Both the position numbers and the translations under genes were made by a program. From Bacteroidales bacterium (GTDB taxonomy: Bacteria; Bacteroidota; Bacteroidia; Bacteroidales; Paludibacteraceae), in contig JAAYPI010000059.1 in the NCBI GenBank assembly GCA_012519885.1, forward strand, positions 1 through 40,716: 40,716 nt of DNA. Reading direction: 5' to 3'. Under the pieces are notes generated by a model. It was given only the letters and a program-made list of their open reading frames with translations. It was not told the DNA's origin and did no database searches. Positions within the stretch are counted from its first letter, which is position 1. Every line of letters starts with the position of its first letter. Shown here one piece after another: positions 1 to 40,716 of the stretch.

Positions 1-24
1 ATACCCAACACCTTAATTTTAATA

Positions 25-80
25 CCGCTTTTCTCTCAAAGCGGGTGCAAAGATAACGCCTTTATTCCCGATTCTCCAAA
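25..80 (-). promoter_or_regulatory. Outward-facing promoter and leader hairpin at the left edge
   Basis: On the minus strand a perfect -7 box TATCTTTG lies at 48-55. A TTTG that could serve as -33 box lies at 77-80, with a 21 bp spacer. Directly downstream the transcript would begin near CACCCGCTTT and fold a 7-bp stem (CCGCTTT at 25-31 with AAAGCGG at 38-44, 6-nt loop). The transcript leaves the window. A TTTGCACCCGC start followed by a short GC-rich hairpin is reminiscent of Bacteroidales rRNA operon leaders, and rRNA operons often end contigs, but no rRNA sequence is visible. Bases 56-277 hold nothing else I recognise apart from a short AT dinucleotide run near 258-271. Confidence 0.55.
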
Positions 81-277
81 TAATTAAGAAACTATTTTTA
101 ATCTATTTTTACCCAAATTACTTAACTGCATTAAAATCAATGGGATAATCTAGTAACTTTTTTTCTAAAATTAGAGATTGGATGGAATAATAGAGAATTG
201 TAGTGGGAGTATGACCAATCTTAAGCAGGAATTATACTGCAAAAAGAGTAAAAAAAGCATATATATATATGTGTTAA

Positions 278-1405
278 TCAACTAAAAAAATCTCTTGCGT
301 AAGAAAAAACCTGATTAAAACCCTCATTTACTTCGTTTGTTTGATGAATATGATTAGTAGGAAATGGATTTTCGTGTGAATACTGGTAGTCAAAATCTAA
401 TTGTGTAATTTGATTGTTAGCACAAACACTACCTAATGCTTCCACAATCCCAGCATATGGTATAACCACGTCTTTAGATAACGCTATCCCTTTTATTTTA
501 TTTCCCATTGATAAAAAGAATTTTTCACGCACTTGTTTATTATATTGTGCCGAAATCATGGTGTCAAAAGCGGCATCAATAGCATCGTTTTTTTGAAATT
601 GTTTCAGATGGTTATTCCGTTCTTGTAAATAATAAGTATGTAACATATCAAAAGCATTGGTATCCATAATACCACGAGATTTACCTTGCATTGCACTAAA
701 AACAGAACCTCCGCAAAATAAGAATAACTTGGTATCATCAAATAGGTTTAACGGATTGGCAAGCAATGCTATTTCTGCAACAAACGCTCCAATTGAATAT
801 GCAAAAATATCTACCGTAGATACATCTGGAAGCATTGGATGAACACCCTTGTATATGGTGCTTATTAGCGAACAAATATCAGCAATAGATTGCCTCCCAG
901 AACAATAAAAACGATGAGGTTTTTCGGATATACGATTACTCAATACAACATTTGCCACACTTATATACCTATCATTCCCATTAAGTTGACGCCTTAAATG
1001 AAAAATAGTTGCTATCTCTCTAGGATTTGACCAACTACTAGGGCAACGGTTGATATGATAGGCTAATGGAAATAAAATTACTGGTTTGTTGGTGGTATAA
1101 CACAAGTATTCTGCCCATGCAAGATATTTATTCCACGAACGCTCGTTTAACCCATGCAGTAGTAAAATTGCTTTGCCTGATCGCACAGTTGAATGTGGCA
1201 TAAATATAGGGTATACAAAATGCGTATTTTCACTAATCAAAGCATCGACATCAATAATGTGATTAGAAGAAGTATGATGACACATCTCTGGAATACTTTC
1301 GAAAGAAGCGAAGTGTATAGTAGCATATGGAGTATAAATAACCGAGGTACTATTATTTATTGAAAATAGTCGGTTTAGTTCTGTATACCTTTCAACGTAG
1401 TTCAT
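278..1405 (-). CDS. Alpha/beta-hydrolase-like protein, DUF6051-type
   Basis: This 375-residue protein has no signal peptide or membrane segment, so it is probably cytoplasmic. An alpha/beta-hydrolase core is suggested by a strand plus oxyanion-type motif LLLHGLNER (81-89) and a nucleophile elbow AYSIGA with Ser204 after a hydrophobic strand. A late His (His344) could complete a triad, but the acidic residue cannot be assigned with confidence. The order of motifs and the length resemble the uncharacterised Bacteroidetes family DUF6051; this is from memory and was not searched. The substrate is unknown. It stands alone, divergent from the LytTR regulator, with about 220 bp between the two starts. 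No perfect -7 box was found upstream of it; the closest is an imperfect match near 1442. Confidence 0.6.
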   Translation of the reverse strand: MNYVERYTELNRLFSINNSTSVIYTPYATIHFASFESIPEMCHHTSSNHIIDVDALISENTHFVYPIFMPHSTVRSGKAILLLHGLNERSWNKYLAWAEYLCYTTNKPVILFPLAYHINRCPSSWSNPREIATIFHLRRQLNGNDRYISVANVVLSNRISEKPHRFYCSGRQSIADICSLISTIYKGVHPMLPDVSTVDIFAYSIGAFVAEIALLANPLNLFDDTKLFLFCGGSVFSAMQGKSRGIMDTNAFDMLHTYYLQERNNHLKQFQKNDAIDAAFDTMISAQYNKQVREKFFLSMGNKIKGIALSKDVVIPYAGIVEALGSVCANNQITQLDFDYQYSHENPFPTNHIHQTNEVNEGFNQVFSYARDFFS

Positions 1406-1452
1406 AATGGTTATATATAAATATGTTTATTGTTTATGACACAAAATAATGT

Positions 1453-1532
1453 GATAAAAATTGAGTCTCAAAATGAAAGGGAAGAAGAGTATTGGAATGG
1501 GATAAGAGACGTTAATATGGGATAAAAATTGA
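1453..1532 (+). repeat. Pair of 12-bp direct repeats upstream of the LytTR gene
   Basis: GATAAAAATTGA occurs at 1453-1464 and again at 1521-1532, 68 bp apart start to start. A weaker relative (GGGGTAAAAATAAAA) follows near 1540. They lie just upstream of the -33 box of the LytTR gene. LytTR proteins bind direct repeats, so these could be autoregulatory sites, but the spacing is larger than the usual two-site LytTR operator and AT-rich repeats arise easily by chance. Confidence 0.3.
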
Positions 1533-1571
1533 CATAGAGGGGTAAAAATAAAAAGTAATTAGATAAAAAAG

Positions 1572-1603
1572 TTTGTATGTATCTGTTAGAAAATGTACTT
1601 TTG
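1572..1603 (+). promoter_or_regulatory. Promoter of the LytTR regulator gene
   Basis: TTTG at 1572-1575 and TACTTTTG at 1596-1603 are separated by exactly 20 bp, a full match to the Bacteroidetes primary-sigma consensus. The start codon follows at 1630, leaving a leader of about 20 nt. Confidence 0.8.
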
Positions 1604-1629
1604 CATCTACCTCTAAATAGAAAAAAATA

Positions 1630-2487
1630 ATGAATAATCTTATTCCATCTTATTTGTACGAAAAAACCAATCTCACACGGTTGGTGATTTTTACTGCTAT
1701 ATTTTCGTTGTTTTTTATCAACTTATTTCAGCCCTTTGGCTCAAGAGAGTGGTATCCAAATATCTCAAGCATGTCGTATTTCTTTTTTTCTAGCCTCATT
1801 ATTCTTACTGGCATGCTGGTAGTAGTTCTTAGTAGGATAATAATGTATATATATTCTAAAAAACACCCTATCCTTTACTGGCATTATGGAGTTTGGATTT
1901 TAGTTGAAATTGTGAGTATGTCTTTGTTTTATGCATTATTTTCCATGTATGTTCCCAAACAAGGAGCCGTAAGAGCATTTGAAGTAATATTACAAAACTC
2001 TATTATCAATACTAGTTTAGTTTTGTTATTGCCTTATTCCATATTATGGCTGTATTTTTCGTGGAAAGAAAAAAATTTGCAATTACTAAAACTTTCGCAA
2101 GATGAAACTGGTAGCGATGGGCAAAAAAAAGCTATTCTTCCTTTTTATGATGAAAAAGGAGAGTTGCGGATTTCAATAGCACAAGAAAATGTTCTGTACA
2201 TTGAATCATCTGATAATTACATAACTATTCATTATCTCAATAAATCAAAAATAACGGGTTTCCTTCTTCGTAATTCGTTAAAATGGATGGACGAACATCT
2301 TTCATCTGACTCTCCCATGGTACGTTGTCATCGGTCATATATTGTTAATTTAGATAGAGTAAAGGTGTTGAGAAAAACCAAGGATGGTATTTTTCTAGAA
2401 TTAGATGCCCTGCAAACGCCAGACATACCTGTGTCTAAAACGTATTACGAAAAGGTGATGAAAAAATTCTCACATTATTCAGTATAA
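1630..2487 (+). CDS. Membrane-anchored LytTR-domain transcriptional regulator
   Basis: The 285-residue protein has four hydrophobic segments at about 17-35, 48-72, 83-106 and 125-145, then a charged linker and a C-terminal LytTR DNA-binding domain (about 178-282). The domain shows the usual core: VLYIESSDNYITIHY (188-202) and MVRCHRSYIVNLDRV (230-244). It has no receiver domain, so it is a one-component regulator in which the membrane part probably senses the signal directly. This architecture is common in Bacteroidetes. No partner histidine kinase is adjacent. The repeats at 1453-1532 are candidate binding sites. Its targets cannot be told from the sequence. Confidence 0.85.
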   Translation: MNNLIPSYLYEKTNLTRLVIFTAIFSLFFINLFQPFGSREWYPNISSMSYFFFSSLIILTGMLVVVLSRIIMYIYSKKHPILYWHYGVWILVEIVSMSLFYALFSMYVPKQGAVRAFEVILQNSIINTSLVLLLPYSILWLYFSWKEKNLQLLKLSQDETGSDGQKKAILPFYDEKGELRISIAQENVLYIESSDNYITIHYLNKSKITGFLLRNSLKWMDEHLSSDSPMVRCHRSYIVNLDRVKVLRKTKDGIFLELDALQTPDIPVSKTYYEKVMKKFSHYSV

Positions 2488-2582
2488 TAATGTAGGTATA
2501 TATGCCACAAAAAAAGATGAAAGCAACCCTTTACGAAAATTCTGTGATTAGCATCTTTCATAGAATCATTTACACATAATAA

Positions 2583-2720
2583 ACAAGTATTACAGGAAGT
2601 GGAGAAAAAGCCTCCCAAACTTTATCCCGTTTTTGGGAAGATGTTGTAAAAGAAGTCGCTGTACATTACGAACGTATTTTAGGGAATAAACAAACACGCG
2701 TAAAAAAATTAATTGCTTGA
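2583..2720 (+). pseudogene. Possible 3' remnant of an unidentified gene
   Basis: An open frame without a plausible start runs from 2583, directly after two in-frame TAA codons, to TGA at 2718-2720. It encodes about 45 residues with protein-like composition (for example FWEDVVKEVAVHYERILGN). The same frame upstream, from ATG at 2502, encodes 25 further residues before those stops. The pattern would fit the degraded tail of a gene, but I do not recognise the family and chance is possible. It fills most of the 272-bp gap between the LytTR gene and the DUF5916 gene. Confidence 0.25.
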
Positions 2721-2759
2721 GGCAAAAATAAGATTCTCCCGTAATATTAGAGATAATAA

Positions 2760-5180
2760 TCATAGAAAAATTGCTTTCTTTGCTGTTTTTAGAGTTTGAT
2801 AATCGATATAGTAAATCAATTTTAGTGAAACACTATTTACTTGAGAGTAATCTAATACGTTTTGCAAATTTTTGACATAACTACTAGCAACATCTTGGTT
2901 GTACAGATAAAAATATCTTTTCCAAACCAATGATAGTTCGCTTCCGGGCAAAAAACGCCACGTGTAACTTATGTCAGCATTTAATGCACTAACATTGGTA
3001 TTATAATTGGCCTCCCTGATAGTTGACTGAAATGTGCCATCGTGCTGTAAAAGATAATATGCATGATGGTCTACATTTGACCAATAATGACGTAATCGAA
3101 GATTTAGCAAACTATTGTTTGACAAAGAATATTTGACTTGTGCAATATTCTCAATATTTGAAATATCTCTTCTGCCAAAAAAGATTGAATCATTGGTGTT
3201 GTTTTTATCAACATACCCTATAGCATTTTGCAAAAAACTACTTATAAACTGATACGTGAGTGCAAGCTTATCATTAATGCGATACGTAGGAGCCAATGTA
3301 AAATATTGGGCACTTTTATTGTATTGAGAGGCTTTCCAAGCACCTATATTTGTAAAAAAAGCTAATTTTTTACGATAATCAGAAGAATACTCTGCTCCCA
3401 CATAGCCAGCGGTAGGTTCTTTTGCTTTCCAACCTACAACACGTGGTTCAAAATGGTCGTACTTTTCGATAGGTGTTGCACTAATATAAAACTTTATTGA
3501 ATTAAATGATGGAAATAACAATTTTAAATTCCATGCCAACTCTAATCTACTATACAATAATGGATGATAAAGATTATCGTAATAAATAGCCAGTTGACTA
3601 GTAACTTCATTTACTGATTTGGTAGGAGTATAATTTAAATAATACAAAATTAAAGTATTCGTAATGATATTATTATTTTCAAGATACCCTATATCTGTAG
3701 GATTATATGAATCGGATAAAATAGTTGCGAGGTATTCGTATCTAAAGGTCCCTTTCAGTTTTGAGATAGTAACATTTGCCCTATAACCCAGCTCGTTGGA
3801 TATAGGAGAAAGCTCTCTTTCCTTATTATAACTCACAAATGCATCTCCAGTAAACGCATGATCTTTCAACATATATTTAAAATCAAAACCGGACACATTC
3901 GACACATAATTTTGCTCAGGAATGAGCAAATTTGTATTGACCCAACTAATATACGATTCTTTCCCAATAACTTTATTTACTACCATCACATTGTAATTAG
4001 ATACCCCTTGTGTAGTTACATATCTTGTAACATCGGTAAGAGTATCTTTTATTTCAGCTACTTGTTTTTTTGTAATAGCATTTAACATACCTATTCCCCA
4101 ACCAGAAGAAGTATGTCCAGAAATTTTCGTTGCATTATATAAATTCGTTTCAGATGGGTTTCTTTGTAGTATTTCATTTTCCTTTGTATATGAATATACC
4201 TTGTTATAGTTGCGAGGTTGACCTCCTATTCGACGTGAATAAAATATATCGCCTTTGCTAAATAGCTCGGTACCCTCAGTAAAAAATTGTCGTTTTTCAT
4301 CATACTTTGTTTCCACTGACGACAAATTTAAATACGTATCATCGGATCGTGTTTGCCCAAAATCGGGAATGAGCATCATATCGAGAGTAAAACTTTCATT
4401 GAGTCCCACTTTTACATCCAATCCTCCTTTTATCAAAAACTTATTATCATTATAGTATGTAGCAATATAGGGCATAAACGAAAGCCGTAATGGAGGATTA
4501 ATACCACGAATGCCGTGCATCTCGCCAGCTTGATTAAGCCAGCCATTTTTATTTTTATCGACAAAATTCCATGTTATACCCTCTCCATTACGTTTAATCA
4601 GACGAAAAAAATTAATTTCCCAAACCTGTGTATTTGTATTAGGAAAACGTAATGCAGAAAAAGGAATTTTCATTTCCACTATCCAACCGATGTCGGTTTT
4701 CTTAACTTCACTTTTCCACACAGCATCCCAACTTTTGTTCATGGTCTGTAAATCGTTTTTCGAATCCATCTGGACTCCTGCCGCCGAAACCATAAATTCA
4801 GTAGCATTGAGTCCATCGTTATAGGGGTTTATCTCTACCGAGAAAAGGTCGGCATTAGCCTCATCGCCCGAATCCCTATCCCCTATTTCAGCATAAATAG
4901 AATCAGGCTTAGTGTCATACAGCATTGCCAACACATATATTGCTTCATTATCATATAGCATTCTTACCTCTGTGTGTTGCGAAGGCACACCACCGTTAGT
5001 AGGACTCTGCTGAATAAAATCGCAAATACTATATGCTGCATCCCATACAGTATCGGTAGGAACAGCATCAATTTTAGGCGGGATACTTGTTTGCACAATG
5101 GTAAACTCTTTTCTGTGTTGAGCCAATACAACTGACCATACACACAATAAAAACAGTAGCACACTAAGTTGTTTTTTCAT
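2760..5180 (-). CDS. DUF5916 outer-membrane protein with CBM9-like N-terminal domain
   Basis: The N-terminal part (about residues 25-220 of the mature chain) resembles carbohydrate-binding family 9: it opens with PPKIDAVPTDTVWDAA and contains the conserved WIVEMKIPFSALRFP stretch. The rest matches DUF5916 (for example FFRLIKRNGEGITWNFV), a long beta-rich region likely to form an outer-membrane barrel; the chain ends in a hydrophobic Phe-Leu. I chose ATG 5180 because it begins a clean signal peptide (MKKQLSVLLFLLCVWSVVLAQ in outline, 806 residues in all). An upstream ATG at 5246 would add 22 hydrophobic residues and sits about 19 nt after the expected transcription start, so it cannot be excluded. 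The function of the family is unknown; surface glycan handling is a guess. It is monocistronic. Confidence 0.8.
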   Translation of the reverse strand: MKKQLSVLLFLLCVWSVVLAQHRKEFTIVQTSIPPKIDAVPTDTVWDAAYSICDFIQQSPTNGGVPSQHTEVRMLYDNEAIYVLAMLYDTKPDSIYAEIGDRDSGDEANADLFSVEINPYNDGLNATEFMVSAAGVQMDSKNDLQTMNKSWDAVWKSEVKKTDIGWIVEMKIPFSALRFPNTNTQVWEINFFRLIKRNGEGITWNFVDKNKNGWLNQAGEMHGIRGINPPLRLSFMPYIATYYNDNKFLIKGGLDVKVGLNESFTLDMMLIPDFGQTRSDDTYLNLSSVETKYDEKRQFFTEGTELFSKGDIFYSRRIGGQPRNYNKVYSYTKENEILQRNPSETNLYNATKISGHTSSGWGIGMLNAITKKQVAEIKDTLTDVTRYVTTQGVSNYNVMVVNKVIGKESYISWVNTNLLIPEQNYVSNVSGFDFKYMLKDHAFTGDAFVSYNKERELSPISNELGYRANVTISKLKGTFRYEYLATILSDSYNPTDIGYLENNNIITNTLILYYLNYTPTKSVNEVTSQLAIYYDNLYHPLLYSRLELAWNLKLLFPSFNSIKFYISATPIEKYDHFEPRVVGWKAKEPTAGYVGAEYSSDYRKKLAFFTNIGAWKASQYNKSAQYFTLAPTYRINDKLALTYQFISSFLQNAIGYVDKNNTNDSIFFGRRDISNIENIAQVKYSLSNNSLLNLRLRHYWSNVDHHAYYLLQHDGTFQSTIREANYNTNVSALNADISYTWRFLPGSELSLVWKRYFYLYNQDVASSYVKNLQNVLDYSQVNSVSLKLIYYIDYQTLKTAKKAIFL

Positions 5181-5270
5181 AGACGTAACATAAGGTATAA
5201 TTATCATCCCAAAGAAAATAGAATAAACTGACAACAAAAAAAACATTACACCAACGTACTACTATTTATG

Positions 5271-5278
5271 CAAACGTA
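5271..5278 (-). promoter_or_regulatory. -7 box of the DUF5916 gene
   Basis: The minus strand reads TACGTTTG here, a perfect TAnnTTTG. No good TTG lies 19-21 bp upstream, so the -33 box is weak or absent. With ATG 5180 the leader would be about 85 nt. Confidence 0.5.
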
Positions 5279-5420
5279 GAAAAAAATACTCTTTATGATA
5301 ATCTTCTGACACAAGAATATAGAAAAAAAAAGGATAACTATAACACGCAACCAACATAAAAGATCGTTGCAACATATTGTATAATTTGTTCATACTTTAG
5401 CTTACAACTCTCTTTTATGC

Positions 5421-5451
5421 AAAAAAAGAGCCACTCATACTGAGTAGCTCT
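5421..5451 (-). terminator. Rho-independent terminator of the perR-peroxiredoxin operon
   Basis: On the minus strand AGAGCTACTC, a 5-nt loop and GAGTGGCTCT form a 10-bp stem with one G-U pair. A run of seven T follows directly. It starts 25 bp after the peroxiredoxin stop codon. Confidence 0.85.
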
Positions 5452-5475
5452 ATCCTTTTTTGGAAAGTTGAAATA

Positions 5476-6189
5476 CTATTTCTTAAGAATTTTACCCAAC
5501 ACAAGGTCTTTGTCAAGTTTTTTGGTACAGAAGAACCAGTCTTTACATTCCAGTCCATCTTCTTTACCATCCATTCTATCTTTGGCAGTACCACACGAAC
5601 CTGCTGGTGAAATAATCACATCATCACCTGGACGCCAATCAGCAGGAGTCGCTACCTTAAACTCATCAGCTGTTTGCAATGCCAATATCACTCTATACAA
5701 CTCATCAAAGTTGCGTCCTAAGCTCAATGGGTAATAAATAATTGTTCGGATAATTCCCTGTGGGTCAATTACAAATACAGCTCTTACCGCTTTTGTATTG
5801 CTTTCGCCAGGCATCATCATGCCATATTTTTTGGCTACTTCCATCGTAATATCTTCAATAAGAGGAAAAGTTACCTCTACATCTTTCATCCCTTTGTACT
5901 CAATTTTTTCTTTGATAGTACGTAGCCATGCAATATGACTATACAAACCATCGACTGAAAGTCCTACCAACTTACAATTTGCCTGATTAAACTGTTTTTC
6001 CATAGTAGCAAATGTCATAAATTCTGACGTACATACAGGAGTAAAATCGGCTGGATGACTAAATAAAATTACCCAACTACCGCTATAATCAGCAGGGAAA
6101 TTAATTTCACCTTGGGTAGTAACAGCCTTAAAAACGGGAGCTTTTTCGCCAATACGTGGCATAGCATACACTTCTTGATTGTTTTCCAT
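5476..6189 (-). CDS. Peroxiredoxin, Prx6/archaeal-type
   Basis: A thiol peroxidase that reduces H2O2 and organic peroxides in the cytoplasm. The 237-residue length and the motif HPADFTPVCTSEF, with peroxidatic Cys53, place it in the Prx6-like group of long peroxiredoxins. A C-terminal pair Cys215 and Cys221, six residues apart, matches the resolving-cysteine spacing of the archaeal Aeropyrum enzyme, so a two-cysteine mechanism with C-terminal resolution is likely. Cys199 is additional. It lies 21 bp downstream of perR on the same strand with no promoter between them, so it is probably co-transcribed and de-repressed under peroxide stress. A strong terminator follows. Confidence 0.92.
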   Translation of the reverse strand: MENNQEVYAMPRIGEKAPVFKAVTTQGEINFPADYSGSWVILFSHPADFTPVCTSEFMTFATMEKQFNQANCKLVGLSVDGLYSHIAWLRTIKEKIEYKGMKDVEVTFPLIEDITMEVAKKYGMMMPGESNTKAVRAVFVIDPQGIIRTIIYYPLSLGRNFDELYRVILALQTADEFKVATPADWRPGDDVIISPAGSCGTAKDRMDGKEDGLECKDWFFCTKKLDKDLVLGKILKK

Positions 6190-6210
6190 AATCTTTTTGT
6201 TTTTTTATTA

Positions 6211-6636
6211 TTATTGTGGTTTATATATTCCGTTTATTTGTAATTTAATATCTTGTATTTCAAAATTAGGTATCCCTCTTTCTTTAAAATAATTCGTAAG
6301 TATCAAACTTAATTCTTGATTATAATAATCAACTATTTCTCCTGTTTGCGAACAATACAAGTGATGATGATCGTCCAAAACAGCATCATACCGCATGCTA
6401 TCTTTGTCGGTTTTTACCCGTACAATCAATTTTTTATCTACCAAGGCATCTAACACATTATATATAGTGCCCACTGCTATATGAGGATGCTGCTCTTGAA
6501 CACGTGCAATAATGGCATCAGCTGTGGGGTGAGTCCTCATAGACATAACAGCTTCGAATACGGCTAATCGCTGGGGAGTTACTTTCATCCCGCTATTTGC
6601 GATGAGTTGTTGTAATGAAATTATTGATTTATCCAC
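6211..6636 (-). CDS. perR: PerR-type peroxide-sensing Fur-family repressor
   Basis: The 141-residue protein has the Fur winged-helix (KVTPQRLAVFEAV at 18-30, VGTIYNVLDAL at 55-65). The five regulatory metal ligands of Bacillus PerR (His37, Asp85, His91, His93, Asp104) all have counterparts shifted by one: His36, Asp84, His90, His92 and Asp103. The Asp in the last position favours PerR over Fur. The structural zinc site is missing: only Cys95 remains of the four usual cysteines, and the first pair reads CSQT. It heads the operon with a peroxiredoxin, as expected for a peroxide regulator. A 7-1-7 palindrome next to its transcription start suggests autoregulation. Confidence 0.88.
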   Translation of the reverse strand: MDKSIISLQQLIANSGMKVTPQRLAVFEAVMSMRTHPTADAIIARVQEQHPHIAVGTIYNVLDALVDKKLIVRVKTDKDSMRYDAVLDDHHHLYCSQTGEIVDYYNQELSLILTNYFKERGIPNFEIQDIKLQINGIYKPQ

Positions 6637-6653
6637 TTATACTTATTATTTAT

Positions 6654-6668
6654 TAGGAATAATTCCTA
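6654..6668. promoter_or_regulatory. Candidate PerR operator (7-1-7 palindrome)
   Basis: TAGGAAT-A-ATTCCTA is a perfect 15-bp inverted repeat with the 7-1-7 geometry of Fur/PerR boxes. It lies immediately downstream of the perR -7 box, over or just past the predicted transcription start, where a bound repressor would block transcription. Confidence 0.7.
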
Positions 6669-6676
6669 TTTAAGAA

Positions 6677-6708
6677 CAAAGATAATCTGTATTTTTCAAT
6701 TAACCAAA
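6677..6708 (-). promoter_or_regulatory. Promoter of perR
   Basis: On the minus strand TTTG (6705-6708) and TATCTTTG (6677-6684) are separated by exactly 20 bp, a full Bacteroidetes promoter. Its start point would be about 6670, next to the palindrome at 6654-6668. Confidence 0.85.
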
Positions 6709-6799
6709 TATTTTTGCATTAATTTTCACACTTTTCTGTAAAAACCATAAAAAACAACTATTTATATCAAAAAAATAGTTTTATCAATATCAATTTTAT

Positions 6800-6807
6800 T
6801 ACTTTTG
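6800..6807 (+). promoter_or_regulatory. -7 box of topA
   Basis: TACTTTTG is a perfect -7 box 40 bp before the topA start. No TTG is found at the expected -33 position. The perR and topA promoters diverge from this 211-bp spacer. Confidence 0.6.
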
Positions 6808-6847
6808 CACCGAATTTTGTTAATTAATCTGCTAACTTGGTACAAAA

Positions 6848-9184
6848 ATGGGAAAGAATATTGTTATTGTGGAATCTCCGGCAAAAGCCAAAACGATTGA
6901 AAAATTTCTTGGAAAAGATTACCATGTTGTGTCTAGTTTTGGTCATATACGCGATTTGAAGAAAAAAGACATTAGCATAGATTTTAACAATAATTACTCC
7001 CCTATTTACGAGGTTCCAACCGACAAAAAGAAACTTGTAAGCGAATTAAAAAAGAAAGCCTCTGAAGCCGAGATGGTATGGTTGGCATCCGATGAAGACC
7101 GCGAGGGAGAAGCCATTGCTTGGCATTTATTTGAAGTATTATCGTTGACCGAAGACAAAACCAAACGAATTGTATTTCACGAAATTACCAAAGACGCAAT
7201 TATCAATGCCATACAAACACCCAGAAAAATTGACAAAGCACTTGTAGATGCACAACAAGCACGTAGGGTGCTCGATCGCATTGTAGGGTTTGAACTTTCG
7301 CCCATATTGTGGAAAAAAATTAAACCTTCGTTGAGTGCTGGTCGTGTACAATCAGTAGCTGTTCGTTTAATCGTAGAACGAGAGAGAGAAATAACTACTT
7401 TCAAATCTGAAGCAAATTACCGCATTACTGCTGTGTTTATTACCAAAGATACACAAGGAAAAACGGTAGAGTTACAAGCCGAATTACCCAAACGTTTTAA
7501 AACCAAAGAAGAAGCAAACCGCTTTTTAGAAGTGTGCAAAGACGCTCAATTCAACATTGAAGACATAAGCAAAAAACCGAGCAAAAAATCGCCTGCTGCC
7601 CCATTTACGACATCTACATTGCAGCAAGAAGCTGCCAGAAAACTTGGCTACTCGGTAGCACAAACCATGATGGTAGCACAAAAATTGTACGAAAATGGAC
7701 TTATTACGTATATGCGTACCGATTCTGTAAACCTTTCTGCCTTGGCTATTAATACAGCTAAAGCGGAAATTATACATTTTGCTGGAGAGCAATACGTAAA
7801 AACTCGCCAATACGCTACCAAATCGAAAGGAGCACAAGAAGCACACGAAGCCATACGTCCTACCTACATGAATCAACATACCATAGAAGGAAATCGACAA
7901 GAAAAATTCTTGTATGAGTTGATTTGGAAACGTACAATTGCATCGCAAATGGCTGATGCTGAAATAGAAAAAACGACTGTAACTATTGGTATCTCTACTA
8001 GCGAAGAACGATTTATAGCTAGTGGCGAGGTGCTAACTTTTGATGGTTTCTTAAAAGTGTATATGGAGTCGAATGACGATGAAGATACAACAGAAGATAC
8101 AAAAATGCTACCTCCACTGCATGTACATGACACTTTGCAGTACAAAAAAATACTTAGTACCGAACGATTTACACAACGACCACCACGATACACGGAGGCT
8201 AGTTTGGTACGTAAATTAGAAGAATTAGGCATTGGACGACCATCTACATACGCACCTACTATCAGTACAATTCAAAATAGAGAATACGTAGAAAAAGGAG
8301 ATAAAGAAGGTGAAAAAAGAACGTATAATTTGCTTACATTAGAAAAAGGTACAATTACAGATATCATAAAAGAGGAAATTGTTGGTACAGAAAAATCAAA
8401 ACTTTTTCCAACCGATATAGGTTCGGTCGTAACAGATTTTTTACTAGCCAACTTTGCTTCGGTTGTAGATTATAATTTTACAGCTAAAGTAGAAAAAGAA
8501 TTTGATATAGTTGCCTCAGGAAAATTGGAATGGCAAAAAGCAATTGACAAATTTTACAAAGGGTTTCATACTCTTGTTGAAGATTCGTTGCAAAATTCCA
8601 CTAAAAAAGTAGGAGAAAGACTTTTGGGAAACGACCCAACAACAGGAAAACCGATATCTGTAAAAATTGGACGCTATGGGGCTATAGCCCAAATTGGGTT
8701 AACTACCGAAGAAGAAAAGCCACAATTTGCTGCACTAAAAAAAGAACAATCTATCGAGACGATTACACTCGAAGAGGCATTAGAATTATTTAAACTACCA
8801 CGAACTGTGGGTGAGTTTGAGGAAAAAGAAGTAACAATAGCCGTTGGGCGTTTTGGTCCTTACGTAAAACACGCCTCTGCATTTTATTCTATCCCCAAAG
8901 AAATTGATCCTTTAAAAATAACACTGTCGCAAGCAATCGATTTGATAGAAAAGAAACGCGAAGACGACAAAAATAAAGTACTAAAAACATTTGCAGAAGA
9001 TGCCTCTATACAACTATTAAATGGACGTTATGGTGCGTACATAAAACAAAATAAAAACAATTACAAAATACCAAAGTCGAAAAAAGCAGAAGAGCTCACA
9101 TACGAAGATTGCTTAGAGATTATTAAATCAGAAGCAAGCGATGGAGATAAACCTAAAAAGAAAAAAGGATTTAAAAAGAAGTAA
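6848..9184 (+). CDS. topA: DNA topoisomerase I
   Basis: A type IA topoisomerase that relaxes negative supercoils. The Toprim domain opens the protein (NIVIVESPAKAKTIEKFLG at 4-22, SDEDREGEA at 81-89). The catalytic tyrosine is Tyr288 in GLITYMRTDS. The signature LGIGRPSTYAPTI follows at about 460. Instead of zinc fingers the C-terminus carries repeats of the type GRYGAYIK / GRFGPYVK (around 650, 685 and 725), followed by a lysine-rich tail, the usual arrangement in Bacteroidetes. The 778-residue length is normal. It is transcribed alone and converges on the next gene with only 7 bp between stops. Confidence 0.97.
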   Translation: MGKNIVIVESPAKAKTIEKFLGKDYHVVSSFGHIRDLKKKDISIDFNNNYSPIYEVPTDKKKLVSELKKKASEAEMVWLASDEDREGEAIAWHLFEVLSLTEDKTKRIVFHEITKDAIINAIQTPRKIDKALVDAQQARRVLDRIVGFELSPILWKKIKPSLSAGRVQSVAVRLIVEREREITTFKSEANYRITAVFITKDTQGKTVELQAELPKRFKTKEEANRFLEVCKDAQFNIEDISKKPSKKSPAAPFTTSTLQQEAARKLGYSVAQTMMVAQKLYENGLITYMRTDSVNLSALAINTAKAEIIHFAGEQYVKTRQYATKSKGAQEAHEAIRPTYMNQHTIEGNRQEKFLYELIWKRTIASQMADAEIEKTTVTIGISTSEERFIASGEVLTFDGFLKVYMESNDDEDTTEDTKMLPPLHVHDTLQYKKILSTERFTQRPPRYTEASLVRKLEELGIGRPSTYAPTISTIQNREYVEKGDKEGEKRTYNLLTLEKGTITDIIKEEIVGTEKSKLFPTDIGSVVTDFLLANFASVVDYNFTAKVEKEFDIVASGKLEWQKAIDKFYKGFHTLVEDSLQNSTKKVGERLLGNDPTTGKPISVKIGRYGAIAQIGLTTEEEKPQFAALKKEQSIETITLEEALELFKLPRTVGEFEEKEVTIAVGRFGPYVKHASAFYSIPKEIDPLKITLSQAIDLIEKKREDDKNKVLKTFAEDASIQLLNGRYGAYIKQNKNNYKIPKSKKAEELTYEDCLEIIKSEASDGDKPKKKKGFKKK

Positions 9185-9191
9185 GAAAGAA

Positions 9192-9707
9192 TTACTCTTG
9201 CTTGAATTGTTCTAATTGACTTAGTACTTTTGCTAATTCTGTTGGTTTGTTTGTTCCAATAAGGAGTTTTTTATTATGTGTAAACTCAAGTTGTAAACCC
9301 ATATTACCAGATACAGTATAAGCAACGCCCTTTCCAAAGAGTCCAAGACGTAAACCCCAACCGCCATATTCAGTAATTGGATAGTAGGGTCTTACATAAA
9401 ACTTGCTCAGTATTTGCCAATCATAGTATTTGAATCGTATATGAAAAGGAAAAAACCTTACATAAATACCATCTTTTCGAATAATTGTATCGAGACGAAA
9501 GCTCAAAAATAAAAAAGCAAGCATAATTGTCAAAAGGGTTACTATGATAAGTTGAGTGTTCGTCATTGGATTATTCCCGAAAGCCTGCCCAAGCATAATT
9601 TGCACATATACACCATACAACAAAAGTGCATTAATCGCTATAACAATACCCCATAACCACCATTGTTTAAATCGCTGACTTTCAGAAAATAAGACTTCTT
9701 TGTTCAT
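9192..9707 (-). CDS. Small two-segment membrane protein, DUF6141-like
   Basis: A 171-residue protein with two hydrophobic segments (about 17-38 and 52-71), followed by a soluble beta-rich part with RKDGIYVRFFPF and GWGLRLGLFGKGVAYTVSG. The arrangement resembles uncharacterised membrane proteins of the DUF6141 type, whose soluble part looks PH-domain-like; this is a recollection, not a search. It lies 59 bp downstream of the M48 lipoprotease on the same strand, with no promoter visible between them, so it is probably the second gene of that operon. No function can be assigned. Confidence 0.6.
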   Translation of the reverse strand: MNKEVLFSESQRFKQWWLWGIVIAINALLLYGVYVQIMLGQAFGNNPMTNTQLIIVTLLTIMLAFLFLSFRLDTIIRKDGIYVRFFPFHIRFKYYDWQILSKFYVRPYYPITEYGGWGLRLGLFGKGVAYTVSGNMGLQLEFTHNKKLLIGTNKPTELAKVLSQLEQFKQE

Positions 9708-9766
9708 GGAATATCGTTTTTTGGAATATTAAGCCTTTCAACGTTTCTAGTAAACCGTGTAATAAC

Positions 9767-10564
9767 TCATTTTTTATAATACCCTTGTGCCTCTGGTAAT
9801 ACATTTTGCATAGCTTGTATTCGTTTTGTATCAGAGGGGTGAGTGCTCAAAAATTCTGGCACACTGCTTTCTTTACCTGCTGTCATACGTTCCCAAAAAG
9901 CTACGGCACTAGCTGGGTCGTAACCTGCCATTGCCATAAAAATCATTCCAAGCCTATCTGCTTCATACTCATGCTTACGCGAATAAGGCAAAATAACACC
10001 GTAATTTACTCCCAAGCCATACACTGAACTCATAAGCTGTTGTGCTTGTTCTGATGTACCTGACAAAGCCACTCCTGCTACGCTCAATCCGGTTTGAGCA
10101 AGTATTTGCTGGCTCATACGTTCGTTGCCATGTTTTGCAACGGCATGTGCTATTTCGTGTCCCATTACTACGGCTAACCCGTTTTCGTTTGCACAAATAG
10201 GTAATATCCCTTCATAAAAAACGACTTTCCCACCTGGCAAGCAAAAAGCATTTATAGTGGTATCCTGAACGAGGGTAAAATCCCAAGCAAAACTAGCAAT
10301 ATCAGCTTCACGACCATTTTCCTTTAAATACGTTTCTACTGCTTTGGCAATATTTGCACCTATTTGTTTTATTTGCTTTGTGGCAGCTGCATTGGTAGAG
10401 ACTTTTGCTGTACTCATAAATTCGGTGTAATGTAGATTACTTGCCTCTAATATCTCTGCATCCGATACCAACATGAGCTGTTTTCTGCCTGTTAACGCTA
10501 CTGTTGAGCACCCAACTAATACAAGTAAGACTGTTCCAAGAAGTAAATACTTTTTCATATTCAT
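9767..10564 (-). CDS. M48-family zinc metalloprotease lipoprotein
   Basis: The signal peptide ends in the lipobox LVGC with Cys19, so the protein is a lipoprotein, probably facing the periplasm. The zinc site is HEIAH (His136, Glu137, His140), with the third ligand Glu198 in HEYEADRLG. The conserved NAFCLPGGKVVFYEG precedes it. This is the single-domain Oma1/LoiP-like type of M48 peptidase (265 residues), which degrades misfolded or unassembled envelope proteins. A second ATG at 10558 (MKKYLLL) is an equally good start. The gene diverges from proB out of a shared palindromic promoter. Confidence 0.9.
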   Translation of the reverse strand: MNMKKYLLLGTVLLVLVGCSTVALTGRKQLMLVSDAEILEASNLHYTEFMSTAKVSTNAAATKQIKQIGANIAKAVETYLKENGREADIASFAWDFTLVQDTTINAFCLPGGKVVFYEGILPICANENGLAVVMGHEIAHAVAKHGNERMSQQILAQTGLSVAGVALSGTSEQAQQLMSSVYGLGVNYGVILPYSRKHEYEADRLGMIFMAMAGYDPASAVAFWERMTAGKESSVPEFLSTHPSDTKRIQAMQNVLPEAQGYYKK

Positions 10565-10590
10565 TTTTTTATTCGTCTAATTAACAATTT

Positions 10591-10616
10591 ATTTTTACTT
10601 TTGCAAAAGTAAAAAT
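10591..10616. promoter_or_regulatory. Palindromic divergent promoter for the M48 gene and proB
   Basis: These 26 bp are a perfect inverted repeat centred between 10603 and 10604. The plus strand reads TACTTTTG at 10596-10603 and the minus strand reads TACTTTTG at 10604-10611, so two perfect -7 boxes lie back to back. The rightward start would serve proB (ATG 10639), the leftward one the M48 gene (ATG 10564). For the plus direction TTCG at 10572-10575 is a near -33 box at 20 bp; the minus direction has none. The two polymerases could not occupy both boxes at once. Confidence 0.7.
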
Positions 10617-10638
10617 TTTATTACATAAACTACCCTGA

Positions 10639-11721
10639 ATGGTCTTAAAATTTAAAAAAATAGCGGTAAAGATTGGAAGTAACGTCCTAACTCAAAAAGA
10701 TGGGACACTTGATATTCCTCGTATTGAAAAACTGGTAACGCAAATAGCCCAATTGCATAAGGCAGGATTAGAAATTATACTCATCTCTTCTGGTGCTGTG
10801 GCTGCTGGTAAAAGTCAGCTAAAAGTTTCAAAAAAGATAGACCCCATTTCGGCTAGGCAATTATTTTCAGCTGTCGGTCAGGTAACTCTAATGAATCATT
10901 ACCACCGTCTATTTTCCGAACATGGTATCTTTTGTGGACAAGTACTTACTACAAAAGAAAATTTTGGATCTCGCAGACACTATCTCAATCAAAAAAACTG
11001 CATGAGCGAAATGCTTGCACACAATGTAATTCCTATTGTGAACGAAAACGATACTATTTCGGTTACCGAACTCATGTTTACCGACAACGACGAACTCTCT
11101 GGTCTAATTGCCACAATGATGGGGATGGAGGCATTGATAATTTTGAGCAATATAGATGGTATTTATAATGGAAATCCCGAGGACAAAAACTCTCAGGTAA
11201 TAGAAACGGTAGAAGCAAACAAAAACCTTTCGCAATATATTCAAACAGGTAAATCATCGTTTGGACGAGGCGGTATGCTTACCAAAACTACTATTGCACG
11301 AAAAGTAGCAGACGAAGGAATCCACGTATTTATTGCCAATGGAAAAAAAGACAATATACTGCTCGATTTGGTAAATAAAGAAAAACACGTAATTTGCACC
11401 CAATTTATTGCCAATCGCAAAGAAGTATCAAGTGTAAAAAAATGGATTGCTCATAGCGACGGATTTGCTAAAGGAGAAGTACATGTAAATGCAGGAGCAA
11501 GAAAAGCACTAACAGGCAACAAGGCTACCTCGGTATTGTTTGTTGGCATTACCGAGATACTAGGCGAATTTGAAAAAGATGATATTGTAAAAATCATTGA
11601 CGAAAATGGCAAACAACTAGGCGTAGGAAAAACACAATACGATAATAAAAAAGCAACACAATTAATAGGTAAAAAGGGACAACGTCCTTTAGTTCATTAT
11701 GATTATTTATACTTAGACTAA
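10639..11721 (+). CDS. proB: Glutamate 5-kinase
   Basis: The first enzyme of proline synthesis: it phosphorylates L-glutamate to gamma-glutamyl phosphate. The amino-acid kinase fold shows [16 protein letters not shown] at the N-terminus, [11 protein letters not shown] (45-55), and the substrate loop [10 protein letters not shown] near 134. A C-terminal PUA domain (about 275-355) is present, as in the long form of the enzyme; 360 residues is normal. proA begins one base after its stop codon, so the two are co-transcribed from the palindromic promoter and the labile intermediate can be handed over directly. Confidence 0.96.
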
Positions 11722-11722
11722 T

Positions 11723-12973
11723 ATGGCACAACACATGGAATGGGGAGCTAAAGCACTCCAAGCAGCACGTAGATTAAACTTGCTTACAGATGCAACTATA
11801 AACCAGATACTAGTAAAAGTGGCTGAAGAAGCCATTGCCAATACTTCCTATATTTTGGCTGAAAACCAAAAAGATTTGGATGCAATGGATAAAAATAATC
11901 CAATGTACGACCGTTTACTATTGAGTACAGATAGGATACAAGGTATAGCTGCTGATATACGCAATGTGGCATCATTGCCCTCGCCTCTTGGTCGCATACT
12001 GGAAGAAAGAACCTTGCCAAATGGTATGTTTTTGACTAAAAAAAGTGTCCCTTTCGGAGTGATTGGTATAATTTATGAGGCACGTCCTAACGTTAGTTTC
12101 GATGTTTTCTCCTTGTGTTTAAAATCAGGAAACGTATGTGTGCTTAAAGGTGGTACAGATGCTTATCATTCTAATTTGGCAATCGTATCGGTAATAAAAA
12201 ATGTATTAAAACAGTTTGACATAGATGAAAATTGTATCCATCTATTGCCAGCTGGTAGGGAAGCTACGGCAGACTTACTCAATGCTGTTGATTATGTAGA
12301 CTTAATTATCCCTCGTGGCAGTCAGGGGCTTATCGATTTTGTGCGAAACAATGCCAAAGTACCTGTAATAGAAACAGGAGCTGGAGTTTGCCATACGTAT
12401 TTTGATGAATTTGGCGACTTTAAAAAAGGGCAATCAATTATTTATAATGCAAAAACTCGTCGCGTTAGTGTATGCAATGCCCTAGATTGTTTGATAATCA
12501 ATGAAAAAAGATTAGCAGACTTGGCAAGTCTTTGCCTTCCATTAGCAGAAAAAGAAGTAGTGATAGAGGCTGATATAAAAGCTTATACTTTCTTACATGG
12601 TAAATACCCTACGCATTTACTAACTAAAGCCACAGCAGAAAGTTTTGGCACCGAATTTCAGAGCTATCGTATGAGTATAAAAACAGTGAGCAATATGGAG
12701 CAAGCTATTGAACACATTGCCACCTATAGCTCAAAGCATAGCGAAGCGATTATTTCTGAAAACGAACATGCCATACATCAATTTGAACAACAAGTAGATG
12801 CTGCTTGTGTATATAGCAATGCTTCTACCGCATTTACTGATGGAGCACAATTTGGGATGGGGGCAGAAATTGGCATTAGCACACAAAAACTTCACGCCCG
12901 AGGTCCAATGGCTTTACCAGAACTTACTAGCTACAAATGGATTGTGAAAGGAAACGGTCAAACTCGCTCGTAA
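11723..12973 (+). CDS. proA: Gamma-glutamyl phosphate reductase
   Basis: It reduces gamma-glutamyl phosphate with NADPH to glutamate semialdehyde, the second step of proline synthesis. The aldehyde-dehydrogenase fold is seen from [17 protein letters not shown] (111-127) and [10 protein letters not shown] (217-226). The catalytic cysteine is Cys251 in [11 protein letters not shown], matching the ProA signature. The length of 416 residues is typical. Translation may be coupled to proB. No proC is near. The gene converges on rnhB with only 5 bp between stops. Confidence 0.96.
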
Positions 12974-12978
12974 ACGCT

Positions 12979-13554
12979 TTACAGTAACCGAAACGTTTTT
13001 CGGTGAAAGGGAGAAACACCGTTTTCTCGTATGGCATTGCGATGTGCCTTGGTAGGATAAGCTTTATTCTGTAGCCAACCATAGCAGGGATAAGAAATAT
13101 GCAATGTGGACATATAGTCGTCTCTATACGTTTTGGCAAGAATAGAAGCAGCGGCAATGGATGCATATTTACCATCTCCTTTTACTATGCATGTATGCGG
13201 AATTGTGGTCTTATTTTTAAATCGATTGCCATCTATTAATAAATGTTGAGGTTGAATAGGCAAACCCTCAATAGCACGATGCATGGCTAAAAAAGAGGCA
13301 TTGAGGATATTTATTTCATCAATTTCACTCTCAGAAACCACACCAATGGCAAACGCCAAAGCATGTTGCTCAATATATGGACGTAAGGCGTAGCGTTGTT
13401 TTTCGGTTAGTTTTTTCGAGTCGTTTAGTTCTGGGCAACAAAAATCGGTTGGCAAAATTACTGCAGCTGCGTATACTGCACCAGCCAAACAACCTCTTCC
13501 AGCTTCATCGCAACCACATTCTATCAAGTCTTTATGTACATATGGCAACAACAT
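12979..13554 (-). CDS. rnhB: Ribonuclease HII
   Basis: It cuts RNA in RNA-DNA hybrids, including single ribonucleotides in DNA. The type-2 signature GCDEAGRG (14-21) carries the first two catalytic acids, Asp16 and Glu17. [12 protein letters not shown] and LLIDGN follow, and [21 protein letters not shown] is the conserved C-terminal block. The 191-residue length is normal. It is the last gene of a minus-strand operon, starting 5 bp after the M28 gene ends. Confidence 0.95.
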
Positions 13555-13559
13555 ACACC

Positions 13560-14546
13560 TTATTTTTCTGAATAAACAACAGCCGTTACAACTCTACCAA
13601 CTACACCTAAGGTCGTTTTATCAATATTCTCCATGGTGTCGTAGATAGTATGCCATGTATCAACAAAACCCGTTTGATTACTATAATGAATAATGTCAAT
13701 ACAGGGAATATTGGCTATTTTGTTAATATAATAATGATCGTCAATAACAGGATTACCTGGCTGTGAAATAAAATAATCTTGATATCCTAATTGATGAGCC
13801 TTTTTCCACACCATTTTCACCACATCTGGAGCATAGAGCATCGAAAAATATTCCTGCAAGAAAGTAGGATTTTTACCCCCTACCATATCCAGTAAAATAC
13901 CATATTTAGGTTTATAACCTTCTTTATGCGGATTACGTGACCAATATTGAGAGCCCAAACAGAATGAATCGCCTATATCGGCAGACTTATCGAATGAGGG
14001 TCTACCATAATCTTCTGCATCAAAAAGAATAATATCTACACCAATTGTTGGAGGTACTTGTTGCATTAAACGAGCCAGTTCAAGCAATACGCCTACACCA
14101 CTCGCTCCATCATTTGCTCCTTGCACAGGCGTATGGTAGTTAGCAGAATCTGTATCATTATCAGAATACGGACGAGAATCCCAATGTGCACATAAAAAGA
14201 TACGTGTTTTTTGTTCTGGATTAAATGACCCAATAATATTACGTGCATCTAGTATTGTATTGTTGTATGCTTTTAATTGCACCCTTTGCTCTGTTACTTC
14301 TGCCCCAAAACGCTGTAAAGTGGCAACCATATAATCTCCACACTTTTTATGTGCATCTGTATTGGGTACTCTAGGTCCAAATGCCACTTGGTTGGCTACA
14401 AATACATAGGCAGAATCCGCATTATAAAATGGATTTTGGATGAGGTCTTGTGTCTCTTGCTTTTGCGATGAGGTAGACTGTTCGTTCGATTGACATGATA
14501 CAAATAAGAGCAAAGAAAATAATGCTAAGTATACTACTGATTTCAT
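13560..14546 (-). CDS. M28-family lipoprotein, glutaminyl-cyclase-like
   Basis: The 328-residue protein starts with a lipoprotein signal ending at Cys18 (LLFVSC), so it is membrane-anchored outside the cytoplasm. The M28 fold shows CAHWDSRP (119-126), GANDGASG with Asp146, LFDAEDYG with Glu178 and Asp179, and DDHYY with His271. The DAED form, where aminopeptidases have Glu-Glu, and the conserved Trp-rich loops favour the glutaminyl-peptide cyclotransferase-like branch, which forms N-terminal pyroglutamate, over a plain aminopeptidase. This distinction is inferred. In Bacteroidetes many exported proteins begin with Gln after signal cleavage, which would suit such an enzyme. It sits in an operon with GT2 and rnhB. 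Confidence 0.85.
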
Positions 14547-14556
14547 AGAATTATAA

Positions 14557-15645
14557 TTAAATGTTTCGATTTTTCCATTTTATGGGGCAAATCATAGAAC
14601 AACAAGCCACCGATATAACATAAAAAGGATAGACTAACGAGAGAAGTAAACTATATAAAACTAATCTTTTTTGTCCTAAAAAATCAGACGCCTTATAGAG
14701 TAACCAACTATCTACAACCCATTTACTAAAGAACAAAGATATAAAAATTGGCACAAACATCATATGAAAAATAGCTAAAGCACCAGCAATAACGATTGCT
14801 ATTTGAGCAAATAGTACTGTAAAAGAAACAAAAATGACATCACTATCTGAATAGGATGCTGATTTTGAGACCCAACGCATACGTTGTTGTAGAAAATCCG
14901 AAAGGGATGGAGAAGGATATATATCAACAATCGCCTTTGGGGAATACACATAACGCACCTTGCCTCCCATTTTTTTAATTGCAGCTAACAAAAACATATC
15001 ATCTCCCGAAACTTCTGTATCTACCAACTCATTTTGTACAGCAAGATACACATCCTTTTTAAAAGCTATATTAGCTCCATTACACATAATTGCTTTCTTA
15101 AACAAAGCACTGGCACCTGTTGAAGCCTGCAAACTTAGAAATTCTAAGGCTTGTAATTTTGAATAAAAAGTATTTGTAACTTTCATTTTTACAGGAGCTA
15201 TAAGTAAATCAGCATTTTCTGTTTGGTAAAAAGAAACCAACGTAGCAAGCCACTCAGGAGGATAGTGTACGTCAGCATCAATACATACAATAAGTTCACT
15301 GTGAGCACTATATATCCCTTGTCGAAGAGATTTTTTTTTGCCTTGATACTCACTCTTTTGCACGCTCATAAATGGAAATTGGGAAGATAATTGTGAACAC
15401 AAAGAAAACGTTTCATCCTCAGAAGAATCATCAACAATACGCAATTCAAAATTTTTATATGTCTGATTCTGCATACTATAAAGTAACGACTGTATCGCTT
15501 TTTCTTCATTTCTTACTGAAAGTATAATAGATACAAAAAGAGTAGTATCTGCTGGCAAAAGATTGATATTACGCCTTCTGTTCCAAGCAAATACAAATGC
15601 CATGATTAGACCTATATACGGGATGAGAAACCACCATAACCACAT
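14557..15645 (-). CDS. Membrane-bound family 2 glycosyltransferase
   Basis: One N-terminal membrane segment (3-20) is followed by a GT2 catalytic domain: SIILSVRNEEKAIQSLL (39-55), the nucleotide-sugar aspartates in VDDSSEDETF, CIDADVH (DxD motif), a GDDMFL acid and the acceptor motif QQRMRW. Two to three hydrophobic segments close the protein. The fold is that of processive or lipid-linked glycosyltransferases facing the cytoplasm. Donor and acceptor cannot be deduced. It lies 3 bp from the lysE-family gene and 10 bp from the M28 gene, within one operon. Confidence 0.88.
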   Translation of the reverse strand: MWLWWFLIPYIGLIMAFVFAWNRRRNINLLPADTTLFVSIILSVRNEEKAIQSLLYSMQNQTYKNFELRIVDDSSEDETFSLCSQLSSQFPFMSVQKSEYQGKKKSLRQGIYSAHSELIVCIDADVHYPPEWLATLVSFYQTENADLLIAPVKMKVTNTFYSKLQALEFLSLQASTGASALFKKAIMCNGANIAFKKDVYLAVQNELVDTEVSGDDMFLLAAIKKMGGKVRYVYSPKAIVDIYPSPSLSDFLQQRMRWVSKSASYSDSDVIFVSFTVLFAQIAIVIAGALAIFHMMFVPIFISLFFSKWVVDSWLLYKASDFLGQKRLVLYSLLLSLVYPFYVISVACCSMICPIKWKNRNI

Positions 15646-15648
15646 ACT

Positions 15649-16287
15649 TTACACATTAACAGATTTACCTAATATCGACAAAATCAACCCCCCTAAAGCT
15701 AATACAATAATTACACTTCCCGTAAGTTTGTTAATAACCCCAAGTCCTCTTATGTTGATTTTTTTGCGGAAAATACTAGCAACAAATGTCAGCACAAACC
15801 ACCAAGTACTGGCTCCAGCAAAAACAGCTATAATACCAGAAAGGGAATAAACTGTATTGTCGGTATTGCTCAAAAAACTAAAACGTGCAAACAACCCCAA
15901 AAATAAAAAAATAATCAAAGGGTTACTTAACGTTAATAATAATGATGCCAAATAATCTTGCAAATAACTTTCTTTTGTAGCAATATTTTTGTTAAGAACG
16001 GCAACGGGATTTTTTGAAAAAATAAAAAATCCAAATAATAAAATTACAATACTACCTATTATTTGAATTAACAATTGATTTTGTTCGATAAAGGGCATTA
16101 CAAATGATAATCCGAACAATGCCACCATAGCATAGGTGGTATCAGAAGTAGCTGCTCCCAACCCAGAAAAAAAACCATGCATATGCCCCTTATTCAATGT
16201 TTTTTGAATACACAACATGGCTATAGGACCTACAGGTATGGAGGTCAGTATTCCAATCAAAAACCCTTTTACTAAAATATCAAACAT
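15649..16287 (-). CDS. LysE/RhtB-family exporter
   Basis: A 212-residue inner-membrane protein with about six hydrophobic segments. The family signature is the N-terminal FLIGILTSIPVGPIAMLCIQKTLNKG with the following GLGAATSDTTY. Members export amino acids or small zwitterions; the substrate is unknown. It is the first gene of the four-gene minus-strand operon. The only candidate promoter is an imperfect -7 box GATATTTG at 16293-16300 on the minus strand. Confidence 0.87.
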   Translation of the reverse strand: MFDILVKGFLIGILTSIPVGPIAMLCIQKTLNKGHMHGFFSGLGAATSDTTYAMVALFGLSFVMPFIEQNQLLIQIIGSIVILLFGFFIFSKNPVAVLNKNIATKESYLQDYLASLLLTLSNPLIIFLFLGLFARFSFLSNTDNTVYSLSGIIAVFAGASTWWFVLTFVASIFRKKINIRGLGVINKLTGSVIIVLALGGLILSILGKSVNV

Positions 16288-16375
16288 ACCTGCAAATATC
16301 TATAAAAAAAAATAGAAATCTGACTATCATTAAGTTTTTTTTAATTTAAGAGGCTAAAAGTAGGAAAAATTCTGT

Positions 16376-16383
16376 TACTTTTG
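16376..16383 (+). promoter_or_regulatory. -7 box of lpxH
   Basis: TACTTTTG is a perfect -7 box 43 bp before the lpxH start. No TTG is seen 19-21 bp upstream. Confidence 0.55.
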
Positions 16384-16426
16384 TCAAGAAACACATAAAT
16401 TATACTTCCTCATTACATATTTAGCA

Positions 16427-17194
16427 ATGAATAAAAAAATATATTTTGTATCAGATGCTCATTTAGGCTCATTAGCGTATACAAATGATACGTATCGGGA
16501 AAAAAAACTTGTTGCATGGTTAGATGCAATCAAACATGATGCTGCTGCCATATACTTGGTTGGAGACATTTTTGATTTTTGGTACGAATACAAATATGTG
16601 ATACCGAAAGGATTTGTTCGCTTGTTTGGCAAAATTGCCGAATTGTGTGATAGCGGCATTCCTATTCATTTTTTTATTGGCAATCACGATATCTGGACAT
16701 ATGGGTATTTGGAAAAAGAATTAGGCATGCAAGTCCATAAACAACCATTATTAACGGAATTCAATGGCAAACGATTTTACGTTGCCCATGGCAATGGGTT
16801 AGGGAAAAACCCTTTCGTAGTGGAAATGATTGAGAAAATATTTCACTCTACTTCTGTCCGTTTTTTTTATAATATGATACATCCTTCCATTAACATGCGA
16901 TTAGGGTTAGCTTGGTCGAAAAAAAATAGAGAGAAAAAACGTCAACAAGAAATCACTTTTTATGGTGAAAATAAAGAAAACCTCATTGTATTTGCAAAAG
17001 AATACGTAAAACATACACCCGTAGATTTTTTTGTATTCGGACATAGGCATATATTACTAAACTTTATGATACAAAAATCTACTCAAGTCATTTTTCTTGG
17101 TGATTGGATTGAGCATTTTTCGTATGGAGTATTTGATGGAGAAAATTTCAGTTTAGAAATTTTCGACGTAGAGCCCAAAAACCCCAACGAGTAA
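16427..17194 (+). CDS. lpxH: UDP-2,3-diacylglucosamine diphosphatase
   Basis: A calcineurin-like phosphoesterase that hydrolyses UDP-2,3-diacylglucosamine to lipid X in lipid A synthesis. Metal ligands are visible as SDAHLG (Asp10, His12), VGDIFDFWYEY (Asp47), IGNHDIW (Asn86, His87), VAHGNGLG and FGHRH. The DFWYEY stretch and the length (255 residues) are those of LpxH-like enzymes of Bacteroidetes. It is a peripheral inner-membrane enzyme. No other lpx genes are adjacent. Confidence 0.92.
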   Translation: MNKKIYFVSDAHLGSLAYTNDTYREKKLVAWLDAIKHDAAAIYLVGDIFDFWYEYKYVIPKGFVRLFGKIAELCDSGIPIHFFIGNHDIWTYGYLEKELGMQVHKQPLLTEFNGKRFYVAHGNGLGKNPFVVEMIEKIFHSTSVRFFYNMIHPSINMRLGLAWSKKNREKKRQQEITFYGENKENLIVFAKEYVKHTPVDFFVFGHRHILLNFMIQKSTQVIFLGDWIEHFSYGVFDGENFSLEIFDVEPKNPNE

Positions 17195-17204
17195 AGTGTT
17201 GGGG
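17182..17204. terminator. Hairpin between convergent lpxH and ackA
   Basis: CCCCAAC (17182-17188) and GTTGGGG (17198-17204) form a 7-bp stem with a 9-nt loop that includes the lpxH stop codon. No strong T run follows in either direction, so it may be a weak bidirectional terminator or an end-protecting hairpin. Confidence 0.5.
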
Positions 17205-17230
17205 TATGATACAAATGAATAAAAAACATT

Positions 17231-18427
17231 TTATTTAGATACAATTTCCTCCGTATCTGATGCTATCATAAATTCTTCATCGGTAGGTATTACTACTACT
17301 TTTACACGGCTACTATCCTTGCTTATGAGAGCTTCTTGCCCCTGCACCTTGTTTCGCTCTAAGTCAACTTCCAATCCCATATACTCCAGCCCTTCACATA
17401 TTTGAGCACGCATTGAGATTTGATTTTCTCCTACTCCACCAGTAAATAATACAATATCTACACCCCCCAAGGCTGCGGCATATGCTCCAATATACTTTTT
17501 GATACGATACGAATATATTTTGAGAGCCAGTATTGCCCTTTTATCTCCACTAATAGCTGCTGTTTCCAGATCTCTCATATCAGACGAGATACCTGAAACC
17601 CCCAAAACACCACTATATTTATTCAATAAAGAAGAGACAGACATAGTCCCAATCATTTCTTTATCCATCAAAAACTGGATCACACCTGGATCTAAATCCC
17701 CACATCGCGTCCCCATAAGTAATCCTTCCAACGGGGTAAAACCCATGGATGTATCAACTGACTCGCCATTTCTTATAGCTGTAATAGAACCTCCATTACC
17801 TATATGACAAGTGATTATTTTTTGCGATTGTATATCAACACCTAAAAATTCGCATACTCTTTTGGATACATAGCGGTGGCTAGTTCCATGAAATCCATAA
17901 CGACGTACACCGTGTTTTTTGTATAAAGAATAAGGAATTCCATAAATATACGCATGTTTAGGCATAGTTTGGTGAAATGCAGTATCAAAGACAGCCACTT
18001 GTGGAACATTCGGGATGAGCAATTCAATTGCCTCAATACCACTCAAATTTGGTGGATTATGCAATGGAGCCATCTGAATACACTGCTCAATTTGAGTTTT
18101 TACTTCTTGTGTTATACGTACACTGGCATTAAATCTTTCGCCACCATGTACTACACGATGCCCAACAGCATCAATTTCTTCTAAAGATTTTAAGCAACCA
18201 TATTTTGGACTTATAAGAATACCTAATATATATTCAATTGCATTGGTGTGCTCCAAAATTTCTCCTTCTATCATAACCTTTTCACCTGTTGAAGTGGTAT
18301 GTTTGATAAAAGAGCCTTTCATTCCAACTTTTTCTGCCCCTCCTTGTCCTAATATCTGTTTTGTTGCCATATCAAACAACTTATATTTAACAGAAGAACT
18401 ACCGCAGTTTAATACCAATATTTTCAT
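17231..18427 (-). CDS. ackA: Acetate kinase
   Basis: It transfers phosphate from acetyl phosphate to ADP, giving acetate and ATP, the energy-conserving end of fermentation. The family signatures are all present: KILVLNCGSSSVKYKLFD at the N-terminus, TCHIGNGGSITAI, TRCGDLDPGVI and LFTGGVGENQ. The 398-residue length is exact for the family. It is the third gene of an operon with pta and a 3-hydroxyacyl-CoA dehydrogenase, 14 bp downstream of the latter. Confidence 0.97.
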   Translation of the reverse strand: MKILVLNCGSSSVKYKLFDMATKQILGQGGAEKVGMKGSFIKHTTSTGEKVMIEGEILEHTNAIEYILGILISPKYGCLKSLEEIDAVGHRVVHGGERFNASVRITQEVKTQIEQCIQMAPLHNPPNLSGIEAIELLIPNVPQVAVFDTAFHQTMPKHAYIYGIPYSLYKKHGVRRYGFHGTSHRYVSKRVCEFLGVDIQSQKIITCHIGNGGSITAIRNGESVDTSMGFTPLEGLLMGTRCGDLDPGVIQFLMDKEMIGTMSVSSLLNKYSGVLGVSGISSDMRDLETAAISGDKRAILALKIYSYRIKKYIGAYAAALGGVDIVLFTGGVGENQISMRAQICEGLEYMGLEVDLERNKVQGQEALISKDSSRVKVVVIPTDEEFMIASDTEEIVSK

Positions 18428-18441
18428 TTTTCTTATAATTT

Positions 18442-19389
18442 CTATTTTACAATTTCACCATTCTCATCATACGAATAAAAGCCTCTTTTACGACTTACAC
18501 CAAACTGTTTTGCTCTATACAATCGCAATAGAATTGGGGATGGTTTGTATTTAATAGCTCCAAATTCTTCGTACAAATTAGCCATTAGTTTTACTATTTT
18601 CTCTATACCCATTTGGTCGGCTGTTCTAAACACCCCTTGTCTATTTCCAAAGCCAATCCTCATTACCCTATCTATATCTTCTACGGTAGACACTCCTTCC
18701 ATCAACATATCACAAGCTTCATTGAGCATAACAAAGAAAATGCGCATACTCACTAACCCTGCTGATTCAGCAACCAAAATTACTTCATGTTTAATTAAAT
18801 GAGCAAAATGACATACTTTGGTATATACATCATCACTGGTATATAAACTTTTTACCACCTCCAAAATACGAGCATCTGGCACATTGCTCATTACATGCAC
18901 TCCTATGCATCTATCTTTATGTTTGAGTTCGGTAGCTAATTCTGTAATAATTGGAGTAGATATATTGGTGGCTATAATAGCATCTTTAGACAACACATTT
19001 TCTAAGTTCAAGAAAACTTCTCGTCTCAAATTTGTACTTCTTTCTCCTGTATTATCATCATACCGAATAGATTCAATTACAAAATCACAACCTTTAAACG
19101 TTTCGTACGTTACTGTTCCTTTTACGCGAGCGAGTATTGCTCTTTTCTCACCTGGCGTAAGCCCCCAATTATCAACGCGTTCGTCTAATCGGCTTTCGAT
19201 GCGTGCATAAGCATTATGGATTTTTTCTTCCGTAGGTTCCATAAACACTACTTCTATCCCATTAATGGCTGCCAATGTCGCCAACATACTTCCCTCTTTA
19301 CCACAACCTACAATTCCGATTTTTGAAAAGAAAGCTTTGGGATGATCTTTCTTACTTAGGGCAAATTGTTCAATTTTTTCAACTATCAT
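18442..19389 (-). CDS. 3-hydroxyacyl-CoA dehydrogenase family protein
   Basis: The Rossmann fold begins with KIGIVGCGKEGSMLATLAA (GxGxxG) and ends its beta-2 with an acidic residue (FMEP), so NAD is the likely cofactor. The catalytic pair of the family is retained: His in GVHVMSN and Glu in ILEVV. The C-terminal dimerisation half follows (MRIGFGNRQGVFRTADQMG). It most resembles 3-hydroxybutyryl-CoA dehydrogenase. I chose ATG 19389, giving 315 residues and a 16-bp gap to pta; the longer frame from 19434 would overlap pta. Its place between pta and ackA is unusual and suggests a link between C4 acyl-CoA metabolism and acetate formation. No thiolase or crotonase is nearby. Confidence 0.85.
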   Translation of the reverse strand: MIVEKIEQFALSKKDHPKAFFSKIGIVGCGKEGSMLATLAAINGIEVVFMEPTEEKIHNAYARIESRLDERVDNWGLTPGEKRAILARVKGTVTYETFKGCDFVIESIRYDDNTGERSTNLRREVFLNLENVLSKDAIIATNISTPIITELATELKHKDRCIGVHVMSNVPDARILEVVKSLYTSDDVYTKVCHFAHLIKHEVILVAESAGLVSMRIFFVMLNEACDMLMEGVSTVEDIDRVMRIGFGNRQGVFRTADQMGIEKIVKLMANLYEEFGAIKYKPSPILLRLYRAKQFGVSRKRGFYSYDENGEIVK

Positions 19390-19405
19390 ATTTCTTATCC
19401 TTAAA

Positions 19406-20401
19406 TTATCTAGCCTGATTTGCTGTAATAGCAATCATCCGCACAACATCCTCTACTGAGCAACCTCTTGACAAATCATTAATTGGAGCACCCATTCCTT
19501 GAAGCACTGGACCAATAGCTTCTGCCCCAGCTAAACGTTGCACTAATTTATATGCAATATTTCCAGTTTCCAATGTAGGGAATATCAATACATTTGCATT
19601 CCCTTTTAACAAACTGTTGGGTGCTTTAGAAGCCCCAACCGACGGAACTATGGCAGCATCTACCTGCAACTCTCCATCTATACATATTGTTGGAGCTTGC
19701 TGTTGAGCTAATTGTGTAGCAGTTACTACTTTGTCTACCATTTCATGTTTGGCACTTCCTTTGGTTGAAAAACTCAACAAAGCAACACGCGGAGTAAACC
19801 CTCCGATGATTTGAGTTGTTTCTGCCGTTACAACAGCTATTTCTGCTAATTGTATAGCCGAGGGATTAGGAGTAACGGCACAATCGGCAAACACCATCAC
19901 ACCGTCTTCACCTATGCTTGTGTCATCAAATAGCATAAAAAATACGCCAGATACAACACTTACCCCTGGTTTAGTTTTTATAATTTGTAATGCTGGTCGC
20001 AATACATTTCCCGTTGAATTTGCGGCACCAGCCAATTCTCCATCTACATCTCCATTTTTTATCATCAACACCGAGAGGTACAAAGGATTCTTTGCTAATA
20101 CCCGAGCTTCTTCTAACGTCATCCCTTTTGCCTTACGTAACGAATACAAAAGCTGACTATATTCGTCCATCTTGGGGTCTGTTTCGGGATCAAAAAATCT
20201 CGCTTGGTGAATATGGGCTAAACCCAGCTCTTTGGCTGTTGTAAGAATACTAGCTTTATTACCAATTAACTGGATATGTGCAATTTGTTGTTGCAAGACA
20301 ATATCTGCGGCACGCAATGTGCGTTCTTCAAATGATTCGGGCAATACAATGCAACGTAAATTGTTTTTTGCTTGTTGAAATATTTTTTCTAATAACTTCA
20401 T
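19406..20401 (-). CDS. pta: Phosphate acetyltransferase
   Basis: It converts acetyl-CoA and phosphate to acetyl phosphate, feeding acetate kinase. Signatures include LRCIVLPESFEERTL near the N-terminus, GAANSTGNVLRPALQIIKT, SFSTKGSA and the C-terminal GMGAPINDLSRGCSVEDVV. It is the short single-domain form without the DRTGG regulatory part. ATG 20401 (MKLLEKIF, 331 residues) is preferred over 20410, being the usual family start. It is the first gene of the operon with its own full promoter upstream. Confidence 0.96.
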   Translation of the reverse strand: MKLLEKIFQQAKNNLRCIVLPESFEERTLRAADIVLQQQIAHIQLIGNKASILTTAKELGLAHIHQARFFDPETDPKMDEYSQLLYSLRKAKGMTLEEARVLAKNPLYLSVLMIKNGDVDGELAGAANSTGNVLRPALQIIKTKPGVSVVSGVFFMLFDDTSIGEDGVMVFADCAVTPNPSAIQLAEIAVVTAETTQIIGGFTPRVALLSFSTKGSAKHEMVDKVVTATQLAQQQAPTICIDGELQVDAAIVPSVGASKAPNSLLKGNANVLIFPTLETGNIAYKLVQRLAGAEAIGPVLQGMGAPINDLSRGCSVEDVVRMIAITANQAR

Positions 20402-20447
20402 ATAAAACACCTTAGGAATAACAAATTGTTTTTTAAAATAGAAGTAC

Positions 20448-20478
20448 CAAAGTTACAAGAATAATAGCATTGAAACAA
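20448..20478 (-). promoter_or_regulatory. Promoter of the pta operon
   Basis: On the minus strand TTG (20476-20478) and TAACTTTG (20448-20455) are separated by exactly 20 bp. The leader to ATG 20401 is about 40 nt. The region lies just beyond the 3' end of xerD. Confidence 0.8.
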
Positions 20479-20480
20479 GC

Positions 20481-20503
20481 ATTTTTTATTTTTTTATTTT
20501 TTT
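20481..20503. repeat. Tandem A(T)7 repeat at the 3' end of xerD
   Basis: Three tandem units of A followed by six or seven T (plus-strand reading) cover the last codons and the stop codon of xerD. They encode its terminal Lys-Lys-Ile-Lys-Lys. Slippage here would change only the C-terminal tail. Confidence 0.6.
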
Positions 20504-21403
20504 ATTTCTAGGGTGATATGACATTATCGTTTCTCTCAAAAAATGCACATCTACATGCGTATAAATTTCGGTTGTTAGTATACTTTCATGTCCTAACATT
20601 TCTTGAATAACCCTCAAATTAGCTCCTCCTTCGAGTAAATGAGTAGCAAAAGAATGCCGAAATGTATGTGGACCAATTTGTTTGTCTAAGCCTATTTCAT
20701 CTGCTAATTTATTAATGATGATAAAAATCATTTGTCGCGTTAGTTTATTCCCTCTTCTGTTTAAAAAAACAATATCTTCACTCCCTTTTTTTATAGGCAA
20801 ATTGATACGTTCTGTTAAATAATTTTTAATTTCTTTCAATGCCGTACGAGATATCGGTATCAATCGTTCCTTATTGCCTTTTCCTACCACTTTTATAAAT
20901 TCTTCTTGCCAAAAAATATCAGAAAGTTTCAGCTCCACCAATTCAGACACTCGCAACCCACAACTATACAATGTTTCAATTATAGCCCTGTTTCTTATCC
21001 CCTCTGGCACAGAATAATCAATGGCTTGAATCAACGCATCAATTTCTTCTATTGATAAAATTTGCGGTATTTTTTTGGGTAATTTCGGTGATTCAAGCAA
21101 ACTCGTTGGGTCATCCTGTAATCTATTTTCGAGCACCAAAAAAGCATAAAAAGATTTTATCCCCGATATAATACGAGCCTGCGAACGCTCGTTGATACCA
21201 ATTTGTGCCAACTGAAATAAAAAGTGCTGTAAATCTACCAAAGTAACAGTTAAATAGGAGATTTTTTCGTCCTCCAAAAATTGCAATAATTTTTGCACAT
21301 CACGCACATATGCCTGATAGGTATTATCAGAAAAAGACTTTTCAAGCATTAAAAAAGACCTATACTGACGTAATACAAGATGTTCATTACTATTCTGAAT
21401 CAC
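20486..21403 (-). CDS. xerD: Tyrosine recombinase XerD
   Basis: A site-specific recombinase that resolves chromosome dimers with a partner recombinase at the dif site near FtsK. The N-terminal SAM-like core-binding domain covers about 1-100. The catalytic residues are all present: Arg151 in SCGLRVSELVEL, Lys175 in GKGNKER, His246 and Arg249 in HTFRHSFATHLLEGG, His272 in LGHESILTT and Tyr281. Length (305) and the LRVIQEMLGH motif match housekeeping XerD rather than an integrase. No attachment site or mobile genes are nearby. It lies 11 bp downstream of the acyltransferase gene. Confidence 0.94.
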   Translation of the reverse strand: MIQNSNEHLVLRQYRSFLMLEKSFSDNTYQAYVRDVQKLLQFLEDEKISYLTVTLVDLQHFLFQLAQIGINERSQARIISGIKSFYAFLVLENRLQDDPTSLLESPKLPKKIPQILSIEEIDALIQAIDYSVPEGIRNRAIIETLYSCGLRVSELVELKLSDIFWQEEFIKVVGKGNKERLIPISRTALKEIKNYLTERINLPIKKGSEDIVFLNRRGNKLTRQMIFIIINKLADEIGLDKQIGPHTFRHSFATHLLEGGANLRVIQEMLGHESILTTEIYTHVDVHFLRETIMSYHPRNKKIKK

Positions 21404-21414
21404 ATAAGTATTTT

Positions 21415-22581
21415 TTATTGTTGTATTCGAATGGCTTCTCGTTGATTATAAACAGGATTGGCATACATTTCGAGTATTTTTCGGGTTAAAAAATCCTCAT
21501 CTTTATTCGAAATATCAATTTTATTCACTCGTTGTTGCACATACGCAATAAAATCTTTTTCATCTTCCTTGGAATAATGCTTAGTAAACAAGTTTTGCTT
21601 ACTCAATAAATCAGCAGCCACATAATTACACGGATACAAATTGTAATTTCTATGAATCTCTGTATCTATCAAGTGTGCTATATACGTAGATTGCTCTTTT
21701 GACGAAAGTTGAGAGACTAAGTTCAACGCAGGATGATCATTTAAAGGAGTTCCAAACACATACGAAATACGTCCTTTATAGCCCATAATACCAGTAGACA
21801 TATTCAGCAAATCATCAGCAGGTGATTTTTTATAACATTCATCATCTCGTTTAAGCTGAAATTCTTTGGCTTTTAAATAATCACAAGGGTCGTATTCATA
21901 ATTGATTGACAATGGCACTATATTCAAATCCATTATCCCTTTTACATACTCTCCCTCTGCACTCATTTGTAGCATCTTAATCAATGCTGGTTGTGTTCTA
22001 TCATCCGAATCCTTAGCTCTTCCCTCTCGCTGTGCTAGCCATACAGAATGTGGTTTTGTGGTAATTACATACCGAATATAAGCAGATAATTCTTGCGAAA
22101 TACGTATCTGTTCGCGTACAGAGGCATTGCGTCTAACAATAAAACTTTTGTTAATCCTAACAAGATGTTCTATCCAAGGGTAAATAAGTAAATTATTTCC
22201 AATGGCAATCTCTGTCGTTTGATATCCATTTTTTAGTAAATGAATATTTAAAAATGCTGAATCAAGCACAATATCTCGGTGATTGGATATAAATAAATGA
22301 TGTCTGTGAGGATTTACTCTATCTAACTGAATCAACTCTACTCCTTTTGATGTTTTCGTTTCTAAATCAGATAAAAAGGGTAAAATAAATCCCTTTTGAA
22401 ATTGATCTACAGATTGTACTTTTTTTAGTTGTTCGATAAGAACCGAAACTGGAATATTCGGCAAAATCTGTGGTAGTATGGCAAGCAACTGTTTGTCTTC
22501 TACTAATTTGCTAAATTGCAAGGGTATTTCTGCATCGTTATAACAACGAATATCATCAAACTGACTATCAGGATTCATCAT
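21415..22581 (-). CDS. Glycerol-phosphate acyltransferase-family protein
   Basis: The central part resembles PlsB/PlsC acyltransferases: HLFISNHRDIVLDSAFLN for motif I, SFIVRRN for motif II, and LAQREGRAKDSDDRTQPALIKML for motif III. Motif I is odd: the His is followed by Asp at +2 and +6, not at the canonical +4. The protein has long N- and C-terminal extensions (388 residues) and no clear membrane segment. A role in acylating glycerol-phosphate or another lipid precursor is inferred. An in-frame ATG at 22611 lies upstream of the -7 box at 22601-22608, so the start must be 22581 or 22578 (MMNPDSQF). Confidence 0.78.
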   Translation of the reverse strand: MMNPDSQFDDIRCYNDAEIPLQFSKLVEDKQLLAILPQILPNIPVSVLIEQLKKVQSVDQFQKGFILPFLSDLETKTSKGVELIQLDRVNPHRHHLFISNHRDIVLDSAFLNIHLLKNGYQTTEIAIGNNLLIYPWIEHLVRINKSFIVRRNASVREQIRISQELSAYIRYVITTKPHSVWLAQREGRAKDSDDRTQPALIKMLQMSAEGEYVKGIMDLNIVPLSINYEYDPCDYLKAKEFQLKRDDECYKKSPADDLLNMSTGIMGYKGRISYVFGTPLNDHPALNLVSQLSSKEQSTYIAHLIDTEIHRNYNLYPCNYVAADLLSKQNLFTKHYSKEDEKDFIAYVQQRVNKIDISNKDEDFLTRKILEMYANPVYNQREAIRIQQ

Positions 22582-22600
22582 AGTATTATTTTCTTTTGCC

Positions 22601-22608
22601 CAAAGATA
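22601..22608 (-). promoter_or_regulatory. -7 box of the acyltransferase-xerD operon
   Basis: The minus strand reads TATCTTTG. The transcript would start near 22595, which excludes ATG 22611 as start codon. No matching -33 TTG was seen. Confidence 0.6.
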
Positions 22609-22628
22609 CAAATTTTTAGAAAAACTCG

Positions 22629-22636
22629 TACATTTG
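22629..22636 (+). promoter_or_regulatory. -7 box of the CYTH gene
   Basis: TACATTTG is a perfect -7 box. The transcript would start near 22643, so ATG 22655 is the first usable start; the TTG at 22634 lies inside the box. Confidence 0.6.
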
Positions 22637-22654
22637 TATGCAATAAATACGACT

Positions 22655-23119
22655 ATGGCAAAAGAAATTGAAAGAAAATTTTTGGTGGATAAAACAAAAT
22701 GGCAAGCTGTATCAAAAGGAATGTTGCTTTCTCAGGGATATTTGTCTGCAACCGAAAACACTACTGTCCGTGTACGCACAACAGCGGACAAAGGTTTTTT
22801 AACTATCAAAGGAAAAACGCAAGGGTTTAGTCGAGATGAATACGAATACATAATCCCGCTTCAAGATGCACAAGAAATGCTAACGATGTGCTCTGACAAA
22901 CTAGTAACAAAGTACCGTTACACAGAGAAACACAATGATATGCTTTGGGAAATAGATGTTTTTACAGATAAAAACGAAGGATTAATTATAGCTGAGATAG
23001 AACTTACAAGTGAAGAACAAAAATTCGTATTGCCCGACTGGGTAGAAAAAGAGGTAACGGGAGACATCCGCTATTACAACTCATTTTTGGCTAAAACGCC
23101 ATTTTCTACTTGGGAATAA
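22655..23119 (+). CDS. CYTH-domain protein (triphosphatase-like)
   Basis: The 154-residue protein starts with MAKEIERKFLVD, whose ExExK motif (Glu4, Glu6, Lys8) defines the CYTH / triphosphate tunnel metalloenzyme fold. Further conserved features are VRVRTT and FLTIKGKT (basic triphosphate-binding side chains), KYRYTE, WEIDVF and EIELTSEE (acidic metal-binding side). Bacterial single-domain members hydrolyse inorganic triphosphate or similar substrates; the exact substrate is not evident. Start 22655 is set by the promoter and by the family motif. It converges on rpiB. Confidence 0.9.
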   Translation: MAKEIERKFLVDKTKWQAVSKGMLLSQGYLSATENTTVRVRTTADKGFLTIKGKTQGFSRDEYEYIIPLQDAQEMLTMCSDKLVTKYRYTEKHNDMLWEIDVFTDKNEGLIIAEIELTSEEQKFVLPDWVEKEVTGDIRYYNSFLAKTPFSTWE

Positions 23120-23130
23120 CATCAATTCCC
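23112..23130. terminator. Hairpin between convergent CYTH and rpiB genes
   Basis: GGGAAT (23112-23117) and ATTCCC (23125-23130) form a 6-bp stem with a 7-nt loop, spanning the CYTH stop codon and ending next to the rpiB stop. No strong T run follows, so it is at best a weak bidirectional terminator. Confidence 0.4.
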
Positions 23131-23559
23131 TTATTCATTAATTTTATTTACTCGGTTACAGTGTCTGCCTCCTTCAAAATCAGTAGTCAGAAAACGCTCT
23201 ACCATATCCTCCGCCAAAGCTTGCGAAATAAAACGTGCTGGCAATGATATAATGTTCGCATCATTATGCTTGCGAGCTAATATGGCAATTTCATCTGTCC
23301 AACAAAGTGCTGCACGTACATTTTTATGTTTGTTGGCAACAATACTTACTCCATTGCCACTACCACAAATAGCAATACCAAAATCAATTTCGTTTTTAGC
23401 TACTGCTTGTGCTAATGGGTGTATATAGTCAGGATAATCAACACTCTCTTCGGAATGAGTACCAAAATCTTTAAGAGCAAAAAACGTGTGTGCAAAATAC
23501 TCTTTCAATCTTTCTTTCATCTCATAGCCAGCGTGGTCGCTAGCAATACCTATATACAT
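23131..23559 (-). CDS. rpiB: Ribose-5-phosphate isomerase B
   Basis: It interconverts ribose 5-phosphate and ribulose 5-phosphate in the pentose phosphate pathway. The RpiB/LacAB fold is clear from IGIASDHAGYEMKE, DFGTHSEESVDYPDY, the active-site AICGSGNGVSIVANK with its cysteine, and GRHCNRVNKI at the C-terminus. I prefer ATG 23559 (MYIGIASDHAG, 142 residues), since family members start just before this strand; ATG 23577 would add six residues and is possible. No clear promoter was found upstream. The gene is transcribed alone. Confidence 0.93.
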   Translation of the reverse strand: MYIGIASDHAGYEMKERLKEYFAHTFFALKDFGTHSEESVDYPDYIHPLAQAVAKNEIDFGIAICGSGNGVSIVANKHKNVRAALCWTDEIAILARKHNDANIISLPARFISQALAEDMVERFLTTDFEGGRHCNRVNKINE

Positions 23560-23660
23560 GGTGTCTAATGCTTTCATTTTTGTTCGATTGTTTGACGATA
23601 CAATTATCTATTTAAAAAAACATGAATAACCCAACCATATTTTACTATGAGGAATCATAT

Positions 23661-23693
23661 TGTTGTTCAGTTTGCAAAAAATATGTATTTTTG
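23661..23693 (+). promoter_or_regulatory. Promoter of the arginase-family gene
   Basis: TTG at 23663-23665 (within TGTTG) and TATTTTTG at 23686-23693 are 20 bp apart. The leader to ATG 23761 is about 60 nt. Confidence 0.75.
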
Positions 23694-23760
23694 TTTGCTC
23701 TGCAAAGATACATTTTTTGCACACAACAATTGACTAAATTTACTCTAATTTTTTACAAGC

Positions 23761-24852
23761 ATGTCCGACTCTATTTCCTTATATTTTAACGACGTATTGG
23801 TAAACCCAACATTACCATCGTATATGTCAGAAAATGAATACATTGCATCAAACCTTCACACGCAAGACTTTTCGGTAGCACTTATTGGCATACCTGATAA
23901 AAATAACTCTGCCAATACCGTCCGCAACCATCTGTACACACTTTTTGGCAACTTCACTACTATAAAACTACGTGATTTGGGCAATCTGAAGAAAGGAAAA
24001 TCAGAAAAAGAAATGGCATTGGCATTGGAGCATGTAGTACAAGAGTTGGCAGAAAAATCTATTCCTTGTATTGTGTTTGGCGGAGAACAATGGCTCACAA
24101 CTGCTATTTTTAAAGGAATAACTGAGGTGCAACCCAATGTAGGGGTGTGCTTTATCGACTCCAAAATTGATGTTGGCGATATGCAAGAATCGAGCTGTTC
24201 TCATTCTTTTATCACACAACTTGCAACACATCACACACTAGATAATATCGACATTGTAGGAGCCCAACAATATTATTACACAGAAAGACAAAGACAGTAT
24301 ATTCGTGAACATAAAGGAGATATAACCCGCTTATCAGAAGCTCGTAAAGATATTTTCAAACTCGAGCCAATTCTACGCAATGCCGATTTGATAAGTATTG
24401 ATATGAGTGCTGTACGTCTATCTGACGCACCAGCGGCTAAGTTTCCTTGTTCCAACGGATTTACAGGTGAAGAAGTTTGCCAACTAGCACGTTTTGCTGG
24501 CTATGCTGACAAAACGAAGGCTCTTGTTATTTCAGCATGGGACTGCATCAACGATCACCAACATCATACGTCACGTTTAGTTGCTGAAACAATATGGCAT
24601 TTCTTGGATGGCGTAGACAAACGTGAACAAGAGTCTCCAAACGAAGATAATCCCATATATACAAAACTTGTGGTACAATCAGACATTCACGATGATGGTA
24701 TTATTTTTTACCACAACACACAAACCGACCGTTGGTGGATTGAAATACCTACCCTTTCTGGATTACGTATCTATCCATGTCATACAAACGATTATCAGGC
24801 TTTATGCAACAACGAAATACCAGCGATATGGCTTCGTTATCTATATAAATAA
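23761..24852 (+). CDS. Degenerate arginase/formimidoylglutamase-family protein
   Basis: The 363-residue protein follows the ureohydrolase fold order, but its metal site is altered. Where arginases have GGDH it has GGEQ (107-110); where they have DAHxD it has DSKID (Asp133, Lys135, Asp137); and the last pair DxD reads SIDMSAV (Asp214, Ser216). Thus two His ligands and one Asp are replaced, and binding of a two-manganese cluster is doubtful. It may be a non-catalytic member or have another activity. A C-terminal extension of about 70 residues with WWIEIP and LSGLRIYPC follows the fold. It has its own promoter and ends 2 bp from convergent aroA. Confidence 0.8.
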   Translation: MSDSISLYFNDVLVNPTLPSYMSENEYIASNLHTQDFSVALIGIPDKNNSANTVRNHLYTLFGNFTTIKLRDLGNLKKGKSEKEMALALEHVVQELAEKSIPCIVFGGEQWLTTAIFKGITEVQPNVGVCFIDSKIDVGDMQESSCSHSFITQLATHHTLDNIDIVGAQQYYYTERQRQYIREHKGDITRLSEARKDIFKLEPILRNADLISIDMSAVRLSDAPAAKFPCSNGFTGEEVCQLARFAGYADKTKALVISAWDCINDHQHHTSRLVAETIWHFLDGVDKREQESPNEDNPIYTKLVVQSDIHDDGIIFYHNTQTDRWWIEIPTLSGLRIYPCHTNDYQALCNNEIPAIWLRYLYK

Positions 24853-24854
24853 GC

Positions 24855-26078
24855 CTACATTTGGTGCAAAGTAAACCCAAGCGATTGCAAATCAACCCAG
24901 AAATTTGGATAAGATTTCGTTACCACATGTGGTTCGTTGATAGAAATTTCTCCTACTTTTATACAAGCAGGAGCAAATGCCATAGCCATACGATGATCAT
25001 CATATGTATCTATGCTCTGTTCAGTAGCCACATCACACCGTTCATTATTAAACTCTAAAATACTATTGTCTTTTTGATGAACGACATATCCTAGCTTTTT
25101 TAATTCCGTAACCAAGGCATAGATTCTGTCTGTTTCTTTAATTTTTAAACTTTGTAACCCTGAAAAATAAAAAGGTATCCCTAATAAACAGCAACACACA
25201 ACACAGGTTTGAGCCAAATCAGGCTGATTTACAAAATTATATACTAGTTTGCCCTTTTTTGGAGCTTTCTTAGATAAGATTACTCCTTGCTTTGTAAACT
25301 TTGTTTTCACACCAATGTGTTCAAAAATTGTAGCAATAGCAGCATCACCCTGCACACTATCTTTATACAAGCCTTTCAATTCTACCTCTCCTTGTGGTGC
25401 TAATGCAAGCATTTCGTACCAATACGAAGCAGCCGACCAATCTCCTTCTACCACGAAGGGAACTGGTGTATAAGCTTGGTTAGGAATGTATATTTCATTG
25501 CCTTTCCAGTATGATTGAATACCAAACTGCTCCATTATTTTTATCGTCATTTGTATGTATGGCACCGAAATAATATCGCCTTGCAACACTAACCGCAATC
25601 CCTGTTGCATAGTAGGTGCTAACATTAACAAAGCAGAAATATACTGACTACTAATATTCCCTTGCATTTCAATACGACCACCCTGCAATGCACTGCCATA
25701 AATACGCAACGGTGGATATCCCTCTTTCTCAATGTATTCAATTTTTGCTCCTAACTCATTCAGTGCATCAACCAGTAGTTTAATGGGTCTGTTTTTCATA
25801 CGTTCGCTTCCAGTTATTTCCCATTTACCTACTATCTTAGATAGAAATGCTGTTAAAAAACGCATAGACGTGCCTGCTGCACCTACATCAAATGCGGTGT
25901 CGTTTGATTGCAATACGTTTAACATCACACGCGTGTCGTCGCAATCAGAAACGCCCTCAATAGGCATATCGCTTTCTGCCAAAGCATTAATAATCAACAC
26001 TCTGTTACTTATACTTTTAGATGTTGGCAATACTACTGTACCTTGTAACGCAGTGGGCGGGATTAACAAATATTTCAT
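24855..26078 (-). CDS. aroA: 3-phosphoshikimate 1-carboxyvinyltransferase (EPSP synthase)
   Basis: It joins phosphoenolpyruvate to shikimate 3-phosphate, the sixth step of the shikimate pathway. Signatures: VLPTSKSISNRVLIINALAES (near 17), GAAGTSMRFLTAF, MKNRPIKLLVDAL, VEGDWSAASYW, KIKETDRI and TYDDHRMAMAFAP. The AGTSMRF form departs from the common AGTAMRP of class I enzymes. At 407 residues it is short but normal for Bacteroidetes. No other aromatic-pathway genes are next to it. Confidence 0.96.
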   Translation of the reverse strand: MKYLLIPPTALQGTVVLPTSKSISNRVLIINALAESDMPIEGVSDCDDTRVMLNVLQSNDTAFDVGAAGTSMRFLTAFLSKIVGKWEITGSERMKNRPIKLLVDALNELGAKIEYIEKEGYPPLRIYGSALQGGRIEMQGNISSQYISALLMLAPTMQQGLRLVLQGDIISVPYIQMTIKIMEQFGIQSYWKGNEIYIPNQAYTPVPFVVEGDWSAASYWYEMLALAPQGEVELKGLYKDSVQGDAAIATIFEHIGVKTKFTKQGVILSKKAPKKGKLVYNFVNQPDLAQTCVVCCCLLGIPFYFSGLQSLKIKETDRIYALVTELKKLGYVVHQKDNSILEFNNERCDVATEQSIDTYDDHRMAMAFAPACIKVGEISINEPHVVTKSYPNFWVDLQSLGFTLHQM

Positions 26079-26138
26079 TCTTTTATTCCTATGTTTTGTT
26101 TAGTATGGATGAAAGCGTTTATACTATCTTTCAAATTG

Positions 26139-26146
26139 CAAAAATA
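26139..26146 (-). promoter_or_regulatory. -7 box of aroA
   Basis: The minus strand reads TATTTTTG, giving a leader of about 55 nt to the aroA start at 26078. No -33 TTG at the right distance. Confidence 0.5.
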
Positions 26147-26241
26147 CACATTTTCAAGCATATTTCTTTAACCCATTATTTTTTTTTAAAAAAGTACATC
26201 TTTTCCCATATCTAAATCTTTCCTTTTTATTTAAAAAAATG

Positions 26242-26249
26242 TACCTTTG
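26242..26249 (+). promoter_or_regulatory. -7 box of parE
   Basis: TACCTTTG is a perfect -7 box. The TTG at 26247 that opens a longer frame is part of this box, so translation must begin at ATG 26262, only a few bases after the expected transcript start. Confidence 0.6.
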
Positions 26250-26261
26250 TACGTTAAAATT

Positions 26262-28136
26262 ATGGAAGAAGAAATTAAAAATAGACATCCCGAAGCTGAA
26301 TACACCAACGATAACATCAAAACGTTGGAATGGCAGGAGCATATACGCTTACGCCCTGGCATGTATATTGGTAAGCTAGGAGATGGCTCCTCGCCTGATG
26401 ATGGTATATATGTGCTACTCAAGGAGGTATTAGACAACTCGATAGACGAATTTACTATGGGTAATGGGAAACAGATTGATGTTTCCATAGCAAATGGACG
26501 GGTTGAAGTAAGAGATTACGGACGTGGAGTTCCCTTAGAAAGTATTGTTGATGTAACCTCCAAAATGAATACAGGAGCTAAATACGACTCTAAGTCTTTT
26601 GTTAAATCTGTGGGGTTAAACGGTGTAGGTCTAAAAGCGGTAAATGCATTGTCTTCGTATTTTTGCATACAAAGTTTTAGAAATGGAGATACCGCAACGG
26701 CAGAATTTGAGCGTGGCACAATTAAAACCAAATCAGGAGTTGTACCCAACACCGTAAAAAAAGGCAATGGAACTCTTATTCTTTTTGAGCCAGATAATAC
26801 CATTTTTGTAGGTTTTGTATACCAAGATGAATACATAGAAACCTTATTAAAAAACTATGTTTATTTAAACACAGGGCTTACCATCAATTATAATGGTAAA
26901 AAGTTTTATAGTAAAAATGGATTGCACGATTTATTAAGCGATACCATTACTGCTGATACGCTTTATCCTATTATTCACCTCAAAGGAGAAGATATCGAAA
27001 TTGCATTTACACACAGCAATCAATATAATGATGAGTATTATTCGTTTGTAAACGGACAACATACCACACAAGGAGGCACACACCTTTCAGCTTTTAAAGA
27101 AGCTATCACCAAAACGATAAAAGACTTTTATAATAAAGGCTTTGAATCGTCAGATATACGCAATGGCTTAGTGGCAGCTATCAGTGTGCGTGTAATAGAA
27201 CCTGTGTTTGAATCACAAACTAAAACCAAGTTAGGTTCTAAAGATATGGAACCGAACGGTGTGTCGGTATATAAATACATCAACGATTTTATAAAGAAAG
27301 AAGTTGACAATTATTTGCATAAACACGCAGAAACTGCTGAAATTTTACTCAGGAAAATTATTGATTCAGAGAAAGAACGCAAAGCAATTGCAGGTGTTAC
27401 TAAAATAGCTAGAGACAGAGCAAAAAAAGCCAATTTACATAACAAAAAATTACGTGATTGTCGTATTCATTATTCAGACGATAAAGTTGGTGATAAAGCA
27501 ACAGAATCTGTAATTTTTATTACCGAAGGAGATTCTGCTAGTGGCTCTATTACTAAAAGTCGCGATGTAAATACGCAAGCAGTTTTTAGTTTAAAAGGAA
27601 AGCCATTAAATACCTTTGGTTTAACTAAAAAAATTGTGTACGAAAATGAAGAGTTTAACCTCTTGCAAGCTGCTCTTAATATTGAAGATGGTATTGAAGG
27701 ATTGCGATACAATAAAATTATCATTGCAACAGATGCCGACGTAGATGGTATGCACATTCGACTATTAATGATTAGTTTCTTTTTGCAATTCTTTCCCGAT
27801 TTGATTAAAAAAGGGCACGTATACATCTTGCAAACACCGCTTTTTAGAGTCCGAAATAAAAAAGAAACGATCTATTGTTATTCAGAAGAAGAAAGACAAG
27901 AGGCAGTAAATAAATTAGGAGCTAAAGCTGAAATTACTCGATTTAAAGGATTGGGAGAGATATCGCCTGATGAATTTAAACATTTTATTGGTAAGGATAT
28001 GCGTTTAGACCCTGTTGGGCTTAGAAAAGAAGATGCTGTGAAGGAGCTTTTAGCTTTTTATATGGGCAAAAATACTCCTGAAAGACAGACTTTTATTATT
28101 GACAACCTCATAGTAGAAGAAGATTTAGAATTGTAG
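26262..28136 (+). CDS. parE: DNA topoisomerase IV subunit B
   Basis: The ATPase subunit of a type IIA topoisomerase, decatenating replicated chromosomes with ParC. The GHKL ATP site is visible as [17 protein letters not shown] and [13 protein letters not shown], with the QTK loop as [10 protein letters not shown]. The Toprim domain has [10 protein letters not shown] and [10 protein letters not shown], and [13 protein letters not shown] closes the C-terminus. The length of 624 residues is that of ParE rather than the longer GyrB. Start 26262 is set by the promoter. Unusually, no parC follows; the next gene is a tiny membrane protein. Confidence 0.93.
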
Positions 28137-28217
28137 CATTTTTTTTGAAAAATATTTTTATACAACAAGAATTATTCGTTTATTTGCGCAACAAAACATA
28201 CCACAAAAAAACACATT

Positions 28218-28394
28218 ATGGATACATTAATTAAAAACCTAGGAGTTATCGTTATTATTTTAGGAGCTTTAGCTCTGATTATTCCTTCTTTCCTTGGATT
28301 TAATTCCAACACAACACTTAGTATTGGTGGAATCTTATTATTTGCTGGTTTAGTCCTTCATATAATCATGACAAAAAAAAATACTGAAAAGTAA
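28218..28394 (+). CDS. 58-residue protein with two membrane segments
   Basis: A short gene from ATG 28218 to TAA 28392-28394. It encodes MDTLIKNLGVIVIILGALAL and a second hydrophobic segment after a short Asn/Thr-rich turn (FNSNTT), ending in a Lys-rich tail. It therefore looks like a hairpin inner-membrane protein. Similar short proteins opening with an LIKNLG motif are, from memory, common in Bacteroidales. A perfect terminator 36 bp downstream supports it being a real transcription unit. It lies 81 bp after parE and may be read from it; no clean promoter was found. Function unknown. Confidence 0.75.
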   Translation: MDTLIKNLGVIVIILGALALIIPSFLGFNSNTTLSIGGILLFAGLVLHIIMTKKNTEK

Positions 28395-28429
28395 ATAACT
28401 ATCTGTCTAACTGTTTTCTTATGTACACT

Positions 28430-28463
28430 AAACCTTTCCAGATTATATAAGGAAAGGTTTTTT
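28430..28463 (+). terminator. Rho-independent terminator after the 58-residue gene
   Basis: AAACCTTTCC (28430-28439), an 11-nt loop and GGAAAGGTTT (28451-28460) form a perfect 10-bp stem followed by T residues. It ends about 10 bp before the ATG of the next gene. Confidence 0.85.
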
Positions 28464-28473
28464 ATTTAATCAT

Positions 28474-29382
28474 ATGTATCGTATTTTAAAATTAATAAAA
28501 GAATGGACATTGCTCATAGCAATAATTTTTGGAGCTTTGTTTCATAATTTCTTTGGATATATATATTCCTCCTTTCCATTTATTACTCCTATGCTTATTT
28601 TTATCATGCTATTGCTTACTTTCTCTAAATTAGAAAAATTAAGTTTACAGATTGGTAAATTGCATATCAAACTACTCACTGTACAACTCATTCTTAGTAT
28701 TCTTGTGTATGCTATTGGTAGTATAATACATCAAACATTGGCTATGGGATTACTTATATGCGTATTAGTACCTACAGCAACATCGGCTTCTGTAATTACC
28801 AATTTATTGAAAGTAGATATCAAATTTATTACTAGCTATTTATTATTTAGCAATGTAGTTACGGCTTTTATTATACCTATATTTTTGGCATATGCAGGAA
28901 CTAACTCTAACGAAAATATTTTTTTCTCCATGTATGTATTAGCCAAAAAAGTATTACCTACCATACTCCTTCCTATACTAATTGTGTTTATTCTAAAACG
29001 CTATTTGCCCACTATGCATCAACGCTTACAGCATGTAAGTGGTATTACTTTTTACTTATGGTCGTTTGCATTAACGTTGGTAATTGGCAAAACTATTCAT
29101 ATTTTTGTTACACAAGAAACCTCATCCTATTCTACAGAAATAATGCTAGCTTTGGGCTCATTAGGTATATGTATAATACAATTTGGGCTTGGTAGAGTTA
29201 TCGGAAAGAAACACGGAGAACGCATTGCCTCTGGTCAGGCTCTTGGACAAAAGAATACTATTTTTGCCATTTGGCTTGCTCAAACATACCTATCGCCATT
29301 AGTATCTATTGCTCCAGCAGCATATGTTTTTTGGCAAAATACCATTAATTCGTATCAAATTTGGAAAGCTCGACGAAACTGA
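28474..29382 (+). CDS. BASS-type (bile acid:sodium symporter-like) transporter
   Basis: A 302-residue inner-membrane protein with nine to ten hydrophobic segments. The two crossover regions typical of this fold can be seen: VPTATSASVITNLLKVD (about 97-113) and SGQALGQKNTIFAIWLAQTYLSP (about 249-271), the latter the family's most conserved block. Members couple sodium uptake to organic anions such as bile acids, pantoate or 2-oxoacids; the substrate is not evident. The start codon lies only about 10 bp after a strong terminator and no promoter fits between, so expression may depend on readthrough. A bidirectional terminator follows the gene. Confidence 0.87.
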   Translation: MYRILKLIKEWTLLIAIIFGALFHNFFGYIYSSFPFITPMLIFIMLLLTFSKLEKLSLQIGKLHIKLLTVQLILSILVYAIGSIIHQTLAMGLLICVLVPTATSASVITNLLKVDIKFITSYLLFSNVVTAFIIPIFLAYAGTNSNENIFFSMYVLAKKVLPTILLPILIVFILKRYLPTMHQRLQHVSGITFYLWSFALTLVIGKTIHIFVTQETSSYSTEIMLALGSLGICIIQFGLGRVIGKKHGERIASGQALGQKNTIFAIWLAQTYLSPLVSIAPAAYVFWQNTINSYQIWKARRN

Positions 29383-29390
29383 ATCATATA

Positions 29391-29423
29391 AAAAGAGGCT
29401 ATCCTTTTTGGATAGCCTCTTTT
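29391..29423. terminator. Bidirectional terminator between the transporter and the TPR lipoprotein
   Basis: AAAAGAGGCTATCC (29391-29404), a T5 loop and GGATAGCCTCTTTT (29410-29423) form a perfect 14-bp stem with A and T runs on the two sides. It serves both convergent genes. Confidence 0.92.
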
Positions 29424-29446
29424 TTATCATCATCTAACTAGAAAAT

Positions 29447-31150
29447 TTACTTTACAATAGCCAAAAAGTCAGAGTCAATTAAATATTTAGCAAATTCAAT
29501 ATCACAAGCTGCTTTCTTAGCATACGATTTATCTGCTTGAATAGCTTTTGTTAATGAACTTATTACTTGATCTTTATTACTAGAACGAGCACCAATAAGT
29601 GCTTTTAAATAATATGTATCCGCAGTTGGATTTTTAACTGCATCAACTACAGCTGTCGCTTTTTGATAATTACCTGCTAATAAATTAGCCAATGCAGCAT
29701 TGTTAGAAGTAGAATTACCAAATGCTGTTACCGCTTTGTTATACTCTCCTGATTGAATGTAAGCCACACCTTGTGCTTCTGCTAAAGCTTCGCCTACACC
29801 AGCCGATTTACCAAAATATTCTTGTGCTTTTTTGTAATTCTTTGCTGTCAATTCTACTAATCCTAAATTGAAATTAACTTGTGGTTGGTCGCCACCTTTT
29901 GCCACAGCAGTTGCTAATAAGGCTTTCGCTTCATCAACATTACCATCAGCAAATTTCAAAGTTGCAAGATTATTGTATGCTCTCCAATCTTCTGGGAACA
30001 AAGAAATTGCTTGTCCTGTAATATATGCTTTCTCAGAGGCAGAAGTAGCAATTGACGCTCCGTACAACAATTCCTCAAGAGATAATTTTGAAGGCTCTGC
30101 TTTGGCAATTGCCAAAATCTGCTCGTCTGATTTACCAATAACATCTACTACTAATTCTAATTTTGAACGACGTAATTGTGGCAAAATTTGATCAGCAATT
30201 TTTGTATAAGCAGCAGATAGATTTTTGATTTCTTTTTCTCTTTGTGCTGGGTCGTTATACATAGATAATACACGTAAGATTAATTCTTTATCTTGAATAT
30301 CAGACTGCATCATCAACTCTTGAAATCCATCCCAGTCTTCTGCAATATATTTTGCATCAACTGTAGTTTCAAGTTTTGACTTTTTCAATTCTTTTGTCAA
30401 AAAGTCTTCTGTATTCTTTTTACGATTAGCAGCCAATTTTTCGTTCAAGTCAGTTGGACCGTCTGGCGAAGCATAAGCAGATAAACCTAAAGAAGATACT
30501 TTCAAACTGTCATTAGCTTGAATAGAAGAAATCTTGTTTTGCAAAGCAGCAACTTCTGCTGTAGTAAGTGCCTTTTTTTGCAATTCAGCACGTTGAATTT
30601 GGAATAAAATAGCGGCTTCGTATTTTTCTTGAATAACACGTTGGAATGCATCAGCACCTGTAGCTCCAGCAATTTCTAATGGATTTGCTAATGTAGCTGT
30701 TACAATGGTACCTTGTGCAATCTCAACTTCTGGAATTTGAATTTCTTTTTTACCTATTTTTGCTTTAAAAGTCAAAAATAATTTTGATTTTTTCATTCCT
30801 GGCACATAATCAAACGAAATGTTTTGAGTAAACTTTCCACCTGTTTTGTATGCCACAACTTTGTTGTTATCTTTTACTTTTTCTCCTTGGTAAATTACTG
30901 TTGTACCTACAGCTTCACCACCTTCGTAACGCAATACTGGTGTAACTTCCAAAATAGCTTTTTTGGCAAAATATTTTTCAGGAAAAGTTCCTGTAATTTC
31001 CGCCTCTACTTTGTTTGCTTTTACTTCGAGGGGATTAGGGTTAACTGTGATATACTCAGCGGGTAATCCGCCCATCTTACTACATGATGCAAATACGGAA
31101 GCCAGTAATACTACAGCTCCAAAACGAAATAATGTTTTTGTAAATTTCAT
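29447..31150 (-). CDS. Major outer-membrane lipoprotein with OmpA-like and TPR regions
   Basis: A lipoprotein signal ends at Cys23 (SVFASC; 567 residues from ATG 31150, three more from 31159). The N-terminal half is beta-rich and contains PAEYITVNPNPLEVKANKVE, typical of an abundant Bacteroidetes surface lipoprotein family. A region around 225-270 (LSAYASPDGPTDLNEKLAANR) resembles an OmpA-type peptidoglycan-binding motif. The C-terminal 200 residues are TPR-like helices (DWRAYNNLATLKFADGNVDEAKALL, QVNFNLGLVELTAKNYKKAQEYF). A full promoter and Ala/Lys/Thr-rich codon use suggest high expression. It probably links outer membrane and cell wall or scaffolds envelope complexes; the exact role is unknown. 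Confidence 0.82.
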   Translation of the reverse strand: MKFTKTLFRFGAVVLLASVFASCSKMGGLPAEYITVNPNPLEVKANKVEAEITGTFPEKYFAKKAILEVTPVLRYEGGEAVGTTVIYQGEKVKDNNKVVAYKTGGKFTQNISFDYVPGMKKSKLFLTFKAKIGKKEIQIPEVEIAQGTIVTATLANPLEIAGATGADAFQRVIQEKYEAAILFQIQRAELQKKALTTAEVAALQNKISSIQANDSLKVSSLGLSAYASPDGPTDLNEKLAANRKKNTEDFLTKELKKSKLETTVDAKYIAEDWDGFQELMMQSDIQDKELILRVLSMYNDPAQREKEIKNLSAAYTKIADQILPQLRRSKLELVVDVIGKSDEQILAIAKAEPSKLSLEELLYGASIATSASEKAYITGQAISLFPEDWRAYNNLATLKFADGNVDEAKALLATAVAKGGDQPQVNFNLGLVELTAKNYKKAQEYFGKSAGVGEALAEAQGVAYIQSGEYNKAVTAFGNSTSNNAALANLLAGNYQKATAVVDAVKNPTADTYYLKALIGARSSNKDQVISSLTKAIQADKSYAKKAACDIEFAKYLIDSDFLAIVK

Positions 31151-31195
31151 ACTTATCAATTAATTGGGTTATACATTCATTTTACAGAATTAGGG

Positions 31196-31226
31196 CAAAG
31201 ATACATAATATAAAAAATAATACCAA
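31196..31226 (-). promoter_or_regulatory. Promoter of the TPR lipoprotein gene
   Basis: On the minus strand TTG (31224-31226) and TATCTTTG (31196-31203) are separated by exactly 20 bp. The leader to ATG 31150 is about 40 nt. Confidence 0.85.
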
Positions 31227-31325
31227 CTTTTTGTGTAAAGAATTTTGTTGTAAAACTCAATGGAGTCTTTCTAATTCTATTTTTGGTATTTTTAACCTCA
31301 TCTCAAAGATATTTAATACAAAATC

Positions 31326-31357
31326 TTTGCTGTTCTACATAATAATGCTGACTTTTG
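31326..31357 (+). promoter_or_regulatory. Promoter of the plus-strand radical SAM gene
   Basis: TTTG at 31326-31329 and GACTTTTG at 31350-31357 are 20 bp apart; the -7 box departs from consensus only at its first base. ATG 31367 follows within about 10 bp and ATG 31376 within 19 bp. Confidence 0.65.
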
Positions 31358-31366
31358 CTGTAAATA

Positions 31367-32368
31367 ATGAGGGATATGAATTTATATCGGCTTTTTTGTG
31401 GTAAGCTTACGATAAAACGTCTAATTAACTATATTCTTTTACGTTTAGAATATTTTATCTCGTATAGTAGTAAAACGCCTTTTATACATGCAAAACCTTT
31501 CGCCGCATCTATAGAACCAGCAAATTACTGCAATTTACAATGTCCTGAATGCCCTACAGGTATGGGAGCAATACAAAAAGAAGCTACTACTCTACCGTTT
31601 CCTTTGTTTAAAAAGATGATTAATCCTCTTCTTCCTGAACTATTTTACCTCAATCTATATTTTCAAGGAGAGCCTTTTTTGAATGAAAGTATTTATGACA
31701 TGATTGCCTATGCAAATAGGCAAAAAATCATTACCAATATATCTACCAATGGGCATTTTTTAACAGATTCAGCATGCCAACAACTCATAACATCTAAACT
31801 TGATAGAATTATTATTAGCCTTGATGGAGCAACAGAAGAAACATACGAAAAATACAGGGTGGGTGGTAATTTTACAGCGGTTGTGGATGGAATTACACGC
31901 CTAGTGCGTTTAAAAAAAGAAATGCAATCAAGAAGACCTTTCATCGAACTTCAGTTTATTGTTTTTAGTACGAATGAACACGAAATACCAGCAATTAAGG
32001 TATTAGCAAAATCACTACAGGTAGATGGCTTATCTATTAAGACGGCTCAATTAACTAATTTTAAAAAGGGTAATCCACTAATGCCAAAGAATACTATATA
32101 CAGTAGATATAAACTGGACAAAAACGGCTCCTATAAACGGAAAAAGCCTTTGCGTAATCGATGTTGGAAAAATTGGAGTTCTATCGTAGTTTCAACAGAC
32201 GGAAAAATGCTTCCTTGTTGTTTTGATAAACACGGGCTATATGCTTATGGCAACTTATTAGATAATGGGTTTCACTCCTTGTGGAATGGCGATAAGGCAA
32301 CAAAATTTCGATCAACCATTTTGCATAACAGAAAATCTTTGCCCATGTGCAACAATTGCACAGAATAA
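31367..32368 (+). CDS. Radical SAM/SPASM-like protein of unknown substrate
   Basis: The 333-residue protein binds a 4Fe-4S cluster through CNLQCPEC (Cys55, Cys59, Cys62) and continues with the radical SAM barrel (FQGEPFLNES, ISTNGHFLT, IIISLDGATEETYEKYRVGG). The C-terminal part carries Cys266, the pair Cys284-Cys285 and Cys328/Cys331 (MCNNC), which fits a twitch/SPASM auxiliary-cluster domain. Such enzymes often modify peptides, but others act on small molecules. It has its own promoter and converges on the RiPP exporter gene, 39 bp apart, so a joint role is possible but unproven. ATG 31376 (MNLYRLF) is an alternative start. Confidence 0.85.
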   Translation: MRDMNLYRLFCGKLTIKRLINYILLRLEYFISYSSKTPFIHAKPFAASIEPANYCNLQCPECPTGMGAIQKEATTLPFPLFKKMINPLLPELFYLNLYFQGEPFLNESIYDMIAYANRQKIITNISTNGHFLTDSACQQLITSKLDRIIISLDGATEETYEKYRVGGNFTAVVDGITRLVRLKKEMQSRRPFIELQFIVFSTNEHEIPAIKVLAKSLQVDGLSIKTAQLTNFKKGNPLMPKNTIYSRYKLDKNGSYKRKKPLRNRCWKNWSSIVVSTDGKMLPCCFDKHGLYAYGNLLDNGFHSLWNGDKATKFRSTILHNRKSLPMCNNCTE

Positions 32369-32407
32369 ACAAAAGTATTTAGAAGCATTATTCGATTAAA
32401 TGGGTGT

Positions 32408-34630
32408 TTAATTGCCTAATTCAAGTTGATTTTTTACTAAATCATAATATGCTCCTTTTTTGTGGGTTAGTTCTTCGTGATTACCTATTTCAATTATTTT
32501 ACCATGTTCAAGAACAACAATTTGATCAGCACTTTTAACCGTCGAAAGTCGGTGTGCTATAATTATTACAGTTTTACCAACAAAAAAATGTTTTAATGAA
32601 TCGTGAATATATTTTTCACTTTTAGCATCGAGCGAGCTGGTAGCCTCATCAAAAAATATGTAGTGAGGATTTCGATATACTGCACGTGCTATCAAAATTC
32701 GTTGCCTCTGACCTCCCGAAATTCCATTACCCGATGCTCCAATTTTGGTTTTAAGTCCGAGCGGGAGTTCCTCAATAAAATCTTTAATATGTGCTATCTC
32801 AACAGCTTGTTGCAATCTTTCACTATCAATTTCCTCATCCCCTGTAGCTATGTTACGCTCAATAGTGTCTGAAAAAATATAGCCATCCTGCATTACGACC
32901 CCAACATTTTGACGTAAGCTCTTTGCTGATAAATTTTTGACATTATGACTATTGTAAAATATATTTCCATTTACCGGCTCATAAAATTTTAGCAGTAGTT
33001 TCATCAATGTTGTTTTGCCACTGCCACTGGTGCCTACAATGGCAGTTATTTTCCCTTCGGGTATGTTTAGGTCAATGCCTTTTAGCACATAAGGCGACAT
33101 CGGTCCTTGGTACTGAAACGAAATATTTTTCAAATGAATACCTTTAGTCATTTGTTCATGTACATTGGTATTATCAGGCGAATAATATATTTGATCGGGT
33201 TGTTCTTCTTCAAGTTGATATTGCACCTCGTTGAGTCGTTCTACAGATAAACGGGCATCTTGTAGCGACCGAAAAAAATTAACTAATTGATTTACAGGAG
33301 AATTCATCTGTCCAATAATATACGAAACACTCATTAATGCTCCAAGAGTCATTTGACCTTGTACTACGTAGTAGGCAGCTAAAAAAGTAACTAATATGTT
33401 TTTAAGTTGATTAAAAAACTCAAAACCAGAATTTTGAAATTGGTCAATGCGTAAAATACGTATATTAATTTTGAATAATTTTTCTTGTATTCTTTCCCAT
33501 TCTTTTCGTTTAAATTCTTCAAACTGATTTAGTTTCATTTCTGTAACTCCGTTTAAAATTTCGTAAACTGAGCTTTGATTTCGGGCTTGCTCTTGAAATT
33601 TGAAATAATCTACTATTTTACGTTTACGCAACCAAAAAAAAGACCAAAGAACCGCTATAATCGTTAACAATAAGTAAATTGCCAAGATTTTGTAGTCATA
33701 ATAACATAATACACCAAAAAAAACGCCAAAAGTAATAATTGAAAAAGCTGTTAAAATACTTTGAGAAGTAATAAAATATTCTATTCTTTCGTTGTCTTGA
33801 ATTCGTTGTTGAAGGTCTCCTACCATTTTTGAGTCGAAAAACTTGATAGGTAATTTCAGCATTTTTTTAAGAAAATCTGAAATTATTTTTATACTTAATC
33901 GTGTCCCGACAAATAAAGTAATCCAGTTGCGAAATATTTCGATAATTATTGCACCAAAAAACAATGACAACTGGGCAATTAAAATTAAGGTAATATAATG
34001 TAGGTTATTTTGATTAATACCTTTGTCAATAAGATTTTGAGTGAGAAATGGAAAAATTAAATTTAATGCACTACCCAATATAAGCAACAAAAACATCAAT
34101 GATAGTTTTTTACGAAAAGGAACAAGATAAGCAAATAAATATGCGATAAAAAATCTATGTACTTTTTCTGGATTCCGCGAATAAAAATGTTCTGTAGGCT
34201 CTAAAAATAACGCTACTCCTTCATCATCTTCTGATAGCCAGCCTTTTATAAATTTATCTTCGGATAAAGTAATAAAACCATGTCCAGGATCGGCAAGTTT
34301 AAATTGAAACTTCCCTGTAAAAGGGTTTTTTGAAACTTTACACAATAAAACGAAATGCGTTTGATTCCAATGCAAAACACATGGAAAAGGCACTTGTTTT
34401 GCAAGTGATAACTCTTTTAGTTTTGCTAATGTTAGTTTTGTTGGTAATGTAGAAAAACCTATGTCGGTAGCTGCTTGTGTAATACCCAAAAGAGATACCC
34501 CTTCTCGTGTAATATAAGTAGTTTCACGTAAGTATTGTACACTATAATCTTTACCATAATGGTTAGCTATCATCGAAAGACAAGCTGGACCACAATCCAT
34601 CATATCGTGCTGAGGAACAAATTTCATCAA
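32408..34630 (-). CDS. C39-peptidase ABC exporter (peptidase-containing, double-glycine type)
   Basis: The N-terminal C39 peptidase has Gln7, Cys13 (DCGPACLSM), His92 (THFVLL) and Asp114 (LADPGHG), a complete catalytic set. It cuts leader peptides after Gly-Gly. Six membrane segments follow (about 160-430). The nucleotide-binding domain has Walker A GTSGSGKTT (533-541), signature ISGGQRQRI (638-646), Walker B YIFFDEATSSLD (657-668) and a His switch (IIAHRLSTV). All parts needed for a homodimeric processing exporter are intact. The substrate is most likely the double-glycine peptide encoded at 36660-36833. No HlyD-type adaptor is encoded nearby. It is the last gene of the locus. Confidence 0.95.
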   Translation of the reverse strand: MMKFVPQHDMMDCGPACLSMIANHYGKDYSVQYLRETTYITREGVSLLGITQAATDIGFSTLPTKLTLAKLKELSLAKQVPFPCVLHWNQTHFVLLCKVSKNPFTGKFQFKLADPGHGFITLSEDKFIKGWLSEDDEGVALFLEPTEHFYSRNPEKVHRFFIAYLFAYLVPFRKKLSLMFLLLILGSALNLIFPFLTQNLIDKGINQNNLHYITLILIAQLSLFFGAIIIEIFRNWITLFVGTRLSIKIISDFLKKMLKLPIKFFDSKMVGDLQQRIQDNERIEYFITSQSILTAFSIITFGVFFGVLCYYDYKILAIYLLLTIIAVLWSFFWLRKRKIVDYFKFQEQARNQSSVYEILNGVTEMKLNQFEEFKRKEWERIQEKLFKINIRILRIDQFQNSGFEFFNQLKNILVTFLAAYYVVQGQMTLGALMSVSYIIGQMNSPVNQLVNFFRSLQDARLSVERLNEVQYQLEEEQPDQIYYSPDNTNVHEQMTKGIHLKNISFQYQGPMSPYVLKGIDLNIPEGKITAIVGTSGSGKTTLMKLLLKFYEPVNGNIFYNSHNVKNLSAKSLRQNVGVVMQDGYIFSDTIERNIATGDEEIDSERLQQAVEIAHIKDFIEELPLGLKTKIGASGNGISGGQRQRILIARAVYRNPHYIFFDEATSSLDAKSEKYIHDSLKHFFVGKTVIIIAHRLSTVKSADQIVVLEHGKIIEIGNHEELTHKKGAYYDLVKNQLELGN

Positions 34631-34644
34631 TCTATTTTTAAAAA

Positions 34645-35265
34645 TTATTTCTTAATATCAAAATCATCGTTATTTTCGGTTGTGTTTAGTTCAAAATTTG
34701 CTACATCTTTGAGTAATAAATTGGTATCTTTAATTTTAAATTCATTCAATTTTGTATTTGCTACCGATTTGAAATTTAAATTACACTTGTTAGCCGACCC
34801 TTTTATTGTGATATTTGCTACTGAGTTTAATTTACAATTCAACGTATTTGTAATTATTTTGTCTAAATAAATATTTGCCACAGCATTTGCACTCAAGGAA
34901 ATTGTATCTATCTGCAATGTTGTATTTTTATCAATATAAATATTTGCTACATCGTTTGCTTTTATGTGTATCGATTTATTTGGAATAGTGATATATACGA
35001 TATAATGACTTGATTCAAAGAATTTTCTACTTATAATTGATATTTTTTTATCTTTTACAGATGTTTTTATATGTGATTGATTCTTTTTTTCAGCTTCCAC
35101 TTCTACTTTGTATATGTTGCCATTTCTTATACAAATATTTGGTAATCCATCTATTTGTATAACCAAAATATCATCAGAAGTTTCGATACGTGTTTCTGTT
35201 ACTACTTGTGATTGCATAATGATTGCATTGATAAATAAAATACTGATTAATAATAAGTTTTTCAT
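34645..35265 (-). CDS. GIN-domain (DUF2807) repeat protein in the RiPP locus
   Basis: A signal peptide (about 1-20) is followed by a beta-rich region of the GIN/DUF2807 kind. Five repeats of about 20 residues carry a Val-Ala-Asn core at 106-108, 129-131, 149-151, 168-170 and 188-190 (for example NDVANIYID, NAVANIYLD, NSVANITIK), as expected for rungs of a right-handed beta-helix. GIN proteins usually have Gly-rich turns here, so the Ala-Asn form is distinctive. It is exported, probably to the periplasm or surface. It sits between maturase and exporter (24 and 14 bp gaps), so it belongs to the operon. Immunity or product binding are guesses. Confidence 0.72.
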   Translation of the reverse strand: MKNLLLISILFINAIIMQSQVVTETRIETSDDILVIQIDGLPNICIRNGNIYKVEVEAEKKNQSHIKTSVKDKKISIISRKFFESSHYIVYITIPNKSIHIKANDVANIYIDKNTTLQIDTISLSANAVANIYLDKIITNTLNCKLNSVANITIKGSANKCNLNFKSVANTKLNEFKIKDTNLLLKDVANFELNTTENNDDFDIKK

Positions 35266-35289
35266 TAAATGTAGGTTTTTAATTTGTTT

Positions 35290-36576
35290 TTAGTTAATGG
35301 CGTATAATAATTTTTCGCGTATAATATCTATTTTTTTATTCTCGTCAAAATCGTGTACGCAATAATCTTTACCTATATTATCTAATGCATGCTGAGTACA
35401 TGAACCATTACAAATAGGTAGGATATTACAAGCAAGGCAGGGTGGATTATTGAATTTTGACTCCATGCGTTGGTAGTATTTATCGTTCCACTCTATCGTC
35501 CCATCGTCCATTAAAACACCTTCACGATTCTCTGGTTTAAAATCTCTTGCCGTGCATTTATATACATCACCATTGAAGTTAATAGTGGCTTGGTTTTTTT
35601 TGTCCCCATAACACGATTCTCTGACAGAGTCATGGTATTTATTGTAACTTGTTTTGAGATTGTTTGCTTTAAAAACACTTATTATATCTAAAATATCGTT
35701 GTTCAAATCGGTTTTTTCTTGCCAAACCTGATTAAACGAAAAATCAATTAACTCCTTTTCGTTTTCATTTAAATCAGAAAAATCGTTGATAATATTGGTT
35801 AAATCTTCGTTAATAGTTTCTTTCGATAAATTGATACGACAAGTTACAGCTATCCGATTGTTTATACATTTCTTAATATTTGAAAATATTTTATCATAAG
35901 AACCATTATTCTCTTTCAAAAAACGAACTTTATTATGCCTGTCTCTATGTCCATCTAAAGTAATTTGAAAATGGTTTACTTTCAAAAGTTTTAGGTATTC
36001 GAGCATTTTGTTGTTTATCAATATTCCATTTGATGTGAAATTTGAGCTGAAAACAATTTTTGTATCTTTAATATGTTCATTTACAAACTCTAAAATTGGT
36101 AATACTACTTGTTTGTAACACAACAAAGGTTCGCCACCAAACCAGCTTATAGTAAAATATTTCACTACACTTTCGCTGAGTTTGCTTAATATGTGTTTTT
36201 TAATTTTTTCGATATTTACATCATTCATTTTTGAATTGACAATATGAGTTTCGTAACAATACCAACACTTTAAATTGCAATTCATTGTAGGGTTAATAAT
36301 AAGATGATAATGTTCTGGGTTATCATCTACCGATTTCACTAATTCTTTCACACATTGTATCTCATCTTTATCTGCTGGTACATAGAAGTTTTTTTTACAA
36401 AGCAAATCCCAAAAATCGGGATGAACTTCAGATAATTTAAAAATATTATCATACTGTGTATTAACCAACAAATCATATAATTCTGAATTAATAAAAATAA
36501 AATCATTTTCTAATGAATTGTAACCAACTATGAAATCATTATACGAAAAAAATATGTTAAATTGACTTGGTTTCAT
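35290..36576 (-). CDS. Radical SAM/SPASM peptide maturase
   Basis: The first 90 residues may form a precursor-recognition region. The radical SAM core has CNLKCWYC (Cys100, Cys104, Cys107), ISWFGGEPLL and ITLDGHRDRHN. The SPASM domain holds seven cysteines: Cys322, Cys341, Cys380, Cys383, Cys389, Cys393 and Cys406, enough for two auxiliary 4Fe-4S clusters. This layout is that of RiPP maturases which form thioether or carbon-carbon cross-links; it resembles the Bacteroidales double-glycine group, though I could not test this. It lies 83 bp downstream of the precursor gene, with a hairpin between them that may lower its expression. Confidence 0.92.
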   Translation of the reverse strand: MKPSQFNIFFSYNDFIVGYNSLENDFIFINSELYDLLVNTQYDNIFKLSEVHPDFWDLLCKKNFYVPADKDEIQCVKELVKSVDDNPEHYHLIINPTMNCNLKCWYCYETHIVNSKMNDVNIEKIKKHILSKLSESVVKYFTISWFGGEPLLCYKQVVLPILEFVNEHIKDTKIVFSSNFTSNGILINNKMLEYLKLLKVNHFQITLDGHRDRHNKVRFLKENNGSYDKIFSNIKKCINNRIAVTCRINLSKETINEDLTNIINDFSDLNENEKELIDFSFNQVWQEKTDLNNDILDIISVFKANNLKTSYNKYHDSVRESCYGDKKNQATINFNGDVYKCTARDFKPENREGVLMDDGTIEWNDKYYQRMESKFNNPPCLACNILPICNGSCTQHALDNIGKDYCVHDFDENKKIDIIREKLLYAIN

Positions 36577-36613
36577 AAATTTGATAATATTCTATAATTA
36601 ATTTTAATAATAA

Positions 36614-36643
36614 TTTGGAGACACATTTAATAGTGTCTCCAAA
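36614..36643 (-). terminator. Hairpin (attenuator) between precursor and maturase genes
   Basis: TTTGGAGACAC (36614-36624) and GTGTCTCCAAA (36633-36643) form a perfect 11-bp stem with an 8-nt loop. On the transcript no long U run follows, so it is more likely a partial terminator or an mRNA-stabilising end that yields more precursor than maturase mRNA, a common feature of RiPP operons. Confidence 0.65.
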
Positions 36644-36659
36644 AATAATAACTATCATC

Positions 36660-36833
36660 TTAAATAGTTGCACATATAATTCTGTTGTTTTTACACGTAC
36701 AATTATTTGTACAATAATTTACACCACTATCTCCACTACCTCCTTTGAGCTTTGTCATTTGAGTAATAGTTAGTGTAGTAAATCCACCTTTTAATATGCC
36801 ATTTTCTGATGACAATCTGGCTAATTTATTCAT
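36660..36833 (-). CDS. RiPP precursor peptide with double-glycine leader and four-cysteine core
   Basis: A 57-residue peptide from ATG 36833 (MNKLARLSS; ATG 36842 would add Met-Gly-Asn). The leader ends in QMTKLKGG (residues 25-32), a classic double-glycine site for a C39 exporter; an earlier LKGG at 14-17 is also present. The 25-residue core starts with SGDSGVNY and has cysteines at core positions 9, 13, 15 and 22 (CTNNCTC, then C after KNNRII). The position next to a radical SAM/SPASM maturase and a C39 exporter makes a modified peptide very likely. The leader resembles the Bacteroidales double-glycine rSAM targets. Cross-link type and activity are unknown. Confidence 0.85.
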   Translation of the reverse strand: MNKLARLSSENGILKGGFTTLTITQMTKLKGGSGDSGVNYCTNNCTCKNNRIICATI

Positions 36834-37009
36834 ATTTCCCATTTTTATTAAAAATATATTGTTGTTAACTTAGCGATTGATAGTTATTTTTTGATAGACA
36901 TACAATCTTATTCGGTCTATTTCTTTGGATTGCAATCAAAGAGTTATTTAAAATATTTATTTGATTCATAATTGGCCTTCTTATGTATCAAAATAAAGTA
37001 TTGAAAATG

Positions 37010-37017
37010 CAAAGTTA
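37010..37017 (-). promoter_or_regulatory. Candidate internal promoter of the precursor gene
   Basis: The minus strand reads TAACTTTG, a perfect -7 box just 3 bp past the stop codon of the upstream barrel gene. No -33 TTG is seen. A transcript from here would have a leader of about 170 nt, including an imperfect inverted repeat at 36923-36941 (around GATTGCAATC), before ATG 36833. Confidence 0.45.
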
Positions 37018-37019
37018 TT

Positions 37020-39206
37020 TTATTTACCTATACGGCTTTTTTCTTCTTGGTTACTGGCGTTGCGTTGTTCGGAGTTTATGTTGTTATTGCCAAATTTATA
37101 ATTAATGGTTATGCGTAGTTGCTGCGAATCATGGTAATTTGCAAAATTATATTGTATGTTATTTGATAGCATATTTGCATTTGATTTTTGGCTTTTTAGT
37201 ATATCGTTTGCCGATAACGAAACCGTTAATTTTTTATTTAAAAACATACAACGTATGCTCGAATTAATGCTATATAAAGCATCAACATTGGCATATCCAT
37301 CGATAAAGGGTAATTCGTAATAAAAACCAATATTTAATACGATGGTTTTATTCTTATTTAAAAAGAAATCGTTATTGGTTGTAAGGTTGCCACTAAATTT
37401 ATCCATCAATGGTAAGGTTTCAGCAATTTTCGATTTTTTGTTGATATAATAAAACACAGCATTGTTGTACGAATGCCACCACGACAGTTTATTGTAGTTC
37501 AACGATTCGGAAAAACCTATACTATAATAATTAACAAAATTCATAGTGTAATATCGGGTTACATTAGTAGACGCATCAACAAATGGAAACTGCTGAAAAT
37601 CGTTGTTTATATAGCTATACCATATTTTATGTTCAAACATTTGGGTATTTAGTACCAATTCTAAATTATTTGAATATGATGGTTTTAAATCAGGATTACC
37701 CTCAACATAACTTAGCGAATTGAGATAAAATCGAAATGGATTTAAATCACTGAAATAAGGTCGAGATGTACGACGACCATAACTTAATGATAAGGAACTA
37801 TTTTCTTTAAATCCATACACTAAATATAATGTGGGAAATAATTGTAAAACCGAGTAGTAGGGATTGTTTTGGTTCAATGTAATTGAATTGGCACGATATA
37901 AGGTATTTTCTAATCGTAAGCCAAACTGAACACCAATGTTGCCCATCCCTGTTTGTGCCGAAGCATACAAAGCTTGCGTGTTTTCATTGTACCGAAACTG
38001 ATTCGACTGATTTATATCTTCAGTATATGTGCCATTAATACTATTATAACTACGAAAAGTGTTGTTGGTTTGCGAAAACGAAACCTTTCCTCCTACGTTA
38101 ATATAAGCATATTCGTAAGGCAGTTCAACATCAAATTTAAGCGAATAATTGTTAATGTTCTTATTATTGGTATTCTTTTTTGCATAATCTGTATTCAAAA
38201 TCATATCACCATTACTGTAAAAATCTGAACCAGAGAACCATGCAGAGTCCTTGTTTGTGTATGTAAAATAATCAAAATCAATCGAAAGTTTTCGGTTTAG
38301 TGTGTCTAAATATGTTATACTATGTATATTAGCTGAATGTAGCTTTGGTTTATTTTCACTTAAACCATCAGACTTTTTAAGTAACAACAACTGTTCGTTG
38401 TTTCCAAAAATAGAAGAACCAGTATTGCTTGAAGATAAATTATTGGAAAATAAGTTGCCATTATAAAACATTCCCATCTTCCATTTATTGGTTACATCGT
38501 AATTTAATCCTGAATTAAAATTTATATTATTACTATTGTTTACGAAATCAGTGATGCTTACCCATTTCTCGAAAGGGTAATTAATTGTATGAATTACATT
38601 GTTTATATTTTTTGTTTTTTGTCCACTCAAATTGGAAAAAATTGACAATTTATCTTTTTTATAATTAAAATCTATTCCTCCATTTCCCGAAGCATAAGTA
38701 GCTTGTGTATAGCTACCTCGAACATTCATATTCCACGAATTGTTGCGGGCTTTTTTAAGTACAATATTTACGATACCGCTGTTGCCAGCGGCATCGTATT
38801 TGGCTGGCGGAGTGGTAATTACTTCGATACTTCTAATGGTAGATGCGGGTATACTTTTCAGGTAGCTAACTAAGTTTTCGCCACCAAGAGGTATTACACG
38901 GTCGTCCACTGTTAATATCATGCCACTTTTAGCAATCATACTTATTTGGTCATTTTTAACTCTTAATCCTGGCGTTATGCGTAATGCTTCAATAGCATCA
39001 TCCATAGTACTAGCTACCGAGTTTTCAACATTAAACACCAACCTATCAGTTTTACGAACAAATACTGGAGCCTTTGCTGTTACTGTAACTTCTTTGAGGT
39101 TAAGCACCCTTTCTAAGCTATCTAATTTAATGTCTAAACTATCAATCTGTGCCGAAATGTTGGCTATACCAACAAATAATAAAAATAGGACTATTCCTTT
39201 TTTCAT
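37020..39206 (-). CDS. TonB-dependent-receptor-like outer-membrane barrel in the RiPP locus
   Basis: The signal peptide (MKKGIVLFLLFVGIANISAQ) precedes a short linker, LKEVTVTAKAPVFVRKTDRL, and a plug domain (MDDAIEALRITPGLRV, then IRSIEVITTPPAKYDAAGNSGIVNIVLKK at about 130-155). The rest (about 570 residues) is barrel-like, with repeated aromatic strands, of the Bacteroidetes outer-membrane-barrel type. No N-terminal carboxypeptidase-like domain and no SusD partner are present. It lies in the RiPP operon between DUF6734 and the precursor, so it may release or take up the product, or act in immunity. The gene is intact, 728 residues. Confidence 0.85.
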   Translation of the reverse strand: MKKGIVLFLLFVGIANISAQIDSLDIKLDSLERVLNLKEVTVTAKAPVFVRKTDRLVFNVENSVASTMDDAIEALRITPGLRVKNDQISMIAKSGMILTVDDRVIPLGGENLVSYLKSIPASTIRSIEVITTPPAKYDAAGNSGIVNIVLKKARNNSWNMNVRGSYTQATYASGNGGIDFNYKKDKLSIFSNLSGQKTKNINNVIHTINYPFEKWVSITDFVNNSNNINFNSGLNYDVTNKWKMGMFYNGNLFSNNLSSSNTGSSIFGNNEQLLLLKKSDGLSENKPKLHSANIHSITYLDTLNRKLSIDFDYFTYTNKDSAWFSGSDFYSNGDMILNTDYAKKNTNNKNINNYSLKFDVELPYEYAYINVGGKVSFSQTNNTFRSYNSINGTYTEDINQSNQFRYNENTQALYASAQTGMGNIGVQFGLRLENTLYRANSITLNQNNPYYSVLQLFPTLYLVYGFKENSSLSLSYGRRTSRPYFSDLNPFRFYLNSLSYVEGNPDLKPSYSNNLELVLNTQMFEHKIWYSYINNDFQQFPFVDASTNVTRYYTMNFVNYYSIGFSESLNYNKLSWWHSYNNAVFYYINKKSKIAETLPLMDKFSGNLTTNNDFFLNKNKTIVLNIGFYYELPFIDGYANVDALYSINSSIRCMFLNKKLTVSLSANDILKSQKSNANMLSNNIQYNFANYHDSQQLRITINYKFGNNNINSEQRNASNQEEKSRIGK

Positions 39207-39242
39207 GTATAAAATGTTATTTCTTCGTAATCAATATTGTTT

Positions 39243-40586
39243 TCAATGAGTATATTCATCATGCTTAACTGCTAGAACTTTCATCCCAATATAATGCCTT
39301 AATAATTTATACAATATGGTCTGAAACTCGGCTTTTTCTTCATCTGAGGGTTCTTCCTCAAAACGACAAATAATGGCATTATACAATTCAGACTTTCTTT
39401 TTGGGCTGTTGAGTTCATAAAATATCACCTCATCCATTTGATCCATTTCACATACAAAATTATCATCCCCCAACTCTTTTGTATAAAGTTTAAATTTTTC
39501 GGTATCTTGATTAATTACAATCTCAGGTAATAGAATTATTTCATAATCAATATTATGCTGGTGATATTGGTCAATTTTTCTTACTTGTTCGTAAGTAAAT
39601 AAATCTCGTGCTAATAATCGTTTATTCGTAATTTCTGTTTCAGTATCTATATGCTGGGAATACCATTTTACTAAGTCCTCATTTTCAGTCTTGGAATACC
39701 GAAATTTAGTATATTCTTGATGATTAGGGGACGTAATATCTAAGAGTTTATTAATCCACTCTGGGTGATTATACCAGCAATATTGAAACATTTTAGAACA
39801 GGTGATGCTATCTGTTTTAAATACTCCAAGTAGGTGCAAGTAGGTTCTTGTTTCGGGGACACTATCAAAATCTCCAAACCCAATGTAATCATTGTCGCCA
39901 ATTTCGTCGTGTATCAATACTTCCACTTGTTTGTTTTCTTTGTAAGCACATTCGCAAAAAAGGACTTGTTCAAAAAAAACATTGAAGTTAAATAAGTTAA
40001 TCTTATCCCAAACGTTTTTGTTGGTATATACAAAATCACTTGCTATTTGGGTATATCTTTTAAAAAAATTGATATCATTCCCTCCGAAAATACCCATATT
40101 ATAGGCAGATTGATGTTTCCCTTTATGATAATCAAGAATTTCTTCTGGCATATAAAGCAAATTATTATGAATATTATTCCACATTTCACTATAATACTTG
40201 GTAGTTTTTTCGGGATTTTGTGCAATAAGTTCAGCCTTTAACAATTCTTCGGAGAATGGCTCAAAAATAAAAACATCGCCATCAACGTGCAAAAAAGGTT
40301 CATTTTGCAATGAGTAAACCTTAATCTTTGCCATTGCCCAAAGTTCTCCAGGTAGTTCATTTAAATCATCTAAAATAACATGTACTTTGGTATAGGGTAA
40401 ATTTAGCTGTCGTATCAAAACATCATAGCCAAATTCATCAGTATATAATTCAACTTGATTATAAAATTTGCGTAACTGGTAGCAACTAAACATCCACGAC
40501 AGCCAATGTGATTTATAATCAGCCCAGCCGTAGTTGTTTTTGATACTTTTATTTCTTCCTCCCCAAAAGGATTGTATTATTTTCAT
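39243..40586 (-). CDS. DUF6734-type, glycosyltransferase-like protein
   Basis: The 447-residue protein begins MKIIQSFWGGRNKS and has no signal peptide, so it is cytoplasmic. A GT-A-like core is suggested by the N-terminal strand order and by FLHVDGDVFIF, where Asp102 and Asp104 form a DxD-type metal motif, and by QSAYNMGIFGGND further on. It resembles the Bacteroidetes family DUF6734, which I recall near peptide-maturation genes; this was not searched. It could glycosylate the peptide or another target. It is the first gene of the locus, 36 bp upstream of the barrel gene, with a -7 box about 75 bp before its start. Confidence 0.68.
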   Translation of the reverse strand: MKIIQSFWGGRNKSIKNNYGWADYKSHWLSWMFSCYQLRKFYNQVELYTDEFGYDVLIRQLNLPYTKVHVILDDLNELPGELWAMAKIKVYSLQNEPFLHVDGDVFIFEPFSEELLKAELIAQNPEKTTKYYSEMWNNIHNNLLYMPEEILDYHKGKHQSAYNMGIFGGNDINFFKRYTQIASDFVYTNKNVWDKINLFNFNVFFEQVLFCECAYKENKQVEVLIHDEIGDNDYIGFGDFDSVPETRTYLHLLGVFKTDSITCSKMFQYCWYNHPEWINKLLDITSPNHQEYTKFRYSKTENEDLVKWYSQHIDTETEITNKRLLARDLFTYEQVRKIDQYHQHNIDYEIILLPEIVINQDTEKFKLYTKELGDDNFVCEMDQMDEVIFYELNSPKRKSELYNAIICRFEEEPSDEEKAEFQTILYKLLRHYIGMKVLAVKHDEYTH

Positions 40587-40659
40587 CTAAAAAAATTGGT
40601 TTTTAAAAAAATCATTAATTACAAATACAAAACAACCTAAGTCATACAATATTCGGCGA

Positions 40660-40680
40660 CAAAAATATAATATATTTTTG
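40660..40680. promoter_or_regulatory. Palindromic promoter region of the RiPP locus
   Basis: CAAAAATATA (40660-40669), one A, and TATATTTTTG (40671-40680) form a perfect 10-1-10 inverted repeat. The minus strand reads TATTTTTG at 40660-40667, a -7 box for the DUF6734 gene (leader about 70 nt). The plus strand reads TATTTTTG at 40673-40680, a mirror -7 box pointing off the contig. No -33 TTG fits in the minus direction. The rest of 40587-40702 shows nothing else. Confidence 0.55.
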
Positions 40681-40702
40681 TAATATTATACTTAACGATA
40701 CT

Positions 40703-40716
40703 CCCCCCCCCCCCCC
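40703..40716. repeat. Run of 14 C at the contig end
   Basis: The window stops inside an uninterrupted C run, striking in such AT-rich DNA. It begins 35 bp upstream of the minus-strand -7 box of the RiPP locus. Its true length and what lies beyond cannot be seen. Confidence 0.85.

Follow-up and report, generated by a model that had tools for sequence, protein, structure and literature searches.

Six genes lie in a row on the minus strand at positions 32408-40586 of the window, by which we mean the whole stretch of 40,716 nt that was analysed (Table 1). Checking the ORF coordinates, together with Pfam searches that gave matches above cut-off for five of the six genes, confirmed the places assigned to them in a first-pass annotation; the exception is the 60-aa precursor, which has neither a Pfam nor an NCBIfam match. 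The intergenic gaps are 14, 24 and 36 bp, against 83 and 177 bp on the two sides of the precursor, in agreement with the earlier description of a tightly packed locus that opens up only around this gene. The DUF6734 gene forms the edge of the set, next to the contig end. Gene calls were the longest ORFs of at least 90 aa.

Table 1. Features of the six-gene locus, in window coordinates
Feature	Position	Strand	Basis
C39 peptidase-containing ABC exporter, 740-aa ORF	32408..34630	-	Pfam
GIN-domain (DUF2807) protein, 206 aa	34645..35265	-	PF10988, 63.3 bits (cut-off 24.2)
Radical SAM/SPASM peptide maturase, 428 aa	35290..36576	-	Pfam Radical_SAM, cysteines, model, structural matches
Hairpin, 11 pairs, 5 G-C	36614..36643	-	After precursor stop, before maturase
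Predicted core SGDSGVNYCTNNCTCKNNRIICATI	36663-36737	-	Sequence after second GG
Precursor peptide, 60 aa, two GG motifs	36660..36842	-	Candidate relatives, G113 homologue, second-GG test
TonB-receptor-like outer-membrane barrel, 728 aa	37020..39206	-	Pfam; barrel alignment
DUF6734 protein, 447 aa	39243..40586	-	Pfam PF20508, 343 bits; AlphaFold model

The exporter has the Peptidase_C39, ABC_membrane and ABC_tran domains of a PCAT, all above the Pfam cut-off, and its translation contains DCGPACL, QTHFVLL and LADPGHG, of which we take the Cys, His and Asp, respectively, to be the catalytic residues. The barrel matches OMP_b-brl_3 with 268.7 bits (cut-off 27) and TonB_dep_Rec_b-barrel with 39.4 bits, and shows a plug-like region and, by eye, a signal peptide, as does the GIN protein. 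At residue 37 of the barrel stands a TonB-box-like LKEVTVTA, corresponding to an L.eV consensus in 59 locus barrels, a loose pattern that also matches elsewhere. Neither a membrane-fusion protein nor TolC was found among the six genes by Pfam.

The maturase and its precursor

Pfam Radical_SAM is above cut-off in the maturase, and SPASM lies just below it (18.5 bits vs a cut-off of 21.5). Among the 34 maturases aligned, the CX3CX2C motif (C100, C104 and C107) is invariant, as are C322, C380, C383, C389 and C393 of the seven SPASM-type cysteines, with C341 and C406 kept in at least 90%, so that by cluster motif and SPASM cysteines the enzyme is a radical SAM/SPASM maturase. It reaches no curated NCBIfam maturase cut-off: among the best 25 of 56 matches the leading one is TIGR04463, with 139.9 vs 525 bits, and all 21 matches at E 1e-10 are below cut-off. 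For the other 33 maturases the best NCBIfam E-value is 8.8e-55, and relatives of the maturase were absent from viral contigs.

The predicted structure of the maturase (pLDDT 90) begins with three strands followed by helices, an arrangement resembling an RRE. Structural matches extend over the full length, including this N-terminal part, to TigE (8vpo, Z 21.8) and to 5why and 5wgg (Z 21.0 and 20.2), both of which we take to be CteB; 5wgg is also the best PDB match of the sequence profile (E 3.1e-21). The likeness to CteB and TigE comprises the CX3CX2C motif, the SPASM-type cysteines and a Cys-containing precursor beside the gene, whereas identity in the structural alignments is 17% and the partners in the window are a barrel, a C39 exporter and an xGF leader. 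We suggest that the maturase most likely links a cysteine sulphur to another residue in a thioether of the ranthipeptide or sactipeptide type.

We take the precursor to be a real gene because of its conservation: a regular-expression search, not a curated one, found a short ORF with Cys and a GG motif close to the maturase at 77 of 80 named loci of other genomes, and a clear homologue is present in G113, a genome from a different genus. The three loci that gave no candidate are L116, L133 and L150, the last of which starts at a contig end. From an initial list that includes chance ORFs, we retained the candidates that contain Cys and a GG-type motif and that end within some 2.2 kb on the upstream side of the maturase ORF. 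In the 25 candidate leaders of the window type, including those of the window and G113, the second GG is preceded by a hydrophobic residue at -4 in 25, at -7 in 20 and at -12 in 25, as compared to 25, 0 and 3 for the first GG, the residue at -4 being part of the search pattern itself. This pattern makes the second GG the likely C39 cleavage site of the window precursor, judged from sequence, which would leave a core of 25 aa with four Cys; in G113, 13 residues with two Cys follow the second GG. Of the 156 unique candidate peptides, 145 were sorted, 78 as one-GG and 67 as two-GG. This sorting misread NGI as the first motif of the leaders from the window and G113. Across the wider two-GG set the second GG does not follow the canonical pattern throughout (26/67 have a hydrophobic residue at -7), and many of these second GGs are probably not real sites. 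For core statistics the site rule found no site in one of the 156 peptides, which was left out. The 155 cores contain CxN 141 times, where shuffles give 83 on average and 109 at most; counted per core, 71/155 have at least one CxN, which is not above shuffles (mean 65, maximum 80).

Recurrence of the maturase partners

Our main comparison set consists of the same 80 named maturase loci, 78 of them labelled Bacteroidota. Within 2.5 kb of the maturase and on the same strand, a C39 exporter was found at 74 loci, a barrel at 66 and both at 62, and the enrichment holds against local density: 56 barrels and 76 C39 genes in 389 kb near the maturase, vs 9 and 4 in 514 kb of flanks. The distances of radical SAM and C39 proteins correlate across 59 loci (Mantel r 0.81, without correction for species relationships). 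Together with the Cys-rich GG precursor candidates at most of the 80 loci, these counts support the proposal, made from the window sequence, that this is a RiPP-type locus to which the barrel belongs. The core of the system is thus barrel, precursor, maturase and C39 exporter, and the DUF6734 and GIN proteins are accessories. This cassette is spread over Bacteroidota, with no listed NCBIfam model reaching cut-off.

As, of the families counted, only C39 accompanies the maturase more often than the barrel with its TonB-box-like motif, and as the candidate cores average 3.7 Cys, the peptide could be imagined as a metal carrier that C39 secretes, that picks up metal outside the cell and that returns through the TonB-type barrel. 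Such a carrier would also fit the six genes having no immunity family among the Pfam and NCBIfam matches listed; the same matches, however, hold no metal-related family, and related barrels are listed near graspetide loci, where TonB-receptor-related proteins were predicted to serve export (PMC8939145). A TonB-dependent transporter can act in secretion, as described for Oar/PopC (PMC6434023). We consider metal carriage improbable.

Other modification enzymes are found at some of the loci: in 82 compared, a LanB-like protein cluster lies near the maturase at 20 (Pfam-checked in L104) and a pair of glycosyltransferase-like and LanC-like proteins at 4 (Pfam-checked in L086). These could point to a system of the lanthipeptide or graspetide type, with a secondary role for the radical SAM enzyme, but as no LanB, LanC, LanM or ATP-grasp ligase appears among the Pfam and NCBIfam matches listed for the six genes, we regard this as very improbable.

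Among the genomes examined, one other, G113, has the complete six-gene set in identical order, with identities of 77% for C39, 61% for the radical SAM enzyme, 61% for DUF6734, 48% for the barrel and 37% for GIN. The family sample comprises 200 genomes, of which 12, our own included, have the maturase at E 1e-30. Some of the stretches from the other 11 are on short contigs, and DUF6734 or GIN is found nearby in G113 alone. The one listed genome of the same genus (82% complete) gave no maturase match. At E 1e-80, at least 5 of 393 genomes of the order sample, again including our own, have the maturase, and the other four show neither DUF6734 nor GIN in the stretch examined. A stricter profile found at least 1 of 394 other genomes in the phylum sample, G206, with barrels, maturase and C39 but no DUF6734 or GIN. 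Within the genus of G113, DUF6734 of the G113 type occurs in one of eight genomes, G113 itself. The earlier suggestion that all six genes form one recurring unit therefore fares poorly, the exact set being limited to the window and G113. By the test of co-occurrence in related genomes that the first-pass annotation had set for itself, barrel, precursor and exporter do co-occur with the maturase, DUF6734 does not, which across distant relatives (0/80) counts against its place in the unit, and GIN stands in between (5/80). The four-gene core recurs in many Bacteroidota.

DUF6734 and the GIN protein

The AlphaFold model of the DUF6734 protein (mean pLDDT 91) has a GT-A fold at residues ~1-286, followed by a C-terminal extension of strands and then three helices (residues ~349-441). 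Its best PDB matches among those listed are glycogenin (Z 12.8, rmsd 3.6, 204 aligned) and, in a tie, alpha-1,3-galactosyltransferase (Z 12.6). A DxD motif is present as HVDGD, with H100, D102 and D104 invariant in 20 homologues, and HLLGVFK corresponds to HxxGxxK, the motif of GT8 enzymes, whose glycine is kept in 15/20 homologues, replaced by A or S in 4/20 and without counterpart in 1/20. A profile search against PDB sequences gave nothing useful, so the fold assignment rests on the model. Fold and motifs support a glycogenin-like, GT8-like GT-A glycosyltransferase, and the predicted fold also bears out the first-pass label of this protein as glycosyltransferase-like.

DUF6734 was found at none of the 80 named maturase loci, several of which stop at contig edges, and glycosylation would therefore lie outside the core system. 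GIN proteins of the same Pfam family are encoded downstream of C39 at 5/80 loci, in one of which, L096, the GIN gene is one gene further along; these were counted with a broader profile after a two-sequence profile had matched 0/80. The GIN gene of L111 is the third gene upstream of the barrel, from which two genes on the opposite strand separate it; it is not counted among the five.

Given these low counts and the position of DUF6734 at the edge of the set, DUF6734 (acting on surface glycans) and GIN (in the envelope) might be functionally unrelated neighbours of a four-gene RiPP cassette. We think this unlikely, as G113 keeps both partners and their order despite 37-61% identity, the GIN gene is inside the operon here and follows C39 in the five other loci, and DUF6734 itself is found elsewhere in the company of exporters and leader peptides. 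Among 20 DUF6734 loci matching at E 1e-30 or better (22 weaker matches were left out), 10 have a C39 exporter in the stretch examined and 10 have none, 13 carry a GG-leader-like ORF no more than 3.8 kb away and 7 do not, and 16 have one or the other; at least one of the 13, in L179, looks like chance. In two loci (L066 and L068) DUF6734 is fused to a C39-like domain. On plasmids there are two DUF6734 matches, both distant. VKOR-thioredoxin proteins adjoin DUF6734 in L065 and L177.

The C-terminus of DUF6734 matches neither a Pfam family nor, by profile, the N-terminal part of the maturase, and its similarity to a lasso PqqD chaperone is weak (E 0.059, third behind two unrelated matches). We infer that it could contain an RRE, an idea that these sequence comparisons do not support.

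As a tentative and on balance doubtful generalization, we propose that DUF6734 proteins are Bacteroidota peptide glycosyltransferases for GG-leader peptides, occasionally fused to a C39-like leader-binding domain, and that in the window the same peptide is also cross-linked by the radical SAM enzyme; the product, a glycopeptide with both modifications, would leave through the barrel with neither a membrane-fusion protein nor TolC involved. DUF6734 would thereby gain a concrete and testable function, that of a peptide glycosyltransferase.

Proposed pathway and related systems

We favor the reading, to which we give a probability of about 60%, that the locus is a six-gene RiPP cassette for a Cys-rich peptide, probably of the thioether type, that is glycosylated and exported by C39 with the participation of a TonB-type barrel; in general terms, the set probably makes, modifies and exports a small cysteine-rich peptide and perhaps adds a sugar. 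The precursor leader would be bound by the RRE-like N-terminal part of the maturase, which would modify the Cys-rich core, most likely by a thioether from a Cys sulphur to another residue, and DUF6734 may place a sugar on a Cys, Ser, Thr or Asn of the same core. The C39 exporter would then cut after the second GG and deliver the core to the periplasm, from where the barrel could take it out across the outer membrane, or alternatively re-import a loaded form. The GIN protein could be a secreted accessory, possibly involved in retaining the peptide at the surface.

Bacteroidales RiPP clusters treated in PMC10352776 include radical SAM enzymes in 8/9 cases, with a glycosyltransferase in addition in BGC3. 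The clusters described there with PCAT and OMP but no membrane-fusion protein likewise have GG-leader peptides, but they contain YcaO or LanM. Section 3.2 of that paper raises the question of passage across the outer membrane in the absence of a membrane-fusion protein and makes no mention there of DUF6734 or GIN. The locus is a compact test case for how C39-exported peptides cross the Bacteroidota outer membrane without this protein. The Bacteroidota graspetide loci of PMC8939145 also have a C39 exporter and a SPASM enzyme, and the common neighbours tabulated there include the pfam14905 barrel family (cluster 163), but no ATP-grasp ligase is among the Pfam and NCBIfam matches listed for the six genes. 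The glycocins sublancin, glycocin F and thermoglycocin, as outlined in PMC12457901, share a Cys-rich precursor, a glycosyltransferase and a PCAT in one cluster; in the window the transferase is the glycogenin-like DUF6734, a radical SAM maturase is present as well, and Pfam shows no thioredoxin-like or thiol-disulphide oxidoreductase gene among the six, a gene that is usual in glycocin clusters but not strictly defining. With the GG-Bacteroidales radical SAM peptides of TIGR04149 the system has the GG leader, the radical SAM partner and the occurrence in Bacteroidota in common, yet 3 of 10 related precursors match this model with 10.8-15.4 bits vs a cut-off of 25, and the window precursor does not match. 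The titles and abstract openings found in our literature search, mostly without subscription papers, do not name the six-gene set, and no paper was found under the name DUF6734.

In scans of the window for promoters, TTTG-N-TAnnTTTG of the Bacteroidota type gave 6 matches vs 4.2 expected, which is uninformative, TANNTTTG alone gave 89 vs 68 with no specific site, and sigma-70 gave 48 vs 50.6 expected from shuffles. Hairpins with a stem of at least 7 and at least 3 G-C pairs were found in 48 of 72 precursor-maturase spacers, including those of the window and G113, vs 359 of 1440 shuffles. The hairpin in the window is a possible partial terminator, which may allow the precursor mRNA to be more abundant than that of the enzymes.

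The core cassette and its recurrence

We find that the locus is real and follows a known logic, namely that of a radical SAM RiPP with C39 export. Its core, consisting of a barrel, a double-glycine (GG) Cys-rich precursor, a radical SAM/SPASM maturase (rSAM) and a C39 exporter (PCAT), is a cassette of Bacteroidota that lies outside the curated models seen here. In its window form it is extended by a GIN protein and by what is probably a glycosyltransferase. The first-pass annotation had proposed six minus-strand genes in a row, and we recover all of them where it had placed them, separated by 14, 24 and 36 bp except next to the precursor, where the spaces are wider. Pfam matches above the cut-offs were obtained for C39/ABC exporter, DUF2807 (GIN), Radical_SAM, OMP_b-brl_3 and DUF6734. 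No Pfam or NCBIfam model reached its cut-off for the window precursor or the 10 other peptides tested, and the NCBIfam models among the matches listed for the window maturase all fall far under theirs.

A profile of the window maturase aligned with two relatives was used to scan the named genomes and gave 118 confirmed relatives, of which the best 80 were kept. By title, 78 of these 80 loci are from Bacteroidota, the exceptions being L102, labelled Beijerinckiaceae, and L096, labelled merely 'bacterium'. The same annotation asked whether the partner genes recur with the maturase. Among the best 80 of the 118, this is so for the core genes: a C39 exporter is found within 2.5 kb on the same strand at 74 loci, a same-family barrel at 66 and both together at 62, and at 77 the maturase is preceded by a GG precursor candidate that contains Cys. 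It fails for DUF6734, which is found at 0 of these 80, and holds in part for the GIN gene, which lies 3′ of the C39 gene at five (L096, where one gene separates the two, L117, L124, L134 and L142, all Pfam-confirmed). The order barrel, maturase, C39 is kept in 51 of the 66 loci with sufficient sequence on both sides. Barrels number 56 in the 389 kb around the maturases versus 9 in 514 kb of flanks, and C39 exporters 76 versus 4. In 59 complete loci, a set for which the window and G113 were eligible, distance matrices agree with r of 0.81 (rSAM–C39), 0.44 (rSAM–barrel) and 0.43 (barrel–C39), values equalled in 0 of 999 permutations and uncorrected for species relationships.

Coordinates of features in the window and in related loci
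Sequence	Position	Strand	Feature
Window	32408-40586	minus	Six-gene locus
Window	31367-32368	plus	Additional radical SAM/SPASM protein; its gene converges with that of the C39 exporter
Window	40703-40716	plus	14-C run at contig terminus (G on operon strand), ~115 bp before DUF6734
L054 (G113)	10332-10478		Precursor; conserved leader, just 13 residues and two Cys after second GG
L054 (G113)	10643-11806		Transposase (DUF4372 + DDE_Tnp_1, Pfam) between barrel and precursor
L191 (G206)	2157-14969		Three same-family barrels flanking maturase and C39
L066	8444-10450		DUF6734 with C-terminal C39-like domain, above Pfam cut-off
L068	7505-9385		DUF6734 with C-terminal C39-like domain, above Pfam cut-off

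Maturase, precursor and barrel

Across 34 members, every radical SAM cysteine is invariant, and the cysteines of SPASM type are either invariant or at least 90% conserved. The maturase model (mean pLDDT 89.8) aligns over its full length, N-terminal region included, with TigE (8vpo; Z 21.8, rmsd 4.2, 384 aligned) and with 5why (Z 21.0, rmsd 4.8, 381 aligned), an entry whose title concerns thioether bond formation and whose protein we take to be CteB; anSME and ChlB give comparable Z (20.9–21.4), but their alignment begins at residue 85–89. The top PDB sequence-profile match is 5wgg (E 3.1e-21). Because of the full-length fold match to TigE and 5why and this profile match, we favor thioether formation as the likeliest reaction, as judged from model and sequence; TigE and anSME share the fold and catalyze other reactions.

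Of 156 unique precursor candidates, 139 contain a GGF-type GF motif, and in 25 of them, window and G113 included, it is followed by a second motif of the K-[IL]-K-GG type. In these 25, positions -7 and -12 are hydrophobic at the second GG in 20 and 25 cases versus 0 and 3 at the first; the window leader has M29 (-7) and L24 (-12) versus N14 and R9. Just 26 members of a looser group of 67 two-GG candidates have a hydrophobic residue at -7 from the second GG, which counts against a simple rule. Counted from the second GG, the likely C39 site, the window core is predicted to comprise 25 aa with four Cys, the mean per candidate core being 3.7. C-x-N occurs 141 times in the cores (500 shuffles: mean 83, maximum 109); cores with at least one C-x-N (71 of 155, shuffle mean 65) are not in excess. 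An 11-pair hairpin lies 3′ of the window precursor, and hairpins with a stem of at least 7 were found in 48 of 72 such spacers, with a mean folding z of -2.9, compared with 359 of 1440 shuffles; the 72 are those among 82 loci with a spacer of usable length.

The barrel is a TonB-receptor-like protein of the OMP_b-brl_3 family with a TonB-box-like LKEVTVTA, and could serve either export or uptake, which the sequence does not separate. PMC8939145 places pfam14905 among frequent graspetide-locus neighbours (cluster 163 of its table) and predicts that TonB-receptor-related proteins (cluster 146 of its text) mediate export; PMC10352776 raises the question of how PCAT+OMP clusters that lack a membrane-fusion protein achieve export, and PMC6434023 shows one TonB-dependent transporter to be required for secretion.

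The six-gene form

The complete set in the same order, precursor included, was found in one other genome, G113 (locus L054), of a different genus, with identities of 77% (C39), 61% (rSAM), 61% (DUF6734), 48% (barrel) and 37% (GIN). The window's family sample contains 11 other genomes with a maturase at E 1e-30, and in the stretches fetched from these, DUF6734 or GIN is present in G113 alone; both are absent from G206, the one other match listed for the phylum sample. In the window's genome and in G113 alike, the locus is richer in A+T than the sequence around it (G+C 30.4% versus 35.0% in the window; 36.8%, insertion included, versus 42.6% in G113), which together with the patchy distribution suggests a mobile set. 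Since G113 has a DUF218 protein on the C39 side, the second radical SAM/SPASM gene of the window (closest NCBIfam model tungsten-cofactor maturase, 110.6 bits versus a cut-off of 380) falls outside the shared set.

The window is a complete contig (C203) in a genome of 2.28 Mb and 219 contigs, and as the DUF6734 gene starts only 130 bp from its end, the set may extend further. The terminal 14-nt run, the sole such homopolymer in that genome, is either a sequencing artefact or an assembly break. On both strands of the window TANNTTTG, a Bacteroidota promoter-like box, occurs 89 times versus 68 expected, and 0 of 100 shuffles reach 89. The GIN protein is repetitive and, by eye, secreted-looking.

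The DUF6734 protein, and enzymes encoded near related maturases

The DUF6734 model (pLDDT 91.1) has a GT-A fold closest to glycogenin (Z 12.8, rmsd 3.6, 204 aligned), with alpha-1,3-galactosyltransferase tied at 12.6. A DxD lies within HVDGD, whose H100, D102 and D104 are invariant across 20 homologues, and HxxGxxK, a motif of GT8 enzymes, is present in 15 of the 20, with A or S replacing G in 4 more. Around 20 strong DUF6734 genes (window, G113 and 18 others), a C39 exporter is found at 10, always within 7 kb, a GG-leader-like ORF within 3.8 kb at 13, and one or the other at 16. Such ORFs number 16 per 142 kb near DUF6734 versus 6 per 195 kb farther off, by a loose pattern for which L179 at least resembles chance and some distant matches are precursors of the same loci. 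The C39-like domains fused to DUF6734 in L066 and L068 lack the profile start (positions 32–132 and 22–128 of 133) and are possibly leader-binding modules. Because of fold, motifs, neighbourhoods and fusions, we suggest that DUF6734 is likeliest a peptide-modifying glycosyltransferase. The C-terminal extension modelled for the window protein consists of strands and then three helices, as would fit a domain that binds leaders; sequence tests for such a domain were negative or weak. A VKOR-thioredoxin protein lies near DUF6734 in L065 and L177, and a second glycosyltransferase in L063.

We point out that a Glyco_transf_7C-like protein, paired with a LanC-like one, adjoins the maturase in L086, L090, L093 and L112 (Pfam on L086 only) and is another transferase in these loci. 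HlyD-like proteins (by eye) lie near the maturase family at 12 of 82 loci and LanB-like proteins at 20 of 82, including L104, L105 and L106 (Pfam on one LanB), and these loci look like hybrids in which lanthipeptide genes are combined with radical SAM genes, in some cases on opposite strands.
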